From positions 1 through 58,325 of IMG/VR virus record IMGVR_UViG_3300006919_000061: 58,325 nt of DNA; one strand, given 5' to 3'. Made by a program: the position numbers and the translations under genes. This stretch comes from a virus. Under the pieces are notes generated by a model that was given only the letters and a program-made list of their open reading frames with translations, made no database searches and was not told the origin of the DNA. Within the stretch, counting starts at the first letter, position 1. Every line of letters starts with the position of its first letter. Below, in pieces: positions 1-58,325 of the stretch.

Positions 1-348
1 GGGGGACCCGAAGGCCCCCCGTTCCTGTCTTTCTCTCATACCCATCTTCCACAACGAGTATCGACGCCCAACCAGTGTACGACATATAGACGCGGGGCTG
101 GTTGGACTTCTACTTTATCGATGTAGCGTCGCTAGGGTTCTTATACAGTGAACCTAGTAAACTGGACAACATTTAGGCCTTGTTACCGCTGGCCGCGTAC
201 AGTTGACTCGCGTTGACAGTGCCTCTGTCAAAGACCCCTCTCATCAGGGGATGGAGCGCCCCATATCGAGCTGCAGGCTCTCAGGACGGCTTCTTGCGTT
301 GCGGTGCAAGCTGAGCCACCAAGCCGGACTCTTGCGAGTTACTTGGAT
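1..348. other. Left-end segment without a recognised gene
   Basis: I see no convincing coding frame here. The window opens with a G/C-rich hairpin at 1-20 (GGGGG and CC pair with GG and CCCCC around a CGAA loop). It could be the 3' terminator of the minus-strand block, but its tail is cut off by the window edge. An 8-bp inverted repeat (CCAACCAG / CTGGTTGG) lies at about 70-110, and a small CCCCT/AGGGG hairpin lies near 236-250. No tRNA fold was recognised. Confidence 0.4.
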
Positions 349-693
349 TTATCGGTCGCGGAAAGCGATTTCTTCACGGTAGCGTTGTGCAGCACGCGTG
401 AGCTTAGTTGCACGCACATAGGTGTGAATGCCAACAGGCCACACACTCCACACCAACAGGCAGGTACCTGCGTAGTTACCAAGCGCACGGTCTGTGCACA
501 TGTTGGCACGCACACGCAGTTGCTTGATGTTAAGGTGTGAGGAATCGTACGAGTCCTCGATGAGGCGCTTGTACAGGTTGCCACTAACCTCAGCTTGGAA
601 GTGCCCGTAGTCACGGGCGGTGTACTGAGGCTTGGACGCATCGGCGCTGAGGGACAGAGTCAACGCAGCGAAAAGGAAAAGAATGTAACGCAT
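349..693 (-). CDS. Small secreted protein of unknown function
   Basis: This is a 114-residue protein of no recognised family. The first 19 residues look like a Sec signal peptide: MRY, then a hydrophobic stretch rich in Leu, Phe and Ala, ending in ADA before a polar mature part. The product should therefore be exported to the periplasm. The mature part has two cysteines and a basic C-terminus. The start codon shares one base with the stop of the upstream gene at 693-995 (TAATG), so the two are translationally coupled. It is the last gene of the minus-strand block in this window. An accessory role such as envelope modification or superinfection exclusion is only a guess from the export signal. 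Confidence 0.7.
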   Translation of the reverse strand: MRYILFLFAALTLSLSADASKPQYTARDYGHFQAEVSGNLYKRLIEDSYDSSHLNIKQLRVRANMCTDRALGNYAGTCLLVWSVWPVGIHTYVRATKLTRAAQRYREEIAFRDR

Positions 694-995
694 TACTTCT
701 TGTTTTTCTTGTTAGACTTCTTAGCCTCGGCGCGAGTCGCCATGAGCTTCTTGTAAGCCTTGCCGTCACAGACAGACTCGGCCAAGAAGTGAGCAGGCAC
801 TTGAATAGGCGAGAACTTGCGCCCCGTAATAACACAGGTCATCTGCCATGCACCTTCGCTGTCGTAGACAGGGGTGTTGGGGATAACTTGGACACCGTAC
901 TTACCCTCGGGCTTAGAGCCGAGGACAGCAGTGGTGTTACGAGACAACTTGGGTAGCTCAGAGAGCTTGTGGAACTTCTTCATTTGAGGTGCCAT
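693..995 (-). CDS. Small basic protein with lysine-rich tail
   Basis: This 100-residue protein has no recognised family. The N-terminus is basic (MAPQMKKFHKL), the middle has a compact mixed alpha/beta look, and the C-terminus is a run of Lys and Asn, as in nucleic-acid-binding small phage proteins. I chose the ATG at 995. An in-frame ATG ten codons upstream (1025) would add a hydrophobic, less likely N-terminus, and the ATG at 983 is also possible. Its stop overlaps the start of the secreted-protein gene at 349-693 by one base. Confidence 0.65.
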   Translation of the reverse strand: MAPQMKKFHKLSELPKLSRNTTAVLGSKPEGKYGVQVIPNTPVYDSEGAWQMTCVITGRKFSPIQVPAHFLAESVCDGKAYKKLMATRAEAKKSNKKNKK

Positions 996-1047
996 TGGTG
1001 CTAGTATTAGCGGTGTGCCCGTCAAGGGTGGAGCACGATACCCTGAA

Positions 1048-1455
1048 TTACTTGGTGATGGCGATGGTCAACTCGTCAGTCTTGTAACAAACGAGCCTAT
1101 CGGTCTCGTTCAGGTAGTAGAACTGAAAGTCTTCATCACCATACTCGAGGAGCACTCCGTCAATAGACCACGTGGAGGCCAACGTAATTTCTTCACTAAC
1201 AGCAACAGAGTCGTTGACAAAGACGATAGACTCGGTCTCGGGGGTTTCGCCATCTTGGTAGATAGTGACCGTGTAGGTCTTACCGTAGTAGAAACCGTAG
1301 GTGTAACCGGAGTAACCGGGGTCAGTCGTGGCAATACCACCGTCGAACACGTCAGTCGTGTCGGTAGCTGGTGGGCAAACGTTGGGCTCGTTCTCGATGG
1401 GAGTACAAGCGAAAAGCGTTGCGCTGATGAGCGCGAAAAGGAACATGTTTTTCAT
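1048..1455 (-). CDS. Predicted lipoprotein
   Basis: This is a 135-residue protein. MKNM is followed by a hydrophobic segment ending in the lipobox LFAC, with Cys17 as the acylation site, so signal peptidase II processing and membrane anchoring are expected. The mature part is acidic, rich in Thr, Tyr and Asp, and predicted mostly beta, like small surface-exposed domains. No family is recognised. A UUCG hairpin with a U-run at 1477-1510 lies just upstream of the start, so it probably terminates the preceding gene. Phage lipoproteins expressed early often block superinfection by binding the receptor. That role is inference from type and position only. Confidence 0.75.
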   Translation of the reverse strand: MKNMFLFALISATLFACTPIENEPNVCPPATDTTDVFDGGIATTDPGYSGYTYGFYYGKTYTVTIYQDGETPETESIVFVNDSVAVSEEITLASTWSIDGVLLEYGDEDFQFYYLNETDRLVCYKTDELTIAITK

Positions 1456-1476
1456 GGGGAAGGGGGTTTACAAGGG

Positions 1477-1510
1477 AAAAGTATCCCCACCTCCGAAGAG
1501 GCAGGGATAC
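1477..1510 (-). terminator. UUCG-loop terminator on the minus strand
   Basis: Arms 1481-1493 and 1498-1510 form a 13-bp stem around a CGAA loop (UUCG in the minus-strand RNA), followed by AAAA at 1477-1480 (UUUU in the RNA). Two base pairs are G-U only in the minus-strand RNA and would be A/C mismatches in a plus-strand RNA, so the minus-strand transcript is the selected form. It lies between the genes at 1545-1967 and 1048-1455. Confidence 0.75.
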
Positions 1511-1544
1511 GTGTGTGGCACGCTGGTGCGTGTCAGCTCTGCAA

Positions 1545-1967
1545 TTAGGCAGTCACCGTGTCGGCAACCGGGTGGCCATTCCAACGGAACGCGTTACGCA
1601 CGCTGCTCTCGAAGTTGGAGTCGTCCTCGCTGGCCGGGACGAAACAAGTGTACGTGTTGACATCACGGAGCAGGGTGTTGCCTGCAACGCTGTCCTCAAT
1701 CTGGTACGTCTCGACATCGCGGGTAGCGAGCGAGCCCACGACTGCAGTGCCAACAGGGGCATTGAAGAGGTGGTTGTACGGAGAGTCCACGCCTTCTTGC
1801 CACGCGTTGAGCGTCTGGGTGGTGCTGTTACCAAGTGCATTGACGGTAGCCCCGGTAACAGGGTGAACCATCGTGTTGAACGTGGTGCAGGTGAGCGTGA
1901 TGGTCTTGAAGTTGCGACCGGACTTGTCAATGCCCTCGCGGACGGAAGTGATTTCGTTAAACGTCAT
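1545..1967 (-). CDS. Hypothetical protein, 140 residues
   Basis: No family is recognised. The protein is rich in Thr, Asn and Val and looks beta-rich: alternating hydrophobic residues around 20-60 and a conserved-looking NAFRWNGHP segment near the C-terminus. There is no signal peptide or membrane segment. The N-terminal part (TFNEITSVREGID, then alternating strands) is compatible with an OB-like or jelly-roll fold, but this is speculation. It sits alone between hairpins at 1477-1510 and 2007-2040, so it is probably a single-gene transcription unit. Confidence 0.65.
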   Translation of the reverse strand: MTFNEITSVREGIDKSGRNFKTITLTCTTFNTMVHPVTGATVNALGNSTTQTLNAWQEGVDSPYNHLFNAPVGTAVVGSLATRDVETYQIEDSVAGNTLLRDVNTYTCFVPASEDDSNFESSVRNAFRWNGHPVADTVTA

Positions 1968-2006
1968 CGTGTTGAAATTAAAAGGGTTGGTGATACTAGA
2001 GAATTG

Positions 2007-2040
2007 CTAGCCCCCCACTCGTATCAAGGTGAGGGGCTAG
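2007..2040 (-). terminator. Strong intergenic hairpin (terminator-like)
   Basis: Arms 2007-2018 and 2029-2040 (CTAGCCCCCCAC / GTGAGGGGCTAG) form a 12-bp stem with a 10-nt loop. One pair is G-U only in the minus-strand RNA. It follows the stop of the gene at 2048-2236 by 8 nt. No clear U-run follows, so it may be a processing or stability element rather than an intrinsic terminator. Confidence 0.6.
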
Positions 2041-2047
2041 GGAAACT

Positions 2048-2236
2048 TCAGAGATAGGCAGATACAAGAACGTCCATCATAGCCTCGTCTTGGAAGAAGA
2101 GGTATGCTTCGCGCACATGTTCCTGCTCATGTTTGGGTGCCCGCTGCTTGAGCATGATATACTCGTTGCGGCGTTCACTCGTAAGGTTGCGGACTGAGGC
2201 CTTGATGCCGTCAATCCTCGTCTTGCTTGTTGGCAT
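2048..2236 (-). CDS. Small basic hypothetical protein
   Basis: This is a 62-residue protein of unknown function. The N-terminal half is basic (Lys/Arg-rich: SKTRIDGIKASVRNLTSERR) and the C-terminal half is acidic and helical. It overlaps the 3' end of the gene at 2211-2537 by 26 bp in another frame, the tight packing typical of this block. No domain is recognised. Confidence 0.55.
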   Translation of the reverse strand: MPTSKTRIDGIKASVRNLTSERRNEYIMLKQRAPKHEQEHVREAYLFFQDEAMMDVLVSAYL

Positions 2237-2537
2237 GGTCAGAGATTTGTCTGATGATTTGCTCTACAGTTGGCTCTGCGTCGAGTCTTTTGATACACTC
2301 TTGGCAGCGCGCGCATTCCTCGTAGTACTCGGCTTCTTCAAAGAAACCAAGTGCTGCTTGCAGCTCCTGCTTCCACTGTACGCGGGGCAGGGTAATGTAA
2401 TTACCGGAAGGCTCCTCGATTTCGATAGAACCTTCGTTAAACTGGAGACCGTACTCGATACTCGTGATGATGCGTTGGACAGCTTCGACTACTGTGTGAA
2501 ACAGTGGGTCGTTGTCCGGGTCAAAAGTCTGGCTCAT
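2211..2537 (-). CDS. Acidic helical protein, paralogue of the next gene upstream
   Basis: This is a 108-residue protein starting at the ATG at 2537 (MSQTFDPDND). The central helix has a pattern of Trp, then ELQ, then repeated Glu/Tyr and paired Cys (residues about 60-90). The same pattern occurs in the upstream gene at 2521-2898: W-x-x-ELQ, EE-x-E-x-YE-x-CA and a second Cys four residues later. The two therefore look like products of an old tandem duplication. The start overlaps the upstream stop by 17 bp. Function is unknown. The Cys spacing could bind metal, but there is no recognised zinc-finger family. Confidence 0.65.
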   Translation of the reverse strand: MSQTFDPDNDPLFHTVVEAVQRIITSIEYGLQFNEGSIEIEEPSGNYITLPRVQWKQELQAALGFFEEAEYYEECARCQECIKRLDAEPTVEQIIRQISDHANKQDED

Positions 2538-2898
2538 CGGAGTCTGGTTCGGCTTCGTGTACAACGTCAATGCTAAGCTCAGCCAAGTGGTCGTTGAGTT
2601 CCATGTTGGAGGATACCTCACGAATCTCACGCATGCACTTGAATACCTTGGCACACTGCTCGTACTCCTCGTACTCTTCGAGCACCTTGAGGTAGTGTTG
2701 CAGTTCTTCGAGCCAAGAGCCGAGCATTTCACGCCACCCTTTGGTGCGAGTCTCACAAGCCTCGTAGAAGGCAGTCATGTGAAGCTCGGTGGCAGTCATA
2801 GCCTCGATACGAACTTCCTCGGGGGTAGGCTCAGGCAAGGGGCCCGAGTTACCGCCAAGGAATTCGTTAAAGAGGTCGTTCAGTTCATCATCAGACAT
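2521..2898 (-). CDS. Acidic helical protein, paralogue of downstream gene
   Basis: This is a 125-residue, strongly acidic protein with long helices. It carries the same Trp / ELQ / EExExYExCA / C signature as the gene at 2211-2537 and a longer, Pro-containing N-terminus. Its start overlaps the stop of the membrane-anchored gene at 2891-3289 by 8 bp, so 2891, 2521, 2211 and 2048 form one overlapping operon. No family is recognised. Small acidic phage proteins of this kind are often host-takeover factors, which is inference only. Confidence 0.65.
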   Translation of the reverse strand: MSDDELNDLFNEFLGGNSGPLPEPTPEEVRIEAMTATELHMTAFYEACETRTKGWREMLGSWLEELQHYLKVLEEYEEYEQCAKVFKCMREIREVSSNMELNDHLAELSIDVVHEAEPDSDEPDF

Positions 2899-3289
2899 CG
2901 CTATCGTCAGATTCGGAGTAGGTCACGCCGTCTTGGGGAGTCCAATCGAGCTGGTCGAGCATGGGATTGCCGTCCTCGTCGTAATAGATGCCTGCACAGG
3001 CAATCTTGTCATCGAAGATAGCCTCGACAATCGCGTCAGCTGTGGGGTCTGAGCTGCACTCGTTGAAGTGGTCGTACTTCTCACGCAAGATGAGCTCGTA
3101 ACGGTCGATGGTTCGGTAAGCCACGCGAAGCTCGTCATCCTTGGCGAACAGGGCTTCGTTGGACTGGTCGAGCCAACACTTGAAATTGCGACGACGCAAC
3201 TCGAGGTCGTTAGCAATACGAGCGTAGCGAGCGACAAAGTAAGCACAGGCGGCTACGGTAAGGATGTAGCCTAGAATCATGATTGTCAT
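2891..3289 (-). CDS. Membrane-anchored hypothetical protein
   Basis: This is a 132-residue protein. Residues 4-24 form one hydrophobic helix (MILGYILTVAACAYFVARYA) with basic residues directly after it, so the N-terminus is probably outside and the rest cytoplasmic. A helical, Arg-rich region about 25-75 is followed by an acidic tail ending in several Asp and Ser. The ATG two codons in (at 3280) is an alternative start. It is the first gene of an overlapping four-gene operon. A GTGACA/TGTCAC inverted repeat at 3324-3342 and a GGGGAGCT element at 3367-3374 lie upstream and are candidate control sites. Confidence 0.65.
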   Translation of the reverse strand: MTIMILGYILTVAACAYFVARYARIANDLELRRRNFKCWLDQSNEALFAKDDELRVAYRTIDRYELILREKYDHFNECSSDPTADAIVEAIFDDKIACAGIYYDEDGNPMLDQLDWTPQDGVTYSESDDSDV

Positions 3290-3323
3290 GGGGTGTAAGT
3301 AATTGAGAATGAAACAAATAAAC

Positions 3324-3342
3324 GTGACATATACTTTGTCAC
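3324..3342. promoter_or_regulatory. Inverted repeat GTGACA-N7-TGTCAC (candidate operator)
   Basis: This is a perfect 6-bp inverted repeat with a 7-nt spacer, 35 nt upstream of the ATG at 3289. The same TGACA/TGTCA core recurs at 7796-7810 and in the divergent control region (8733-8745). Repeated use suggests a protein-binding site, but the binding protein is not identified. Confidence 0.4.
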
Positions 3343-3366
3343 TACTAATAGCAAATAGAGAAACTC

Positions 3367-3374
3367 AGCTCCCC
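3367..3374 (-). promoter_or_regulatory. GGGGAGCT element, copy 1
   Basis: The plus strand reads AGCTCCCC. It is the leftmost of seven copies, all in gaps between minus-strand genes and all in the same orientation. This one follows the stop at 3383 and lies 78 nt upstream of the ATG at 3289. Confidence 0.45.
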
Positions 3375-3382
3375 TACTCAGG

Positions 3383-3748
3383 TTAGCAGGACGACAAGTC
3401 CATCACGGGCAGCTGCGCTGCTTCGCATAAGTAAGTTGTGCTAAACAACGTGTCAAGAAGCTCGCGGTGTACAGACTCGATGATGAGCAGAGCTCGTCTG
3501 TCTCGGTCGGACGGAGAGCGCGATAGCTCCGTGTAAAAAGTTGGCGCGCCGTCATCGTATAAGATGAATGCGATGCCATCGCTGGTCTCGAACCGAGATA
3601 TGGACACGACAAGTGGCTCGTCTGCTGCGAAGATGTTGTACGCCTCGTCCACCATGCGACTGAACGCACCGGCGTGAACATATTGCGCAATGTTCTGCTC
3701 GTCAGAGCATTGCAACCTAAAGAATGGATGCTGAGATGGCATATACAT
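3383..3748 (-). CDS. Hypothetical protein, 121 residues
   Basis: This is an unrecognised soluble protein of mixed alpha/beta type. It has an acidic patch near the middle (FAADEPLVVSISRFE) and an Arg/Asp-rich segment (SPSDRDRRALL) before the C-terminal helices. I chose the ATG at 3748 because it lies 4 nt from a promoter -7 box (3753-3760), the same leaderless spacing seen at several plus-strand genes. The ATG two codons downstream (3742) is the alternative. This is the only minus-strand gene here with a convincing host-type promoter. Confidence 0.65.
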   Translation of the reverse strand: MYMPSQHPFFRLQCSDEQNIAQYVHAGAFSRMVDEAYNIFAADEPLVVSISRFETSDGIAFILYDDGAPTFYTELSRSPSDRDRRALLIIESVHRELLDTLFSTTYLCEAAQLPVMDLSSC

Positions 3749-3752
3749 GATA

Positions 3753-3783
3753 CCAATATACGATACAAATCGGTTGGAACAAC
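3753..3783 (-). promoter_or_regulatory. Bacteroidetes-type promoter, minus strand
   Basis: Read on the minus strand it is GTTG at 3783-3780, a 19-bp spacer, then TATATTGG at 3760-3753. This resembles the TTTG / TAnnTTTG consensus of Bacteroidetes. The ATG at 3748 follows after 4 nt, so the transcript would have almost no leader. Confidence 0.5.
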
Positions 3784-3799
3784 CGAACCTGAAAGGGTA

Positions 3800-3827
3800 G
3801 TACCCCCACACCGAAGTGCAGGGGTAC
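3800..3827 (-). terminator. UUCG hairpin
   Basis: Arms 3800-3811 and 3816-3827 form a 12-bp stem with a CGAA loop (UUCG in RNA). Two pairs are G-U in the minus-strand RNA and would mismatch in a plus-strand RNA. It follows the stop of the gene at 3834-4172 by 6 nt. A short U-run (CCCUUU) follows. Confidence 0.65.
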
Positions 3828-3833
3828 CGAAGG

Positions 3834-4172
3834 TTAGAATGGCAGGGTTGGTGCCTCCATAGAGAGGTTGTAGTCAAGAGTCTCCGAGAAGTCGTAGGCA
3901 GCCTGCATTACAGCGGCATACACTTGATACTCGTACTCGTCTTGAGTCTTCTTGAGAAGATACTCAGCGCGTTCGCCGATGTGTGCAGCAGCCCGCACCA
4001 TATTGGTGTGCTGAGGCTGGCAGATGTCTTCGCGTACCCAATTGGTAACAGACACGAGAGCCATCATTGCGAAGTGGCTCTTGCTTGTAGGAACAGACAG
4101 AGCAGCAGTATTGGCCGCGAGGAGAATAGTCTCCCCTGCGGTCATACTGTCGATGGAGTCGCGACGGCTCAT
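3834..4172 (-). CDS. Helical hypothetical protein, 112 residues
   Basis: This is a soluble, mainly helical protein without a recognised family. Alternating Ala-rich helices span about 10-90, and there is an Asp/Glu-Tyr-rich segment (QDEYEYQVYAAV). There is no membrane segment. Its ATG overlaps the stop of the tiny upstream gene at 4169-4279 (ATGA), indicating coupled translation. Function is unknown. Confidence 0.65.
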   Translation of the reverse strand: MSRRDSIDSMTAGETILLAANTAALSVPTSKSHFAMMALVSVTNWVREDICQPQHTNMVRAAAHIGERAEYLLKKTQDEYEYQVYAAVMQAAYDFSETLDYNLSMEAPTLPF

Positions 4173-4279
4173 TTGGCAACAACGATTACGCCGTTGATGG
4201 CAGAGAACACGCGAGGACGGGGCTGCACCGTAGTGGTTGCAACTGTGGATGGCTTGTTGCCGGGAATGTTGAGATACAT
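4169..4279 (-). CDS. 36-residue miniprotein
   Basis: This is a short frame starting MYLNIPGNKPST and ending in a hydrophobic INGVIVVAK. The ATGA overlap with the following gene (4172) is the main argument that it is translated. The sequence looks like one beta hairpin plus a Pro-rich linker. No family is recognised, and it could be a leader peptide for the downstream gene. Confidence 0.5.
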   Translation of the reverse strand: MYLNIPGNKPSTVATTTVQPRPRVFSAINGVIVVAK

Positions 4280-4395
4280 GATGTTGTGGAATTAACGTTG
4301 AAAGAGAAAAGAATAGGCGAATGTGAGTACGCCGAGAATTGGAAAGATTAATGCGAGATGCATGAAATATGTAGAGAATATGAGTTGCGAATAGA

Positions 4396-4451
4396 AAGCA
4401 CCGCAGGTGCGCTAGATGTCTTAGTAGGGTATAACCATACCTGCGGTGCTT
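4396..4451 (-). repeat. Perfect 13-bp inverted repeat with 30-nt loop
   Basis: AAGCACCGCAGGT at 4396-4408 is the exact reverse complement of 4439-4451. On the minus strand the second arm is followed by UUUCUAUU, which is terminator-like. What it would terminate is unclear, because no confident minus-strand gene lies directly upstream. Confidence 0.55.
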
Positions 4452-4575
4452 AGCAGTTTGTCATCTTGCTGGATTACGTCGTCGCCCACACTGACCGCCA
4501 CCTTAGAGCGCGTTGACTGGACTATATGTACGACCTTTCTAAAGAACTAAGAGGAGTCGCGGTACTAAACCGACT

Positions 4576-4746
4576 GTGGTCGCAGTTCCCAACGAGCCCC
4601 TCTTCCTGCCACAGCAGGATGTGAGTAAGTCAGTGCTCCAAAGGCTGAGCCAAGGGATTAGGGAGTGTCCCGACACTGAACTTACGAATGAGAGCGAGAG
4701 TGTGCACCGTGCCCGTAGGCATCTTGAACGGCTACACACTCTCTAA
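4576..4746 (+). CDS. Possible 56-residue plus-strand frame
   Basis: This frame starts at a GTG; there is no in-frame ATG after the upstream TAA. It would encode a hydrophilic, helical peptide with reasonable codon pattern (begins MVAVPNEPLFLPQQD, ends in RARRHLERLHTL). It runs against the direction of every neighbour and has no promoter I can see. It is listed only because the minus strand of this stretch is less protein-like. Confidence 0.2.
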   Translation: MVAVPNEPLFLPQQDVSKSVLQRLSQGIRECPDTELTNESESVHRARRHLERLHTL

Positions 4747-4905
4747 CTATGACTATGCAGTGCAAGCTGGCACCGGTACGCTGAATATGAGTCATGCTTT
4801 AGAACGTACGCTGGGCATGACTATGGATAGTCCCCTTAACGCTTAGCGGGGTATAGCGGTGACGTCTTGCGCGCGTCACTATTCAAGAAGCAAACAGAGA
4901 CCCGG

Positions 4906-4913
4906 AGCTCCCC
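4906..4913 (-). promoter_or_regulatory. GGGGAGCT element, copy 2
   Basis: The plus strand reads AGCTCCCC. It is 9 nt downstream (minus sense) of the UUCG hairpin at 4923-4946 and precedes the gene-poor segment rather than a clear start codon. Confidence 0.4.
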
Positions 4914-4922
4914 CTACCCTGC

Positions 4923-4946
4923 ACAGCTACCCCGAAGGGTAACTGT
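4923..4946 (-). terminator. UUCG hairpin after the 4967 stop
   Basis: Arms 4923-4932 and 4937-4946 form a 10-bp stem with CGAA loop (UUCG in the minus-strand RNA) and one G-U pair. It starts 20 nt after the stop codon at 4967. It is followed by GCAGGGTA and the GGGGAGCT element rather than a U-run. Confidence 0.6.
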
Positions 4947-4966
4947 GAGAGTGGGATTGCAGAGAA

Positions 4967-5293
4967 TCAGACGGTGGCCCAAAAGACACCCTCTTTTTCT
5001 GCGTGCGGGCGGACATCGCGCAGGGTAATCTGGAGTCCCTCGCCGTCTTCGCCAAGAGCCTGCGACTCGAGGTCGGTGGCATTGAAGCGGTTGGGGTTGG
5101 ACTCGTCCTGCGTGAGGAGGCCTGCGATGTACTCGGACATCGAGTTGAGCGCGATGTTGACGAGAGCGTTGGACTCGACGCCTTGGCCGAGGACAGAATC
5201 GCCGGTGGACATCGTGGCTTGTGCGGCAACGTAGAACTTGCCATTCTTCTCGGACTTAGTGGCGCCGAAGACCTTGGTGATTTTAGCGTTCAT
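4967..5293 (-). CDS. Hypothetical protein, 108 residues
   Basis: This protein starts MNAKITKVFGATKSEKNGK and is followed by beta-strand-like segments, a central helix (ALVNIALNSMSEYIAGLL) and a C-terminal strand pair. The organisation vaguely recalls small single-strand-binding or OB-fold proteins, but no diagnostic motif is visible. The ATG at 5293 is preferred over an in-frame ATG 18 codons upstream (5347), because the extra residues lie in the leader next to the GGGGAGCT element. Confidence 0.6.
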   Translation of the reverse strand: MNAKITKVFGATKSEKNGKFYVAAQATMSTGDSVLGQGVESNALVNIALNSMSEYIAGLLTQDESNPNRFNATDLESQALGEDGEGLQITLRDVRPHAEKEGVFWATV

Positions 5294-5359
5294 GCTATTG
5301 TGTATTGAGGATAAAAGAGAAATTTGTGACTGAATGTCCACAAGCAAAAAGAGTTGCTA

Positions 5360-5367
5360 AGCTCCCC
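5360..5367 (-). promoter_or_regulatory. GGGGAGCT element, copy 3
   Basis: The plus strand reads AGCTCCCC. It lies between the hairpin at 5376-5408 and the ATG at 5293 (67 nt), in the gap after the lipoprotein gene at 5420-5773. Confidence 0.45.
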
Positions 5368-5375
5368 CTCTCGGC

Positions 5376-5408
5376 ATATAGGTCAGCGCGTTAAGCGCCA
5401 ACCCATAT
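5376..5408 (-). terminator. 14-bp intergenic hairpin
   Basis: Arms 5376-5389 and 5395-5408 pair over 14 bp with a 5-nt loop. Three pairs are G-U only in the minus-strand RNA. It begins 11 nt after the lipoprotein stop and directly precedes GGGGAGCT copy 3. Confidence 0.6.
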
Positions 5409-5419
5409 ACGGAGGATAG

Positions 5420-5773
5420 TTAGTCGATAATCTCGAACGTGACGGTGTCAGTGAACACCTCGCCGAGAATAATGTAGGACACCACGTAGGTGTAGCCGGC
5501 GACGTGCTCGAACAACATGGGGAAGTTTTCGTTGTCGATGATGAAGCCGTCTTGCCCCACAAGCGTAGGGTATGTGCCGATGGAACCAAAGTTCCAATCG
5601 TGGACAGTAGCGATGTCGTTGACAGGGTCGATGATGACAGAGGAGTCAACGTATTGGCCCTGAATGCGAGCATGGTATTGCGTCTGTGCGCAGGAGTGCA
5701 GGGCACAGCAGCAGAGCAACGTGGCCAAGAGAGACTTGGCGAGGTTGCGGAAGAAGGAAGTGTAGTCGTTCAT
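5420..5773 (-). CDS. Predicted lipoprotein
   Basis: This is a 117-residue protein. After MNDYTSFFRNLAK comes a hydrophobic stretch with several Cys, ending in the lipobox LHSC with Cys28 as the likely lipidated residue. The mature part is beta-rich and acidic (DSSVIIDPVNDIATVHDW and similar strands), like a small Ig-like or lipocalin-like domain, with no named family. The start overlaps the stop of the 41-residue membrane gene at 5770-5895 (ATGA). With that gene and the one at 5888-6115 it forms an overlapping trio. A surface or superinfection-exclusion role is plausible but unproven. Confidence 0.7.
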   Translation of the reverse strand: MNDYTSFFRNLAKSLLATLLCCCALHSCAQTQYHARIQGQYVDSSVIIDPVNDIATVHDWNFGSIGTYPTLVGQDGFIIDNENFPMLFEHVAGYTYVVSYIILGEVFTDTVTFEIID

Positions 5774-5895
5774 TTGTTGCGATAGTATTCGATGAGCATT
5801 GCACCGAGCGTTGCGATAGCAAACAGCCCGGCGATAATAACGATGACGCCGGCCATGTTGCCGACGTCGAGAAGAAGGGATTCTTGTTCAGACAT
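5770..5895 (-). CDS. 41-residue single-pass membrane protein
   Basis: This miniprotein starts MSEQESLLLDVGN and has one hydrophobic helix (residues about 13-34, AGVIVIIAGLFAIATLGAML) followed by IEYYRNK. It is translationally coupled on both sides: 8 bp overlap with the upstream stop at 5888 and ATGA overlap with the lipoprotein start at 5773. Size and topology fit a small inner-membrane effector. No family is recognised. Confidence 0.65.
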   Translation of the reverse strand: MSEQESLLLDVGNMAGVIVIIAGLFAIATLGAMLIEYYRNK

Positions 5896-6115
5896 TGAGA
5901 GAATTGAATGTGTTGCCGGTCATGTAGAACTCGCGGACGAGTATCTTGCTGCCGTCGTCGTCGTAGTCGTTGTCGGCGAACACCCGAACGAGGGTGTCGT
6001 TGGCAGAGAGTTCTGGTGCATAGGTGGAGAACTCAACATCGACACCGGTGTAGTAGTCGTTGACCTCGTCGATGACTGCTTGAGCGTCGTCAATGGAAGT
6101 TATGTTGTAAGACAT
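5888..6115 (-). CDS. Acidic hypothetical protein, 75 residues
   Basis: This protein starts at the ATG at 6115 (MSYNITSIDDAQAVIDEVND). It is acidic with an Asp-rich turn (DNDYDDDG) that could bind a cation, although it is not a full EF-hand. It is the first gene of a three-gene overlapping unit with 5770-5895 and 5420-5773. A hairpin ends 15 nt upstream of the start, followed by a pyrimidine-rich leader (CCCUUCUCUC). No family is recognised. Confidence 0.65.
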   Translation of the reverse strand: MSYNITSIDDAQAVIDEVNDYYTGVDVEFSTYAPELSANDTLVRVFADNDYDDDGSKILVREFYMTGNTFNSLNV

Positions 6116-6130
6116 GAGAGAAGGGTTGAA

Positions 6131-6157
6131 CTTACCCGCGCAAAGAGCGCAGGTAAG
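6131..6157 (-). terminator. Hairpin overlapping a stop codon
   Basis: Arms 6131-6141 and 6147-6157 form an 11-bp stem with one G-U pair in the minus-strand RNA. The stem includes the TAA stop of the 35-residue gene (6132-6134). A pyrimidine-rich tract and the ATG at 6115 follow. It could act as a terminator, or as a structure coupling termination to re-initiation. Confidence 0.55.
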
Positions 6158-6239
6158 CGATGAGAGAAGGAATGAGCATGAGCACTGTGAGTGTGCAGCC
6201 TGCAATGAAATTGAGCTGGTATGGAGTGAAATCTTGCAT
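6132..6239 (-). CDS. 35-residue single-pass membrane protein
   Basis: This miniprotein starts MQDFTPYQLN, has one hydrophobic helix (residues about 11-30, FIAGCTLTVLMLIPSLIAYL) and ends in RSLRG. The positive C-terminus fits an N-out/C-in topology. A hairpin at 6254-6280 and a leader with CCCUUCUCCC precede the ATG, the same arrangement as at 6115. The hydrophobic helix and the repeated leader pattern support it as a real gene. Confidence 0.6.
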   Translation of the reverse strand: MQDFTPYQLNFIAGCTLTVLMLIPSLIAYLRSLRG

Positions 6240-6253
6240 GGGAGAAGGGTTGT

Positions 6254-6280
6254 GTCCCCTCAGCACGAAGCTGAGAGGAC
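6254..6280 (-). terminator. Hairpin over the 6260 stop codon
   Basis: Arms 6254-6264 and 6270-6280 form an 11-bp stem with one G-U pair in the minus-strand RNA. The TGA of the gene at 6260-6553 lies inside the stem. A pyrimidine-rich leader of the gene at 6132-6239 follows. Confidence 0.55.
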
Positions 6281-6553
6281 GGTGTCTTGGACTTTGTGGA
6301 GCAGGGCGTTTGCCTCTTGGAGAAGCATTGCAGTGGTGCGCAGGCGAGCGAGGTCTTCCTCGCAGAAGTCGTTCGGGTACTCTGCCATGTAGTCAGCGCA
6401 GGTATCTGCGATGTCTTGGTAGTCTGCGTTGATGAAGCGGGAAGCTTGCTTGACGCGGACTGCGAGCATATGTGAGACTGCTCGGTTTTGCATTGCGTTG
6501 AGCGTGACAGAGACTGAGCCGAGCTTGACGAGGAGTTTACAGAGATTTTGCAT
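6260..6553 (-). CDS. Helical hypothetical protein, 97 residues
   Basis: This soluble helical protein starts at the ATG at 6553 (MQNLCKLLVKLGSV). Helices cover most of its length, including an Asp/Glu-rich middle (DIADTCADYMAEYPNDFCEEDLARL), with four Cys in all. There is no recognised domain. I rejected an ATG 20 codons upstream because it would run through the GGGGAGCT element. The gene is preceded by that element at 6594-6601. Confidence 0.65.
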   Translation of the reverse strand: MQNLCKLLVKLGSVSVTLNAMQNRAVSHMLAVRVKQASRFINADYQDIADTCADYMAEYPNDFCEEDLARLRTTAMLLQEANALLHKVQDTVLSASC

Positions 6554-6593
6554 AGAATATGTGTTTGAATGCGTAGCATGAGTTAGGAACTTG

Positions 6594-6601
6594 AGCTCCC
6601 C
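6594..6601 (-). promoter_or_regulatory. GGGGAGCT element, copy 4
   Basis: The plus strand reads AGCTCCCC. It is 41 nt upstream of the ATG at 6553 and directly follows (minus sense) the hairpin at 6614-6636. The local context UGUGGGGGGAGCU is nearly identical to copy 5. Confidence 0.5.
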
Positions 6602-6613
6602 CCACAGACCCAC

Positions 6614-6636
6614 ACGCCACCCGTCAAGGGCAGCGT
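6614..6636 (-). terminator. Intergenic hairpin before GGGGAGCT copy 4
   Basis: Arms 6614-6622 and 6628-6636 (ACGCCACCC / GGGCAGCGT) pair over 9 bp, two of them G-U in the minus-strand RNA. It lies 13 nt after the stop at 6650. Confidence 0.55.
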
Positions 6637-6649
6637 ATGAGTTTGCAGA

Positions 6650-6895
6650 TTACTTGGTCAAGTCCATCTCCGCGAATGGGATGTTGAACTCGCGCGCCAA
6701 ACACTCGAACGCGGGAACCAAACCGTGAGCGATTTGAGTGCACTGGTTGCTGCCTGCCGCGTAGGAGACAGACCAACAGAAGTATGCGCCCTCTTCGGTG
6801 TACTCGATGACGAACTGGTCATACGTGAACACGTTGTCAGCGATGTTCTGAGAAACGATAGAGAGGAGCTTGAGGGTACGGGTGATGATGTCCAT
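6650..6895 (-). CDS. Hypothetical protein, 81 residues
   Basis: This protein starts at the ATG at 6895 (MDIITRTLKLLSIVSQNIADN). An N-terminal amphipathic helix is followed by beta strands containing aromatic residues (VIEYTEEGAYFCWSVSYAAG) and a C-terminal acidic helix. No family is recognised. The leader is T-rich and follows the terminator hairpin at 6935-6962, so this gene is probably transcribed separately from the upstream one. Confidence 0.65.
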   Translation of the reverse strand: MDIITRTLKLLSIVSQNIADNVFTYDQFVIEYTEEGAYFCWSVSYAAGSNQCTQIAHGLVPAFECLAREFNIPFAEMDLTK

Positions 6896-6916
6896 GGGAC
6901 GAAAATTGAAAAATGA

Positions 6917-6962
6917 GAAAAAAGAAAAGGGGAAGAACCCCACGCTATTATGCGCAGGGTTC
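6917..6962 (-). terminator. Hairpin plus U-rich tract
   Basis: Arms 6935-6945 and 6952-6962 form an 11-bp stem with two G-U pairs in the minus-strand RNA. It is followed by a long pyrimidine tract (UUCCCCUUUUCUUUUUUCUC, plus-strand 6915-6934). This is the most convincing intrinsic terminator of the minus-strand block. It ends the gene at 6969-7178. Confidence 0.75.
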
Positions 6963-6968
6963 CGAAGA

Positions 6969-7178
6969 TTAGAAGTCGGTGGTGAAGTGTGCACCGATTG
7001 GTTTGTCTTTGAGAGCGAGGTACTCATTGTGACTGATGGTGTCGTCACACAATTCTTGTCCATACGCACCACAGAACGTGAGGTGAACAGACGTACCATC
7101 AAAACTGTGGTCAACGAGAACGTCCTCGATGTAGGTTTGACCACTGTTGTATTGTTCGATGAGAGTAGAAATATCCAT
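6969..7178 (-). CDS. Hypothetical protein, 69 residues
   Basis: This protein starts at the ATG at 7178 (MDISTLIEQYNSGQTYIEDV), 22 nt downstream of GGGGAGCT copy 5. It is acidic, with mixed strand and helix content and a CGAYGQELCDD segment holding two Cys. No family or membrane segment is visible. It sits between a palindromic hairpin (7212-7223) and the terminator at 6917-6962, a complete one-gene unit. Confidence 0.65.
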   Translation of the reverse strand: MDISTLIEQYNSGQTYIEDVLVDHSFDGTSVHLTFCGAYGQELCDDTISHNEYLALKDKPIGAHFTTDF

Positions 7179-7199
7179 AGACAGCGAGAAGAGAAGCGA

Positions 7200-7207
7200 A
7201 GCTCCCC
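7200..7207 (-). promoter_or_regulatory. GGGGAGCT element, copy 5
   Basis: The plus strand reads AGCTCCCC. It lies 22 nt upstream of the ATG at 7178, 4 nt after the palindrome at 7212-7223. The context UGUGGGGGAGCUU matches copy 4. Confidence 0.5.
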
Positions 7208-7211
7208 CACA

Positions 7212-7223
7212 GGGCATATGCCC
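7212..7223 (-). terminator. Palindrome GGGCATATGCCC
   Basis: This is a perfect 12-bp palindrome between the stop at 7229 and GGGGAGCT copy 5. In RNA it can only form a short hairpin, so a DNA site is equally possible. It keeps the repeated order: stop, hairpin or palindrome, GGGGAGCT, next start. Confidence 0.4.
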
Positions 7224-7228
7224 ATCAG

Positions 7229-7318
7229 TCAGAGACTGACGAGCACAGCGATTGCGAGAGGTACAGCGAACAGCAGGATTACTGGCCATACGGAAGCGGA
7301 GTTGTCTTCGTGATACAT
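7229..7318 (-). CDS. 29-residue membrane miniprotein
   Basis: This frame starts MYHEDNSASVWP and consists otherwise of one hydrophobic helix ending VLVSL. It has no charged residue after position 5. The size and composition fit a tiny inner-membrane effector peptide. The gene follows the stop at 7330 by 11 nt. Coding is inferred from the hydrophobic composition and position only. Confidence 0.45.
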   Translation of the reverse strand: MYHEDNSASVWPVILLFAVPLAIAVLVSL

Positions 7319-7329
7319 AAGAGAGAGGA

Positions 7330-7491
7330 TTAGGGGTTCATACGCTTGTAGTAGTTCATTCTGACCTTGATTTGGGCAAAGTTGATGAATTTGGAACGAG
7401 CGTTCTTGAAGTCTGTGATACCACAGGGAACAGATGGCCCTTTGTACAGAGACTTGAGAGTTGGTGTGGTTGGGGTTGGAGGGAAAGGCAT
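7330..7491 (-). CDS. 53-residue basic protein
   Basis: This protein starts at the ATG at 7491 (MPFPPTPTTPTLKSLYKG): a Pro/Thr-rich N-terminus, then a strongly basic helical part rich in Lys, Arg and Asn with two methionines near the C-terminus. It may bind nucleic acid or an acidic host protein. No family is recognised. The hairpin at 7506-7532 ends 15 nt upstream and is followed by the usual pyrimidine leader. Confidence 0.55.
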   Translation of the reverse strand: MPFPPTPTTPTLKSLYKGPSVPCGITDFKNARSKFINFAQIKVRMNYYKRMNP

Positions 7492-7505
7492 GAGAAAGAG
7501 AGTTT

Positions 7506-7532
7506 GAGGGGCACACGTAGTGTGCACCCCTC
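7506..7532 (-). terminator. Intergenic hairpin with 2-nt bulge
   Basis: GAGGGGCACAC pairs with GTGTGCACCCCTC around a GTA loop, leaving a 2-nt bulge. It lies 6 nt after the stop at 7538 and ahead of the ATG at 7491. Confidence 0.5.
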
Positions 7533-7537
7533 GGTGA

Positions 7538-7771
7538 TTAGAATACTTGCTTGTAGCCGAGTTTGACGAGGTCAGAGATGACCATGTAAGCGGTGGTTTG
7601 GTGAGCACCAATGAAGAGCTCACATGTTGCTTTGTTGTCATCGTTCATGCAGAAGAGGACATGTTGACCTGCATCCTTGTCGAATGACATGTTGAACTGG
7701 GTAGTCTTGGATGCGTAGTGAACGTGACTTACGGCAGTATTTGCAGTTTTGCGGCAATCAGATACAGACAT
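7538..7771 (-). CDS. Hypothetical protein, 77 residues
   Basis: This protein starts at the ATG at 7771 (MSVSDCRKTANTAVSHVHYA). It has two Cys, several His and a beta-rich core (GQHVLFCMNDDNKATCELFIG) followed by a helix and KLGYKQVF. There is no recognised family. An upstream in-frame ATG (7810) overlaps the GTGACA-N3-TGTCAC palindrome and was not chosen. The palindrome and GGGGAGCT copy 6 form its upstream control region. Confidence 0.6.
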   Translation of the reverse strand: MSVSDCRKTANTAVSHVHYASKTTQFNMSFDKDAGQHVLFCMNDDNKATCELFIGAHQTTAYMVISDLVKLGYKQVF

Positions 7772-7795
7772 TTGTATGGATGTTTGAGAGATGGG

Positions 7796-7839
7796 GTGAC
7801 AACTTGTCACATAGTGGTGGAATGTATGTCAGTATGACA
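7796..7839. promoter_or_regulatory. Two TGACA/TGTCA palindromes
   Basis: GTGACA-ACT-TGTCAC at 7796-7810 is a perfect inverted repeat. TGTCA-GTA-TGACA at 7827-7839 has the half-sites in the opposite orientation. They lie 25 and 56 nt upstream of the ATG at 7771 and share their core with the half-site cluster at 8630-8745. A common repressor or activator is inferred. Confidence 0.45.
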
Positions 7840-7920
7840 GACAGGGGAAAGGGGTGGAACATAGCGCACACGGCTTGGCATGCACGTAACTGTCCACGTT
7901 TACCCCTCCATCTGTTAGCC

Positions 7921-7938
7921 CGGATGTTTTAGCTCCCC
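7921..7938 (-). repeat. 18-bp exact repeat with GGGGAGCT copy 6
   Basis: CGGATGTTTTAGCTCCCC (plus strand) is repeated exactly at 8200-8217. It contains GGGGAGCT in minus-strand sense plus a conserved downstream AAAACATCCG. It lies in the 218-nt gap between 7771 and 7990. Confidence 0.6.
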
Positions 7939-7971
7939 ATTAGTGGTAATAGTAGAGCACATACAGTGCCC

Positions 7972-7997
7972 TACCTTACCTTACTTACCTTACCTAC
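7972..7997. repeat. CCTTA pentamer run
   Basis: About five imperfect copies of the pentamer CTTAC occur in a row, covering the 3' end of the gene at 7990-8187 and its downstream flank. It could be slippage-prone DNA. No function is assigned. Confidence 0.5.
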
Positions 7998-8187
7998 GGA
8001 CCTTAACAAGGGTATCCTTGGGATACTTGTCCATGTGTGCTTGCATGTCACACTTGTCTACAAGTTGCATGTCAATATCGGTTACGCCTGTAGTATTACA
8101 GGTGTATACTTCTGTGACTGAGTACAGCGTAGCTGGTACATCACAGCAATCCTCCACGATAACGTGGTCAAGAGTATAACTATCCAT
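7990..8187 (-). CDS. Hypothetical acidic protein, 65 residues
   Basis: This is the first gene of the minus-strand block. It starts MDSYTLDHVIVEDCCDVPAT and has four Cys in the first half (two adjacent) and a basic tail (YPKDTLVKVRR). No family is recognised. The start is 12 nt from the end of the 18-bp repeat carrying GGGGAGCT copy 7. Just past its stop lies a run of TTACC/CTTAC pentamers (about 7973-7997). Confidence 0.6.
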   Translation of the reverse strand: MDSYTLDHVIVEDCCDVPATLYSVTEVYTCNTTGVTDIDMQLVDKCDMQAHMDKYPKDTLVKVRR

Positions 8188-8199
8188 AGATAGTTGGTA

Positions 8200-8217
8200 C
8201 GGATGTTTTAGCTCCCC
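8200..8217 (-). repeat. 18-bp exact repeat with GGGGAGCT copy 7
   Basis: This is the second copy of the 18-bp unit at 7921-7938. It ends 12 nt before the ATG at 8187 (minus sense), so it lies in the promoter or leader of the first gene of the block. Confidence 0.6.
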
Positions 8218-8509
8218 TTCACAGAATCTAGTGGGGGGTACTTGATTGTCTTTTGTTGCGGGGGGCCTTGGCCTAATGTGGTCCCCACTTACGCTTCCCC
8301 AGAAGATTTCCCCATGTACCAGTAAAGGGCGGGGGGTTCATATATGGGAGCTGAGGGGTGGGGGCCTTATATAGGAGGTAGCCTATGGAGTGCGCGAATC
8401 CCGTTAGGATTCTTGGCCACATGTATTGGACGGGGTTCCACCCAGAGGCACTAGACGGCAGACATGCCTAATGTACAGTATGAGCAGGGATTCGTGTTAA
8501 CTCCTCGCG

Positions 8510-8595
8510 GATGGCTGCGCCATCGCTTTTAGCTTCTTACTGCCGTAGCAGTTAGCAGGTCAGGCTGCGCCTGTCGCTCTTAGCTGCTTAGCAGC
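8510..8595. repeat. Array of four small hairpins with two direct repeats
   Basis: GATGGC-TGC-GCCATC (8510-8524) and CAGGC-TGC-GCCTG (8561-8573) are perfect hairpins with the same loop. Each is followed by CGCTyTTAGCTkCTTA (8524-8539 and 8575-8590). Two more perfect hairpins sit between and after them: ACTGC-CGTA-GCAGT (8539-8552) and GCTGC-TTA-GCAGC (8583-8595). No frame explains this regularity. Confidence 0.55.
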
Positions 8596-8629
8596 GTCGC
8601 TAACACTTTAGCAAAGCTACACAGAATTC

Positions 8630-8745
8630 TGACATACGCAAGTTTACGGCAAGGAATCTCATAGAAGTGGCCACATTGTCAGGTGTGTCATGTCTGTGTC
8701 AGGTATAAGCATGACAGTATGGCAGTGTTGCATGACACGCTGTCA
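8630..8745. promoter_or_regulatory. Cluster of seven TGTCA/TGACA half-sites
   Basis: Half-sites are at 8630-8634, 8677-8681, 8686-8690, 8697-8701, 8712-8716, 8733-8737 and 8741-8745. The last two form the perfect palindrome CATGACA-CGC-TGTCATG (8731-8747), which fills the spacer between the -33 and -7 elements of the 8727-8758 promoter. A regulator bound there would block RNA polymerase. The regulator is not identified in this window. Confidence 0.5.
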
Positions 8746-8758
8746 TGTTGTATATTGT
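8727..8758 (+). promoter_or_regulatory. Promoter of the plus-strand block
   Basis: GTTG at 8727-8730, a 20-bp spacer and TATATTGT at 8751-8758 approximate the Bacteroidetes consensus. The ATG at 8763 follows after 4 nt. The spacer is occupied by a TGACA-N3-TGTCA palindrome, so the promoter is probably regulated. Confidence 0.5.
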
Positions 8759-8762
8759 GCTT

Positions 8763-9014
8763 ATGGAAGAGGTATTCGGCGTGTACAACGTAATTCTTGG
8801 TGCAGAGACCATGGCCTTGTTAGGCATGGGGCTTATGCAGTACAGGTGGTGGCGGGAGCGCAAGGACGAGAAGCTGCGTAAGCAACTAGACGACCAAGCG
8901 GCGCTTATAAGCCAGCGTAACATCTGGCGCAATAGAGCCATTAGGGAGAATGAGCAGTGGAAGGCCTACAAACATGACACTACTAAGGACAAGCGCTTTT
9001 CTTCAAAGGCATAA
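8763..9014 (+). CDS. Small membrane-anchored protein with charged tail
   Basis: This is an 83-residue protein. An N-terminal hydrophobic stretch (about residues 8-25, rich in Leu, Gly and Met) is followed by YRWWRERKDEKLRK and a charged helix with coiled-coil character (about 38-70). No family is recognised, and a spanin-like role cannot be excluded. I chose the ATG at 8763 because it sits 4 nt from the promoter -7 box. An in-frame ATG at 8745 lies upstream of the expected transcription start. Confidence 0.6.
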   Translation: MEEVFGVYNVILGAETMALLGMGLMQYRWWRERKDEKLRKQLDDQAALISQRNIWRNRAIRENEQWKAYKHDTTKDKRFSSKA

Positions 9015-9178
9015 CTTGTATATTGTAGGGTTATAGGTTCCTGATTTTTTTGGAGCCCCCAAAGGGGTCAGACGCTTCTTACACTTGTCGACGAAACCTG
9101 CGTACTCACTGGGTCCATAGGAGACTTACGTCGTATAACGGGCTTGCTTTTCGATAGGTTCTTCGCGACATTAGTAGT

Positions 9179-9706
9179 ATGAAGCGCGTTATCTCTCTTC
9201 TCCTTACGCTCTTCTGGTTCAGCCTCGCAATGTCCTTGGCTGGTCAGGAGTGCGCAGATGGTGTGAATGTAATCCGGCATCGCACCAGTGTTTCATTAGC
9301 CAAAGTCAACAGTCACCCCGGTGGCCGTTGGTCTTCGACTAAAGCGCGATTGCCTAAAGGCATGGTAGTTTCTACCCAGCCTCGTGGCACTGTATGGCTC
9401 AACCCCTTTCAGGGGAGTGGGCGCCGGTCTAACTCGCCAGACTTTCCGTTGGAAAGGTGCGCAATCCTCGCCTTTACTGGCGTAGGCATTGGGTACTTGG
9501 CAGAAGACCAAAGTATGGCTTGGAAAGTAGGAGCACCTGCAATAGTTGTGGCTACTGCACTCCCGTTTCCCGGTCAGGCCCGTCAGGGTCAGTTCGCAAG
9601 TAGGCGCAAGATTGGACGAAAGGCCCTTGGGTTTTTCGCCATGACCGTGAGCTACGCCATCGGTATGGGGATAGGCCAGAATCTCCACATGGATTCTCCT
9701 AACTAA
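9179..9706 (+). CDS. Secreted or membrane protein, 175 residues
   Basis: MKRVISLLLTLFWFSLAMSLAG is a clear Sec signal or anchor. A basic, Ser/Arg-rich loop follows, then three moderately hydrophobic segments (about 98-112, 120-135 and 150-168) with many Gly, suggesting short or glycine-zipper helices. The cellular target would be the envelope. No family is recognised. It is followed by the terminator at 9747-9779, which is fused to the next promoter. No promoter matching the consensus was found directly upstream. Confidence 0.65.
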   Translation: MKRVISLLLTLFWFSLAMSLAGQECADGVNVIRHRTSVSLAKVNSHPGGRWSSTKARLPKGMVVSTQPRGTVWLNPFQGSGRRSNSPDFPLERCAILAFTGVGIGYLAEDQSMAWKVGAPAIVVATALPFPGQARQGQFASRRKIGRKALGFFAMTVSYAIGMGIGQNLHMDSPN

Positions 9707-9746
9707 TACCGACGTTGTAGTAGACTTCGTCTATATGTGAATAAAG

Positions 9747-9790
9747 TCCCCGTTCGGTTTTGCCGTTCGGGGATTTTTTCTTTAGTTTAG
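9747..9790 (+). promoter_or_regulatory. Composite terminator-promoter 1
   Basis: Terminator arms 9747-9757 and 9763-9773 (with two central mismatches) enclose the loop TTTTG and are followed by T6 at 9774-9779. The loop TTTG (9759-9762) is spaced exactly 20 bp from TAGTTTAG (9783-9790), giving a full -33/-7 promoter. The start codon at 9796 follows after 5 nt. One 44-bp element thus ends the gene at 9179-9706 and starts the gene at 9796. Confidence 0.65.
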
Positions 9791-9795
9791 GACCT

Positions 9796-10008
9796 ATGCC
9801 AACTAAGCGTCGGAATAATGGTCTCTTTACGTGGGACGATGCGCAATGCTTCATCGGAATGGATGGAGTCATTGCTACGTCGTATACTAACGACCACATC
9901 ACTATCACGTTTGTGCAAAACGGAGAGGGAACTCTTACGGACTTTGCGTACGAGACCGACGAGACAGACGGCGAAGTTAGAATCAACCTTACGGAAACTG
10001 TAGCATGA
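9796..10008 (+). CDS. Hypothetical acidic beta protein, 70 residues
   Basis: This protein starts MPTKRRNNGLFTWDDAQCF and continues with alternating beta-strand segments ending in ETDETDGEVRINLTETVA. It has the look of a small beta-barrel or sheet, but no family is recognised. The ATG at 9796 was chosen because it lies 5 nt from the -7 box; an earlier in-frame ATG (9760) lies inside the terminator loop. Its stop overlaps the next start (ATGA at 10005). Confidence 0.65.
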   Translation: MPTKRRNNGLFTWDDAQCFIGMDGVIATSYTNDHITITFVQNGEGTLTDFAYETDETDGEVRINLTETVA

Positions 10009-10226
10009 CCGTTGAAGTTATCCAAGCCCGCGCAGAAGCGGCACAGAAAGAATTGCAAGCTCGCATTACGGAGCTGCAGAATCTTCAGAAGCGTTCTGAA
10101 GACCTCAATGTGACAATCCATAACATTAAAGTACAGATTGCCACTTATAACGACCTACTTACGGACGATATTTCGGAGAAGGAGACCGAAGTTCGTGAGA
10201 CAATGGAGTCGCTCGTGAGCGAGTGA
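10005..10226 (+). CDS. Coiled-coil protein, 73 residues
   Basis: Almost the whole protein is one predicted coiled coil (residues about 3-70), with heptad-spaced Leu, Ile and Val and many Glu, Gln and Lys. There is no signal peptide. It is translationally coupled to the gene at 9796 by an ATGA overlap. Such short coiled-coil proteins often act as oligomerisation or chaperone-like partners. Function is unknown. Confidence 0.65.
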   Translation: MTVEVIQARAEAAQKELQARITELQNLQKRSEDLNVTIHNIKVQIATYNDLLTDDISEKETEVRETMESLVSE

Positions 10227-10272
10227 CAGTGCGTTACACCGGTTCGCGCAGGTGTTTCGTTACTTTAGGGCG

Positions 10273-10297
10273 CCCTCCAGCAACGGCTGGGGGGTTT
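10273..10297 (+). terminator. Terminator after 10226
   Basis: CCCTCCAGC (10273-10281) pairs with GCTGGGGGG (10286-10294) around AACG, one pair being T-G. TTT follows at 10295-10297, so the U-run is short. Confidence 0.55.
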
Positions 10298-10336
10298 GCC
10301 ATTTCTAGGGGTAGGTAACTTTTGCAAGCTGGGCAT

Positions 10337-10368
10337 ATTGACTTCGTCGTTTATTTTGCTTAGCTTGT
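10337..10368 (+). promoter_or_regulatory. Promoter of the dockerin-like gene
   Basis: ATTG at 10337-10340, a 20-bp spacer and TAGCTTGT at 10361-10368; the ATG at 10373 follows after 4 nt. It is a weaker match to the Bacteroidetes consensus than the composite elements. Confidence 0.45.
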
Positions 10369-10372
10369 ATAC

Positions 10373-10630
10373 ATGTTTAATCTCCTTCTCCCCCTGCTGG
10401 CCCTTGGGCTGGCGCAAGAGCCGTGTAACAGTTTTTGTAACGCGGACATCAATGACGACGGTGTTGTCAACATTGTAGACCTTCAGACGTTTCTTAGGTA
10501 TTTCGACGGTAACGTTGATGAGAACACGGACCTCATCGACATGAACTGCGACGGCTTGGAAACCATTACAGATTACACTATCTTGTTGTCGTTCTACGGA
10601 CAGACACTGCCTAGCAACCTCTGTAAATAA
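10373..10630 (+). CDS. Secreted dockerin-like calcium-binding protein
   Basis: This is an 85-residue protein. A short signal peptide (residues 1-14, MFNLLLPLLALGLA) is followed by two repeats with the dockerin type I pattern: D25-x-N27-x-D29-G30 with D36, and D56-x-N58-x-D60-G61 with D67. Each is a 12-residue calcium loop followed by a short hydrophobic helix (LQTFLRYF and YTILLSFYG). Cys at 18, 22, 59 and 84 may form disulphides after export. In cellulosomes, dockerins bind cohesins. In a phage, a secreted dockerin could bind a cohesin-like or Ig-like surface protein of host or virion, but that is inference. The next gene starts 1 nt after the stop. Confidence 0.75.
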   Translation: MFNLLLPLLALGLAQEPCNSFCNADINDDGVVNIVDLQTFLRYFDGNVDENTDLIDMNCDGLETITDYTILLSFYGQTLPSNLCK

Positions 10631-10631
10631 A

Positions 10632-10931
10632 ATGTCTAAGATGCTGCCCACCATTCAGTCATTGTTTCCAATGTCAAAAGGCGCTTACCTTGCCGTGACT
10701 TTTCTTAGTCTTGCTGGTGGCGCTGGATATGTGCAGATGCAGTCTAGCATGGAGCGAATCATTGACCTCCAAGAAAAGACTCGTGAGGATATCCACAGCA
10801 TTGATGTGCGACTCACGGTGGTAGAGCACCGTCTTGATAACACTATTGTTTTCAAGTCAGCCCCTGAAGAGGAGCTGATAGTTGCAGAAACAGACTCCAT
10901 GTACTCTAATCCATACATGGTTAACTTCTAA
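10632..10931 (+). CDS. Membrane-anchored coiled-coil protein, 99 residues
   Basis: A transmembrane helix at about residues 16-36 (GAYLAVTFLSLAGGAGYVQM) is followed by a coiled coil (about 38-72, with DLQEKTREDIHSIDVRLTVV) and an acidic tail. The topology resembles small phage envelope proteins such as inner-membrane spanin subunits, but no diagnostic motif is present. It directly follows the dockerin-like gene, so the two are co-transcribed up to the terminator at 10966-10996. Confidence 0.65.
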   Translation: MSKMLPTIQSLFPMSKGAYLAVTFLSLAGGAGYVQMQSSMERIIDLQEKTREDIHSIDVRLTVVEHRLDNTIVFKSAPEEELIVAETDSMYSNPYMVNF

Positions 10932-10965
10932 CCCCCAGAGCCTATCTAGCTCTACATTGTAAGTC

Positions 10966-10996
10966 AGGGGCCTCCGAAAGGGGGCCTCTTTCTTTT
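10966..10996 (+). terminator. GAAA-loop terminator
   Basis: AGGGGCCTCC (10966-10975) pairs with GGGGGCCTCT (10980-10989) over 10 bp around a GAAA tetraloop, followed by TTCTTTT. This is a strong intrinsic terminator before the packaging module. Confidence 0.8.
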
Positions 10997-11003
10997 GCTA
11001 CTA

Positions 11004-11035
11004 TTTGCAGGTATGATATGAGCAGCGTATATTTA
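11004..11035 (+). promoter_or_regulatory. Promoter of the packaging operon
   Basis: TTTG at 11004-11007, a 20-bp spacer and TATATTTA at 11028-11035, close to the Bacteroidetes consensus. The ATG at 11041 follows after 5 nt, implying a leaderless or nearly leaderless mRNA for the gene cluster 11041-17484. Confidence 0.65.
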
Positions 11036-11040
11036 TACAC

Positions 11041-11328
11041 ATGGAAGCAGAAAAGAAAGGGATATTCTACCGCCTCTATAACTTCAAGTCCGGGTCATAC
11101 CAGACTGTGCGGTTTACAGAGAAGGTAGATGGAGAACACATCCCCGGCACGACCAACGAAGAAGTAGTCGAGATGCTCATTGACCGTTTTGAGCATTTGA
11201 CACAGCGGTCGTGGTCTGTCGAAAACGAACTAGTTCTGTCTCTCCTGCATGTAATCAAGGGCGCACTGCGCCGTAGGTTAGGAAGGAAGATTCAGAACGT
11301 AAAGAAATGGACAAATGGCGAAGGGTAA
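11041..11328 (+). CDS. Hypothetical protein, first gene of packaging operon
   Basis: This is a 95-residue basic protein starting MEAEKKGIFYRLYNFKSGSY. It has a beta-rich N-terminal half and a C-terminal basic helix (residues about 62-90, with RRRLGRKIQNVKKW) that could contact DNA. No family is recognised. The next gene overlaps its end by 14 bp. Its place ahead of the IHF-like and terminase genes suggests a role in DNA packaging or regulation, which is not demonstrated. Confidence 0.65.
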   Translation: MEAEKKGIFYRLYNFKSGSYQTVRFTEKVDGEHIPGTTNEEVVEMLIDRFEHLTQRSWSVENELVLSLLHVIKGALRRRLGRKIQNVKKWTNGEG

Positions 11329-11656
11329 AGTAAGAGTACCTGTAACGCTAGGCGGCACACGCGATTACCTCTCCCTTCTCAACGGCATACTCAAGTTGAC
11401 AGCCGTTGAGTTAGATGTACTTGCAGCGTTCCTAGACGTGGATGCCTTTATTTGTGCGACTAAGAAAGGCCGCCGCATTGTAGCGGAGAAGCTTGGCATG
11501 AAGAACGTAGCTGTTTTGAATAACTACGTAAAGTCGCTGAAGGACAAAGGTGTTATCTACAAAGACCAATTCGGTAGCTATAAGTATATTGATATTGTCT
11601 CTCCTCGCATGGAGTTAGAGAGTATTGAGTTTACTATTAGCGACTTACCCGAATGA
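11315..11656 (+). CDS. Winged-helix DNA-binding protein
   Basis: This is a 113-residue protein. Residues about 30-85 form a helix-turn-helix with the pattern LTAVELDVLAAFL, then RRIVAEKLGMKNVAVLNNYV as recognition unit, followed by a KDKGVIYKDQFG wing. Similar wHTH proteins occur next to the terminase genes of crAss-like phages. It may regulate late transcription or act as a small-terminase-like DNA-recognition factor. The sequence alone does not decide. It overlaps both neighbours (14 and 4 bp). Confidence 0.65.
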   Translation: MAKGKVRVPVTLGGTRDYLSLLNGILKLTAVELDVLAAFLDVDAFICATKKGRRIVAEKLGMKNVAVLNNYVKSLKDKGVIYKDQFGSYKYIDIVSPRMELESIEFTISDLPE

Positions 11657-11862
11657 ACCGCTCATCACTTCAAGTAGTCTTCCGATTTCCGGATGAGTTT
11701 GACCTTGTGTTCCCATACCTGACTAAGCAGAAAGAGGTCTTGAAAAAGCAGGGACAGCCAATGCTGCCCTACAAGATTATGCAAGGAGAGCACGAAACTG
11801 TAGTTGAATTTCAGATGAACGAAGATGATTGGAATAACCCACTCGGGTTGAACGACCTCTGA
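11653..11862 (+). CDS. Hypothetical acidic protein, 69 residues
   Basis: This small protein overlaps the upstream gene by 4 bp (ATGA) and precedes the IHF-like gene by 2 nt. A beta-strand N-terminus (LQVVFRFPDEFDLVF) is followed by a basic helix (KQKEVLKKQG) and an acidic C-terminal segment. No family is recognised. Conserved position between the HTH and IHF-like genes is the only functional hint. Confidence 0.65.
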   Translation: MNRSSLQVVFRFPDEFDLVFPYLTKQKEVLKKQGQPMLPYKIMQGEHETVVEFQMNEDDWNNPLGLNDL

Positions 11863-11864
11863 TA

Positions 11865-12101
11865 ATGGCCGCTAACAAGTTAAAGGAGAAGCTTTACAAA
11901 GAGCTTGCAGAAGAATACGGAACTACGGTAGAGGAAATACGCTCTATTGTAGAATCCCAGTTTGAATTCTTGCGCAAGACTGTAGAGCATGGCGCCTTTG
12001 ACTCTGTGCGCATCCCATTCTTTGGCCGGTTTTACGTTAACCCTTACCGCTTGCACAAGCTAAACCTTGAGCGAGTACAGAAGAATAAGAAGAAGAAATG
12101 A
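11865..12101 (+). CDS. HU/IHF-like DNA-bending protein
   Basis: This is a 78-residue protein. Two N-terminal helices (residues about 4-42) are followed by the hallmark of the HU/IHF family, a beta strand with VRIPFFGRFYV (residues 48-58), and a basic, Lys-rich C-terminal tail. The DNA-binding arm is shorter than in bacterial HU (about 90 residues). IHF-like genes are a recurrent component of crAss-like genomes. It probably bends or compacts phage DNA for packaging or regulation. The stop overlaps the next start by ATGA. Confidence 0.8.
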   Translation: MAANKLKEKLYKELAEEYGTTVEEIRSIVESQFEFLRKTVEHGAFDSVRIPFFGRFYVNPYRLHKLNLERVQKNKKKK

Positions 12102-12670
12102 AGCTGTTTACGATGGAGGGGTTCAAGGTTGAGGTATCTCCGGAGCTGCGCAAGCTTGCTGCGTTCCGAGACCTCATTGCTGAAGACAAGAACCGGGACA
12201 AGAAGAACGCGTCCGACTGGTTTGCATACATCTACCACTTCTGTGATTACAAGTCCCCGTACCAGATGTACGAAGAGAAGGAGCGGCACATCCGCATCCT
12301 TAAGGACTTGAGGATAGAGCCAGACTTCAAGCTGACTACCCGCATGAAGGCTGCTATTGCTAAGTACCGGGAGCTGCAGGACACCCCTGCTACTCGGTCG
12401 TTGCGTACTACCCGCGAGGCGCTGCAATCTGCAGAACGTGGCGTTAAGGCCATGACCCGCAAGATTGACGAGTTGCTGGCTGGTGATGACGAGGACGAAA
12501 GCGATGGTACCCTTGAGGCAATCAAGCTGATTGAAAAGCTCATGGGTATCGCTGAGAAACTGCCTGCCGTTGTAAAGACTGTGGGTGACTTGGAGGAGCA
12601 GGTTAAGAAAGAGCAAGCTGCCGAAACTAAGCTACGCGGCGGTGGAAGCAAAGGATTATTTGAAGACTAA
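12098..12670 (+). CDS. Helical packaging-module protein, possible small terminase
   Basis: This is a 190-residue all-helical protein. The N-terminal part (1-75) has many charged and aromatic residues (NASDWFAYIYHFCDYKSPY). The middle and C-terminus (95-175) form coiled-coil-like helices with Glu, Lys and Leu, ending in a Gly-rich tail. It lies in the gene string that leads to the large terminase, where the small terminase usually sits, and the helical oligomer look fits. No diagnostic motif proves it, so the assignment is inference from position and fold type. Confidence 0.5.
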   Translation: MKLFTMEGFKVEVSPELRKLAAFRDLIAEDKNRDKKNASDWFAYIYHFCDYKSPYQMYEEKERHIRILKDLRIEPDFKLTTRMKAAIAKYRELQDTPATRSLRTTREALQSAERGVKAMTRKIDELLAGDDEDESDGTLEAIKLIEKLMGIAEKLPAVVKTVGDLEEQVKKEQAAETKLRGGGSKGLFED

Positions 12671-12891
12671 TGGCTAAGTTTAAGTGTACTATTTGCCCCG
12701 GCAAAAAGGAATATAACGACGTGCTTACTATGCGTTTCCGCGATGGCGAGATTCAGCAGTTTGACGCCAACGACAACCGCATTGACATCTGTGAATGTGG
12801 CGCTAAGATGGACGAGGTTAAGACCAAGTCTGGACTAGGAGGTTTTGTCAAGGGCCCTAATGGTGGCACCGGCAACTTTAGAAGGTCATGA
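12670..12891 (+). CDS. Small zinc-ribbon-like protein
   Basis: This is a 73-residue protein. Cys6-x2-Cys9 near the N-terminus and Cys41-x-Cys43 in the middle could together bind one zinc ion, with short strands between (TMRFRDGEIQQFD). The C-terminus is Gly/Lys-rich and probably disordered. It overlaps the previous stop by one base (TAATG) and the amidase start by 4 bp. Function is unknown. Putative zinc-ribbon proteins of this size often bind nucleic acids or serve as structural inserts. Confidence 0.65.
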   Translation: MAKFKCTICPGKKEYNDVLTMRFRDGEIQQFDANDNRIDICECGAKMDEVKTKSGLGGFVKGPNGGTGNFRRS

Positions 12892-13310
12892 GAGCAATTA
12901 ATGAAATCATACTGCACTGCTCCGCTACGCCGGAAGGCAGGCACCACGATGTCGCGGATATTCGTCGTTGGCACGTGGATGGTCGCGGATGGTCGGATGT
13001 TGGATATCACTATTGTATCCTACTGGACGGCACAGTTCAAGGCGGCCGTCCGGTTAGTCGCCAAGGAGCTCACGTTAAGGGCCGCAACAAAGGGACTATC
13101 GGCGTCTGCTACATTGGCGGGTGCGATAAGAACATGGAGCCCAAGGACACAATGAACCACGGACAAGAGAAGGCATTCTTGAATCTAGTGGAGACCTTGC
13201 GTAACGTGTATGGGGAGCTGACAGTCTCGGGTCACAATCAGTATTCACCCCACAAAGCATGTCCCTCATTCAAGGTGGCAGATAAGTGGCCCTGTATTAA
13301 TGATTACTAA
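12888..13310 (+). CDS. N-acetylmuramoyl-L-alanine amidase (endolysin)
   Basis: This 140-residue protein is a T7-lysozyme-type zinc amidase that cleaves the bond between N-acetylmuramic acid and L-alanine in peptidoglycan. The zinc ligands His10, His116 and Cys125 and the catalytic Tyr40 and Lys123 are in place, with spacing almost equal to T7 lysozyme (His17, Tyr46, His122, Lys128, Cys130). Family motifs HCSATPEG, DVGYHY and IGVCYIGG are visible. There is no signal peptide, so export needs a holin; a candidate lies at 35521-35970. The gene sits inside the packaging operon, overlapping the neighbouring starts by 4 and 11 bp. Confidence 0.93.
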   Translation: MRAINEIILHCSATPEGRHHDVADIRRWHVDGRGWSDVGYHYCILLDGTVQGGRPVSRQGAHVKGRNKGTIGVCYIGGCDKNMEPKDTMNHGQEKAFLNLVETLRNVYGELTVSGHNQYSPHKACPSFKVADKWPCINDY

Positions 13311-15333
13311 TACGCAAGAGTTCCGTAGGGCTGCTTTAGATTTTCAAAAGCAGGGCTACTACATTGACGCGCCTTCCGGCTCACAGGACTTCTACGAGTT
13401 CTGGACGGAAGAGCTGCGTCGTTGTAAGGAGGGCTACACTGTTGGCGACACCACTATCACCGGCAATCACTACTTCTATCTGAATTATGTGCAGATGAAG
13501 GTGATGGATAACGGCAATAAGAAAGGCGGTGCTGTCAAGAAGGTAGACTTTCCGGGGTTCTGGGACGGCGACTACGAGTACTTTTGGTTGATGGAGATTG
13601 CACGTAACGGCATGGAGAAGCAAGCAATGCTTGACCTCAAGCTGTCTACTAGTGTAAACGACGAGTGGCTTGACGGCGGGCACCACATGATTGTGGCTAA
13701 GGCGCGACGTAAGGGCTTCTCGTACAAGAACGCTGCTATCACGTGTAACCAGTTCAATACAATCAAGGACAGCTACACGCTGCTGTGCGCACACGACAAG
13801 AAGTACCTGTACCCCAAGGGTATCATGACAATGGCTGCGGCCAACATGGACTTCTTGAACGAGCACACTGGGTGGTCTAAGCGCCGCTCTGTGATTGACA
13901 AGCAGAACCACAAGAAGGCCAGCTACCTCGAGTACATCAACAACCAGCCTGTCGAGAAGGGCTACAAGTCTGAGGTAGAGGCTATTACATTTAAGGACAA
14001 TCCGGATGCTGCCCGTGGTAAGGACGCATCCCTTGTAATCTTCGAGGAGGCTGGAGCATTCCACAACCTGAAGGATACGTATATGGCCACTCGCCCTTGT
14101 GTTGAGGACGGTGGCATCACTACTGGCCAGATGATTATCTTCGGTACTGGTGGTGACATGGAGGGTGGTACCATTGACTTTGAGTCGATGTTCTACAACC
14201 CCGAACCCTATAATCTCCTCCCTGTCGAGAACGTCTGGGACGATGGCGGTCACGGAACCCACTGCGGTTGGTTCTTCCCTAGCTACGTCAACAAGGTCGG
14301 CTTCATGGACAAGGAGGGCAACTCACTAATTGAAGATGCCAAATTCCAAGAATCAACTAAACGGGAAAGTACTAAGCGGAACAGTAAGGATGCGAAAGTC
14401 TACGACAAGCTCATCACTGAATATCCTTGGAAACCCCGTGAAGCGTTCCTACAGTCAGGAAGCAACGTTTTCCCCACAGCGGAGCTGGTCAATCAAAGGA
14501 ACTTTATCGTCCGCTCGGGTACGACTTCTAAAGTTGGTACACCGGGTATACTCGTGGATGGGCAAGGTGGCCTTAAGTTTAAGCCGTCGGACCAAGTAAG
14601 ACCTGTAGAGAAGTTCCCTCACCAGAAGGGCGACAACATTACAGGGTGCGTGGTAGTCTACCAATCCCCTTATAGGGACGACGAGGGGCAGGTGCCTAAC
14701 AACCTGTACTTTATCGCGCATGACCCCTACGCGCACGACACGTCAGTAGGTAACTCCTTGGGCTCTGCCTACGTGCTGAAGCGTGCTAACCCGTGGAGCA
14801 AGCCAGACGACATGATTGTTGCTAGCTACGTGGGGCGTCCCGAGACACAGGACGAGTACAACGACAACCTATTCAAGCTTGCTGAATACTACAACGCCAA
14901 GATTGGATTCGAGAACGACCGAGGTAACGTCATTCCCTACGCTAAGCAGCACAAGAAACTGCACATGCTGATGGAAGAGGTGGCGCTGTTTGATAAGAGT
15001 AACAACTTCAAGGCGCGAGCCCTCGGACGTAACTACGGACTCTCTATGGGTAGCAAACACCGTAAGGCTCAGGCAGTTCTGTATCTGCGTGACTGGCTCC
15101 GTACCAAAAGAAGTATGGACGAAAATGGTGATAGTAAGCTAAACTTGCATTATATTTACGACGTAGGCCTCATCGATGAGCTTATCAAATGGAACGACAG
15201 GGGCAACTTCGACCGTGCGTCCTCGCTCCTAGTAGGTATGTTCTACATGATGGACCTGTTATCAAAGCCCGTGGTAAAGCAGGAGGTGGAGGAATCCCAT
15301 GACTCTTTCTTTAGCCGCGACTTTTTTACCTAA
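13300..15333 (+). CDS. terL: Terminase large subunit
   Basis: This 677-residue protein is the ATP-driven DNA packaging motor and headful nuclease. The N-terminal ATPase has a Walker-A-like segment ARRKGFS (residues 135-141) and Walker B LVIFEE (245-250, Glu249/Glu250). The C-terminal RNase H-like nuclease shows likely acidic residues Asp475 (FIAHDPYAHD), Glu538 (IGFENDRGN) and Asp638 (NFDRASSLL). The N-terminus (FYEFWTEELRRCKEGY, GNHYFYLNY) is typical of crAss-like TerL. Length is normal for the group. It overlaps the amidase by 11 bp and is followed by the portal gene after 3 nt. Confidence 0.95.
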   Translation: MITNTQEFRRAALDFQKQGYYIDAPSGSQDFYEFWTEELRRCKEGYTVGDTTITGNHYFYLNYVQMKVMDNGNKKGGAVKKVDFPGFWDGDYEYFWLMEIARNGMEKQAMLDLKLSTSVNDEWLDGGHHMIVAKARRKGFSYKNAAITCNQFNTIKDSYTLLCAHDKKYLYPKGIMTMAAANMDFLNEHTGWSKRRSVIDKQNHKKASYLEYINNQPVEKGYKSEVEAITFKDNPDAARGKDASLVIFEEAGAFHNLKDTYMATRPCVEDGGITTGQMIIFGTGGDMEGGTIDFESMFYNPEPYNLLPVENVWDDGGHGTHCGWFFPSYVNKVGFMDKEGNSLIEDAKFQESTKRESTKRNSKDAKVYDKLITEYPWKPREAFLQSGSNVFPTAELVNQRNFIVRSGTTSKVGTPGILVDGQGGLKFKPSDQVRPVEKFPHQKGDNITGCVVVYQSPYRDDEGQVPNNLYFIAHDPYAHDTSVGNSLGSAYVLKRANPWSKPDDMIVASYVGRPETQDEYNDNLFKLAEYYNAKIGFENDRGNVIPYAKQHKKLHMLMEEVALFDKSNNFKARALGRNYGLSMGSKHRKAQAVLYLRDWLRTKRSMDENGDSKLNLHYIYDVGLIDELIKWNDRGNFDRASSLLVGMFYMMDLLSKPVVKQEVEESHDSFFSRDFFT

Positions 15334-15336
15334 GAC

Positions 15337-17484
15337 ATGAGCGACAACAACAAGCACATTCCACGTCAGAAACTTAAGTCTACTAAGAAGACTAAGCAGT
15401 GGCGCAAAGACTGCGTGGAAGGTTATATTAATCAATCTACGTTCCTGCAGAACTCCAAGTCGGACTTGCTGCGGTACTACGAAGCCTACAACGGCTCGTT
15501 GAACGAGAAAGACTACAACTACGTTACCAACCCGTACAACTCTCAGGCTGGTAAGAAGCGGAACTTCCCCGCTAAGCTGCGTAACTACAACATCATTAAG
15601 CCGGTCGTTGACCTGCTGTTGGGTGAAAAGACGCAGCGCCCATCTAACTATACAGTGACTGTGACCAATGGTGACGCTGTGAGCAAGATGGAAGAAGAGA
15701 AGCAGAAGCAGATTGTCCAGAGCCTGCAACAGATGTTCATCAACGAGCTCAATGCTCAGGGTATGAACACGGGCGTTGACTCCCAAGAGGTGGAGACGCC
15801 AGAGCAGGTAGCTAAGTATATGGACACCACGTACCAAGACTCACGTGCTATCGTGGGTCAGCAAGTACTCAATTACCTTCGTGACTACCTCGACTTGCCG
15901 GACAAGTTACAGGCGGCGTTCTTCGACTGGTTGGTATCAGGATATGTCTACACCTACAAGGGCGTGTGCATGGATGAGGTTGAGTATGACGTGGTGTCCC
16001 CCCTTGACCTCGACTACAGCAAGTCTCCCGGCATCGAGTTTATCGAAGACGGAGACTGGGCAGTTCGGCGCGAGCTGATGTCCAGCAATGCTGTGCTCGA
16101 CCAGTTCTATGACTTGCTAAATGAACAGCAGGTTTCTCAGATTGAAAGCCCCCATCGCAATCGCAGTGGTAGCTTCTCTGTCCCATTCCTCCAGCGCGTC
16201 GAAGAAAACTTCGGCGATGACGAGCGTTTTGTCGAAGTGATGCACGTTTGCTGGAAGTCGTTCAAGAAGGTTGGCGTGCTGACGTACGTTGACGAGTTTG
16301 GTGTCGCTCAAGAGCTCATGGTTGACGACACCTACAAGATGGACAAGGATAGCGGAGAGGAGCTGGAATGGTTCTGGGTCAACGAGGTGTGGGAAGGTTA
16401 CCGTATTGACGGTGATATCTTTATTGGCATTGAGCCTGTGGAGGCGCAGCGTAACGCAATGAGTAATATCTCTCAGTGCAAGCTGCCGTACAACGGACGT
16501 GCGTACAGCAACCGCCACGCTGAGAACATCAGCATCGTGAGCATGGGCATGCCGTACCAGATTCTGTACAACGTGTTCCACTACCGCATGGAGCTCACGA
16601 TTGCCAAGAACAAAGATAAGATTGCGCTCATCGAGATGAACACTATCCCGAAGCGCCATGGCTGGGACGAGGAGAAGTTTATGTACTACGCTGACGCTAT
16701 GGGCTTCGCGTTCATTGACTCCACTGCGGAGGGCAAGAACAACGAGCGGGTTAGTTTCAACCAGTACCAAGTCCTTGACATGTCCCTCGGTCAGTATATC
16801 GCTGCCCAGATGCAACTGCTCCAAGCTATCAAGCAGGAGTGGGAGGAGCTGCTTGGCATTAGCCGCCAGCGTAAGGGACAGATTACTGCCTCTGACGGTG
16901 CAGGTACGACGGAGAATGCTATCGCTCAGTCCACGGCAATGACCGAGGAAATCTTCCGTAAGTTCGAGAAGTTCGAGCAGAAGGAAATGCAGGGCCTGCT
17001 GGATGTCAGTAAGCACGCGTTCCGGGAAGGCAAGAAGATTCAGTACATCGCTGACGACTACCGCAACAAGTGGTTGGACATCGACGGCGCACAGTACAGC
17101 GAGAGCGAGTTCGGCATCTTTGCCAAGAACGCTAGCAAGGAGAACGAGAAGATTCGCACCATGCGGCAGATGGCTATGTCGTTTGCACAGAACGGTACGG
17201 GCGCTGGTACTATTGCTGAGATTCTTGACGCTGACAACTTTGCACGCATCAAGCAGCTTGCTAACAAAGCTGAGAAGAAGCAGGAAGAGTTGCAGCAGAT
17301 GCAGCAGCAGGCAGCTCAGCAACTGGAGCAGTCTAAAGCGCAGGCTGAGCAGAATAAGCTTCAGATGGAGCAGGCCTTTGAAGGTGAGCAAAACCAGCTG
17401 GACCGAGACAATAAGATTCAGGTCGCTACTATCAACGCGGTGTCTAAAGATACCGACCACGATAACGACGGAAAGACGGATTAA
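15337..17484 (+). CDS. Portal protein
   Basis: This 715-residue protein forms the dodecameric ring at the capsid vertex through which DNA enters and leaves. The segment NYNIIKPVVDLLLGEK (from residue 83) and the following region match crAss-like portals. The middle is the wing/stem region, and a long Gln/Glu-rich coiled coil (about 640-700) forms the C-terminal barrel, ending in an acidic tail (DTDHDNDGKTD). It directly follows the large terminase. No cleavage motif is visible. Confidence 0.93.
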   Translation: MSDNNKHIPRQKLKSTKKTKQWRKDCVEGYINQSTFLQNSKSDLLRYYEAYNGSLNEKDYNYVTNPYNSQAGKKRNFPAKLRNYNIIKPVVDLLLGEKTQRPSNYTVTVTNGDAVSKMEEEKQKQIVQSLQQMFINELNAQGMNTGVDSQEVETPEQVAKYMDTTYQDSRAIVGQQVLNYLRDYLDLPDKLQAAFFDWLVSGYVYTYKGVCMDEVEYDVVSPLDLDYSKSPGIEFIEDGDWAVRRELMSSNAVLDQFYDLLNEQQVSQIESPHRNRSGSFSVPFLQRVEENFGDDERFVEVMHVCWKSFKKVGVLTYVDEFGVAQELMVDDTYKMDKDSGEELEWFWVNEVWEGYRIDGDIFIGIEPVEAQRNAMSNISQCKLPYNGRAYSNRHAENISIVSMGMPYQILYNVFHYRMELTIAKNKDKIALIEMNTIPKRHGWDEEKFMYYADAMGFAFIDSTAEGKNNERVSFNQYQVLDMSLGQYIAAQMQLLQAIKQEWEELLGISRQRKGQITASDGAGTTENAIAQSTAMTEEIFRKFEKFEQKEMQGLLDVSKHAFREGKKIQYIADDYRNKWLDIDGAQYSESEFGIFAKNASKENEKIRTMRQMAMSFAQNGTGAGTIAEILDADNFARIKQLANKAEKKQEELQQMQQQAAQQLEQSKAQAEQNKLQMEQAFEGEQNQLDRDNKIQVATINAVSKDTDHDNDGKTD

Positions 17485-17515
17485 AAGTCCGATAGATAAT
17501 AAATCATACGAATCG

Positions 17516-17547
17516 CTTGTATGAGTGGAGCGTATGTGTTAACTTCA
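17516..17547 (+). promoter_or_regulatory. Possible promoter before the scaffold gene
   Basis: CTTG at 17516-17519, a 20-bp spacer and TAACTTCA at 17540-17547 are a partial match to the consensus. The ATG at 17555 follows after 7 nt. A TCATAC/GTATGA hairpin overlaps the -33 element. A separate promoter here would allow scaffold and capsid to be made in excess over portal. Confidence 0.4.
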
Positions 17548-17554
17548 CAACAGA

Positions 17555-18667
17555 ATGTCAGAAAACAAAGGTCTGGGCATCGACAACCTCGGTTCCGTCG
17601 ATTGGCTAAATGACAGCTCTCCGGCACCCAAAGAGGCGGAGACCCAACAAGAGCAAGTGGCTGAGCCCAGTGAGGCAGCCCCTGAGACGACGGAAGTAGA
17701 GGCAGCAGAGCCGACCACCGAAGTCCCCGTAGAAGAAACCCCCGAGGTTCAGAACGAAGTCGAAGAGACCGTTGATGAGCCTGTGGCAGATGAACCAGTT
17801 GCGGAAGCAGCTGAGCCTAGCGTTGAAGACGCTGGCATGTTCGCCACACTCGGCGCTAAGCTGGGTTATGAAGTGGAGGGTGACTTCTCTGAGGACTACG
17901 ACGGACTCGCTGAGTACACAACCGCCGTAGGACAACAGATTGCTAACGAGCAGCTGGAGAAGATTTTCGCAACAATGCCTGACGTCAAGGAGTACTACGA
18001 GTATCGCGCCAACAATGGTGACCCGCTCAAGTACTTTGAGGCACAGCAAGCCGAGATGGACTACCACAACGTAGACATCCAGAATGAAGCAATCCAAAAG
18101 CGGGTTCTCATTGACGGCATGCGGCAGCAGGGCTTTGGTGACGAGGACATCGCACGTATGGTAGAGTCTTACGAGGACGCCGGCATTTTGGCTGATAACG
18201 CAAACATTTACTTGCGTCAGCTGCAGGCTACTCAGGGACAGCGCAAGCAACAGCTTCTCGCTCAGCAAGAGCAGGAGGCGGTTCAGCAACGCGCGGCTGC
18301 AGAAGAGTACTGGAACAATGTGCAGTCTACTATCAACCAAGGCAACTTGAAAGGTATGCAGATTCCAACGCGTCAGCGAGGCAAGTTTTACGAGTGGATG
18401 ACCACTCCAGTAAACGAGCAGGGCTTTACGCAGCGGGACCTCGACCGTCAAAATATTGACCAAGAGACGGCTCTTGCCGTAGAGTACTTGCTCTACCAAG
18501 GGTTTGACCTGAAGAAACTGGCGTCGAACGCGGCGTCTACTCAGAAGGTTTCGGCTCTTAAGTCTAAACTCACTGCTGCTCCGAGTGCGGGTAGCCGTAT
18601 GAAGTCCCGCACTAAATCGGGCACAACTAAGGCGAACACGATTCCTTCTCTGAAGGACTTGCTGTAA
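17555..18667 (+). CDS. Scaffold-like / capsid assembly protein
   Basis: This 370-residue protein has a low-complexity acidic N-terminal third (residues about 20-95) made of Glu, Pro, Val and Thr, a helical middle with coiled-coil segments (about 200-260, Gln-rich) and a basic C-terminal end (Lys/Arg/Ser, 330-365). Acidic disordered N-terminus, helical body and basic C-terminus, located between portal and major capsid genes, is the standard pattern of tailed-phage scaffolding proteins. The function is therefore inferred from context and composition; no sequence family is recognised. Confidence 0.75.
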   Translation: MSENKGLGIDNLGSVDWLNDSSPAPKEAETQQEQVAEPSEAAPETTEVEAAEPTTEVPVEETPEVQNEVEETVDEPVADEPVAEAAEPSVEDAGMFATLGAKLGYEVEGDFSEDYDGLAEYTTAVGQQIANEQLEKIFATMPDVKEYYEYRANNGDPLKYFEAQQAEMDYHNVDIQNEAIQKRVLIDGMRQQGFGDEDIARMVESYEDAGILADNANIYLRQLQATQGQRKQQLLAQQEQEAVQQRAAAEEYWNNVQSTINQGNLKGMQIPTRQRGKFYEWMTTPVNEQGFTQRDLDRQNIDQETALAVEYLLYQGFDLKKLASNAASTQKVSALKSKLTAAPSAGSRMKSRTKSGTTKANTIPSLKDLL

Positions 18668-18690
18668 GCCCGCAAATCTAATAATCAGTC

Positions 18691-20118
18691 ATGGCTGATA
18701 ATCTGAAGAAGTTGCGGTTGTATGAGGATACCTTCAACAGCGAAGGTATGACCGACGAGAACTCGTTGGCTAATGCTCTCCTTACTCAACCCGACGTTTT
18801 GTCCCCGGTGATTACTCACCTCAGCGGACGTGAAGACAAGCGTTTCCCCCTGTCCTTCCTCACTGAGGGTCTCGGAAACGTTAAGTACATCAACGACATC
18901 GAGTATGATTACCCGGTGATGGGACGCATCAACAAGTCTGTTGCTGCTGTTGCCAACACGGACATCTCTGTTGCTGGTGGTACGGTTACCTTTGCCGAGC
19001 GTTGGTTCAACAAGAACTACGTTATCGAATTCGGTGACACCAACAACACGCAGCTGCGTATCACGGGTGACCCCACCCCCGGTGCCGGCGGATTCGTGTA
19101 TCCTGTCCAGCTCGTGACGTCCGATAGCTCTGCTACGGTTTCTTCGTCCGACCTCGCTGGCATCCTCGCAGTTCAGCTGTTCGCTGCTAACGCCTTCTCC
19201 GGAAGCCGTGGCACCGAGAGCAACTGGGTGGCTCCGTCCAAAATGCGCAACCAGATTTCTCTGCTGCGTAAGTCTTACCGCTACGAGGGCAACATGCCTG
19301 ACCGCGTTGTGAACTTCGAGTTCAACGTCGGTGGTCGCACGACCAACTTGTGGTACGATTTTGAGGAGTACCAGCACATGCTGCGTTGGAAGGAGGAGTG
19401 CGAGCTTGCCATGTGGTACAGCAAGTACAACCGCGACGCTAACGGTGTTATCCACCAGACTGACGAGAACGGAAAGCCTGTGCCTCTCGGTTCCGGTGTG
19501 CTCGAGCAGATTCCTAACGTTGATACTTACAGCCAGTTGACTGCTGCTAAGTTGAAGTCTGTTGTGCGTGACGCTCTCTATGGAGCTTCTGACGCTGCTC
19601 AGATGAACATCGTTCTCTTCACCGGCCTCGGTGGTATGGAGGAGTTCGACAACGCTATGAAGGAAGAAGTGTCTACTGGTGCTTACATCAAGAACACTGA
19701 CCCTGCTAGCTTCATCAGCGGAAGCGGTCGTAACCTGAGCCTCGGTGGATTCTTCACCCAGTACCAGCACATCGACGGACACACCATCACGGTGCGCCAC
19801 TTGCCTTTGTTCGACCACGGTGCTCGTGCCTTGGCTTCCGAGCGTCACCCTGTTACGGGTCTCCCAATGGAGAGCTACCGCATGGTGTTCCTCGACATGT
19901 CTGTCTACGACGGAGAGAACAACGTTGCAATGGTAACGCGTAAGGGCCGTGAGCTCATGCGTTGGGCTGTTGCTGGTGCTAGCGTGCCTCCCGGATTCGG
20001 TGGTAACGCTCTCCGCGCTACTGACGTTGACGGCGCCGCTGTCCACTTCCTGAAGGAAGCTGGTATCAGCATCCGCCGCGCTACGAACTGCCTGCACCTC
20101 GAGTGCGTGGCTAGCTAA
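18691..20118 (+). CDS. Major capsid protein
   Basis: This 475-residue protein is the likely HK97-fold capsid subunit. The position after portal and scaffold, the length, and a strongly biased, uniform codon use (many GCT, GTT and CTC codons) indicate a highly expressed capsid protein. The N-terminus (LRLYEDTFNSEGMTDEN, then LSFLTEGLGN) and the segment RGTESNWVAPSKMRNQISLL resemble crAss-like capsid proteins. No protease gene or propeptide is obvious, so the N-terminus may not be cleaved. A strong terminator fused to the next promoter follows. Confidence 0.88.
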   Translation: MADNLKKLRLYEDTFNSEGMTDENSLANALLTQPDVLSPVITHLSGREDKRFPLSFLTEGLGNVKYINDIEYDYPVMGRINKSVAAVANTDISVAGGTVTFAERWFNKNYVIEFGDTNNTQLRITGDPTPGAGGFVYPVQLVTSDSSATVSSSDLAGILAVQLFAANAFSGSRGTESNWVAPSKMRNQISLLRKSYRYEGNMPDRVVNFEFNVGGRTTNLWYDFEEYQHMLRWKEECELAMWYSKYNRDANGVIHQTDENGKPVPLGSGVLEQIPNVDTYSQLTAAKLKSVVRDALYGASDAAQMNIVLFTGLGGMEEFDNAMKEEVSTGAYIKNTDPASFISGSGRNLSLGGFFTQYQHIDGHTITVRHLPLFDHGARALASERHPVTGLPMESYRMVFLDMSVYDGENNVAMVTRKGRELMRWAVAGASVPPGFGGNALRATDVDGAAVHFLKEAGISIRRATNCLHLECVAS

Positions 20119-20136
20119 TCGTAGTCTAATTCTTAC

Positions 20137-20183
20137 AAAAGGGGGAGGGTCGTTTGGACTCTCCCCTTTTTTGTTTATATTAG
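20137..20183 (+). promoter_or_regulatory. Composite terminator-promoter 2, after the capsid gene
   Basis: Arms 20137-20151 and 20157-20171 form a 15-bp stem (with G-T pairs) around the loop GTTTG, with T-run 20167-20172. The loop TTTG (20153-20156) plus a 19-bp spacer plus TATATTAG (20176-20183) make a promoter. The ATG at 20187 follows after 3 nt. The element ends capsid transcription and restarts it for the small basic proteins. Confidence 0.7.
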
Positions 20184-20186
20184 TAT

Positions 20187-20468
20187 ATGCCTGCTGCTAA
20201 AAAGAAATCTTCAAGTAAGAAGAAAGGCGCCATGAAAGGCTGCAACATCAAGAATGGTTGCAAGTCTAAGAAGGGCGGCTTGACTGCTAAGGGCCGCAAG
20301 CGCATCAATCGAAAAACTGGTAGCAACCTTAAGGCTCCTCAACCGGGCGGAGGCGCTCGCAAGAAATCTTATTGCGCTCGCTCTGCTGGACAAATGAAGA
20401 AGTTTCCTAAGGCTGCTAAGAACCCTAACTCACGTTTGCGCAAAGCCCGTAAGCGCTGGAAATGCTAA
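20187..20468 (+). CDS. Small Lys-rich phage protein (DUF6321-like)
   Basis: This is a 93-residue, extremely basic protein. A poly-Lys N-terminus is followed by a conserved-looking core (GGLTAKGRKRINRKTGSNLK, then KSYCARSAGQMKKF and RLRKARKRWKC). This order of Gly-rich, RKTGSNLKAP, CAR and C-terminal KWKC segments recalls a family of small phage proteins (DUF6321) of unknown function; the match is from memory and not tested. Cys at 19, 25, 63 and 93 may bind metal. It is the first of four small basic genes directly after the capsid gene, so a DNA-binding or capsid-associated role is plausible. Confidence 0.75.
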   Translation: MPAAKKKSSSKKKGAMKGCNIKNGCKSKKGGLTAKGRKRINRKTGSNLKAPQPGGGARKKSYCARSAGQMKKFPKAAKNPNSRLRKARKRWKC

Positions 20469-20472
20469 CAGC

Positions 20473-20718
20473 ATGAAAAAGAAGATTAGTCAAGTCAAGT
20501 CTGCTAAAGACATGTACAAGTACGGCGGCATGACCAAGGGAGAGATGATGCTGCACGGCGGCAACACTAAGCCTATGGGCAAGTTTAACGGGCACCGTTG
20601 CGAGAAGCGTAACATGTGCGAGAACATGACGGGCTACAAGTTTGACGCTAACGGCGTTGGAACTCGTGGTACCAAGAGCGCCGCTAAGCCTCGTCCTAAG
20701 AACTACACCGGGAAGTAA
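20473..20718 (+). CDS. Small basic protein, 81 residues
   Basis: This basic, Gly/Met/Lys-rich protein starts MKKKISQVKSAKDMYKYGGM. Two Cys (HRCEKRNMCENM) are spaced like a partial zinc site. It has little predicted structure. It lies 4 nt after its upstream neighbour and shares a base with the next start (TAATG). No family is recognised; it belongs to the post-capsid cluster of small basic proteins. Confidence 0.7.
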   Translation: MKKKISQVKSAKDMYKYGGMTKGEMMLHGGNTKPMGKFNGHRCEKRNMCENMTGYKFDANGVGTRGTKSAAKPRPKNYTGK

Positions 20719-20885
20719 TGGGTAAGTTGTGTGCACGCGGCAAGGCTGCCGCCAAGCGTAAGTACAAAGTGTACCCGTCTGCGTACGCCAACGGCTATGC
20801 TGTGCAGGTGTGCAAGGGTACTAAGCCTGACTCTTCTGGTAAGAAGAAGACGGCCTCTGGCTACAAAAAGAAGCGGAAGAAGTGA
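20718..20885 (+). CDS. 55-residue basic protein with CARGKAAAKRK/YPSAYANGYA motif
   Basis: The core CARGKAAAKRKYKVYPSAYA, followed by NGYAVQVCKG, matches from memory a short motif that recurs in many small proteins of environmental phages, often near capsid genes; function is unknown. The C-terminus is Lys/Ser-rich and disordered. The start overlaps the previous stop (TAATG) and the stop overlaps the GTG start of the next gene (GTGA). Confidence 0.75.
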   Translation: MGKLCARGKAAAKRKYKVYPSAYANGYAVQVCKGTKPDSSGKKKTASGYKKKRKK

Positions 20886-21148
20886 GCCTTCGCCGCTGGT
20901 TTAAGGAGGACTGGAAAGATGTCCGTACTGGTAAGTCATGTGGGCGTAAGTCTGCAAAGGGTGGCTCGGACCGGCCGTACCCATACTGTCGTCCAAGCAA
21001 GCGTGTTAATTCTAAGACCCCCAAGACGTCCGGTGAGATGTCTAAGTCCGAGAAGCGTAGCAAGGTTCGCGAAAAGGCTAGTAAAGCAAACGCCGGCAAG
21101 AAGCCAGACCGCGTGTCTTCCACTAAGCGCCGCACCCGTAAGAAGTAA
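20882..21148 (+). CDS. Small basic protein, DUF5872-like, GTG start
   Basis: This 88-residue protein starts at GTG (20882), which overlaps the previous TGA, and no nearer ATG fits. The N-terminal part LRRWFKEDWKDVRTGKSCGR, then SDRPYPYCRPSKRVN, resembles small phage proteins with a W-F/W, CGR and PYP-x-C signature (DUF5872-like, from memory). The C-terminal half is Lys/Arg/Ser-rich with an MSKSEKRSKVREKA segment, common in this family. It is the last of four small basic genes behind the capsid gene. Confidence 0.7.
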   Translation: MSLRRWFKEDWKDVRTGKSCGRKSAKGGSDRPYPYCRPSKRVNSKTPKTSGEMSKSEKRSKVREKASKANAGKKPDRVSSTKRRTRKK

Positions 21149-21180
21149 TTTGGTATATTGATACAGCTTATGTATCTTAG
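21149..21180 (+). promoter_or_regulatory. Promoter before 21226
   Basis: TTTG at 21149-21152 (overlapping the stop of the upstream gene by one base region), a 20-bp spacer and TATCTTAG at 21173-21180. The leader to the ATG at 21226 is about 45 nt and contains a small hairpin. Confidence 0.55.
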
Positions 21181-21191
21181 TTGCACAGAAT

Positions 21192-21210
21192 GACCCTGTT
21201 GGGTCTTTTA
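21192..21210 (+). terminator. Small hairpin with TTTTA in the leader of 21226
   Basis: GACCC-TGTT-GGGTC (21192-21205) is followed by TTTTA. The stem is only 5 bp. It lies after the promoter at 21149-21180, so it can act on upstream read-through and also as an attenuator of the gene at 21226. Confidence 0.5.
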
Positions 21211-21225
21211 TAGCAACATCTAGAT

Positions 21226-22020
21226 ATGCAGAAGACTGTATTTATTTACCGTCGTCCGAACACGACTAATCTCCCGGACGATGTTTACGTGGAAGCTAAG
21301 CGACGCATTGGCTCCGTATACACCAAAGGTGGTGACATCCTCAAGGGATTGACCATCGCTGAGCAGAAGAAGTGGCTCCCCGAAATTCTTGGCATTGCAC
21401 CGACCGAAGCTGGTTGGGCTAAGGAGGCTCGCCGCTACTTTGCAAACCTGACTATTGAAGTTCCCGCTGAAGGCGTTACGCTCAACATCGCTATGGATGA
21501 GGAGGGCAACCCTATCAACGTGGTTGACTACATCAAGTACCGTTTCGCTATGGACCATCCGCACGTTTCTACGGATGAGAACAGCAACGCCGGACGTTAC
21601 TTTATTTCCGACCCGCAGAAAGAAGAGGCTGCTGCTGTTGCAGATACCCGTTTGCGTAAGGATGCTTACAAGCAACTTATTCTCTTGGGCGATGACGCTG
21701 ACCGCGCTATCCTTGTGCTTAAGGCCGCTGGTGTGCGCACCGCTGACCTGACGCCGCAACAGGTTGAGTTGGAGCTTGAAGACATGCTAGAAGATAACCC
21801 GAACGAGTTTATCCGCATTTGTACTGACAAGAACCTTGACACTGTCGCCCTGATTTGGGATTGCGTCGAGGCCGGCGTGATTCGTAAGAGCGGCAACACC
21901 TTCTTGTTTGGTGACGAAGTTCTTGGAGATGACATGGAGCAGGCAATTCGTTTCCTTGGTCTCAAGAAGAACAGCTCTATGCTGTTGGACATCAAAGCTA
22001 AGCTCAAGGCTTTTAGCTAA
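21226..22020 (+). CDS. Head-associated structural protein, 264 residues
   Basis: This soluble protein starts MQKTVFIYRRPNTTNLPDD and has mixed beta and helical content. Segments include YFANLTIEVPAEGVTLNI, NPINVVDYIKYRFAMDHP and a C-terminal helical part (LTPQQVELELEDMLEDNP onwards). Its place just behind the capsid cluster fits a conserved crAss-like structural protein, but no named domain is recognised. Its own promoter and the strong terminator at 22042-22075 suggest independent expression. Auxiliary capsid or head-completion protein are the likely options. Confidence 0.65.
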   Translation: MQKTVFIYRRPNTTNLPDDVYVEAKRRIGSVYTKGGDILKGLTIAEQKKWLPEILGIAPTEAGWAKEARRYFANLTIEVPAEGVTLNIAMDEEGNPINVVDYIKYRFAMDHPHVSTDENSNAGRYFISDPQKEEAAAVADTRLRKDAYKQLILLGDDADRAILVLKAAGVRTADLTPQQVELELEDMLEDNPNEFIRICTDKNLDTVALIWDCVEAGVIRKSGNTFLFGDEVLGDDMEQAIRFLGLKKNSSMLLDIKAKLKAFS

Positions 22021-22041
22021 TAGTCCTATAGGTTCCAGTGG

Positions 22042-22086
22042 AAAGGGCTCGTCATTTGGTTGGCGGGCCCTTTTTGTGTACCTTAG
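22042..22086 (+). promoter_or_regulatory. Composite terminator-promoter 3
   Basis: Arms 22042-22051 and 22064-22073 form a 10-bp stem (one T-G pair) with a 12-nt loop and T-run 22071-22075. The TTTG inside the loop (22055-22058), a 20-bp spacer and TACCTTAG (22079-22086) give a promoter for the gene at 22111 (24-nt leader). Confidence 0.65.
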
Positions 22087-22110
22087 TGCTGGAATCGTAA
22101 TACTTTCAGG

Positions 22111-22938
22111 ATGGCAAGAAATAACTCAAAAGTCATCTATCAGGGTAAACCAATCTACTTTGATGATGCTAATGAGGCACGCTTAATGCGTGACCTAATC
22201 GATGGCACTGCAACAAGTGACAACGAAAGAACACGGGATACGCAAACGGAAATAGACGCAGCGTTAGCCGCAGGGCTTGCGGGGCAAGCTGGCTATGAAC
22301 ACACGGGCGCATTCGCTGACAAACCCCTTAGTAATAACTACGTCTGGCAAGCCGGAGGTGGTATTAATATTTCGCAAGCAGAAGTAGACGCAGGTACATA
22401 CAAGGTGTTTTCCCTTAGCAGCGCAGTACACGCAGCGGTAGACAACCCGTACTGGACTGACCCCACTCCTACAGGCGTTACAGGCATTGGACTGTTCCAA
22501 GGTGCAAACCTGCCCAATGGGGTAAATGGTTTGTTTGACTTTGACTATGACTATGACGTCGAGTATCCTACCTCATCAGGCACTGGGTATGAAGGAAGCA
22601 CTGGTCGTATTGACCTTAGCGATTTGCGTCCCGGAGACCAGCTTCGCGTGCGCTTTGACTTTAACGCTATTCCACAGATTGCAAACACTACGATTGAGCC
22701 AGCCCTCTGGTACTCAAACCGTAATGCGTCAGACGACATCACGTTTACTTTTCCCCTGACTTCACAGCCTGTATTCTACGGAACAGGTACGGTAGGTAAC
22801 ACATACCTTAACCGTGTAGAGCTTAGCGCTTGGATTGCATCCGAAGAAGACGTTAACTCGCTGTCCTTGCCTGCTATCAAGTCTGACAACCCAATCACCA
22901 TCCAGCCCCTTGGTATGCTGGTAACAATCATTCGATAA
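22111..22938 (+). CDS. Structural protein, 275 residues, beta-rich
   Basis: This protein is rich in Asp, Gly, Asn and Thr. The N-terminal 60 residues are helical and charged (NEARLMRDLIDGTATSDNER). The rest is predicted beta (for example LSDLRPGDQLRVRFDFNAI and a C-terminal strand series), like virion surface or fibre-base domains. An acidic FDFDYDYDVEY stretch may bind cations. It is followed after 1 nt by the large fibre-like gene, with which it is probably co-transcribed. No family is recognised. Confidence 0.65.
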   Translation: MARNNSKVIYQGKPIYFDDANEARLMRDLIDGTATSDNERTRDTQTEIDAALAAGLAGQAGYEHTGAFADKPLSNNYVWQAGGGINISQAEVDAGTYKVFSLSSAVHAAVDNPYWTDPTPTGVTGIGLFQGANLPNGVNGLFDFDYDYDVEYPTSSGTGYEGSTGRIDLSDLRPGDQLRVRFDFNAIPQIANTTIEPALWYSNRNASDDITFTFPLTSQPVFYGTGTVGNTYLNRVELSAWIASEEDVNSLSLPAIKSDNPITIQPLGMLVTIIR

Positions 22939-22939
22939 C

Positions 22940-25900
22940 ATGGCTATTAGAATTGCACGTAACGATGCGGGTAACTGTATCAACTTCTTTGGCTCCTCCA
23001 ACCCTACCTATTGGAACGCGTGTTTGGTTGGTGAGATTAACGAGGACAACGATAACAACGTTAACGTAATTAACAGCGTACGCTCAGAAGAGTCAGGCGC
23101 CACGGTATACGAGTTCTTTAACCTTCCGTATACCTCGTTTGTAGATAAGGACAACAACGCATTTGAGAACGCGTCAGAGTGTGCCGAGTACATTACAGAT
23201 AACGCCAATGTCCTGTCTAACACAGGTACGTTTATCTTTTCGCAGAATGACCTGCTTGACGCCCAACGCGAAGACACTAACACTACGGTGCTCTTCAGCA
23301 ACGGCGATATCTATGCTGTAAATTCTTTGACGGCACTTGCTGCAAACGATGGTACTATTACTATTCACACTGCTCGCGGTAGCAAAGACGTTTACACCAA
23401 GCTCCGCTACTACAACACGTCTGTTAATGACGGCGCTATTACAGGCTTTAACACAGTCGCTGCTGCGGTAGACCGCTTGAACGAGGTGCTGTCTGGCGGT
23501 ACTATCACGTCTGACTTGGGCAACGCTAGCTCTGAGGAAACAACTCAGTCTGCCGGTGTTACGTTTACTGTGTACGGTTCTCGCATTACTGAGACTGGTA
23601 CTGGCACGCGGCTTGGTTACACCTCTACAGCAGAGGCTGGAAACTTCGATACGTCCAATGGCTTTTACTCTAATCAAACGATTAACGAGCCCGGAGAGTA
23701 TTACGAGTTTAGCCAAGAGGGTGGCAACTGGAACAACACTACAGGACTGACCTTTGGTTTGTTTGACGAGACCACGTACGATGTGGCTGACCTTGATGAG
23801 GACGTGGCCGGTAACGCAGTTAAGTCCGTCCTCCGCCTTCGTCTTAAGAACACTCCCTTTACCTTTAAAGACCCTGCTTCTACGCTTGGCCGTCTTAACG
23901 AGGAGGGCTTTGCTTCTACAGTAAACACGGTAGAGCAGTGGCGTGTTGGTCTTGATGCTGACAACCGTCCGTACATTTCTGCATACATTAATAACGAGTG
24001 GACTCTGGTTTGTCGTACAGAGACGGCCGCTGCTACAGAAACTGAGTTCCGATTTGTTGCTGTAATGCCCTTGGCAAATGAGCTTCGGGGTATCCGTAAC
24101 ATGACGGTAAATACTATCGTTCCTGCGCCTATCCTGACGTGGTACTTTATTGAGTCCCCTGACGGAAGCTTTGACTACCCGCTGTTTGCTACGCCGCTTG
24201 AAGCTAACTACGCTGACGAGGAGTATGGTACAGCTGCAGATGGCGCTGGTGCTTCACACACGCACACTTACGTAGACGAGACGCCTACGTCTCAGACGTG
24301 GTACATGCCACAAAGCTACGCGTTCCACGACCAGAGCTCTGCACCTACGCCCCCTACGGGTGTTGTGTACAACGAGATTACTACTGGTGATGACGCAAAC
24401 TACGCCCCTGCTTCGTACGGTACGCAAACTTTGACCGTAGACGAGAACAGCAACGTGAACTTTCAGATTAAGCCGGCTGGTGAAGTTGCTACGTATAACG
24501 TAACAGGTATTCCCGCAGGGCTAGCTTACAACTCTGTTTCTGGTGCTATTACAGGCACAGCCCCTGAAGTGACTGGTAACAACGTAGACAGCCCTAGTGA
24601 TGAGTACACAATTACGATAACTAAGGCTAATGATTACGGCTCGTCTGTTGGTACGCTAACTTTGACGGTAACTAACCTGACGTTGCCGTCTGCTCCGATT
24701 ACGGGTTGGTCGCATGTTACTGGCTCTATCGGGCTTGTAGACTCGGACACTTTAGATGATGGCAGTGCTGTTACCTTTAACGATGAGGTTGGGGATGGTC
24801 GCAGGTTTAAGATTAACAAGTTCTTTGGAAGAGACCAGATTATTTCAGCCCTTACGGAAGCTAACGACACTGTGTACATAGGCGTTGCTAAAAGCACCGC
24901 TACGTGGGGCAGTATCGATGATGCTGACTGGGAGATTGCTTTTAAGTACACGTACGTATCTGCTACCTCGATTGGAGTTGCTGTTGTAAACAACGGAACT
25001 GCAGGCTCTGCTACAACCCAATCCCACAATGCAACAGACGGCACTAACTTTAACTACTACTTCAATAATGACACTGGAGTAGTTGAGGCGCTTGCAAAGC
25101 AAAACGGCCAAGGCGGTGATTCTGAACTGTCTGACGCTGACGGTGGTACTTGGACTATTGCTGGTAGTAGGGACACCGGTGTTACGGGGAACAAGACTAT
25201 CACAGTGGCTGCAGTTAACACGCAGATGGATATTAGTTCAACGGGACTTAGTGAGTTTAATGCACCAACTCCGCCCACTATTTTGACTAATTGGTCCAAA
25301 GGCGTTGACTTTTCAGGAAGCAACGAGCACCTACTTAAGGTTGGAGGATACAACGCAACCCACATGCCTATTGCAATGAGTGGGCTGTCTACGACTGTTG
25401 CTGCACCTACAACAGGGGGCAACACCTCTAACGATAGCAATGCGCGTCCTTGGGCTACTGCAATGGTATTCAAATCAGATAGAAATTCCACCAACCAGCA
25501 CATTTGGAATATGGGTGAAGGGGCTTCTACAAATAACGATAATATCTACATCCGTCACGACGCAAATGGCAACCTCTACTTTGGATGGGGACGTGAAGGT
25601 GTAGGCACCAACGAGTGTAAGTTTGGAGGTATCTCCTCACTCGGAAGTTCCCAATGGTGGGGTGTCTACGTTGCGCACACAGGCGAGAGGCTAAATGGTA
25701 GCAACGCCACGGCTGCTAACCTTGCAGATTGTTTCGACATTCGCCTAATGTCAAGCGGTGATGGCGATGAATTCGCTACTCTAGGTAGTAATTTGTCTAC
25801 TACTTCTAACTGGACTGCAGGCAGCACAGGAGTCCGGATGGACCGCAGTGTTACAGGCTCCCTTACTATTGGAGGACGGGGAGGCAACAGAAACTTCCAC

Positions 25901-26251
25901 GGCACGATAGCAAGCATGGTAATTACTACTCTGCGGACCAATCTTGCAATGCCTAACGATGCTGAGATTAAGATGATGATTACCGACCCTAAGAAGTGGG
26001 AAGACGATTATCGCAATGGCCAGTTTGTTAGGTGGTCTAACTCTACTTCATACTCTGGCTACACGCCCAGCAACCAAAACACTGGTTATGGTGCGGTTCA
26101 GATTTGGTTGATGGGAGACGGTGGTTCAGATTCGTATTCCAATGGCATTAGGAATGAAGTATACCCTTCAGACCAGAACAACACTAAGCTGCAATTTAAC
26201 AGCATGTCGAACAACGACATTCAGACAGTTTCAATTACCGGATTAAGTTAA
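22940..26251 (+). CDS. Large fibre-like adhesion protein with Ig-like domain
   Basis: This is a 1103-residue, Thr/Asn/Gly-rich, beta-dominated protein. Residues about 495-580 match the pattern of a putative Ig (He_PIG-like) domain: VDENSNVNFQIKPAG, then YNVTGIPAGLAYNSVSGAITGTAP, split here by strand. The C-terminal 330 residues look like a lectin/LamG-type jelly roll with repeated Trp-containing strands, seen in many phage head or tail fibres. The product probably binds host glycans. The four-gene string 22111, 22940, 26257 and 26961 has gaps of 1, 5 and 14 nt. Confidence 0.75.
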   Translation: MAIRIARNDAGNCINFFGSSNPTYWNACLVGEINEDNDNNVNVINSVRSEESGATVYEFFNLPYTSFVDKDNNAFENASECAEYITDNANVLSNTGTFIFSQNDLLDAQREDTNTTVLFSNGDIYAVNSLTALAANDGTITIHTARGSKDVYTKLRYYNTSVNDGAITGFNTVAAAVDRLNEVLSGGTITSDLGNASSEETTQSAGVTFTVYGSRITETGTGTRLGYTSTAEAGNFDTSNGFYSNQTINEPGEYYEFSQEGGNWNNTTGLTFGLFDETTYDVADLDEDVAGNAVKSVLRLRLKNTPFTFKDPASTLGRLNEEGFASTVNTVEQWRVGLDADNRPYISAYINNEWTLVCRTETAAATETEFRFVAVMPLANELRGIRNMTVNTIVPAPILTWYFIESPDGSFDYPLFATPLEANYADEEYGTAADGAGASHTHTYVDETPTSQTWYMPQSYAFHDQSSAPTPPTGVVYNEITTGDDANYAPASYGTQTLTVDENSNVNFQIKPAGEVATYNVTGIPAGLAYNSVSGAITGTAPEVTGNNVDSPSDEYTITITKANDYGSSVGTLTLTVTNLTLPSAPITGWSHVTGSIGLVDSDTLDDGSAVTFNDEVGDGRRFKINKFFGRDQIISALTEANDTVYIGVAKSTATWGSIDDADWEIAFKYTYVSATSIGVAVVNNGTAGSATTQSHNATDGTNFNYYFNNDTGVVEALAKQNGQGGDSELSDADGGTWTIAGSRDTGVTGNKTITVAAVNTQMDISSTGLSEFNAPTPPTILTNWSKGVDFSGSNEHLLKVGGYNATHMPIAMSGLSTTVAAPTTGGNTSNDSNARPWATAMVFKSDRNSTNQHIWNMGEGASTNNDNIYIRHDANGNLYFGWGREGVGTNECKFGGISSLGSSQWWGVYVAHTGERLNGSNATAANLADCFDIRLMSSGDGDEFATLGSNLSTTSNWTAGSTGVRMDRSVTGSLTIGGRGGNRNFHGTIASMVITTLRTNLAMPNDAEIKMMITDPKKWEDDYRNGQFVRWSNSTSYSGYTPSNQNTGYGAVQIWLMGDGGSDSYSNGIRNEVYPSDQNNTKLQFNSMSNNDIQTVSITGLS

Positions 26252-26256
26252 TTAAC

Positions 26257-26946
26257 ATGACAGCACAAGAAATGCACACCGCACTACTGCAAGGACTTCA
26301 ACGAGTTAATGCAAACGCGTATGACTTCTTTACAACAGAAGAACGCGACCATTGGCTAAACCGTGCACAAGAGCGGTTTATTAAAGACCGCGCGTTTATT
26401 ACGGGTGACGTTAAGCGCATTGGTTTCGAAGGGAACCAAAAGCGCCTAGACGATATCCGGACTATTGTGGTTCAGAACTACACGGACACGTTTAACATGA
26501 CTACCGCTGCAGAGTGGCGTCAGGTTGACCTTCCCGCAGACTACCTGTATCTTGTAAACATTCGCGCAGACATCCGTAAGGACAACTGTGGTAAGGTTAC
26601 TATCACAAGCCCGCAGGCGCAAGTGCCTGTGCGTGTGGTAGATAACGCCGAAGTTTACTTTATGCAACAGAATCCTTTTGCAAAGGCACAGCTAAATTCA
26701 CCCCTTTGCACCATCTCTGAGGACGACGTTTCAGTCTATCAGGACGCCGAAAGTTATATATTAGAAGGCATTACTGCTGACTACATTAGGATTCCCCAAA
26801 ACATTGACTTATCTTTCGGTCAAGATTGTGAGCTCGCTGAGCACACCCATCAGGAGATTGTCGATATCGCGGTCAAGAATATCCTTGAAGCGATTGAGTC
26901 TCCGCGCTATCAGACATCAAGTGCTGAGCAACTCACATCTGAATAA
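26257..26946 (+). CDS. Putative head-tail adaptor (ring) protein
   Basis: This is a 229-residue protein. The N-terminal helical part (residues 1-60) has the signature TAQEMHTALLQGLQRVNANA followed by FFTTEERDHWLNRAQERFI, typical of helical-bundle adaptors of podovirus-type tails and of crAss-like ring proteins. A beta domain and a C-terminal helix (HTHQEIVDIAVKNILEAIES) follow. These proteins stack below the portal and seal the head-tail junction. The assignment rests on pattern and context, without a profile search. Confidence 0.65.
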   Translation: MTAQEMHTALLQGLQRVNANAYDFFTTEERDHWLNRAQERFIKDRAFITGDVKRIGFEGNQKRLDDIRTIVVQNYTDTFNMTTAAEWRQVDLPADYLYLVNIRADIRKDNCGKVTITSPQAQVPVRVVDNAEVYFMQQNPFAKAQLNSPLCTISEDDVSVYQDAESYILEGITADYIRIPQNIDLSFGQDCELAEHTHQEIVDIAVKNILEAIESPRYQTSSAEQLTSE

Positions 26947-26960
26947 ACAATTACATTCTT

Positions 26961-27719
26961 ATGGCTAACACCAAAGACACCCTTATTATCGTCCCAGCTA
27001 ACGCTAAAATGGACGAGTCCAAGAACGCCGCTGGTCGGGTTCTCGGAGCCGACGCTACCTACGGCCTCGACATGGCCACTCCTGCTGACGCTGCTACTTT
27101 CGCTGCTGCTCAAGGATACACTGTTGCTGCTTACGCTGCTGCTACGCAAGGCGTGACCCTCGTGAACACCACCGGCGTTGCTGCTGGTGAGGAGCTCTTC
27201 GTGACCCTCATCGACGTGACCGACGGTCGTCGTCAGTTCCCTCGGAAGACTTTCCGCGCTGCTACTGCCGCTGCTCTCGCTACGGTTATCAACGATGCTG
27301 AGATTGAGACCGGCGACGGTTTTGCGCTGGCTTGCTCAGAGGCTGCTGGTGTTCTCACCATCACCTTCGCTGCTGACCGCATTGTGAAGACGGCTGCCAA
27401 TGAGGACAGCACTATTACCGACGACGGTACGGGCTCTTCCGTGATTCCAGTTCTGACTGTTGGTTTGACTGCTGCTGCAGCTGCTGAGTTTGTTGGTAAC
27501 AAGGTTACTAAGGCTGGCCGCACGAACCGTGTTGGTTTCCCAATTGTTGAGCCCGGTTTGTACACGGACCTCGGTTTGCAAGCTGGTGTGAACTACGACG
27601 TGCTGACGAAGCAGATTGTTTCTGCTGTTAAGTTCGACAAGAACGTTGGTGCTTCTTACCAAGACGTCGAGAACGTGACCATCATCATTGCTGACGGCGC
27701 TTCCTTGACTAATAGCTAA
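26961..27719 (+). CDS. Abundant structural protein, 252 residues
   Basis: This protein is very Ala/Thr/Val-rich with beta-sandwich-like character and strongly biased codon use (runs of GCT, GTG and GAC). It resembles the codon use of the major capsid gene and differs from the neighbouring fibre genes, implying high copy number. A strong terminator follows. An auxiliary capsid, head-decoration or tail-sheath-like protein are possible; auxiliary capsid protein is my preferred guess. No family is recognised. Confidence 0.6.
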   Translation: MANTKDTLIIVPANAKMDESKNAAGRVLGADATYGLDMATPADAATFAAAQGYTVAAYAAATQGVTLVNTTGVAAGEELFVTLIDVTDGRRQFPRKTFRAATAAALATVINDAEIETGDGFALACSEAAGVLTITFAADRIVKTAANEDSTITDDGTGSSVIPVLTVGLTAAAAAEFVGNKVTKAGRTNRVGFPIVEPGLYTDLGLQAGVNYDVLTKQIVSAVKFDKNVGASYQDVENVTIIIADGASLTNS

Positions 27720-27739
27720 TATTAGCTAACTACAACTTT

Positions 27740-27780
27740 GGAAGGGGAGGTTGCTACAATGGCTTCCTCCCCTTTCTTTT
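27740..27780 (+). terminator. Strong terminator after 27719
   Basis: GGAAGGGGAGG (27740-27750) pairs with CCTCCCCTTTC (27766-27776) over 11 bp with a 15-nt loop and TTTT after it. TTTG also overlaps the foot of this stem (27737-27740), but no -7 box lies at the right distance, so I do not call a promoter. Confidence 0.8.
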
Positions 27781-27792
27781 TAATTAGGAATT

Positions 27793-28410
27793 ATGGCAGA
27801 AGCTAGAATGTACATTACAAGCACTGACCGCTTGTATATCCAGAAATACTTTACTGACGTTGCAGACGCTACAGCTGCCGATGACCGTTTCGAGGTGTCT
27901 ACACCCGCAAACCAAAAGATTGTAGTAGACGAAGAGGGAGCAGATACTGCCCTGTGGAATGCAGCCGGTGTTACTTTTTACACAGCAGACAACGGGGAGT
28001 TCTTTGACCTCCGCCCTTCTGACCTTGCCGCTGGATTCCCAGACGACAATAACGAGTCTTTGTTTGCGTCGGTCAACAGCACTACTAAGATTGCAGGTTC
28101 TGCAGTTACCTTTGGTGAAGGTGCTTACGGCTTTGAGTACAACAACGCCGACTTCCGCGTACAGCTGTACATCCCTACTATTATGGATGCGCTTGAGGCA
28201 GCGGCTACTGACGTCATTAATTGCCAGTGCAACTGCGAGCTTAACTCTGCAAAGGCCCAGCGGTACATTAAGATGCGCGCTTACCTTGATTTGATTCTGT
28301 ACAAGGCACAGACTGCTGTCGGGTTTTCTAGCATGCTGGAGATTAACACTATGGTTACCACCCTTACTAACTTTATTGGCGGTACCGATGAACTCTGTGG
28401 AACATGCTAA
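27793..28410 (+). CDS. Structural protein, 205 residues
   Basis: This protein starts MAEARMYITSTDRLYIQKYF. The N-terminal half is beta-rich and acidic. The C-terminal half is helical with a CQCNCELN motif (three Cys within five residues) and a final CGTC. It overlaps the next gene by 7 bp. No family is recognised. The position between the abundant structural protein and the fibre cassette suggests a virion component. Confidence 0.6.
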   Translation: MAEARMYITSTDRLYIQKYFTDVADATAADDRFEVSTPANQKIVVDEEGADTALWNAAGVTFYTADNGEFFDLRPSDLAAGFPDDNNESLFASVNSTTKIAGSAVTFGEGAYGFEYNNADFRVQLYIPTIMDALEAAATDVINCQCNCELNSAKAQRYIKMRAYLDLILYKAQTAVGFSSMLEINTMVTTLTNFIGGTDELCGTC

Positions 28411-28607
28411 AGACTAACCTTACTACAGACAACTACTGGAAGGCTACTACTGAGGAAAACTTCATTAACGCAGCCACAGCTATTATAACGCTTGACCTGC
28501 CTGAAGACAAGTTTATGCTTCAGACTAGTGTGTGCGCAGTCCTCGATGGAGGTTATCGGGTTGTAAGTCCTACTAACTTCGACCGGTTTAACCAACTGAT
28601 TGACTAA
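28404..28607 (+). CDS. Hypothetical protein, 67 residues
   Basis: This small soluble protein starts MLKTNLTTDNYWKATTEENF, overlaps the upstream gene and ends just before composite element 4. It is mixed helix and strand with a single Cys. No family is recognised. Co-transcription with the gene at 27793 suggests a related structural or assembly role. Confidence 0.6.
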   Translation: MLKTNLTTDNYWKATTEENFINAATAIITLDLPEDKFMLQTSVCAVLDGGYRVVSPTNFDRFNQLID

Positions 28608-28613
28608 GACAAA

Positions 28614-28658
28614 CCCCCAGTTACCGTTTGCGTAGCTGGGGGATTTATCCTATATTTG
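28614..28658 (+). promoter_or_regulatory. Composite terminator-promoter 4, perfect consensus
   Basis: Arms 28614-28624 and 28632-28642 form an 11-bp stem around the loop CGTTTGC, followed by ATTTAT. The loop TTTG (28627-28630), a 20-bp spacer and TATATTTG (28651-28658) are a perfect TTTG/TAnnTTTG match. The leader to the ATG at 28703 is about 44 nt and contains a GCCCC/GGGGC hairpin (about 28663-28687). It drives the fibre cassette. Confidence 0.75.
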
Positions 28659-28702
28659 ACCTAGCCCCACGCTATACAAGTACGGGGCATAAAACGTTTG
28701 GC

Positions 28703-29035
28703 ATGTCCGCAGCAAAGTACGACCTTATTATATCTGAGGGCGCTGGCCTGTCGCTGTCCTTGGTTTACAAGGATAACGCTGGTACCGCGATTGACATTTC
28801 CGCCAAGACTCCGCGCATCCGTATTACGGATAACGTCTACGATGAGACGACGGATACCTTTAACGGAACCCTTACAACTGACGGCACGGACGGTGCCTTT
28901 ACTATTACAGTGTCCTCTGCTCAAATCGAGGCTCTTGGGTTTCGTGATGGTCGGTTTATTATTGACCTTGTAGAAGGCGATACCTCTATTCAGCTTGTTT
29001 ACGGCAAGCTTAAAGTTAAGGAACTTAAGTACTGA
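28703..29035 (+). CDS. Fibre-base or baseplate-like protein, 110 residues
   Basis: This protein starts MSAAKYDLIISEGAGLSLSL. The pattern of a beta sandwich opening with VYKDNAGTAIDISAKTPRIR resembles the N-terminal attachment domain of baseplate upper proteins and of fibre-anchor proteins. The rest is regular beta. It begins the cassette of four fibre genes (29035-35354) and its stop overlaps their first start (TGATG). I infer that it anchors the fibres to the virion. Confidence 0.6.
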   Translation: MSAAKYDLIISEGAGLSLSLVYKDNAGTAIDISAKTPRIRITDNVYDETTDTFNGTLTTDGTDGAFTITVSSAQIEALGFRDGRFIIDLVEGDTSIQLVYGKLKVKELKY

Positions 29036-30186
29036 TGGCCCGCCTTGACTTAACACAGAACGTTCAGAAGAACGTAGTTGAGCTGACAAACAACATTACT
29101 CAGGTTCGAGTAGAGTTGAATGCCGGCTTGCTGCTTTCTGAAAATGTTAGCGGAGGGGCCGTCCTACCCACCGCCACCACAGGCCAACTTCTTCAATACA
29201 ACGGAACCGAATGGATTGCCGTTGACCTTTCTGCAGTTCTGCCTACAGCTACGACAGGGCAATACTTGCAATGGGACGGCACCAACTGGGTTGCTGTTAC
29301 TCTCACTACCAGCGGCGGTGTGCTGCAGTCTGACATTGTAGTAACCGACACGGTGGGCAATGTAACGGCTGGCACTACGCTCACAGCTGGCACGTCTTTC
29401 GAGGACATCTTCAATCAGATGATGGTGTCATACCAAGCCCCCTCGTTGTCTGTGTCTGGCTGGACTACAGGCACTTACGAACATGGCTCTACGTTTTCGG
29501 ATACGACGTTTAATGTGGCGTTCACTAACGACGCTAATCTCAATACAGGAGTTAATGGCACGTACAGTGTTGCTGACTCGTTTATTACTAACGTTGGGGG
29601 CGTTGTACCTGCGGCGGACGGTTCTATTACTACGGCATCTTTTAGTGGCGACATGCTCGTCACAAACTCCAATGCTGGTGTTAGCACTACGCAAAGAACA
29701 GGAGCGGCAGCGCTTACAGTCTCTGGTCACCAGAACACACAGGGAGATTCGGTCAATCAAGTCACCAAGTCTAGCACTGTTCGATTCCGTTACTGGGTCG
29801 TGGAAAGCGCTACTGCACTGAGCTCTCCGCTTGGTACTGCTTCTTCTACTATTATGCTAGGCGGGGCAGACCTTAACTTGAATGGCACAGGCTCTGGTGT
29901 AATTGAAAGTGGCTTGATGTCTAGCGTAAGTAACCTTGGCTTTACCGCTGCGGGTGGCTACGACTACGTGTACTGGATTTTCCCAGCTGCCTTTACGGTC
30001 AGCAACATGACCCAGAACACTTCTATTAATTTGTATGCTGGTGACACAGCTGACCAAACTACGGCGGTTATCCACCTTGGTCAGGTTGACATGGTTAACC
30101 AGCACGGAGAGACGGTGCGTATGCAAATGCTGCGCTCTAAGGTGTCTAATGCTTTCGCATCCGGAAGCGTAATTGCGGTATCGTAA
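29035..30186 (+). CDS. Fibre protein A, 383 residues
   Basis: After a short N-terminal helix (QKNVVELTNNITQVRVELN) the protein carries two repeats of the form TATTGQ-L-QYNGTEWIAVDL. These are the same module found in the next three genes. A long beta-rich shaft and a C-terminal jelly-roll-like domain follow. It is probably a trimeric head or tail fibre for host attachment. Stop and next start overlap by one base. Confidence 0.7.
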   Translation: MARLDLTQNVQKNVVELTNNITQVRVELNAGLLLSENVSGGAVLPTATTGQLLQYNGTEWIAVDLSAVLPTATTGQYLQWDGTNWVAVTLTTSGGVLQSDIVVTDTVGNVTAGTTLTAGTSFEDIFNQMMVSYQAPSLSVSGWTTGTYEHGSTFSDTTFNVAFTNDANLNTGVNGTYSVADSFITNVGGVVPAADGSITTASFSGDMLVTNSNAGVSTTQRTGAAALTVSGHQNTQGDSVNQVTKSSTVRFRYWVVESATALSSPLGTASSTIMLGGADLNLNGTGSGVIESGLMSSVSNLGFTAAGGYDYVYWIFPAAFTVSNMTQNTSINLYAGDTADQTTAVIHLGQVDMVNQHGETVRMQMLRSKVSNAFASGSVIAVS

Positions 30187-30851
30187 TGGCTATTAAGTTT
30201 CCAGATAGTATAACGCAAAACAACGCGAACTACATTACAGTCTCTGCTATTGACGGAGACGTGCAGGGTATTTACTTTGTAGACACTACTGCAGAACGTG
30301 ATGCTATTGGTAACGCGGACACTTCACTTGATAACCACCGTGCCCTTGGTACTGTGGTATTTGTTGGCACGACTGCTTACGTCTATGATGGTGCAAACCT
30401 TACAGACGCAGAGTGGGCTGATGCTAACAACTGGACACCACTTGGCTCCTCAGGTAGTACACTTGCAGGACTCAGTGATGTAGACACTAGCAACCTTAAT
30501 GCTGGGGACCACCTCGTTTATGATGGGACTGACTTTATTAGTTCTAACTCCCGTCTTAGCGTTGCTATCTCTAGTGATTCTGCTGTTAGTGTAGACAGCT
30601 GGCCAGTGGCAGACTTTGCCGGAGCAACGTACACGTACAACCTTAGAGGTTCGAGTTCGCGTACCGGCACAGTTATGGTTGACTACGATGGTCTTACGGG
30701 CATCGAGATAACCGACATCTCTACAAACCCACAGGGAACAGAAAGCGCTCATCCTGAGTTTACTGCTATTCTGTCTGGCGGTACGCATATTGCGCTGCAG
30801 GTGGTATTTGGAAATGGCTATAGTTTCAAAGCGCAGGCGACGCGCGTTTGA
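30186..30851 (+). CDS. Fibre protein B, 221 residues
   Basis: This is the short fibre-type protein of the cassette. The N-terminal region is beta-rich (IKFPDSITQNNANYITVSAI), followed by one copy of the LAGLSDVDTSNLNAGDHLVY-type module and a C-terminal domain shared with fibre protein C: EITDISTNPQGTES, then a NGYSFKAQATR end. The shared end marks a common tip domain. Confidence 0.7.
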   Translation: MAIKFPDSITQNNANYITVSAIDGDVQGIYFVDTTAERDAIGNADTSLDNHRALGTVVFVGTTAYVYDGANLTDAEWADANNWTPLGSSGSTLAGLSDVDTSNLNAGDHLVYDGTDFISSNSRLSVAISSDSAVSVDSWPVADFAGATYTYNLRGSSSRTGTVMVDYDGLTGIEITDISTNPQGTESAHPEFTAILSGGTHIALQVVFGNGYSFKAQATRV

Positions 30852-30876
30852 GTTTTAATCGATTAAATTATACATT

Positions 30877-32646
30877 ATGGCAAACGAAACAATCTTGCGT
30901 AATGGGTTAATCTCAAAGGCTTCGTCTGAGGTCGAGGGTACCCTGAGCGCAGAAGCACTGGCGGTTATCAATTCCTCCGGTACTACACAATTCACCCTCC
31001 CTACTGGGGACGGTAGCGCTAACCAGATTCTGGTTACCAACGGCTCCGGTACAGTTACTTGGGCAGATAACACTGACGTTAGTAGTTTCCTTACTGGAAT
31101 TACGAGTGAGTCTATCTTCTCTCTGAGCGACGTTGATGAGACATCCGGCTCTATTGGAAACAATGAGGTCCTTAAGTGGGACGGTTCTAACTTTGTTGGT
31201 GTTGCGGCTTCTAGCCTTGGCTCTACGACGTTGGCTGGTCTTACAGACGTTACCATCACGGCGGCTGCTGACGGAGACTTCCTCCGCCACAACGGTAGCG
31301 CGTGGGTTGACTCTGCGATTCAGAATTCAGACATCGCGTCTGGTATGATTACGCAGCACCAAGGTGACATTTCAATTACGGTTAGCCAAGTCTCTGACTT
31401 TACCCCGGGAGACTACCTGACGACTAGCACGGCTTCTAGCACCTACATTCCGCTGAGCCAGAAGGGTGCTGCTAACGGTGTTGCAACTTTGGACTCCAGT
31501 GGACTGGTTCCTTCTGCTCAGCTGCCTAGCTACGTGGACGACGTGTTGGAGTACGCTAACGAAAGCTCTTTCCCTGCTTCGGGTGAGGCTGGTAAGCTGT
31601 ACGTCGACTTGTCTGATAACAGCGTGCACCGTTGGAGCGGTTCTGCTTACATCGACATTACCGATTACAGCACTCCGGGTCACACGCACGTTGCTTCTGA
31701 CATCACGGACTTTGACACTGAGGTTGACAACCAGATTGCTGCTGCATCTATTGATGACCTGTCTGACGTTTCTCTTGGTGGTGACACTACTGAAGACAAG
31801 GTGTTGGCGTTTAACGCCTCCGGTAACTTGGTGCCTACCGCGATTGGCGACCTGAGTCAGTCTGATTCTGTCAGCTCGTTGACTGACACTACTATCTCAG
31901 GTACTCCTGCAGATAACGAGGTGTTGGCTTACAACTTTGGTACTAGTCAGTGGATTAACCAAACGGCTTCTGAGGCTGGCTTGGCTACGTCTGCTCAAGG
32001 CGCTCTTGCTGATAGTGCAGTGCAGCCAACTGACCTGAGCACTTACATTGAGACTACGGATAGCGTTACTGACCTTAGCGACGTTACCAACATTGGTAGC
32101 AATGGTAACATTATTGTTAACAGCGGCGGCAATCTTGTTGGTGTTTCTAGTATTAGTCACGATTCTATCACTAACTTTGACTCTGAGGTTAACGCGCTGA
32201 TTACAGCTACTGACATTAGTGACCTTAGCAACACGAGCATTACTGAGCTTGACGAGGTTTCTGCTGTTGGTTCTAGCGGTCAGATTCTTGTGTCTAATGG
32301 CACCAACTTGATTGCTACGACTCTTACCGATTGGAAAGAGGACAGCACAACGCTTGCTACTGACGCAGCTTCTGACATTATTACGGCCGAAAGCCTTGTT
32401 GGTAGCTACGGTGCTATTACGCTTCACTACTCTCTGTCTGACGGTACGAACATGCGTATGGGCACGTTGATGGCTATCACCGACGGTTCTACTGTTGAGT
32501 TGACGGACATTTCTACAAACCAAATCGGTTCCGACGCAGACGAGCCTGTCTTCTCTGCTACGACCTCCGGTTCTAACCTTGCTATCAAAGTTACTGACGC
32601 TAACGGATACACGGTGAAGAGCACTTACCGTTTGATTAACGGATAA
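30877..32646 (+). CDS. Fibre protein C, 589 residues
   Basis: The protein has at least five degenerate modules of the type SLSDVDETSGSIGNNEVLKW followed by DG-x-x-FVGV. These alternate with collagen-like-free beta shaft and a segment YVDDVLEYANESSFPASGEA, then KLYVDLSDNSVHRWSGSAY, common in phage fibres. The C-terminal domain (ELTDISTNQIGSDADEP, NGYTVKSTYR) is homologous to that of fibre protein B. It is probably a long trimeric fibre. Confidence 0.7.
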   Translation: MANETILRNGLISKASSEVEGTLSAEALAVINSSGTTQFTLPTGDGSANQILVTNGSGTVTWADNTDVSSFLTGITSESIFSLSDVDETSGSIGNNEVLKWDGSNFVGVAASSLGSTTLAGLTDVTITAAADGDFLRHNGSAWVDSAIQNSDIASGMITQHQGDISITVSQVSDFTPGDYLTTSTASSTYIPLSQKGAANGVATLDSSGLVPSAQLPSYVDDVLEYANESSFPASGEAGKLYVDLSDNSVHRWSGSAYIDITDYSTPGHTHVASDITDFDTEVDNQIAAASIDDLSDVSLGGDTTEDKVLAFNASGNLVPTAIGDLSQSDSVSSLTDTTISGTPADNEVLAYNFGTSQWINQTASEAGLATSAQGALADSAVQPTDLSTYIETTDSVTDLSDVTNIGSNGNIIVNSGGNLVGVSSISHDSITNFDSEVNALITATDISDLSNTSITELDEVSAVGSSGQILVSNGTNLIATTLTDWKEDSTTLATDAASDIITAESLVGSYGAITLHYSLSDGTNMRMGTLMAITDGSTVELTDISTNQIGSDADEPVFSATTSGSNLAIKVTDANGYTVKSTYRLING

Positions 32647-32660
32647 TACAATTAGGAAAC

Positions 32661-35354
32661 ATGGCTGATATCAGACAAAATACCGACGTAACTGGAAAGC
32701 TAACTATTGAAGGAGGCGGTGCATCTACTCCTTTTGAGGTACAAGGAAGCAGCGATTCTGGCGTGTCTTCGTACACGCAGTTTAAGTTGACTGACCAAAA
32801 CACCGGTGTTCTTCTTGAATTGTTTAATCAAGCAGGTACGTCTGAGTTTAGTGTTTCTACTTCTGGGACAACCATCGGGGGGAGCTACGTGCTCCCCCAC
32901 GATGCCCCCGGTATAAATCAAATCCTCACTCGCGCAACTGGTGCGGGTGTAGGTGTGCTGTCTTGGGAGGACAACGTTGCTGACGCAGGTACTATCGGCG
33001 GAGAGCCCGTTAGCATTAGCACGTTGGGTGCCAACAACTTGTTGCAGTACAACGGAAGTGCGTGGGTTAACGTTACTCCGGTTACTCCGGCAACTCCTAA
33101 TCTTTCTCAAGTAGTAACTGCTGGCTCTAGCACTGATGATGCAATCACTGTTGGTGGAATTACTGTTGACGAAGTAACTTACGACGGCGCCGACGGTACT
33201 GCAGGTCAAGTTCTTACTACAGACGGCAGCGGCACCCTTTCTTTTGAAGACGCGGCAATTGACCTTGTGGCCATTGACGTGCACAACGACTCTGGTGCTA
33301 CTATTGCTCGCGGTCTTCCCGTCTACGTTAGTGGCACCCACGCTAGTGGTAAGCCCACTATTGCTCTTGCTGACAACGACGCCAGCGGCACTATGCCCTG
33401 CATTGGTTTGGTACAGGCTAGCATTAGTAACAACACTGACGGCACTGTTATCGTATCTGGAATGCAGCGTAACCTTAATACCAGTTCATTTTCCGCTGGC
33501 GACGCGTTGTATGTTGGTACTACTGCAGGTACTCTTACTGCTACCCGACCAATCGCTGTTACTAGCCAAGTGCAAAAAGTTGGTATTGTAACACGCTCTC
33601 ACGCTTCAACAGGTGAGATTCTTGTTATGGGTGCAGGACGTGTTAACGACATTCCTAACGACGTTGAGATTAACGACATTTCAGACATTGACACTGCAGG
33701 TTTTGGAGATGGTGATGTTCTTGTGTATCGTACCCTTGACGGAGCTTGGGTTCCTGAAGCGTTGCCTAGTAGTGGTGCGTCTGAACTTAACGGCCTTAGC
33801 GACGTTACTATTAGCACTGGGGCAGATGGTGAGGTGTTGGCCCATAATGGTTCTGGGTTTGTTAACTCAAGCTTGGCTACCGAGGTCGGTGCCCACGTAA
33901 GCACGGGTAACTTATCAGATGTTACTAGCGCTGCCCCTGCGAACAACGACGTTCTTCTTTACGATAGCGGAGACGGAGAGTGGGTGCATGAAGGCTTTAC
34001 CCTCGATAACATTATTACTGCCTCTGGCAACCTTACTACTCAGTACTTAATTGTTAACAACGCCACTGGTGTAATATCTACTGGCGGTATTACTGCCTCT
34101 GCAGGAAATATTAACGCATCTACGGGTAGTATTATTGCAAGCGGGTTTGTTCAAGGAACCGCATCTGCTTCTGCACCCGGTATTCAAGGCCTTACGTCTA
34201 CTACGGAAAACGCTGGCGTTTTGTGTAAGTCTTCTATTTCAAACCCAAACGCTGACGCAACAGTAGGTTTGGAGTTGCAACTGGCTACACTAAACCAAAC
34301 AGACAATGAGTTTATTCCGTCTATTTCGTTTACGGCGCGGGACGATAATAACGATGCGTTTGAAGCAGCTAACATCTACACCTACGTTACGGATGTATCG
34401 GCGGGTTCGGAGGATGCAATGCTTTGCATTAAAACCGTTGAAGCTGGTACGGTTCAGATTGCTGCTGAGTTTAACGGTGGTCTGAAAATTTACAACCACG
34501 ACGAAACCGGTCAGCCTAATGACGACCTTGTTATCTACAACCCTACTACCAGCCCCGCAACCGACGACGCTACCGGCACAATCGTTATGCGTGGTAAGAA
34601 CAGCGCAAACGCAGACACAGACTTTGTTAAGTTTATTGGAGGAGTCTCTGATGTAACTAGCGGAAGTGAGGAAGGAGCAGCCGTGTTTGCAGTTATGAAC
34701 GGCGGCACTATGACTGAGGTGCTTGAGTTTTCGTACCTCGATGGTATTAATTTCTACAACAACAAGTACGCCTTCCCTGACGCCACACCTACTGCTGGTC
34801 AAGTCCTTGTTGCTAACGCTAGTAATCCTAGTAATCTTGAGTGGGGTAGTGCTGGTGGTGGTAACAAAGTTTACTTTAGCAAAATGGGTAAGGGTACCCT
34901 TGCTACCCCGACTAACCGTTGGTACGGTGACGCTAGTGAGGGGGCTATGGAAGACTTTCAGTCTACCCACTCTAGCGCTATCGACCCCGGTACTATTAAC
35001 GGTGCGGTTGACAACTATTTCCACAACGGGTTTGTTGCACCGTTTGATTTTACAAACGTGCGTGTTGTTGGCATGCTGGCAAACGCAGGAGACGCTGATT
35101 TGAATACCAACGACCTAACGCTTGAGTTGTGGAGAATCCACTCTTTGACTTCTGGTACAGATAACGGCTCTATTTCTCTTATGGGTTCTACTACCCAGAC
35201 GTTTAACAGCGACACCAACGCTGTGTTTAGCATCGACTTTGATTGCACTAGCAACTTGCCTGAAGACGGGGACGCGTTCTTTATTACGTTTACTAGCCAA
35301 GACTCTACATCAGCTATTGCGTTTAAGTTTAATTTGACCTTTGAGTGCACCTAA
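32661..35354 (+). CDS. Fibre protein D, 897 residues
   Basis: This is the largest member of the cassette. The N-terminal shaft has copies of the GVL-WEDN / LLQYNGSAWVNV module. Residues about 200-330 form a compact beta domain (VAIDVHNDSGATIARGLPVY onwards) found in many fibre and decoration proteins. Further LSDV modules follow, and the C-terminal 180 residues form a separate jelly-roll-like domain with an acidic linker. No chaperone domain is visible. The 3' end also contains the promoter of the next gene. Confidence 0.7.
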   Translation: MADIRQNTDVTGKLTIEGGGASTPFEVQGSSDSGVSSYTQFKLTDQNTGVLLELFNQAGTSEFSVSTSGTTIGGSYVLPHDAPGINQILTRATGAGVGVLSWEDNVADAGTIGGEPVSISTLGANNLLQYNGSAWVNVTPVTPATPNLSQVVTAGSSTDDAITVGGITVDEVTYDGADGTAGQVLTTDGSGTLSFEDAAIDLVAIDVHNDSGATIARGLPVYVSGTHASGKPTIALADNDASGTMPCIGLVQASISNNTDGTVIVSGMQRNLNTSSFSAGDALYVGTTAGTLTATRPIAVTSQVQKVGIVTRSHASTGEILVMGAGRVNDIPNDVEINDISDIDTAGFGDGDVLVYRTLDGAWVPEALPSSGASELNGLSDVTISTGADGEVLAHNGSGFVNSSLATEVGAHVSTGNLSDVTSAAPANNDVLLYDSGDGEWVHEGFTLDNIITASGNLTTQYLIVNNATGVISTGGITASAGNINASTGSIIASGFVQGTASASAPGIQGLTSTTENAGVLCKSSISNPNADATVGLELQLATLNQTDNEFIPSISFTARDDNNDAFEAANIYTYVTDVSAGSEDAMLCIKTVEAGTVQIAAEFNGGLKIYNHDETGQPNDDLVIYNPTTSPATDDATGTIVMRGKNSANADTDFVKFIGGVSDVTSGSEEGAAVFAVMNGGTMTEVLEFSYLDGINFYNNKYAFPDATPTAGQVLVANASNPSNLEWGSAGGGNKVYFSKMGKGTLATPTNRWYGDASEGAMEDFQSTHSSAIDPGTINGAVDNYFHNGFVAPFDFTNVRVVGMLANAGDADLNTNDLTLELWRIHSLTSGTDNGSISLMGSTTQTFNSDTNAVFSIDFDCTSNLPEDGDAFFITFTSQDSTSAIAFKFNLTFECT

Positions 35355-35364
35355 CGTATATTTA
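35333..35364 (+). promoter_or_regulatory. Promoter inside the 3' end of fibre gene D
   Basis: TTTG at 35333-35336, a 20-bp spacer and TATATTTA at 35357-35364. The -33 element lies within the last codons of the upstream gene. The ATG at 35369 follows after 4 nt. It opens the holin-tail operon (35369-41950). Confidence 0.65.
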
Positions 35365-35368
35365 CAAG

Positions 35369-35524
35369 ATGCGTATTATCAATACTTGGGGTAATCCTAA
35401 CAAACAAAACGACAAGTATCAGTTCAAGCTTCGCCTTGGCAAGCTGACTGTGCTTGATTTCTACATGGACCGTGGAGACAATAAGTGGGCCTTCACTATC
35501 CTGAACTACACCTTTAAGCCGTGA
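35369..35524 (+). CDS. 51-residue hypothetical protein
   Basis: This small protein begins MRIINTWGNPNKQNDKYQFK and continues with beta-hairpin-like segments, Trp- and Lys-rich, ending NYTFKP. The ATG 4 nt after the -7 box and the GTGA overlap with the holin start show it is a translated gene. It could be a lysis-timing partner of the holin next to it. No family is recognised. Confidence 0.65.
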   Translation: MRIINTWGNPNKQNDKYQFKLRLGKLTVLDFYMDRGDNKWAFTILNYTFKP

Positions 35525-35970
35525 GTGACGGTAAGAAAAAGTTCAAAGACACTAAGGTGGGGAAGTTCCTGAACGGGGCTGCTCCTCACATCCTTGGTGA
35601 CGTTGCCGACGAGGTGCCGGGCGTGGGTCTGATTAAGACCATCGCTAAGGTAGTCGCGGGCGACCCCGGGATGACTGCGGACCAGAAGATGGAGTTTGCT
35701 CGTCTTGCCGCTGAGGAAGAGCAGAACGCGCAGGAGCAGGTTACCCGCCGTTGGGAGGCTGATGCTAAGGCGGATGTTAAGCTGGCAAAGTTTATCCGCC
35801 CGGTTATGCTGATTGCACTAACGGCGTTCTACATGACCTTGACTATTTGGGACGGCGCCAGCCCACGGTTTATGCCGCCTGAAAACTACATTGACCTCCT
35901 CGAGGTTCTCATGCTGACTGCGTTCGGTGCATACTTTGCGGGACGTACTGTCGAAAAGATTCGTAAGTAA
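35521..35970 (+). CDS. Holin of the 3TM type
   Basis: This is a 149-residue protein starting at GTG (35521), overlapping the previous TGA. An amphipathic N-terminal region (20-47), a long charged helix (52-88) and two clear membrane helices (about 93-110 and 123-141) with a short acidic loop match the GTA/phage 3TM-holin family. It would open the inner membrane at the end of infection and let the amidase (12888-13310), encoded 22 kb away, reach the peptidoglycan. The stop shares a base with the next start (TAATG). Confidence 0.8.
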   Translation: MSDGKKKFKDTKVGKFLNGAAPHILGDVADEVPGVGLIKTIAKVVAGDPGMTADQKMEFARLAAEEEQNAQEQVTRRWEADAKADVKLAKFIRPVMLIALTAFYMTLTIWDGASPRFMPPENYIDLLEVLMLTAFGAYFAGRTVEKIRK

Positions 35971-36605
35971 TGGCTTCTCTCAATCAAATTGTCTACAACA
36001 TCGCAGAGGCTGCGGGTGATTCTACTAACACGGTGCTCCTCGAGCGCTTGAAGTTTATGGTCGAATATTACCGTGCTCTGTTTGTACGCCGTGACAGCGC
36101 ACAGAACTTTAACTTGCCTGACCGCCTTGCTCAGAACTTGACGTTTGAGATGGAGTGGGTCAATGCTGTCGAGGCTTGCGGGGTGTCTCTCCCCTGCCAA
36201 ATCCTTTGCACTAAGGAGCTGGTACCTACACCGCTAAACACTAAGAATGCGAGTGGGTTCCTGTACGTTGGTGCGGTTGACGGACAAGAGAGCTATCAGT
36301 ACATTACGCCGGAACAAGTGCCTTACGCAATCACCGGCAAGTTTACAGGCAACCAGCCTAAGTACTTCTACAAGAACGGACGCATCTGTATCATCAACTC
36401 TAGTGCCATGTGCATTGATGTTAAGATGGTTGCGGAGTCGCCAGCTACGGGCGGACCCCAAGGCGGTGGCGGTGTTACTTGTATTGACCCTGACGCGGAG
36501 TACCCTATTACTATGGATATGGTGCAGCGCATTACTCAGGCAATCATGGGTGCTGAGCTGCGTATGCACAGACCCGATGACGATGAGCAAATCGAACTTA
36601 AGTGA
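35970..36605 (+). CDS. Tail ring-type protein, 211 residues
   Basis: This protein starts MASLNQIVYNIAEAAGDSTN. An N-terminal helical domain with LLERLKFMVEYYRALFVRRD is followed by a beta domain (residues about 80-160) and a Gly-rich linker before a C-terminal helix. This N-terminal pattern is typical of a conserved crAss-like tail/ring protein located just before the adaptor and muzzle genes. It probably forms part of the stacked rings between portal and tail. It overlaps the following gene by 23-29 bp. Confidence 0.7.
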   Translation: MASLNQIVYNIAEAAGDSTNTVLLERLKFMVEYYRALFVRRDSAQNFNLPDRLAQNLTFEMEWVNAVEACGVSLPCQILCTKELVPTPLNTKNASGFLYVGAVDGQESYQYITPEQVPYAITGKFTGNQPKYFYKNGRICIINSSAMCIDVKMVAESPATGGPQGGGGVTCIDPDAEYPITMDMVQRITQAIMGAELRMHRPDDDEQIELK

Positions 36606-37044
36606 AGAAAGGTTTGGGGCTAAGGACATGTACTCTGCGTACAAGAAAGCGAATCCAAACACTGACGTCACATACCAATACTACCGAGCAGTCCTTGAAT
36701 CTTTCTCAAAGCTGCTAGCAGAAGAGTTGCTCAACGGGGCAATCTTTAACATGGGGCAACGCCTTGGCACACTACGCATTAAGAAGATTAAGCGTAGCCC
36801 TAACGCTCGTACTATTGACTGGAACGAGACGTTGAAGCTGTGGGAGGAGCAGGGGAAGAAGGAAGGGTTTGTCTATTGGACAGACGACACCTACTACCGC
36901 TGGGCGTGGGACAAACGTAAGGCCCTCGTAAAGAACAAGTCTGCATATCGCTTTGACCCTACTGGTGGGAAAAAGGGACTGCGGAAGAAACTAACTGACC
37001 GTCTGCGCAACGACCCGTTTGCCGGCATGAACTACTCAGAATGA
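36583..37044 (+). CDS. Conserved crAss-like structural protein, 153 residues
   Basis: This basic protein begins MSKSNLSEERFGAKDMYSAY (an alternative ATG lies two codons upstream at 36577). Helices are followed by NMGQRLGTLRIKKIKR, TIDWNETLKLW and YRWAWDKRKALVKNKSAYRF, a pattern that recurs with little change in crAss-like genomes next to ring and muzzle genes. Function is not established; structural or assembly role is inferred. It overlaps the ring gene at its start and the next gene by 4 bp. Confidence 0.7.
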   Translation: MSKSNLSEERFGAKDMYSAYKKANPNTDVTYQYYRAVLESFSKLLAEELLNGAIFNMGQRLGTLRIKKIKRSPNARTIDWNETLKLWEEQGKKEGFVYWTDDTYYRWAWDKRKALVKNKSAYRFDPTGGKKGLRKKLTDRLRNDPFAGMNYSE

Positions 37045-37823
37045 ACTACAAGTTTATCTCTTCTAAAGAAGTCATCGGCAAAGTGTTCCGTGACTTGAAG
37101 CCCAAGGATTCTTCTTGGACTATGGATGCTGTCGAATGGATTGGCGAGGCCCTTGATTTTATTGGGTACCACGGTGCCTTTGAAAAGAAGGTAGACACGG
37201 TTACGGTTGACAGCCACCGAGCTGCAATTCCTTGTGACTTGTACCAACTGATTCAAGTAGAGTACAACGGGCAGGCGCTTGTGTTCGGTACGGACACTGC
37301 AGGCTACGACCCCAACCGCACTACAGCAGCACAGCCTAACACCACAGGCACTGTCTACACTTCTGCAGTCTACAACACCAACCCTAACGACGACCAGAGC
37401 CAGCCTAACTTTGGCACGCAGACTGCTGCTAGCGCCAACTTTGGCACGGACTACTACCTGCTGAATGCAGGCTACATTGTTACGTCTTTTGAGTCGGGCG
37501 ACATCAAGCTGCACTACACGGCATACCCGGTAGACGGCGACGGGTTCCCTATGGTTCCTGACAACATCTACGTCAAGCAAGCGCTTGAGTGGTACATCAT
37601 CCGCCAGATGATGATGGGAGGCTACGTGCACCCCGTGTTTAACTGGCAGGTGGCAGACCAGAAGTGGGGACACTACTGCGTGGCTGCAGGCAACGACCTT
37701 GCCTACCCAAGCATTGACAAGATGGAATCTTTGAAGAACATGTTCGTGCGCCTTGCGCCTAACATGAACGCACACGCGGACTTCTTCCAAGGTCAGGAAA
37801 CCCAAGGACGACTCGGACGATGA
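37041..37823 (+). CDS. Tail adaptor/ring protein, 260 residues
   Basis: This protein starts MNYKFISSKEVIGKVFRDLK. An N-terminal helical bundle contains WTMDAVEWIGEALDFIGYHG. It is followed by the beta segment DSHRAAIPCDLYQLIQVEYN and a C-terminal helical part (VKQALEWYIIRQMMMGGY). The order helical bundle, Ig-like beta domain, helix is typical of tail-tubular/adaptor proteins of P22- and crAss-like tails. It is the last ring before the muzzle gene, with which it overlaps by 4 bp. Confidence 0.75.
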   Translation: MNYKFISSKEVIGKVFRDLKPKDSSWTMDAVEWIGEALDFIGYHGAFEKKVDTVTVDSHRAAIPCDLYQLIQVEYNGQALVFGTDTAGYDPNRTTAAQPNTTGTVYTSAVYNTNPNDDQSQPNFGTQTAASANFGTDYYLLNAGYIVTSFESGDIKLHYTAYPVDGDGFPMVPDNIYVKQALEWYIIRQMMMGGYVHPVFNWQVADQKWGHYCVAAGNDLAYPSIDKMESLKNMFVRLAPNMNAHADFFQGQETQGRLGR

Positions 37824-40800
37824 AACCGCTGAAAGGACTTAACAGAGACGTTGCGCATGTAGACCAGCTCGCCGGTACTTACCGCCGGGCACGCAACATG
37901 ATTCTCGACGACCTCGCTGGCGCAATGGCCAACGAGCGCGCACCTGAACTGCTCCCTGCGCTTGACGGCACAGACGAGCGGTTTGCGAGTATGCAAATCT
38001 GTGGACAGTTTAAGGTGCCGGGTGACCGCGTTATTTTTGCAGTCCACTTCCGCTACTCTACAGAGTACAGCGTGTACGATGCTAACAAAGCAGAGCAGGT
38101 CCTTGAGATGCTGCCTGACGGCACGTTTACAGAGATTGCCCTTGGCCCGCAGGGTACGTTTGGCTTTGATGCGGGTGACCCGTTCCAAGGCGTAGGCTAC
38201 GTCAACGGTGCAGGAAACCTTGTGCTCGTGTACACTGATGGGTTTAACAAGCCTAGGTACATTCAGTACACTGGCACGCCATCTACTGAGCCATTCCTCG
38301 TATTCCCAGAGGCTAAGTTTCCTATGGCGCGCCCTGTGAAAGAAGGCGCAAACGATACTACCGGTAACATCCTTGCAGGCAACTACACCTTTATGATTGC
38401 CTATGAGGTGCAGGACGGCTCTGATAACCTGACGCAGTACGGACCTAGTATGGGCTCGTACCAGATTGGCGCAGGCAATACAGACGAGAACTTGCGGTTC
38501 CGTGGTTCGGCTAAGATGAAGTTCTACGGACTGGACACAAGCTACAACTACGCCCGTGTCTACGCTATTCGTGATTGGCAAGGCACCGAGACTGTTATCT
38601 ACGCCGACCGCTTTGCTATTACTGACGAGGACCAAGAGTGGACGTTTACTGGGCAGGAGGTTACTAACACTGCTAGCCTTACCACTGACGCCTTGTTGAT
38701 TCCTAGGCTTAGCTACACGTCTGCACAGACCGTGGCTGTTAGCGACGACCGCATGTTCTTGGCTAACCTGTCTACTGACGACATTTCGTACGAGGAAGGA
38801 CAGGCTGTTGCTAACAACATTAGCGTACACTGGACTACAGACGAGGAGGGGTTGTATTCTTTCCGCTGGGACCTTTCTCAGCTTGACAGCCCTGACCCCT
38901 TTTCGCAAGTTATCCTTAACAGTTACGACCTGCGCATTACGGACTACACGTCTCTTGATTGGTCCCCGTCTGCCTCTAATAGGAACGGTGCTGACAACGA
39001 GCTTAACACCGTTGGCGGGCAGAACCAACCTGACGACTTTCAAGGAATGCTTGGCGGCTTTATGCCCGGTGAGGTGTACGCGCTGTACATTGCTTTCCTT
39101 AAGAAAGACGGCACGTGGACGCAGGCGTTTCACATTCCCGGTGGTGGAGACGACGGAGACTATAGCAGTGCTGCTCGTTTGAATACAGCTACTGTTGCTA
39201 TTGAGAATGTAGACATCAATCAAGGCTCTGGCACTTGGAACATGCACGTATCCGGACGTCCGGGTTACACTGTTAACACGGCTGACGAGTACAGCAGTGC
39301 GCAGGTGTGGGTAGACGAGGGACTTGATAACACAGGCGTGCGTCACCACCTAATGCCAACGGCTAAGCAGCTGTGGCAATCTGTTAACGACGGCTACGGC
39401 GGCGAGTCTGACATGAACGTTAGCCCGTACAGCCACGAGTGGTGCAACCAGACACTAGGTTTGTACTTTGACAACGTTGTTATTCCGGCGTCTATTGCAA
39501 ATAAGGTGCAGGGCTACAAGATGTTTTACGCTAAGCCGCAGTCTGCAGTAGAGCGTCGCATCAAAGCATACGTTCCGACATGGCGTCACGACGATGACCG
39601 CCTGCGTATCTACGACCCGTACTTGTTGTTTACTAAGCCTCAAGTATCTGACTGGGATATTGAAGAGGTGTACAAGCGTATGTCTTATCTTGAGCAGGGC
39701 GGTCATACAATGCAATCTGCTAGTATTGAGGACTACGCGTACCTGCCTAACAACGTTATCTACGGAGACTTTGACAATGAGTTCCGTGAGTCAGTGCTGG
39801 GCATTGCGGTGTCGGGCGGTACCCCGTTTGACGTTGACCCGTCTACTGTGTGGGACGCAGGCTATCCGGGATTCACAGCAGGTACGCACCAAGAGAAGCT
39901 GGGAGTAATTAGCGTCACAGCCCGTGCTGGAGGCGGATGGCACGTGCAGTCTTCTTTTGACCAAAAGATTACACCGCCCGAAGACTCAAATGGTTTGTCT
40001 GTCGTTAATGACAACTTTGCGTCTGCGCTTGGGGGCTTCCACAATACTGTCGGTACTGCCCAACAGTGGGGCTACGACCACATGCCTAGTAAAAACAGCG
40101 TTAGTTACGGAGCTGTTTACGAGCATGGTGACCAGCCCGGTAATTCTGGGTCGACGTATTACCGAGCAGACGCTATTGATGCAGGCACTGCTAGTGGAGA
40201 CCTTCCTGATACCGCGTACCTTGGTTGGGGCGGTATGATGGGCTCTATGTCTGTCTTGTACCGCGACGAAGACAGCTACCACGTTGACTATGCTAACCGC
40301 CCGCTTGCAGCTACGCACGATTTGGTGCGAGTTGATGGGGCTGGTACGTACAAGTCTAACCAACCCGTGCGCGGTGGTGACACGTGGATTGCACCGGTAG
40401 TTGTAGAGTTTATGCACGGCGGTGATACTGCAAACACTGCCAATGTTGACGCTAACCCGACAACCGGGTTTGATACTATTGGTAAGTGTAGCTACTTTAC
40501 GTGGACGCACATCTTGCCTAGCAAGAACGACCTTGATGGTTACCTTGACACGCAAGACTTGGCAGACTCGTGGGGTGTTGCTTCTGGTAAGACGTTCTAC
40601 AATGGAGAGACGCTGAACAACTTTAACTTTGGTCAGCACTGGTCTTTGCTTAACGAGAAAAAGTCTGCGTACCCTGCAATAGAAGGGGCGCTTGAGTCTA
40701 ATAACTACCCTAATCGTATTATCCGTAGTAACAAGCAAAACTACGAATCTACTAAGGTGGCGTGGACACAGTTTGCAGCAGCGGACTACTACGACAATGC

Positions 40801-41950
40801 TCTCGGCAAAGGCCCCATCCAAAACATTGAGGACTACCAAGGTGACATTATCATCCATCACGAGGATGCTATCTTTAAGACGCGCAGCAAGTTTAACTTT
40901 GACGCGTCTGGCATGAGTGTGTTTGTGGGTACGGGTGACATCTTCCAAGCCCCACCGCAGGAATTGTTTGTGGATGCCGCTGGCTATGCAGGAATCTCGC
41001 ACTGGAGCCACGCGCTGTTGTCTCGCGCTGGGTACACGTGGGTAGACTTGCGTGCTGGACGTATCTTTAACTTGACTAACGGCCTTGAAGAGCTGTCTGC
41101 TAATGGCTTGCGTAACTTTATGCGCGAAGAGTTTGTTACAGCAGAGGGCTTGATGAACAATAACAGTAACATCTTTGAGAGTCAGGGCGGTGGGTTTACT
41201 ATTGGCTTTGACCCAGAGAACGACCGCTTATTGTTTAGTAAACGATACACTAACTCTGTAGCCGCAGCTGGCGGAGCTTTGTCCTACGCTACTGAAGGCC
41301 AAACTCTTAGCTACAGCCTGCGTAATAAATGCTGGGTTAGTAACCACACATACTGGCCTTTCCAATACTTCCAGACATATAACAACTTGTTTATGTGGAA
41401 CGAGGTAGACAACGGAGGGTACAGTTTGTCGTCTTCTACTAATGACCGAGGCGGTGTGTTTAAGATTAACGCAGCTGTTCCGGGCACGAACTACAATGCA
41501 GACGGTACAGTTAACGATACACCAGACACAAGCTTTGTAGACTGCGTGTTTAACATGGGCGGCGCTGCTAGCAAGGTCTGGCAGAACTTTAACTGGGTTA
41601 CTCGTAACGGCGAGGATGAAAGCAACCGCGACCGCACTGTTACATTTGACAGAGCTCGGGTGTACAACGACGACCAGTGCTCGTTTGAGAATAGCAACTT
41701 CCGCCTGACGGACAACCGTTGGCAGTGGAACGAGTTCCGAGACGACAGCCTTGCTGGAGCTACGGGTTGGTTTACTAATCTTGAAAACTTCCGGGACAAC
41801 AATGCTATTATGGATGATACCAAGCAGTGGTACGAGCGCCAGCGGTTTGTAAGTGAGTTCCTTGTTATTCGTCTTGAAACTTTGAATACTGATGGCAATC
41901 GCCTATATTTGTTGGATGTCGGGGCTACTGCACGTAAGGCTCGCCGCTAA
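37820..41950 (+). CDS. Tail muzzle / stabilisation protein
   Basis: This 1376-residue protein starts with the characteristic MKPLKGLNRDVAHVDQLAGT, then YRRARNMILDD, seen in tail-hub proteins related to P22 gp10 and to the muzzle of crAss-like phages. The body is beta-propeller-like with repeats containing NADEYSSAQVW and many Trp/Tyr/Asp turns, and ends in a basic ARKARR tail. It closes the tail tip and holds the genome until injection. Its size is normal for the crAss-like muzzle. Confidence 0.85.
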   Translation: MKPLKGLNRDVAHVDQLAGTYRRARNMILDDLAGAMANERAPELLPALDGTDERFASMQICGQFKVPGDRVIFAVHFRYSTEYSVYDANKAEQVLEMLPDGTFTEIALGPQGTFGFDAGDPFQGVGYVNGAGNLVLVYTDGFNKPRYIQYTGTPSTEPFLVFPEAKFPMARPVKEGANDTTGNILAGNYTFMIAYEVQDGSDNLTQYGPSMGSYQIGAGNTDENLRFRGSAKMKFYGLDTSYNYARVYAIRDWQGTETVIYADRFAITDEDQEWTFTGQEVTNTASLTTDALLIPRLSYTSAQTVAVSDDRMFLANLSTDDISYEEGQAVANNISVHWTTDEEGLYSFRWDLSQLDSPDPFSQVILNSYDLRITDYTSLDWSPSASNRNGADNELNTVGGQNQPDDFQGMLGGFMPGEVYALYIAFLKKDGTWTQAFHIPGGGDDGDYSSAARLNTATVAIENVDINQGSGTWNMHVSGRPGYTVNTADEYSSAQVWVDEGLDNTGVRHHLMPTAKQLWQSVNDGYGGESDMNVSPYSHEWCNQTLGLYFDNVVIPASIANKVQGYKMFYAKPQSAVERRIKAYVPTWRHDDDRLRIYDPYLLFTKPQVSDWDIEEVYKRMSYLEQGGHTMQSASIEDYAYLPNNVIYGDFDNEFRESVLGIAVSGGTPFDVDPSTVWDAGYPGFTAGTHQEKLGVISVTARAGGGWHVQSSFDQKITPPEDSNGLSVVNDNFASALGGFHNTVGTAQQWGYDHMPSKNSVSYGAVYEHGDQPGNSGSTYYRADAIDAGTASGDLPDTAYLGWGGMMGSMSVLYRDEDSYHVDYANRPLAATHDLVRVDGAGTYKSNQPVRGGDTWIAPVVVEFMHGGDTANTANVDANPTTGFDTIGKCSYFTWTHILPSKNDLDGYLDTQDLADSWGVASGKTFYNGETLNNFNFGQHWSLLNEKKSAYPAIEGALESNNYPNRIIRSNKQNYESTKVAWTQFAAADYYDNALGKGPIQNIEDYQGDIIIHHEDAIFKTRSKFNFDASGMSVFVGTGDIFQAPPQELFVDAAGYAGISHWSHALLSRAGYTWVDLRAGRIFNLTNGLEELSANGLRNFMREEFVTAEGLMNNNSNIFESQGGGFTIGFDPENDRLLFSKRYTNSVAAAGGALSYATEGQTLSYSLRNKCWVSNHTYWPFQYFQTYNNLFMWNEVDNGGYSLSSSTNDRGGVFKINAAVPGTNYNADGTVNDTPDTSFVDCVFNMGGAASKVWQNFNWVTRNGEDESNRDRTVTFDRARVYNDDQCSFENSNFRLTDNRWQWNEFRDDSLAGATGWFTNLENFRDNNAIMDDTKQWYERQRFVSEFLVIRLETLNTDGNRLYLLDVGATARKARR

Positions 41951-41967
41951 TAATATACATTACTACT

Positions 41968-42951
41968 ATGGAGCGTAAGCGACTTAAGAAATATTCAGGC
42001 GGTGCTCAAACTAAGCCGACGGGAGCGTTTACTCAAGGAGCTGGGTTTACTGGTACTGCACTGGGCCAAGGCCTTGGAATGTTCGGCGGTATGGCTGGTT
42101 CTGCTATTGCACAGGCCGACCAAGCTGACGGTCACATGTCAACTGGTGGTGCACTGGGTAGCGGCGCTCTTAAGGGAGCATCTATGGGTATGGCCCTTGG
42201 TCCTGCTGGCGCTCTCATTGGTGCAGGCATTGGCGCAATTGGCGGTCTGATGCAGCGTAACAAGTTTAACGAAGAGTCACGTCGGCAGGAAGAGGCAGAG
42301 CAGGAAGCAGAGCGCCGTCGCAATGCTATGGAAGAGCAGATGAAGCTGCAGCAAATGAATGCTGCGCTTGACGCATTTCCTGTCAAGGGTTCTAGCACTC
42401 CTCGTTTTAACATGGGTGGACTTACAGACCCGCCCGGGGGTGAGCGTTACTTTGCTATGCCTAACTACGGCAACAGCATGGACCCTAACGCTAAGCCGTC
42501 TATGGATTTCTACATGGACGGACAGCTCATGCCTTCTACGGACTTTGCAAAGCAGTTGCCCGCTGGCATAAACATTAACGACATTGCAGCTTACGGTTAC
42601 CAGAAGGCAAAACCTACGTACAGCCCTAAGTCTGGCTGGAGCTACTCTGGTCAGAATGACTACATGGAAGACTTTGCTCGCATGCAGGCTGGTGAGTACA
42701 AGCTGGGTGGTATGACGCTTGGCCCGCAGTACGAGGCAGAAGGCGGTGAGATGATTCAGTACCAGAAGGGCGACACGCCTAAGGTATTTGGTAAGGGCGG
42801 CATCTCTGAGGTGAGCTCGCAGGAATACGAAATCAAAGGACCTAGCCACAAGCAGGGAGGCGTAGATATGTCCGACGACAAAGGTGCGCGCATCTACAGC
42901 AACAAGCTGACGGTAGACGCTGCACTTATGGAAAAGCTAAGTAAGCTCTGA
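41968..42951 (+). CDS. Cargo/ejection protein 1, 327 residues
   Basis: The N-terminus has a Gly/Ala-rich membrane-active stretch (residues about 15-95: GQGLGMFGGMAGSAIAQ and LGPAGALIGAGIGAIGGLMQ), then a charged helix (95-125) and a C-terminal domain with EYEIKGPSHKQGGVDMSDDK. This combination is typical of cargo proteins ejected from crAss-like capsids. The Gly-rich helices may insert into the host envelope. Its stop overlaps the next start (TGATG). Confidence 0.7.
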   Translation: MERKRLKKYSGGAQTKPTGAFTQGAGFTGTALGQGLGMFGGMAGSAIAQADQADGHMSTGGALGSGALKGASMGMALGPAGALIGAGIGAIGGLMQRNKFNEESRRQEEAEQEAERRRNAMEEQMKLQQMNAALDAFPVKGSSTPRFNMGGLTDPPGGERYFAMPNYGNSMDPNAKPSMDFYMDGQLMPSTDFAKQLPAGININDIAAYGYQKAKPTYSPKSGWSYSGQNDYMEDFARMQAGEYKLGGMTLGPQYEAEGGEMIQYQKGDTPKVFGKGGISEVSSQEYEIKGPSHKQGGVDMSDDKGARIYSNKLTVDAALMEKLSKL

Positions 42952-44867
42952 TGGCTAAGAAGAATACATACGCTGCTATGATGAAGCAGCTCTCTGGTAA
43001 GAAAGCCAAGTACGAAAAAGGACTGGCAGAGGCAAACCGCACGGGAAACCGTAGCGGTATTGCTGATTATAGCCGCAGGCTGCAACAGCTGACTGCTGGC
43101 ATGGACGAGCTGTTTGACGCTCAGGAAGCTGGCAAGCAGAAGAAGATGTACGGCGGTAAGACCAAGTACAACGATGGCGGCTTTACTGCCAAGCAGTATC
43201 AAGACTACCTTGACCATAAGCGTTACAACCGCAAGCAGGGGTATGGAGAGATTGTAACTAACCCGCACCTCAAAGCGATGGTTCCTTTGTTTGAGGCTGC
43301 TATGGCTGCAGGCATCGACCCGCTCCAAGGCTGGGACGGCACGTCTACTGGTACCTTTGGTACTAAATATGAGCAAGAGACTATTGATAACCCCAACCTT
43401 GTTGTAGAGGATGCAGGGTTTACAGCTAGTGACTACACTCGCTACAAGAACTTTGAGAAGGCTCGTAAGACTAGCAGGGGAATCTTTAAGCCAGAGGAGC
43501 TCACTGCAATGAGCGCTTTGGGTCAGAAGATTTATGCCGCACAGCAGATGGGCATTGACCCGTCTAAAGGCTTTGATGGCATCCCGCGTGACGTTCGTAC
43601 TGACGAGCAGCGCCTTGCTGACCAACGGCAGGGAGAAGCTGACAAAGTTATTAAGTCTACCCAAGGTAAGGACAACCCTTACTCAGACATCACTAACAGT
43701 GACCGAGTTACGGCAGTTCCTTACGACGGCACTCCCGGTGCGTATGTGCGCGACGGCAAGATGTTTGTCAATTCTGTTCGTGCTGGTGGAGCCAACATTC
43801 TGACAGAGCCTCAGCTTAAGGACTGGAAAAATAACGGCCTTAACACGTATCTTGAGAACCTCAATCAGGGCGTGTATGGCGCCCGTAGGCAGTCTAACGT
43901 AAACCCGAATCAGGGTGTTATGACTGGCGGAGTACAAACAAGCGGAGACAATACTCCGGGTGCACCGGGTGTTGACGCCAACGGCAACCAAGTACTTGAC
44001 ACTGTAACAATTACCCCGGGGCCTACACCTGCTCCAGCACCTGCACCTGCACCGCAAACTGGTGGTACGGCTGCAGCTCCACAGCGTCCTGAGTTTACGC
44101 CTATCGAGCCTCTTGATATGCTTGGACCTGAGCGTATCCTTAACACTGCTAAGGGTGACGCGTACTACCCCGGCGGTGTTCAACGTAACATCCTCGGTGG
44201 TCCTCAAGACTTGTCTACTGACCCCGCTATTCCTACAAAGACTACGCGCATGCGTGAGTTTCGGGATAAGATTGGTGACGGTATCAAAGCTAATCCGCAG
44301 GCTCTTGGTATGCTGGCCGGTGGCCTTGCACAGATGTTGCCTACGATGGCTAGCATGAAGCAGATGAAGAACCTTGAGGGTCCTGTGGATATGCCGATGC
44401 AGCGTGTGCAGGCTATGAACACCGACATTCAGGTGGGCAAGCAGATGCAGCAGATTAAAGATGCAGAGGCACGTAGTGCTGCTGCTATCGCGGCTAACGT
44501 ATCTAACCCTGTGGTTGCAGCTGCTATGCGGCGTGCAGGTCAGCAGGCTACACAGAGGTCTATGGCTAACCTGCTTGGCAACGAGGCTACGCAAGAAGCA
44601 CAGATGCGCAATCAGAACCTGCGCATGATGAACGACACTATCAACCAGAACGCAATGATTCAAGCACAGAATCAGCAGCGTGGCGTTGACTTTGAGAATG
44701 ACCGTATTGCGTCTTTGAACCGTATGCGTCAAAGCATGGGACAGACGTTGGGCGGTATGTACACGGACTTCCAGCGTGCAGCTCTTGACCGTGAGAAACT
44801 AAAGTACATGCGTGAGGCGTACGACCCGTACAACCTTGGCGCAACTGATGAAGAACGCAACCAGTAA
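42951..44867 (+). CDS. Cargo/ejection protein 2, 638 residues
   Basis: The N-terminal part is helical with KKNTYAAMMKQLSGKKAKYE, the middle has ring-like or globular segments, and a Pro/Ala hinge (PAPAPAPAPQ, residues about 355-370) leads to a long helical C-terminal half. That half (about 440-620) is rich in Ala, Gln and Met (AEARSAAAIAANVSNPVVAA; QQATQRSMANLLGNEA), as in ejected virion proteins. It probably travels with the next two proteins into the host. The next start overlaps by one base (TAATG). Confidence 0.7.
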   Translation: MAKKNTYAAMMKQLSGKKAKYEKGLAEANRTGNRSGIADYSRRLQQLTAGMDELFDAQEAGKQKKMYGGKTKYNDGGFTAKQYQDYLDHKRYNRKQGYGEIVTNPHLKAMVPLFEAAMAAGIDPLQGWDGTSTGTFGTKYEQETIDNPNLVVEDAGFTASDYTRYKNFEKARKTSRGIFKPEELTAMSALGQKIYAAQQMGIDPSKGFDGIPRDVRTDEQRLADQRQGEADKVIKSTQGKDNPYSDITNSDRVTAVPYDGTPGAYVRDGKMFVNSVRAGGANILTEPQLKDWKNNGLNTYLENLNQGVYGARRQSNVNPNQGVMTGGVQTSGDNTPGAPGVDANGNQVLDTVTITPGPTPAPAPAPAPQTGGTAAAPQRPEFTPIEPLDMLGPERILNTAKGDAYYPGGVQRNILGGPQDLSTDPAIPTKTTRMREFRDKIGDGIKANPQALGMLAGGLAQMLPTMASMKQMKNLEGPVDMPMQRVQAMNTDIQVGKQMQQIKDAEARSAAAIAANVSNPVVAAAMRRAGQQATQRSMANLLGNEATQEAQMRNQNLRMMNDTINQNAMIQAQNQQRGVDFENDRIASLNRMRQSMGQTLGGMYTDFQRAALDREKLKYMREAYDPYNLGATDEERNQ

Positions 44868-46783
44868 TGTCTGTATTTGACAAGTTCCGGGCTAACCCCT
44901 ACGTTAGCACCTACATTGGCGCACCCGTCAACGAAATGGCTCAAGCTATGGCAGCTCGCACACAGCGGGCTGACCAGTTCTATGCGCAAGAGGATGCACT
45001 GGAGGATGCCTTCCGGCAAGACTCGCACCTCAAGCAGGACGACACAATGTTTAACGAGGCGCAGAAAGAAATCCGCGCACAGATTGAGGAGCTCTCTAAG
45101 AACCCTCACCAGAGCCAACGGCAGATTAAAGCACTGTCTCGTCAGTATGCTAACAACGACAACCTAAAGGTTGCTCGTAGTAACTACAGGGCGTACCAAG
45201 ACTGGCAGACTAAGTTTGACGAGGACCCCACTAAGTTTGGAGGCGACGTCGTTGCCGGTATTGCCGCTAGTAAACTTGCTAATTATGGTGGTGCTGCTGC
45301 TGGAGACAAGCTAAAGTTTGATTCTCTGTACGAGCACAAGGACATTAACAAGACGCTGACTGACGCTGCTAAGACTATCAAGCAGCAGCAGGACGTTATC
45401 CAGACTATTGACGGTCGCTTCCTTAACACGAAGACTAAGAAGTACATTACGCCCGAGCAAGCATCGCAGGTGCTTATGGGTACGTTGATGAACGACCCGA
45501 CGATTGTTAAGCAAATCCAAGAGGCAGCTGGCTTCTACGGCATGGACCCGCAAGCATACGCGTTGCAGTTGATTCAGCCGCAGGTGTCTGCTATTACTAA
45601 CCCGCAGTACGACATTAAAAGCCAAGCTCTTCCTAAGGAAGGCAAGGGCAGCGGTAGCGGTGGTAGCGGCTTCGGTACTGGCGTTGGTGCTACGCACGCA
45701 GGCCCGTCTATGGTTGACGAGACGCACGGCGCGTTCCGTGGCATGAATGCAAAAGACATCATTAACAAACTGCGTACCGACGAGGGCGCCGAGAACGATG
45801 TAGTGAAGCAGGAGTTTGTTGAGTTCTACACCAACCAGCTCGGACAAGAGGCTGCTAGCGTGCAAGACAAGCACCTTGTTGAGTACATTGAACAGAATGG
45901 CATGGACGCTATCCATGAGATGGAGATGGGTAACACGACTAACTACAAGCAGTGGCACCTTGAAAAGTATGGAGAAGTTGGCAATATTAGCAGCACGCTT
46001 GAGCGTAAGCTGAGCAGCGCTGGCGTAAACGACTGGTTTGGTGACGCTTACGGCGACGGTGCAGGTAATGCTTTTGCAGATAAGTACACCAACACGACTA
46101 CCAATATGGTTATCGAGGACGCGCACATTGCTCTGCAGGACATGGGCTACAGCGCTGGTGATGTTACTAAGCTTCGTCAGAACGCCTTTACTCAGCTTCT
46201 TGGTCAGGCACAGATTGAGATGCTTGACCCTGAGACTGGTAGGCCTGTCAAGAAGGGACAAGAAGACTTTGCTGAAGCAGGGTACACTGACGGCGAGCTT
46301 ATTGGCTTTGGACAATCTTCAGATTACGCAGAATTTAAGGTCAAGAATGCTGAAGGTGTCGAAGAAATTGTGTATATTAAGATGCCGGCAGACCGCTTTG
46401 GTCTTACCGCTCAGCGCTTCAATCAAGGTATTGCAAAGGGCTACGGTGACGGCAAGAACGTTAACTACGCACAACTCGGTAAGTCAGCTATGGGACTCAA
46501 CCCGCAACTTGGAGCAGAGGCACGTACAGCAACGTCACGCGCATTTAATGGTGACACTGATGTAACTATCCCGTTGTCTCGTTTCTCTAACCGCATGGAT
46601 GGCATGGCCACCTTGGTGCGAGATGCTGACGGTGACTACACCGTAAACGTTAACGGCAAGAACATGTTGGCTAGCAACCCAGCGGCTGCTGCTACTCTTA
46701 CAAACGCTATCAATTCACAAGACGCCAGTACACTTGCTGGTATCTTGTCTGGCATTGGTGTCGAGCTGAATAAAACACAGTGA
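44867..46783 (+). CDS. Cargo/ejection protein 3, 638 residues
   Basis: This protein starts MSVFDKFRANPYVSTYIGAP. Helical regions (about 20-110 and 160-250) are followed by a Gly/Ser-rich hinge (residues about 258-275, GSGSGGSGFG) and a mixed C-terminal domain with several acidic loops. It sits between cargo protein 2 and the giant RNA-polymerase-bearing protein, as cargo proteins do in crAss-like genomes. I see no enzymatic motif. Confidence 0.7.
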   Translation: MSVFDKFRANPYVSTYIGAPVNEMAQAMAARTQRADQFYAQEDALEDAFRQDSHLKQDDTMFNEAQKEIRAQIEELSKNPHQSQRQIKALSRQYANNDNLKVARSNYRAYQDWQTKFDEDPTKFGGDVVAGIAASKLANYGGAAAGDKLKFDSLYEHKDINKTLTDAAKTIKQQQDVIQTIDGRFLNTKTKKYITPEQASQVLMGTLMNDPTIVKQIQEAAGFYGMDPQAYALQLIQPQVSAITNPQYDIKSQALPKEGKGSGSGGSGFGTGVGATHAGPSMVDETHGAFRGMNAKDIINKLRTDEGAENDVVKQEFVEFYTNQLGQEAASVQDKHLVEYIEQNGMDAIHEMEMGNTTNYKQWHLEKYGEVGNISSTLERKLSSAGVNDWFGDAYGDGAGNAFADKYTNTTTNMVIEDAHIALQDMGYSAGDVTKLRQNAFTQLLGQAQIEMLDPETGRPVKKGQEDFAEAGYTDGELIGFGQSSDYAEFKVKNAEGVEEIVYIKMPADRFGLTAQRFNQGIAKGYGDGKNVNYAQLGKSAMGLNPQLGAEARTATSRAFNGDTDVTIPLSRFSNRMDGMATLVRDADGDYTVNVNGKNMLASNPAAAATLTNAINSQDASTLAGILSGIGVELNKTQ

Positions 46784-46815
46784 CGGCACACCCAACCTAC
46801 ACAGCACACTAAGTA

Positions 46816-49800
46816 ATGTCTGAGGAGAACACCACGGATGGGGGAACTAATACCCCGAACCAAGAAACATCAGGAAATTCTATATCGAATACCCCTGAGT
46901 ACGGTCTGAACTTTAACAACCTTTCCTTTAGCCAAGGGCCTACCGAGCAGGTACGGAGCTTTGACGAGACCAAGGAGTTCATGGACGACACGACACAGTT
47001 CGGTCGCTATGATAACTTTGAGTCTGCGGCTCTGAACCAGTCTGGCTGGGAGGCACTGGGCCGTGGAGCTATGAACGCTGTGGGCGAAGTCGTCGGCGGT
47101 GGTATGGAAGGTATCGGTGCGCTGTTCAACTGGAACACGCTGACCGACCCTAAGAACACGGAGCGCAACTTCCTTGAGATGCTCGGCCAAGAGGTGCGGG
47201 GTAGCTTTGAGGATGGCAACGAAATCTACGACCTGCGGGCTGGAGAGACTATGGACGTGATGAACGTCAAGTGGTGGGCTAAGAACCTGCCGTCTCTTGC
47301 GTCTACTGCTTCTATGTTTGTGCCCGGTATGGGTGCTGGCTTTGTTGCTGCTAAGGTTCTGTCAAAGGCAGGACGCACGCTGAACAAGATTAACAAGATT
47401 GGTAAGACTTTGGACAAGGCTGAGGAGCTGGCTAGTGTTGCCAAGGCTGGTAACATTGGTTCTGCTGTCGGTCGTCAGTTTGGTGGTGCTGTGGCCATGC
47501 GTCACGCAGAGAACATGCGTTCTGCGCACGACGTGTACGAGCAGGCTTACGCTGACATTGCTAATTCTGACGGAGGCGTCGAGCAGTTCAAGGGCACTAC
47601 TGCATGGCGTGCTGCTGTTGAAGAGTTGGGACACCAACCTACTAAGGAAGAGCTTGCTGAGTACGTGGCAGGACAAGCCTCGTTGCAGTCCTACAAGGTA
47701 AACAGCCTGAACATTGGCTTTGACCTCCTGCACATGGGTGCACTCTCAAAGGCCCTCAAGGGTACGCGGGGTGTGCGTCGTGGGCTCAAGGGCGCTAAGC
47801 AAAAGGCAGCAGCTGCTGGTAAAGAGCTGACGCGTAAGCAGCGTAACATCGCACGGGCTAAGGGTCTGAGCGCTACGTTGTTTGAAGCTGGTACCGAGGG
47901 TATTGAGGAAGCTGTTAACTTTATTGGTGAGAACGAAGGTCGTTACCTTGGCCGTCAGATTTCTGGAGGCGAGCAAACTAAGTTTGGTGACCGTTTCAAT
48001 GAGTACGTTGCTGATGACCACTTGTGGGAGTCTGCATTCCTTGGCGCTCTCGGTGGAGGCGTGATGGCAGGTGGCGGCTCTCTTGTTGGCCGTGGCAAGG
48101 CTACGCGTAACCATGAGAAAATCATGGAGCAGATTGAGACGCGTAAGAAAGCCCTTGCTGAGATTGGTAAAAAGGTTGATGCCGCTAGTAAGACTGGTGA
48201 CGTTCGTGCGCAGCGTGAGGCTGTGCGTGAGGCCGTTACTGCAGAGGCTTTTGGAATGGGAGCCGAGTCTGCGTACAGCGGAACGGCTGACCTGCTGGAG
48301 ATTCAGTTGGCTCAGTTTGAGGAGGCACTGCGCGAAGAGGGTCACAGCCCTCGCATGATTGAGCAGACGCTTAACGACATTGCTAACCAGTTTAACACTG
48401 CTGAGCAGTCTGTTGAGAAGGGACAGCTTGTGGTGCAAGAGCTCGGCCTCGATGAGGACACGGGCATGGAGGTAATGAACCAACTCCTGCAACACGACTT
48501 TGTCGCTAACAAGATTGCAAACAAGCGCCAAGCTAACACTCGTAAGCTGCAGGGTCTGCCCAAGAGCGAAGAGCGTAAGCGGGAGATTATGTGGCACTAC
48601 CTCAACGAATACCTGAATAAGGAAGAGGAGCAGGATGCCAAGGTAATCGAGCGGCTTGAGGAAGCTATGGGCGGCCGAGAAGCTGTGCAGGCTATGACCG
48701 AGCGCATTGTTGGTAAGGTTGAGCAGAACACTACGGTTGACACAGCCGCTGTTGCTGCAGCAAACGAAAAGCTTGACCTTGCTATGGCTAAGGTCGAAAG
48801 CCTTAAGGCTGCAGTTGCTAACCAGTCAGACAACGAGGCTGCTAAGCGTCAACTGGCTGATGAGTTGATTGAAGCTAACGCTGCGGTAGAGGCTGCAAAG
48901 GCTGGTGTCGAGACTGCTAAGGCAGGTACTACAGAAGACATTGTTACCGAGGGCACGCCTATCCAAGAGGTTGGTGAGAACAAAGCAGACGATGTTTTGC
49001 AGAGCGAGATTGAGCTGGACTTCCAAGAAGCTGAGCTTGCTAAGCAGCGTGCTGCATTCTTGAGTGACGAGAACATCGACAAGCTGGTCGAGAAGTCTGA
49101 GGAGCGCAGGGCTGCTAAAGATAAAGAGCGCACTAAGCGGCGTAAGGAAGCTAAGGAAGAAGCTAAGACTAAGGAGGAGCTCGAGGCGCTGAAGAAGACT
49201 GCCGAGACTGTTGAGGAAGAGCAAGAGATTGACGATGCCTTGACGGACATGGTCAACCAAGCTAAGAACAACGAGACCCAGAAGGAACAAGAGCGTAGCA
49301 AGGATGTACAAGTTCCGACTGAGGTACAGAAGGATATTGATACGCTGCTTGAAAACAGCAAGTATGTACAGCTAAACGAGGATGGCTCGGCTTACGTTGA
49401 TAGCCGTACAGGTCAGCGGTACGTCCGCACGACTACGTGGATGAAGGGACCGAACGCTGCAGAGGAGTCTTTCTCTGACACGTTTGGTATTCCGTCCTCT
49501 AACATTGGTAACTCTGTTGACGAGTTTGTCCGTGACTTTATGGACGGCAATGTGCGCGCACCAGAGGCATACCCCCACTTGCCCGTTGAGCATCAAGAGA
49601 AGCTGGCACTGCAACTCATGGAGTTGGAGGCACAGTTTGTTGCTAACGGTGAGAAGGTTATTGCTAAAGACGTCGTGCTGTTTAACGACATGGATGTCAG
49701 CAACTTAGACCCTAGTGCGTCTGGTGTTGCTGGTACGGTTGACCTGTTGACTGTAGACGCCGAAGGTAACTTCCGTGTCTATGACATGAAGACCATCCGT

Positions 49801-52800
49801 AATGCTGCGTCTAAGAAGAAGGTTGTGCCTTTCGAGACCGACGGTATTAATCGTCGTACCGGCAAGGCTAAGTACGGCACTGGAGATAAAAGCTACAAAG
49901 GCTCTCCTACGCTGCAACAGAAGCACCAGAAGCAGTTGTCTGCTTACCGCCTGATGCTGATGAACCAACTTGGACGTCCTGTTCCTGAGATTGGCATTAT
50001 CCCTGTTGACGTTAGCTACGACACGAACGACAGCCTGAGCACGGAAGAGCTGAATGCTATCGTGACTGGCCGCGCCGACTACTTGGGCATGATTGCTCAC
50101 ACCCCGTTGGCTAAGCTTAACGGGTTGACTGAGCCTGAAGTTAACAACGCAGAGCCTGACCCGGACGACGCACCGGACCCGGGCAAAGACGATACTAAGG
50201 ACGAGGACCCTCAGGATAACCAGCCTGTTACGACGGTAGAGTTGGAACCGGGTACTGTTACCATCGAGACCCCTGACCTGATTCAGTTCTTTACGGAGAA
50301 GCTGTCGGTTGACTACGACCGTCACCGTGGCGAACCCTACCTTGTGCACACCGCCAACGGCCCTATCGTTATGGACGAGAGCCTGACGAAGGACCAGATG
50401 CTGCTGTTGCAAGAGGTTATCTCTGGCGCTAACACGGAGCCTATTACTATCCGTGTTGTAGGCGACACTACGCCTATTCCAAGCGTTGAGGTTTTTGACG
50501 CTCTTAAGGATACGCACGCTGCTGATAGCTTGCTTACTGAGAAGAACAAGAAAGGCCGCCGTCAGTACCGTCCTAGCGGTAAAGGCGACACCTTGGCACT
50601 GGACATTTTTGTAGGAGACCAGCGACTTGGCACATTGCCAAACACGAGTGCGCTTATGATGGCTGCACACAGACGTGGTATGGCTGAGAGCACTAGTGTC
50701 ATTAAAGGCGGCAAGAACAAAGGCTTGATGTTCCGTCAGAAATCTGAGGACGGATTTGGCGTTGGTTCACGTGTGGGCGAGGTACGTAAGCACGAGAACC
50801 GCATGATGACTGGGCCTACGCAGGCTGAGCACTTTGAGCGGGCTGCACAGATGCACGCTCTGCGCCAGCAGTTGTGGGAGCTGCACACGGCTAACGGAAA
50901 GAACATCGCTGACGGCGTATCGTTCCGTGTTAACATTAACTTTGGCGAGACTAGCTTTGGCAACAAGGCACAGGGTAGTCTCATCATGGACAGCAGCATG
51001 GAAGTGCGGGCTGAGCAGTATGGTGTGGGTGCATCTATCCGCCGTCACGGTATTGCGTTGATGATGCCTAACACGGGTAACAAGGAAATGTCCTTGAAGC
51101 GTAGTGGTGAGCGTGCTGCTCCGATTACACCTTACGGGTACAATGAGACGCGCCATCAGCAGGACGGGTTTAACCTTAGCCGCCACGAGTCTGGTGCATT
51201 GTTTGTGCCGATTGAAAGTGCAGGCGAGGTCATCTGGGTTAAGATGCCGGGCCAGACTGTAAGCATGCTAAACAACGGCGAGCGCATTGCCCGTGACATT
51301 ATTACGGAGCTTGCGAATCCTACGGCTAACAGCATTGCGCGTGCACAGAACCTTATTGGTAGCAACATTGTCCAAGAGATTGAGCCCGGTGTGTTTGCTA
51401 TCTTTGCAGACAATCGTAACATTAAGGTACCTGAAAGCCCAGAGAACTTAGCAGTGTCTATCTACCGCGACGGTCAATGGAGCACTCCGCTTGAGGAGAT
51501 TGTGCCTAACATGAACGTTGACATTGCAGTCAAGATTGCACAAGGCGACTCTGCATTTAACACCGACGAGTCCTTTACCGTTGGTGGTACTAAGTTCGAC
51601 GGCATCTCTGACTTCGTGGCTTCCGAGATGAAGCTAGGTCACTCACCTGTAGTGGACGGGGACGGCAACGTTATCAGCTGGACGCACCCACTTGCACCGG
51701 CATACCCTTATAACGAAGGCGACAAGGACAAGAGCTTCTCTAACGAGAACACCATGAAGACGCAGTTGACTATGACTGCTACCGTGTTGACGGGTGGTGA
51801 GGTTAAGCCTGTTACTACCTTGAGTGGTAAGGACTTGCTTGACGGTCTTATGGACAAGGACTCTACTGTCCCAGAAGGTGAAAAGGCGTTTGACGTAGAA
51901 GGCGACTTAGACTTCAGCTTCCTTACGATTGCTGCTGCTGAGTCCTCTAACAACGCAGACCGAGCTACCAAGATTGACATGAAGGAGGCCGAAGAGTGGT
52001 GGGCCAAGAACATGAGCTCTGTCCCGTTCAAGCGAGTCAAGGGCATCATCGAGCGTAATGGTCTCCTCGGATACGGTATCTTTGAGAAAGGTGCCGTTGA
52101 GGTGAGCGACCGCGCTGTAAAAGGTACGGAGTACCACGAGGCATTCCACGCCGTGTTCCAGATGTTCTTGTCTGATGACCGTCAGGCTAAGGTCATGGCA
52201 GACGCTAAGCGTTTGTACGGAGCTAAGAGCGAAGAAGCTTTGGAAGAAGATTTGGCTGAGGACTTCCGTGAGTATATGATGACTAGCGGCAAGAGCATGA
52301 ACGAAAAGTCTGTGGTTCGCCGCTTCTTTTCTGAGCTTATGGAGCTTATCAATGCTCTTACTAAGGAAGGCTTTTCCGGCTACCGTAAGGCTAAGTTGTT
52401 TCAGCAAATCAACCGTGGTAAGTTTAACAACGCTAGCCCCCGCGTGCGGGAGTACGCTACGCGTAACATGTTGATTGCAGAGAACCTGCCTGACTACAAC
52501 GAGAACGTACAAAAGGAGCTAGTGCAGAATGTGCAGTCAGCTGCCTTTACCGCTATCCGTGCTGCACAACGCGGCAAGGCTCCTGCGTCAATCATGAACT
52601 TGTACAACGACCTTAAGCAGCTCAACGCTATGAGCCGTAAGGAGTACAACGCTATGGCTAAAGCGCAGGACATGGACGGCATCCAACAGGAGGACCTGAT
52701 TAACCAGAAGATGGTTCAGCTCGGTATGCAGGCTATGGTTCACCAAGCTAACATGGTCTTGAAGACTGCGCCTAATCGTGCAGAGCTTGCTGCTCGCTAC

Positions 52801-55800
52801 AAAAAGCTGTTTAAACAAGACGTTGAGCCTATTAGCAAGTTCTTGTCTGAGCACCCCACCGTGCGCGCCTTTACCAAAAGCGCACTTGATACTGAGTTCA
52901 CTGCCGGTACTAACCAGCACCAGCAGAACAACGACTCGTTTGAGAAGATGAACCCGAAGGACAGCCTGTCGGCTAACGTCCGCAACCTCATCAACACTAC
53001 GCCCGAGGTCAGCATTGAGCTGTCACAGAACTCTCCGCAGATTGAGTTTCACATGGCTGCTGCTCGTTTGGCAGGACAGGAGGGTGACTTTGCTAAGGCA
53101 CAGGAGCACATCGCTGAGGTGCAGAACCTTGTTAACTCTAACGCTACTGAGACACACTTTGGCCTGCCGCAGATGATGCAAGTAGACCGAGTGTTTGCGT
53201 TCATGAGCGAGCGCCTTGCTAACAAGGCTACGCCTGAGGCTATGATTGACGAGCTCTTCCGCATGGGTGACTCGTACCCGCAGTTTAAGTTGCTGGGTCT
53301 GCGCCTTATGAAAGAGACGCCGGACGTGCGCGCTCAGTTCTTTGCAGGCTTCCGCCGTGGTGACACGACTGAGTTGGTGGTGAACAACCGCAAGTTTATT
53401 GAGGTCAGGGGCCCATTCGGTGGTACCTTGGCTAACCACAACCGTGTGCCGATTCAGTTGCGCATGGAAGAAATTGCCGCTGCCAAAGGCAAGGACCTTG
53501 TGCAGACTGCACGTGACGCACAAGCTGCTGCACAACGGGCACTTAAGGAAGTGCCTAACATGACGAATGAGCAGTTTGAAAAGACTGCTAACAAGTGGCT
53601 TGACGTTATTGGCTTCCAGACTATGGACCCGCAGGCACGTAGTGTTGTCTTGGCTAAGATTACACAAGACCCAGATGCACGCGCTAAGCTGTTCTCTAAT
53701 ATTGCTAACGTGCTGGGCGCGTACTCTGGCGTAGCTAACGCCAAAGACGTTACAGACTTGACATCTGACAAGCTGTTTAACAAGCACTTGATGAAGCTTG
53801 CTGAGCAGTTCCAAGCTGCAGACATGGGTGCTATTAGCACTACGTTTAACAACGTGGCTGGCAGCCGTCAGTTTTCTAAGCAAGTGCCGTCGTTTATTAC
53901 GGAGTGGTTCGACCAGTTCCAGAACTTCCCAGAAGGTACGGACATCGAAGCCAAGCTGCGGGAGACTGTCTTCCGTGACCCGCGCATGTACGCCACTACC
54001 TACGGCAAGTTGTTGTTCCCTAACGGAGCAAGCAAGCCGATGGACATGGCAGGCATGGCTGCTATCCGCACGTATCGTCTTGGTGGTAACGAAAGCTCAC
54101 AAGCTAAGTACACGGAGATGACCGAAGAGGAGTGGATGGGTATGCTGATTTCTGCAGTGTCTAATCCGGTTGAGGTTGCGCACAACAGCAAGTACCATTT
54201 CCTGCCCATCACTACGCCGTCTGACGCTACGAACACTATGATGGTGCCGGCGTTTATCTACGACATGCGCTCTGACGCAGGCAAGAAAGCAGCGCGTATG
54301 CAGCTGCGCAAGACTATTAAGTCTGAGTTCTACGAGCTGCAGCGCGTGCCGGGCCGCTTTACTATTGGTGCGGTGCACGAGTACTTGAGCAAAGAGCTGA
54401 ACAGGAAGAACGAAGACGGGGAAGGCAACTTCCAGATTGACATGGCTACGCTGCCAGAGGAGTTGCTTAATGAGGCAGTGGACAAGGCCGTGGGTTCCTT
54501 TGCTAAGGAGGCGCAAGCTCTTGTTGCTGACGAGAATTTCCAGCGCGCTAAGCAAAAGTCTAACCGCAAGGAGTCCAATAACATGGAGCTCGCACTGACG
54601 ATGGTTGTGTCGGGCTACATGAGCAACTGGTCTACTGGTGTGTCTCTTGCAGGTACGCCGAACGAGTTCAGCTCTAAGCTGAAGAAGAACACGGTTGACA
54701 TGCAGAAGCGCCACAAGCACATCCTGTCCCCGGGTGTTGCTAACGCAGGCGTTACTGCTCGCTCCCACTTCCGCAGCGTGACGATGGTTGAGTCCGTCGA
54801 GAATCTGCAGAAGCTTTGGGAAGGACTTGACCAGACGTTTGCTCTTGACGACAACTACAAGAAGGTTGAGATTGCAGACGCTCAGTCCTACGTGAGCCTT
54901 GAGTTCTACGAGGACATCCTGATGGAGCACGGTGACTGGACCCCTGAGATTGGTGCTGCTATTGCAAAGGCCAAGAAGGGTGAGAAGCTGGACGCTAGCG
55001 ACGTGAAGTTGCTGCGCCCGTACAAGCCGTTCTATTACACGCGTCAGTTTGATGCGGACCTCGGCATGTCCCGCTCGTACCAGATTAAGAACTCCATCAT
55101 CCCTGTGGTGGGTGCGCTTAGCCCCGAGTTTAAGAAGTTTGAGGACTGGATGCGCGCGTCTGGTGTTGACCAAGTGCAGATGGGCACGGCCCACAAGGTG
55201 GGGCAGCACAAGAACAACATCCCACTGCGTAACGCAGAGGGTGAGTTCACTGGCGTTGCTCCTACTACTAACGAAGAAAAAGCCTCGTTTGACGAGGAGT
55301 TCGTGTACGAGCTGCCGATGACAGGATACCGCAAGCAGGTTAACGTCACCGACCACTGGCACTCTGACTCCGAGAACAAGCTTGCTAGTCAGCTCGAGAA
55401 GATTGTGACTGCCGCCGCTGTCCGTAACATGGGCGAGGAGGGTGCTCGTATTTCTAACGAGTTCGTCCAGACTATGGATGAGATTTACAAGGAGCAGTAC
55501 GACAAGTTCTTTGGTCAGTTCGAGACTAGCAACGGAGAGATTAACCCCAAGAAGTTTGCTGAGTGGCTGCTTAGCGAGATGGCTGAGGACGAGCTTACAG
55601 ACTCTAGCCGTAAGCTTATTCAGGCTGGCATGTTCACCGCGCCTAGCGTGATTGGTGCAGTGCGTGGCCGTATCTTCTCTGCTGTGCAGAAGGAGGTGAA
55701 CACCATTCAAGTGAACGGTGGTACGCAAGTGCAGGTGGCCAGCCAGTTCTTCCGGACTAACAAGAACCGCTTGCTGCCTATGCGCAAGGAGGGGGACAAG

Positions 55801-58325
55801 ATTCTCCCGGCACAGATTGCTGCGTCTAAGGACAGCTTGCCTAAGGAGTACCGGGACATGACCATCGAAGAGATTCGTGCCAAGGCTCCGGAGGTGTTGC
55901 AGTCTATTACGCTGCGTATCCCGTCCGAGTCTATTAACTCTGGCGCGCTTGTCGAGATTGTCGAGTTCTTGCCTGACGGCATGGACGGCGTGATTGTGCC
56001 GGACGAGTTCGTGACTCAGATGGGTTCTGACTTTGACGTGGACAAGCTGTTCTTCCAGTTCCGTGCTAACGACAACAGCAAGCAAGACAAGCTGTTTGAT
56101 TTGATGAAAGAGGTGTTCGAAGATGAGCGCAACCTTAAGTACATCATGGCACCGCAAGGATTCGACACGTTCTCCGCGAAGGCGAAGAGCCGTCCTATCC
56201 GTACGCAGGAGGCTGAGCAGCAGATTGTACACAACCCGCTCTCGCTTACCACGCACATCAGCATGCGTAGCGATAACATGGCAGGTGTTGCACTGAAGGG
56301 TAAGGCTGCTAACCGCAACATTATCTTTGAGGACCTCATCCGTAACGGTTTTGTCTACGGCGCTCCCCTTACCATCAACGGCAACAGAGCAGGCTTTGAC
56401 TACCGCACGGTGTCCGACACCAACAAGAACATCCACTCCGAGGCTGTGGCTGCTGCAATGGACGGCGCTAAGGACCCGGTGTACGGTAAGCTCGGTATTA
56501 CCGACGACAACTTTAGTATGTTCATGGAGCTCGTCATGCTTAGTGACGGAGACCTTGACGCGGCTATCGACCTTGTACAGTCTGACGCAATGCGCATGGA
56601 GGCTGCAGGCCACATTCGTATTATGGACGCATCCAACGACACTGTTGTTGTGATGGCTCAGACGGAAAAGGGTGAACAGTTCTTGCAGATGGCTGCTAAC
56701 AACAGCAAAGAAAACTCTGCTAAGTATTACCCAGAGAAGTTCCAATTCACTGTACGCGGCAGTAGTAACTTGAACACCACGACCAATGACATGGGTACGC
56801 TCATGGCAGGCATTGGTACGTGGCGTGAGCAGGTTAGCGGTCCGATGCGTCACATCAATAAGGTGATTCGCTTGGATAAGAAGAACGTTAAGAACGACAT
56901 CGAGGGAGTCATGCTGACTGGCTCGGGCAACGAGGACTTGGTGCACGGTTCGTTCTTTACCCCGGGTAGGCCGCACACTTCTGCGACTGAAACCAAGGGT
57001 GAGTTCTCAGCTGCTTTGCCGATTAAGAACCGCATGAAGTCTATGTTCAACGAGACGTCTAAGCTCTTGAACGATTTGGGTGACGGTTACTTGACATACT
57101 TGACTATGCACTCAGAGGACCGCTTGTCTCGCGGACTGAAGATGGCGCAGTGGGATGCGTTCAAGCGTAACCAAGCGGCTGCTATCCACACCGACAAGGT
57201 GACGTACACCGCGATGGGTGAGCGTAAGAACATGTCCCCGGGCCTGCTGCCTGAGAACAAGGAGGACTGGAGTCTCGAGAACTGGCTGCGCTATTTGCGC
57301 ACTAGCGACGAAGTTAAGGGCGACAGCACACCGTTGGGCCGTGTCATCAGCAAGTTGCTGGTGCAGCCCAAGCCATACGAAGTGCGGGGCATCTTCTTCG
57401 ACAACATTACGCTTGTCGGTATTAGCGATGAGGTTGAGGCGCGCCAGCTTGCCGAAGACGTGCAAGAGCTGTACGACTCGGATAACGACGACTTCGTGTC
57501 ATTCGTTGAGGCTATCGACGCGTACGAAGCGCAGCGTTCTGGTTACGGTATGAGCCAGTCTCGTTTGACCGGTATCTTGCCGGGTGATATTACTATGGCT
57601 ATTGCCCGCGCTACGGGTGCACATGGTAAGACGGACGAGGCCATGCGTGCTGAGCCTAACGCTATCATACAGGAGGACATCTGGAATCCTAATGTCCCAC
57701 GTATCAACAAGCCCTTGTCTGCAGCTGTGATGCAGGTGGCTGACTCTGGTATGGTGGGTGTGTTCCGCACTAACGACGGACACGTCATCTTCCCGACGCA
57801 CGAGCAGAACGGTGAGATTGAATGGGGTTCCGCTAAGTCTCCGAACGAAGGTCAGAAGTTTAACGGTAAGCGTATGCTGGAGGGTTTCCAGATTCACCAG
57901 ACTTCTAAGAAGAACGAGAACTGGTACTCCAAGCTGGAGTACGGACCCGAGGTGTCTCGTGATGATAAGATTGAGCACCTCAAGGGCCGGTTCCGTAAGG
58001 CTGGTATCCACGTGCAGGTTGAGTTCGATAGCTCGTTGCCGGAGAACGGCCGCGTGGTTATTGACAAGGGAGCTGCTAAGATTACCCTGCACCCTGACAC
58101 GCTGCAAGGCGACACTATCGCACACGAGTTTGGCCACATCTTGGTCGAGGGCTTGGGCTATAGCAACCCGCTGGTGCAGCAAGGTATCGAGGAGCTGCGT
58201 GACTCTGAGCTGTGGGCACAGGTCGAGGAGGCCTACCCTGAGCTGAACGACCGCGACCTCGGTATGGAGGTACTCGTTACTGCCATTGGCCGTAAGGGTA
58301 GTGAGCTGTTTGAGAACCAGAAGAA
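46816..58325 (+). CDS. Giant virion protein with nuclease, zincin and RNA polymerase domains (partial)
   Basis: This frame is open to the window edge, giving at least 3836 residues without a stop. Visible parts, in order: a Gly-rich segment ending WESAFLGALGGG (404-415), suggestive of membrane insertion; a Lys/Glu coiled coil (about 740-830); a PD-(D/E)XK nuclease with Asp976, Asp990 and Lys992 (VYDMKT), then a conserved QLSAYR; a zincin HEAFH (1774-1778) with likely third ligand in EEDLAEDF (1810-1817); a crAss-like RNA polymerase with DAQSY (2688-2692), YKPF (2736-2739), RIPSESINSG (from 3034) and catalytic GSDFDVDK (3070-3077, DFDVD 3072-3076); and a second zincin HEFGH (3770-3774). Related polymerases are packaged in the virion and transcribe early genes after injection. 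The ATG at 46816 follows the cargo 3 stop by 32 nt. Confidence 0.93.
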   Translation, partial: MSEENTTDGGTNTPNQETSGNSISNTPEYGLNFNNLSFSQGPTEQVRSFDETKEFMDDTTQFGRYDNFESAALNQSGWEALGRGAMNAVGEVVGGGMEGIGALFNWNTLTDPKNTERNFLEMLGQEVRGSFEDGNEIYDLRAGETMDVMNVKWWAKNLPSLASTASMFVPGMGAGFVAAKVLSKAGRTLNKINKIGKTLDKAEELASVAKAGNIGSAVGRQFGGAVAMRHAENMRSAHDVYEQAYADIANSDGGVEQFKGTTAWRAAVEELGHQPTKEELAEYVAGQASLQSYKVNSLNIGFDLLHMGALSKALKGTRGVRRGLKGAKQKAAAAGKELTRKQRNIARAKGLSATLFEAGTEGIEEAVNFIGENEGRYLGRQISGGEQTKFGDRFNEYVADDHLWESAFLGALGGGVMAGGGSLVGRGKATRNHEKIMEQIETRKKALAEIGKKVDAASKTGDVRAQREAVREAVTAEAFGMGAESAYSGTADLLEIQLAQFEEALREEGHSPRMIEQTLNDIANQFNTAEQSVEKGQLVVQELGLDEDTGMEVMNQLLQHDFVANKIANKRQANTRKLQGLPKSEERKREIMWHYLNEYLNKEEEQDAKVIERLEEAMGGREAVQAMTERIVGKVEQNTTVDTAAVAAANEKLDLAMAKVESLKAAVANQSDNEAAKRQLADELIEANAAVEAAKAGVETAKAGTTEDIVTEGTPIQEVGENKADDVLQSEIELDFQEAELAKQRAAFLSDENIDKLVEKSEERRAAKDKERTKRRKEAKEEAKTKEELEALKKTAETVEEEQEIDDALTDMVNQAKNNETQKEQERSKDVQVPTEVQKDIDTLLENSKYVQLNEDGSAYVDSRTGQRYVRTTTWMKGPNAAEESFSDTFGIPSSNIGNSVDEFVRDFMDGNVRAPEAYPHLPVEHQEKLALQLMELEAQFVANGEKVIAKDVVLFNDMDVSNLDPSASGVAGTVDLLTVDAEGNFRVYDMKTIRNAASKKKVVPFETDGINRRTGKAKYGTGDKSYKGSPTLQQKHQKQLSAYRLMLMNQLGRPVPEIGIIPVDVSYDTNDSLSTEELNAIVTGRADYLGMIAHTPLAKLNGLTEPEVNNAEPDPDDAPDPGKDDTKDEDPQDNQPVTTVELEPGTVTIETPDLIQFFTEKLSVDYDRHRGEPYLVHTANGPIVMDESLTKDQMLLLQEVISGANTEPITIRVVGDTTPIPSVEVFDALKDTHAADSLLTEKNKKGRRQYRPSGKGDTLALDIFVGDQRLGTLPNTSALMMAAHRRGMAESTSVIKGGKNKGLMFRQKSEDGFGVGSRVGEVRKHENRMMTGPTQAEHFERAAQMHALRQQLWELHTANGKNIADGVSFRVNINFGETSFGNKAQGSLIMDSSMEVRAEQYGVGASIRRHGIALMMPNTGNKEMSLKRSGERAAPITPYGYNETRHQQDGFNLSRHESGALFVPIESAGEVIWVKMPGQTVSMLNNGERIARDIITELANPTANSIARAQNLIGSNIVQEIEPGVFAIFADNRNIKVPESPENLAVSIYRDGQWSTPLEEIVPNMNVDIAVKIAQGDSAFNTDESFTVGGTKFDGISDFVASEMKLGHSPVVDGDGNVISWTHPLAPAYPYNEGDKDKSFSNENTMKTQLTMTATVLTGGEVKPVTTLSGKDLLDGLMDKDSTVPEGEKAFDVEGDLDFSFLTIAAAESSNNADRATKIDMKEAEEWWAKNMSSVPFKRVKGIIERNGLLGYGIFEKGAVEVSDRAVKGTEYHEAFHAVFQMFLSDDRQAKVMADAKRLYGAKSEEALEEDLAEDFREYMMTSGKSMNEKSVVRRFFSELMELINALTKEGFSGYRKAKLFQQINRGKFNNASPRVREYATRNMLIAENLPDYNENVQKELVQNVQSAAFTAIRAAQRGKAPASIMNLYNDLKQLNAMSRKEYNAMAKAQDMDGIQQEDLINQKMVQLGMQAMVHQANMVLKTAPNRAELAARYKKLFKQDVEPISKFLSEHPTVRAFTKSALDTEFTAGTNQHQQNNDSFEKMNPKDSLSANVRNLINTTPEVSIELSQNSPQIEFHMAAARLAGQEGDFAKAQEHIAEVQNLVNSNATETHFGLPQMMQVDRVFAFMSERLANKATPEAMIDELFRMGDSYPQFKLLGLRLMKETPDVRAQFFAGFRRGDTTELVVNNRKFIEVRGPFGGTLANHNRVPIQLRMEEIAAAKGKDLVQTARDAQAAAQRALKEVPNMTNEQFEKTANKWLDVIGFQTMDPQARSVVLAKITQDPDARAKLFSNIANVLGAYSGVANAKDVTDLTSDKLFNKHLMKLAEQFQAADMGAISTTFNNVAGSRQFSKQVPSFITEWFDQFQNFPEGTDIEAKLRETVFRDPRMYATTYGKLLFPNGASKPMDMAGMAAIRTYRLGGNESSQAKYTEMTEEEWMGMLISAVSNPVEVAHNSKYHFLPITTPSDATNTMMVPAFIYDMRSDAGKKAARMQLRKTIKSEFYELQRVPGRFTIGAVHEYLSKELNRKNEDGEGNFQIDMATLPEELLNEAVDKAVGSFAKEAQALVADENFQRAKQKSNRKESNNMELALTMVVSGYMSNWSTGVSLAGTPNEFSSKLKKNTVDMQKRHKHILSPGVANAGVTARSHFRSVTMVESVENLQKLWEGLDQTFALDDNYKKVEIADAQSYVSLEFYEDILMEHGDWTPEIGAAIAKAKKGEKLDASDVKLLRPYKPFYYTRQFDADLGMSRSYQIKNSIIPVVGALSPEFKKFEDWMRASGVDQVQMGTAHKVGQHKNNIPLRNAEGEFTGVAPTTNEEKASFDEEFVYELPMTGYRKQVNVTDHWHSDSENKLASQLEKIVTAAAVRNMGEEGARISNEFVQTMDEIYKEQYDKFFGQFETSNGEINPKKFAEWLLSEMAEDELTDSSRKLIQAGMFTAPSVIGAVRGRIFSAVQKEVNTIQVNGGTQVQVASQFFRTNKNRLLPMRKEGDKILPAQIAASKDSLPKEYRDMTIEEIRAKAPEVLQSITLRIPSESINSGALVEIVEFLPDGMDGVIVPDEFVTQMGSDFDVDKLFFQFRANDNSKQDKLFDLMKEVFEDERNLKYIMAPQGFDTFSAKAKSRPIRTQEAEQQIVHNPLSLTTHISMRSDNMAGVALKGKAANRNIIFEDLIRNGFVYGAPLTINGNRAGFDYRTVSDTNKNIHSEAVAAAMDGAKDPVYGKLGITDDNFSMFMELVMLSDGDLDAAIDLVQSDAMRMEAAGHIRIMDASNDTVVVMAQTEKGEQFLQMAANNSKENSAKYYPEKFQFTVRGSSNLNTTTNDMGTLMAGIGTWREQVSGPMRHINKVIRLDKKNVKNDIEGVMLTGSGNEDLVHGSFFTPGRPHTSATETKGEFSAALPIKNRMKSMFNETSKLLNDLGDGYLTYLTMHSEDRLSRGLKMAQWDAFKRNQAAAIHTDKVTYTAMGERKNMSPGLLPENKEDWSLENWLRYLRTSDEVKGDSTPLGRVISKLLVQPKPYEVRGIFFDNITLVGISDEVEARQLAEDVQELYDSDNDDFVSFVEAIDAYEAQRSGYGMSQSRLTGILPGDITMAIARATGAHGKTDEAMRAEPNAIIQEDIWNPNVPRINKPLSAAVMQVADSGMVGVFRTNDGHVIFPTHEQNGEIEWGSAKSPNEGQKFNGKRMLEGFQIHQTSKKNENWYSKLEYGPEVSRDDKIEHLKGRFRKAGIHVQVEFDSSLPENGRVVIDKGAAKITLHPDTLQGDTIAHEFGHILVEGLGYSNPLVQQGIEELRDSELWAQVEEAYPELNDRDLGMEVLVTAIGRKGSELFENQK

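Follow-up and report, generated by a model that had tools for sequence, protein, structure and literature searches.

The window analysed here is a whole viral record of 58,325 bp (IMG/VR IMGVR_UViG_3300006919_000061). It ends inside a giant open reading frame which carries the motifs of a nuclease, of two HExxH metalloproteases (zincins) and of an RNA polymerase, and which raises the question of what such a gene is, and whether its product has to be cut to do its work. A sequence-only reading had taken it for a polyprotein whose zincins release a nuclease, a polymerase and a protease part.

The phage and its giant gene

The matches of its terminase, portal, major capsid, ring and muzzle proteins assign the phage to the crassviruses. 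The relevant genes are the following:

13300..15333, plus strand: terminase large subunit (phrog_6681, 3.7e-143)
15337..17484, plus strand: portal protein (phrog_6547, 1.9e-129)
18691..20118, plus strand: major capsid protein (phrog_11589, 2.5e-91)
35970..36605, plus strand: crassvirus ring protein 2, a lineage marker (PF25702, 3.7e-24)
37820..41950, plus strand: crassvirus muzzle (tail) protein, a lineage marker (PF25731, 3.6e-20)
41968..42951, plus strand: 327-aa Gly-zipper protein, resembling cr118_1 gp12 (E 7.5e-11 when six proteins were compared)
42951..44867, plus strand: 638-aa ORF, second in cargo position, no match found
44867..46783, plus strand: 638-aa ORF directly upstream of the giant gene, in the crassvirus cargo position as in crAss001 and cr118, no sequence match found
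46816..58325, plus strand: giant transcription/cargo gene, truncated at the end of the contig

The giant gene is located downstream of the muzzle gene and of three genes in cargo position, in the same order as in other crassviruses. The two consecutive 638-aa ORFs (42951-46783) occupy the site of the crassvirus cargo proteins gp45 and gp46, with no detectable match to either.

The frame 46816..58323 (plus strand, ATG start) has 3,836 codons and zero stops up to the contig end, an event whose probability is about 10^-78 from the base composition. The four enzymatic motifs reported earlier are indeed all in this single uninterrupted frame: D976 and D990-M-K992, HEAFH (1774-1778), RIPSESINS (3034-3042) followed by DFDVD (3072-3076), and HEFGH (3770-3774). 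The full protein was expected to be larger still, and the missing downstream sequence is supplied by a 99% identical contig (IMGVR_UViG_3300025769_000233, L002 below), in which the complete gene encodes 4,981 aa (L002:1301-16246). The genes beyond it are oppositely oriented, and include ThyX and a second PD-(D/E)XK nuclease.

A contig that wrongly joins separate genes can be discarded as an explanation. No support for such an artefact was found, and the same open gene is present in the second contig (99%) and in the diverged relatives L013-L016 and L018 (30-56% identity). An alternative genetic code or read-through is unnecessary in the window. A few relatives do have recoded stops: the frame of L130 is open only with TGA read-through, and those of L028, L036, L040 and L062 only with TAG read-through, which suggests that these five are recoded crassviruses.

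The modules of the chain

The following modules were recognized in the window; a C-terminal module follows in the part of the gene that L002 supplies.

46993..48165, plus strand: N-terminal module (aa 60-450), from BLASTP and HMM, common to p-crAssphage gp45, phi14:2 gp67 and crAss001 gp47
49486..50025, plus strand: putative RecB/Cas4-like PD-(D/E)XK nuclease (aa 891-1070; D976, D990, K992), from Pfam, PHROG, AF2 and the conserved motif
51793..52455, plus strand: zincin 1 (aa 1660-1880; HEAFH 52135-52149; downstream EE/LAE), from conservation, AF2 and fold match
54814..57753, plus strand: two-barrel DNA-dependent RNA polymerase (aa 2667-3646; DFDVD 56029-56043), from BLASTP, AF2 and Foldseek
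57883..58323, plus strand: zincin 2, from aa 3690 into the missing end (about aa 3880; HEFGH 58123-58137), from conservation and AF2 topology

Along the chain, the identity to relatives is highest in aa 151-450, 901-1050 (74% with L014), 1651-1900, 2551-3300, 3751-3900 and 4501-4800, and these six peaks correspond to the N-module, nuclease, zincin 1, polymerase, zincin 2 and C-module, respectively. The N-module matches p-crAssphage gp45 in BLASTP (aa 72-426, 4e-21) and the C-module matches phi14:2 gp65 (aa 4523-4971, 6e-12). When the full protein was shuffled 2,000 times, at least two HExxH motifs arose in 0.5% of the shuffles, DFDxD in 4%, and a RIP-DFDxD pair spaced roughly as in the window protein in none (0 of 2,000). 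The bare D...DxK pattern was found in 100% of them, and the nuclease motif is therefore uninformative by itself. It is sequence conservation and homology that carry the case for the nuclease, the zincins and the polymerase.

The combination of RIP-x(4)-NS and DFDxD had been read as the signature of the two-barrel crAss-like RNA polymerase, and an AlphaFold model of this segment had been proposed as a check. The AF2 model of aa 2655-3850 (pLDDT 79, pTM 0.76) confirms this assignment: it has a two-barrel fold like that of 6vr4, the virion polymerase of phi14:2 (Foldseek E 4.7e-25; VIA Z 18.3, rmsd 5.2, 824 residues aligned), the next match being the QDE-1/RDR family with a Z of 11. In BLASTP with the full protein, aa 2624-3079 match phi14:2 gp66 (1e-12), and p-crAssphage gp44 was also matched. 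Searches of Pfam, PHROGs and NCBIfam returned no named match for the polymerase or for either zincin. Traits of a Crassvirales virion RNA polymerase found here are DFDxD with an upstream RIP in a homologous core, the two-barrel fold, and the site after the muzzle and cargo genes. In L084 and L089, the conserved core of the polymerase is interrupted midway, which leaves two ORFs separated by about 480 bases (L084:8997-9476, L089:9015-9491), and no Rfam intron match was found at the break.

The Pfam model PDDEXK_1 scores 22.4 bits in the nuclease region, just above its cut-off of 22, and matches 7 of the 36 members of the alignment; the exonuclease family phrog_298 is also matched. The motif residues D976 and D990-M-K992, which are conserved in relatives, lie within GTVDLLTVDAEGNFRVYDMKT, whose first residue is 973. 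The AF2 model of aa 830-1890 has a mean pLDDT of 56.6 and is poor outside the nuclease and zincin 1. The nuclease block itself reaches a local pLDDT of about 85-91, and resembles enzymes of the AddB/RecB/AdnA/Cas4 family with middling Z values of 5-6. These results agree with the PD-(D/E)XK nuclease proposed earlier, and aa 891-1070 are predicted to cleave DNA. The nuclease is located before zincin 1 in the window, L014, L050 and L076, and after zincin 2 or within the C-terminal part in L045, L086 and the L039/L078 clade. Judging from these sequences, it is an accessory domain, gained and lost. Some of the large transcription proteins have been described as containing PD-(D/E)XK domains (Yutin et al. 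2021, PMC7886860).

In zincin 1, all 12 aligned sequences share the H, E and H of the motif and the EE downstream of it. Structural matches of its AF2 model (pLDDT about 90) include anthrax lethal factor, in its catalytic domain (Z 8.5), and zincins of the IrrE type, the fold class to which the metallopeptidase (MPTase) of the N4 polymerase also belongs (Iyer et al. 2017, PMC5512222). In BLASTP, aa 1745-1870 match the zincin of cr118_1 gp14 (4e-12). For zincin 2, 13 columns do not vary among 15 sequences; H, E, H and a downstream E are among them, the third ligand being the Glu of MEVLVTAIG. The model of aa 2655-3850 predicts for it a zincin-like topology, helix-three strands-HExxH helix, with a pLDDT of about 90. 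Both HExxH sites are strictly kept in the window clade (L013-L016, L018). The two metalloproteases seen by the sequence-only reading, and their position on either side of the polymerase, thus stand: both zincins are real as judged from conservation and models, and are predicted to be proteolytic. Their profiles are only weakly similar (39.5%), which speaks against recent duplicates. A literature search on crAss and zincin gave nothing useful.

The crassvirus N-module model also gives matches near the N-terminus of N4-like virion polymerases (aa 229-612 of N4 gp50, L174, against aa 60-620 of the window protein). Eight of ten Schitoviridae score 16-27 bits, versus at most 8.3 for all non-homologous controls. 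The reverse search gave no confirmation, and the profile-profile comparison gave 12%, no better than block-shuffled controls. The N-module may be an ejection module common to unrelated polymerases. Model searches gave no signal of homology to N4 gp50 for the C-module, the polymerase or the zincins. The cyanobacterial Leptolyngbya phage Lbo-JY46 encodes a protein of 2,748 aa (XAI97381, L172:9104-17350) in which the crassvirus C-module (E 3.5e-106) is associated with zincin 2 (HEFMH) and a GNAT acetyltransferase. No match to the crass polymerase was found in this protein or in the three preceding ORFs, and by these matches the unit of zincin 2 and C-module occurs apart from the polymerase.

One block in one, two or three chains

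This combination of modules is already known. In crAss001 (Kehishuvirus primarius), searches with the module models show that gp47 consists of the N-module, the PD-(D/E)XK nuclease and zincin 1 (HEAFH at 2157), gp50 is the polymerase (DFDVD at 1483), and gp49 contains a dead zincin 2 and the C-module. The same six modules are located at the same site, after the muzzle and cargo genes. They are distributed over three proteins, with gp49 and gp50 on the other strand, whereas the window has a single chain in which both zincins are intact. The window gene is almost certainly a complete crassvirus transcription block in the form of a 4,981-aa chain, the one-chain counterpart of crAss001 gp47, gp50 and gp49.

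The same modules are divided differently in other phages. The phi14:2 polymerase gp66, whose two-barrel core and DFDxD are shared with the window protein, is a separate protein of 2,180 aa with the flanking modules on gp67 and gp65. In p-crAssphage, gp45, annotated as 'RNAP associated protein fused to zincin protease', contains the N-module and a zincin, and gp44 the polymerase and the C-module; no nuclease domain was found in either. The gp14 of cr118_1 ('exonuclease V', 4,946 aa) combines zincin 1 and the polymerase in one giant ORF, like the window protein, but the C-module is separate (gp15) and zincin 2 is dead. Polymerase genes of up to about 6,000 aa are reported for Crassvirales (review, PMC10136315).

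The virion RNA polymerase of N4-type phages (gp50 of Schitoviridae) is likewise an ejected giant polymerase with a zincin MPTase, and is packaged uncut (PMC5512222), but its T7-like core is unrelated to the two-barrel fold. The polymerase model has no match to N4 gp50, and the window protein is not an N4-like virion polymerase. The polyvalent proteins of Iyer et al. (2017, PMC5512222) are similarly single ejected chains with unrelated enzyme domains and between one and five zincins; crAss phages are absent from that paper, whose RNA polymerase examples are N4-like. The window gene does place several unrelated enzyme domains in one phage protein, and its position points to late expression.

The survey of these blocks consisted of two scans of viral contigs plus named phages, with counts limited to non-redundant blocks that have all three core modules: N-module (N), polymerase (R) and C-module (C). 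N-modules were counted with HMMER without filters; a filtered run missed phi14:2 gp67 and led to the same conclusion. The order N-module, (nuclease), zincin 1, polymerase, zincin 2, C-module is constant and the number of ORFs varies. The 86 blocks comprise 18 in one chain, 23 with N and R fused and C separate, 8 with N separate and R and C fused, and 37 in three pieces. On a quick polymerase tree, the fusion state changes at least 6 times and the zincin state 7 times. In 17 of 18 split loci, the C-terminal ORF starts with 42-214 aa that precede zincin 2. L029:1118-21340 is a single frame with three HExxH motifs; it measures 6,741 aa or more, as no stop is reached before the locus ends.

Presence in the virion and a function in early transcription are known for phi14:2 and crAss001 (PMC10172136, PMC10136315). 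By analogy, the giant protein is very probably a virion cargo that serves early transcription.

Proposed cutting of the chain and other possible roles of the zincins

If the zincins were the scissors of a self-cutting polyprotein, one would expect fused forms to retain them and split forms to be free to lose them, but the survey shows the reverse trend. Of the 18 fused blocks, 3 have detected intact HExxH zincins, all in the window clade (the window itself and two others), versus 29 of 68 split blocks (Fisher p 0.056). These counts are phylogenetically non-independent, since the states follow a few clades; a paired test is powerless, and other zincin types may have been overlooked. The same counts speak against zincin presence being a consequence of fusion. 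With the same reservations, no HExxH is found anywhere in 9 of the 18 fused blocks, compared to 7 of the 68 split ones. In a marine-type fused clade (L039, L077, L078, L097, L127), both zincin folds are kept and the catalytic residues are replaced; where the sites are readable, YWEAFRR and PEEAGHF or PEETAHF occur instead of HExxH. The chains of these five are about 5,500-5,640 aa long and are candidate pseudo-proteases.

According to the polyprotein reading, the zincins would cut at both joints, during assembly or after ejection, and free the nuclease, the polymerase and the C-terminal part. In favor of this reading, the window clade conserves both zincins in intact form, they are located at joints that are gene borders in split relatives, and a precedent exists in DdrB of phage P1, which is processed, probably by its own MPTase (Iyer et al. 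2017, PMC5512222). Their location is equally well explained by ancestry from separate proteins, and the joints themselves are not conserved, the identity to relatives being low there. A protease in cis is not kept wherever the chain is fused; it is kept in the window clade, as local conservation. Split blocks, in which the modules are separate genes, often retain zincins of the active type.

Data on virions point the same way. The crAss001 proteins gp47, gp49 and gp50 are virion proteins with predicted masses of 262.5, 154.5 and 276.9 kDa (PMC10172136), and the bands excised from virion gels for mass spectrometry include 150, 270 and >300 kDa (PMC6235969). From these masses, we infer that the three proteins are present near their unprocessed size, and an intact HEAFH zincin, that of gp47, is therefore no bar to recovering near full-size proteins. 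The N4 polymerase carries an MPTase and is packaged uncut (PMC5512222), which shows that a giant chain can be ejected without being cut. Fused blocks without HExxH, together with the near-full masses in crAss001, weaken self-cutting as a general rule, and the earlier claim of a self-cutting polyprotein is not borne out. We regard it as improbable, and give only a small chance to its local form, in which the fused chain of the window clade is a true polyprotein, cut at both joints in the capsid or after ejection. The chain probably has no obligation to cut itself.

Alternatively, the zincins may be effectors that cut host proteins after ejection, as in the polyvalent-protein model, whether the block is one chain or three. 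This can be held tentatively: active-type zincins occur in fused and split blocks alike, and no domain is more common in ejected polyvalent proteins than the zincin MPTase, for which this role has been proposed (PMC5512222), but the loss of zincins in many lineages shows that they are not essential to all crassviruses. It is rather doubtful that the zincins serve mainly in structure or packaging and can do without catalysis. Folds with dead sites are kept in the L039/L078 clade, crAss001 gp49 and cr118_1 gp15, and the MPTase-bearing region of the N4 polymerase is needed for encapsidation (PMC5512222), but the window clade and many split blocks show strict conservation of H, E, H and the third ligand.

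We thus favor, with a probability of about 0.75, a fused transcription block that is virion cargo and whose zincins are not obligatory scissors. The chain would run from the N-terminal module through the PD-(D/E)XK nuclease, zincin 1, the two-barrel polymerase and zincin 2 to the C-terminal module. For the packaging, the ejection and the state of the chain, this picture is drawn from relatives: the protein would be made late and packed into the capsid together with the cargo proteins encoded upstream. On ejection it would thread through the tail into the bacterium, where the polymerase would transcribe the early genes, and all of this is most likely possible with the chain uncut. The zincins would be inherited from ancestral separate proteins, zincin 1 near the joint between the N-terminal part and the polymerase, zincin 2 at the head of the C-terminal protein. 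Where still active, they probably act on another target or after entry.

The transcription apparatus of crassviruses is one colinear set of modules that recurs as one, two or three chains. If true, a polyprotein in the window clade would be a rare strategy for a tailed DNA phage. Nature already offers a comparison for that model, since some fused blocks lack zincins or carry inactive ones and some split blocks have active ones. With this comparison, the function of the zincins that phages eject becomes testable in culture, for instance in crAss001, where gp47 has both the nuclease and the zincin of the window protein.
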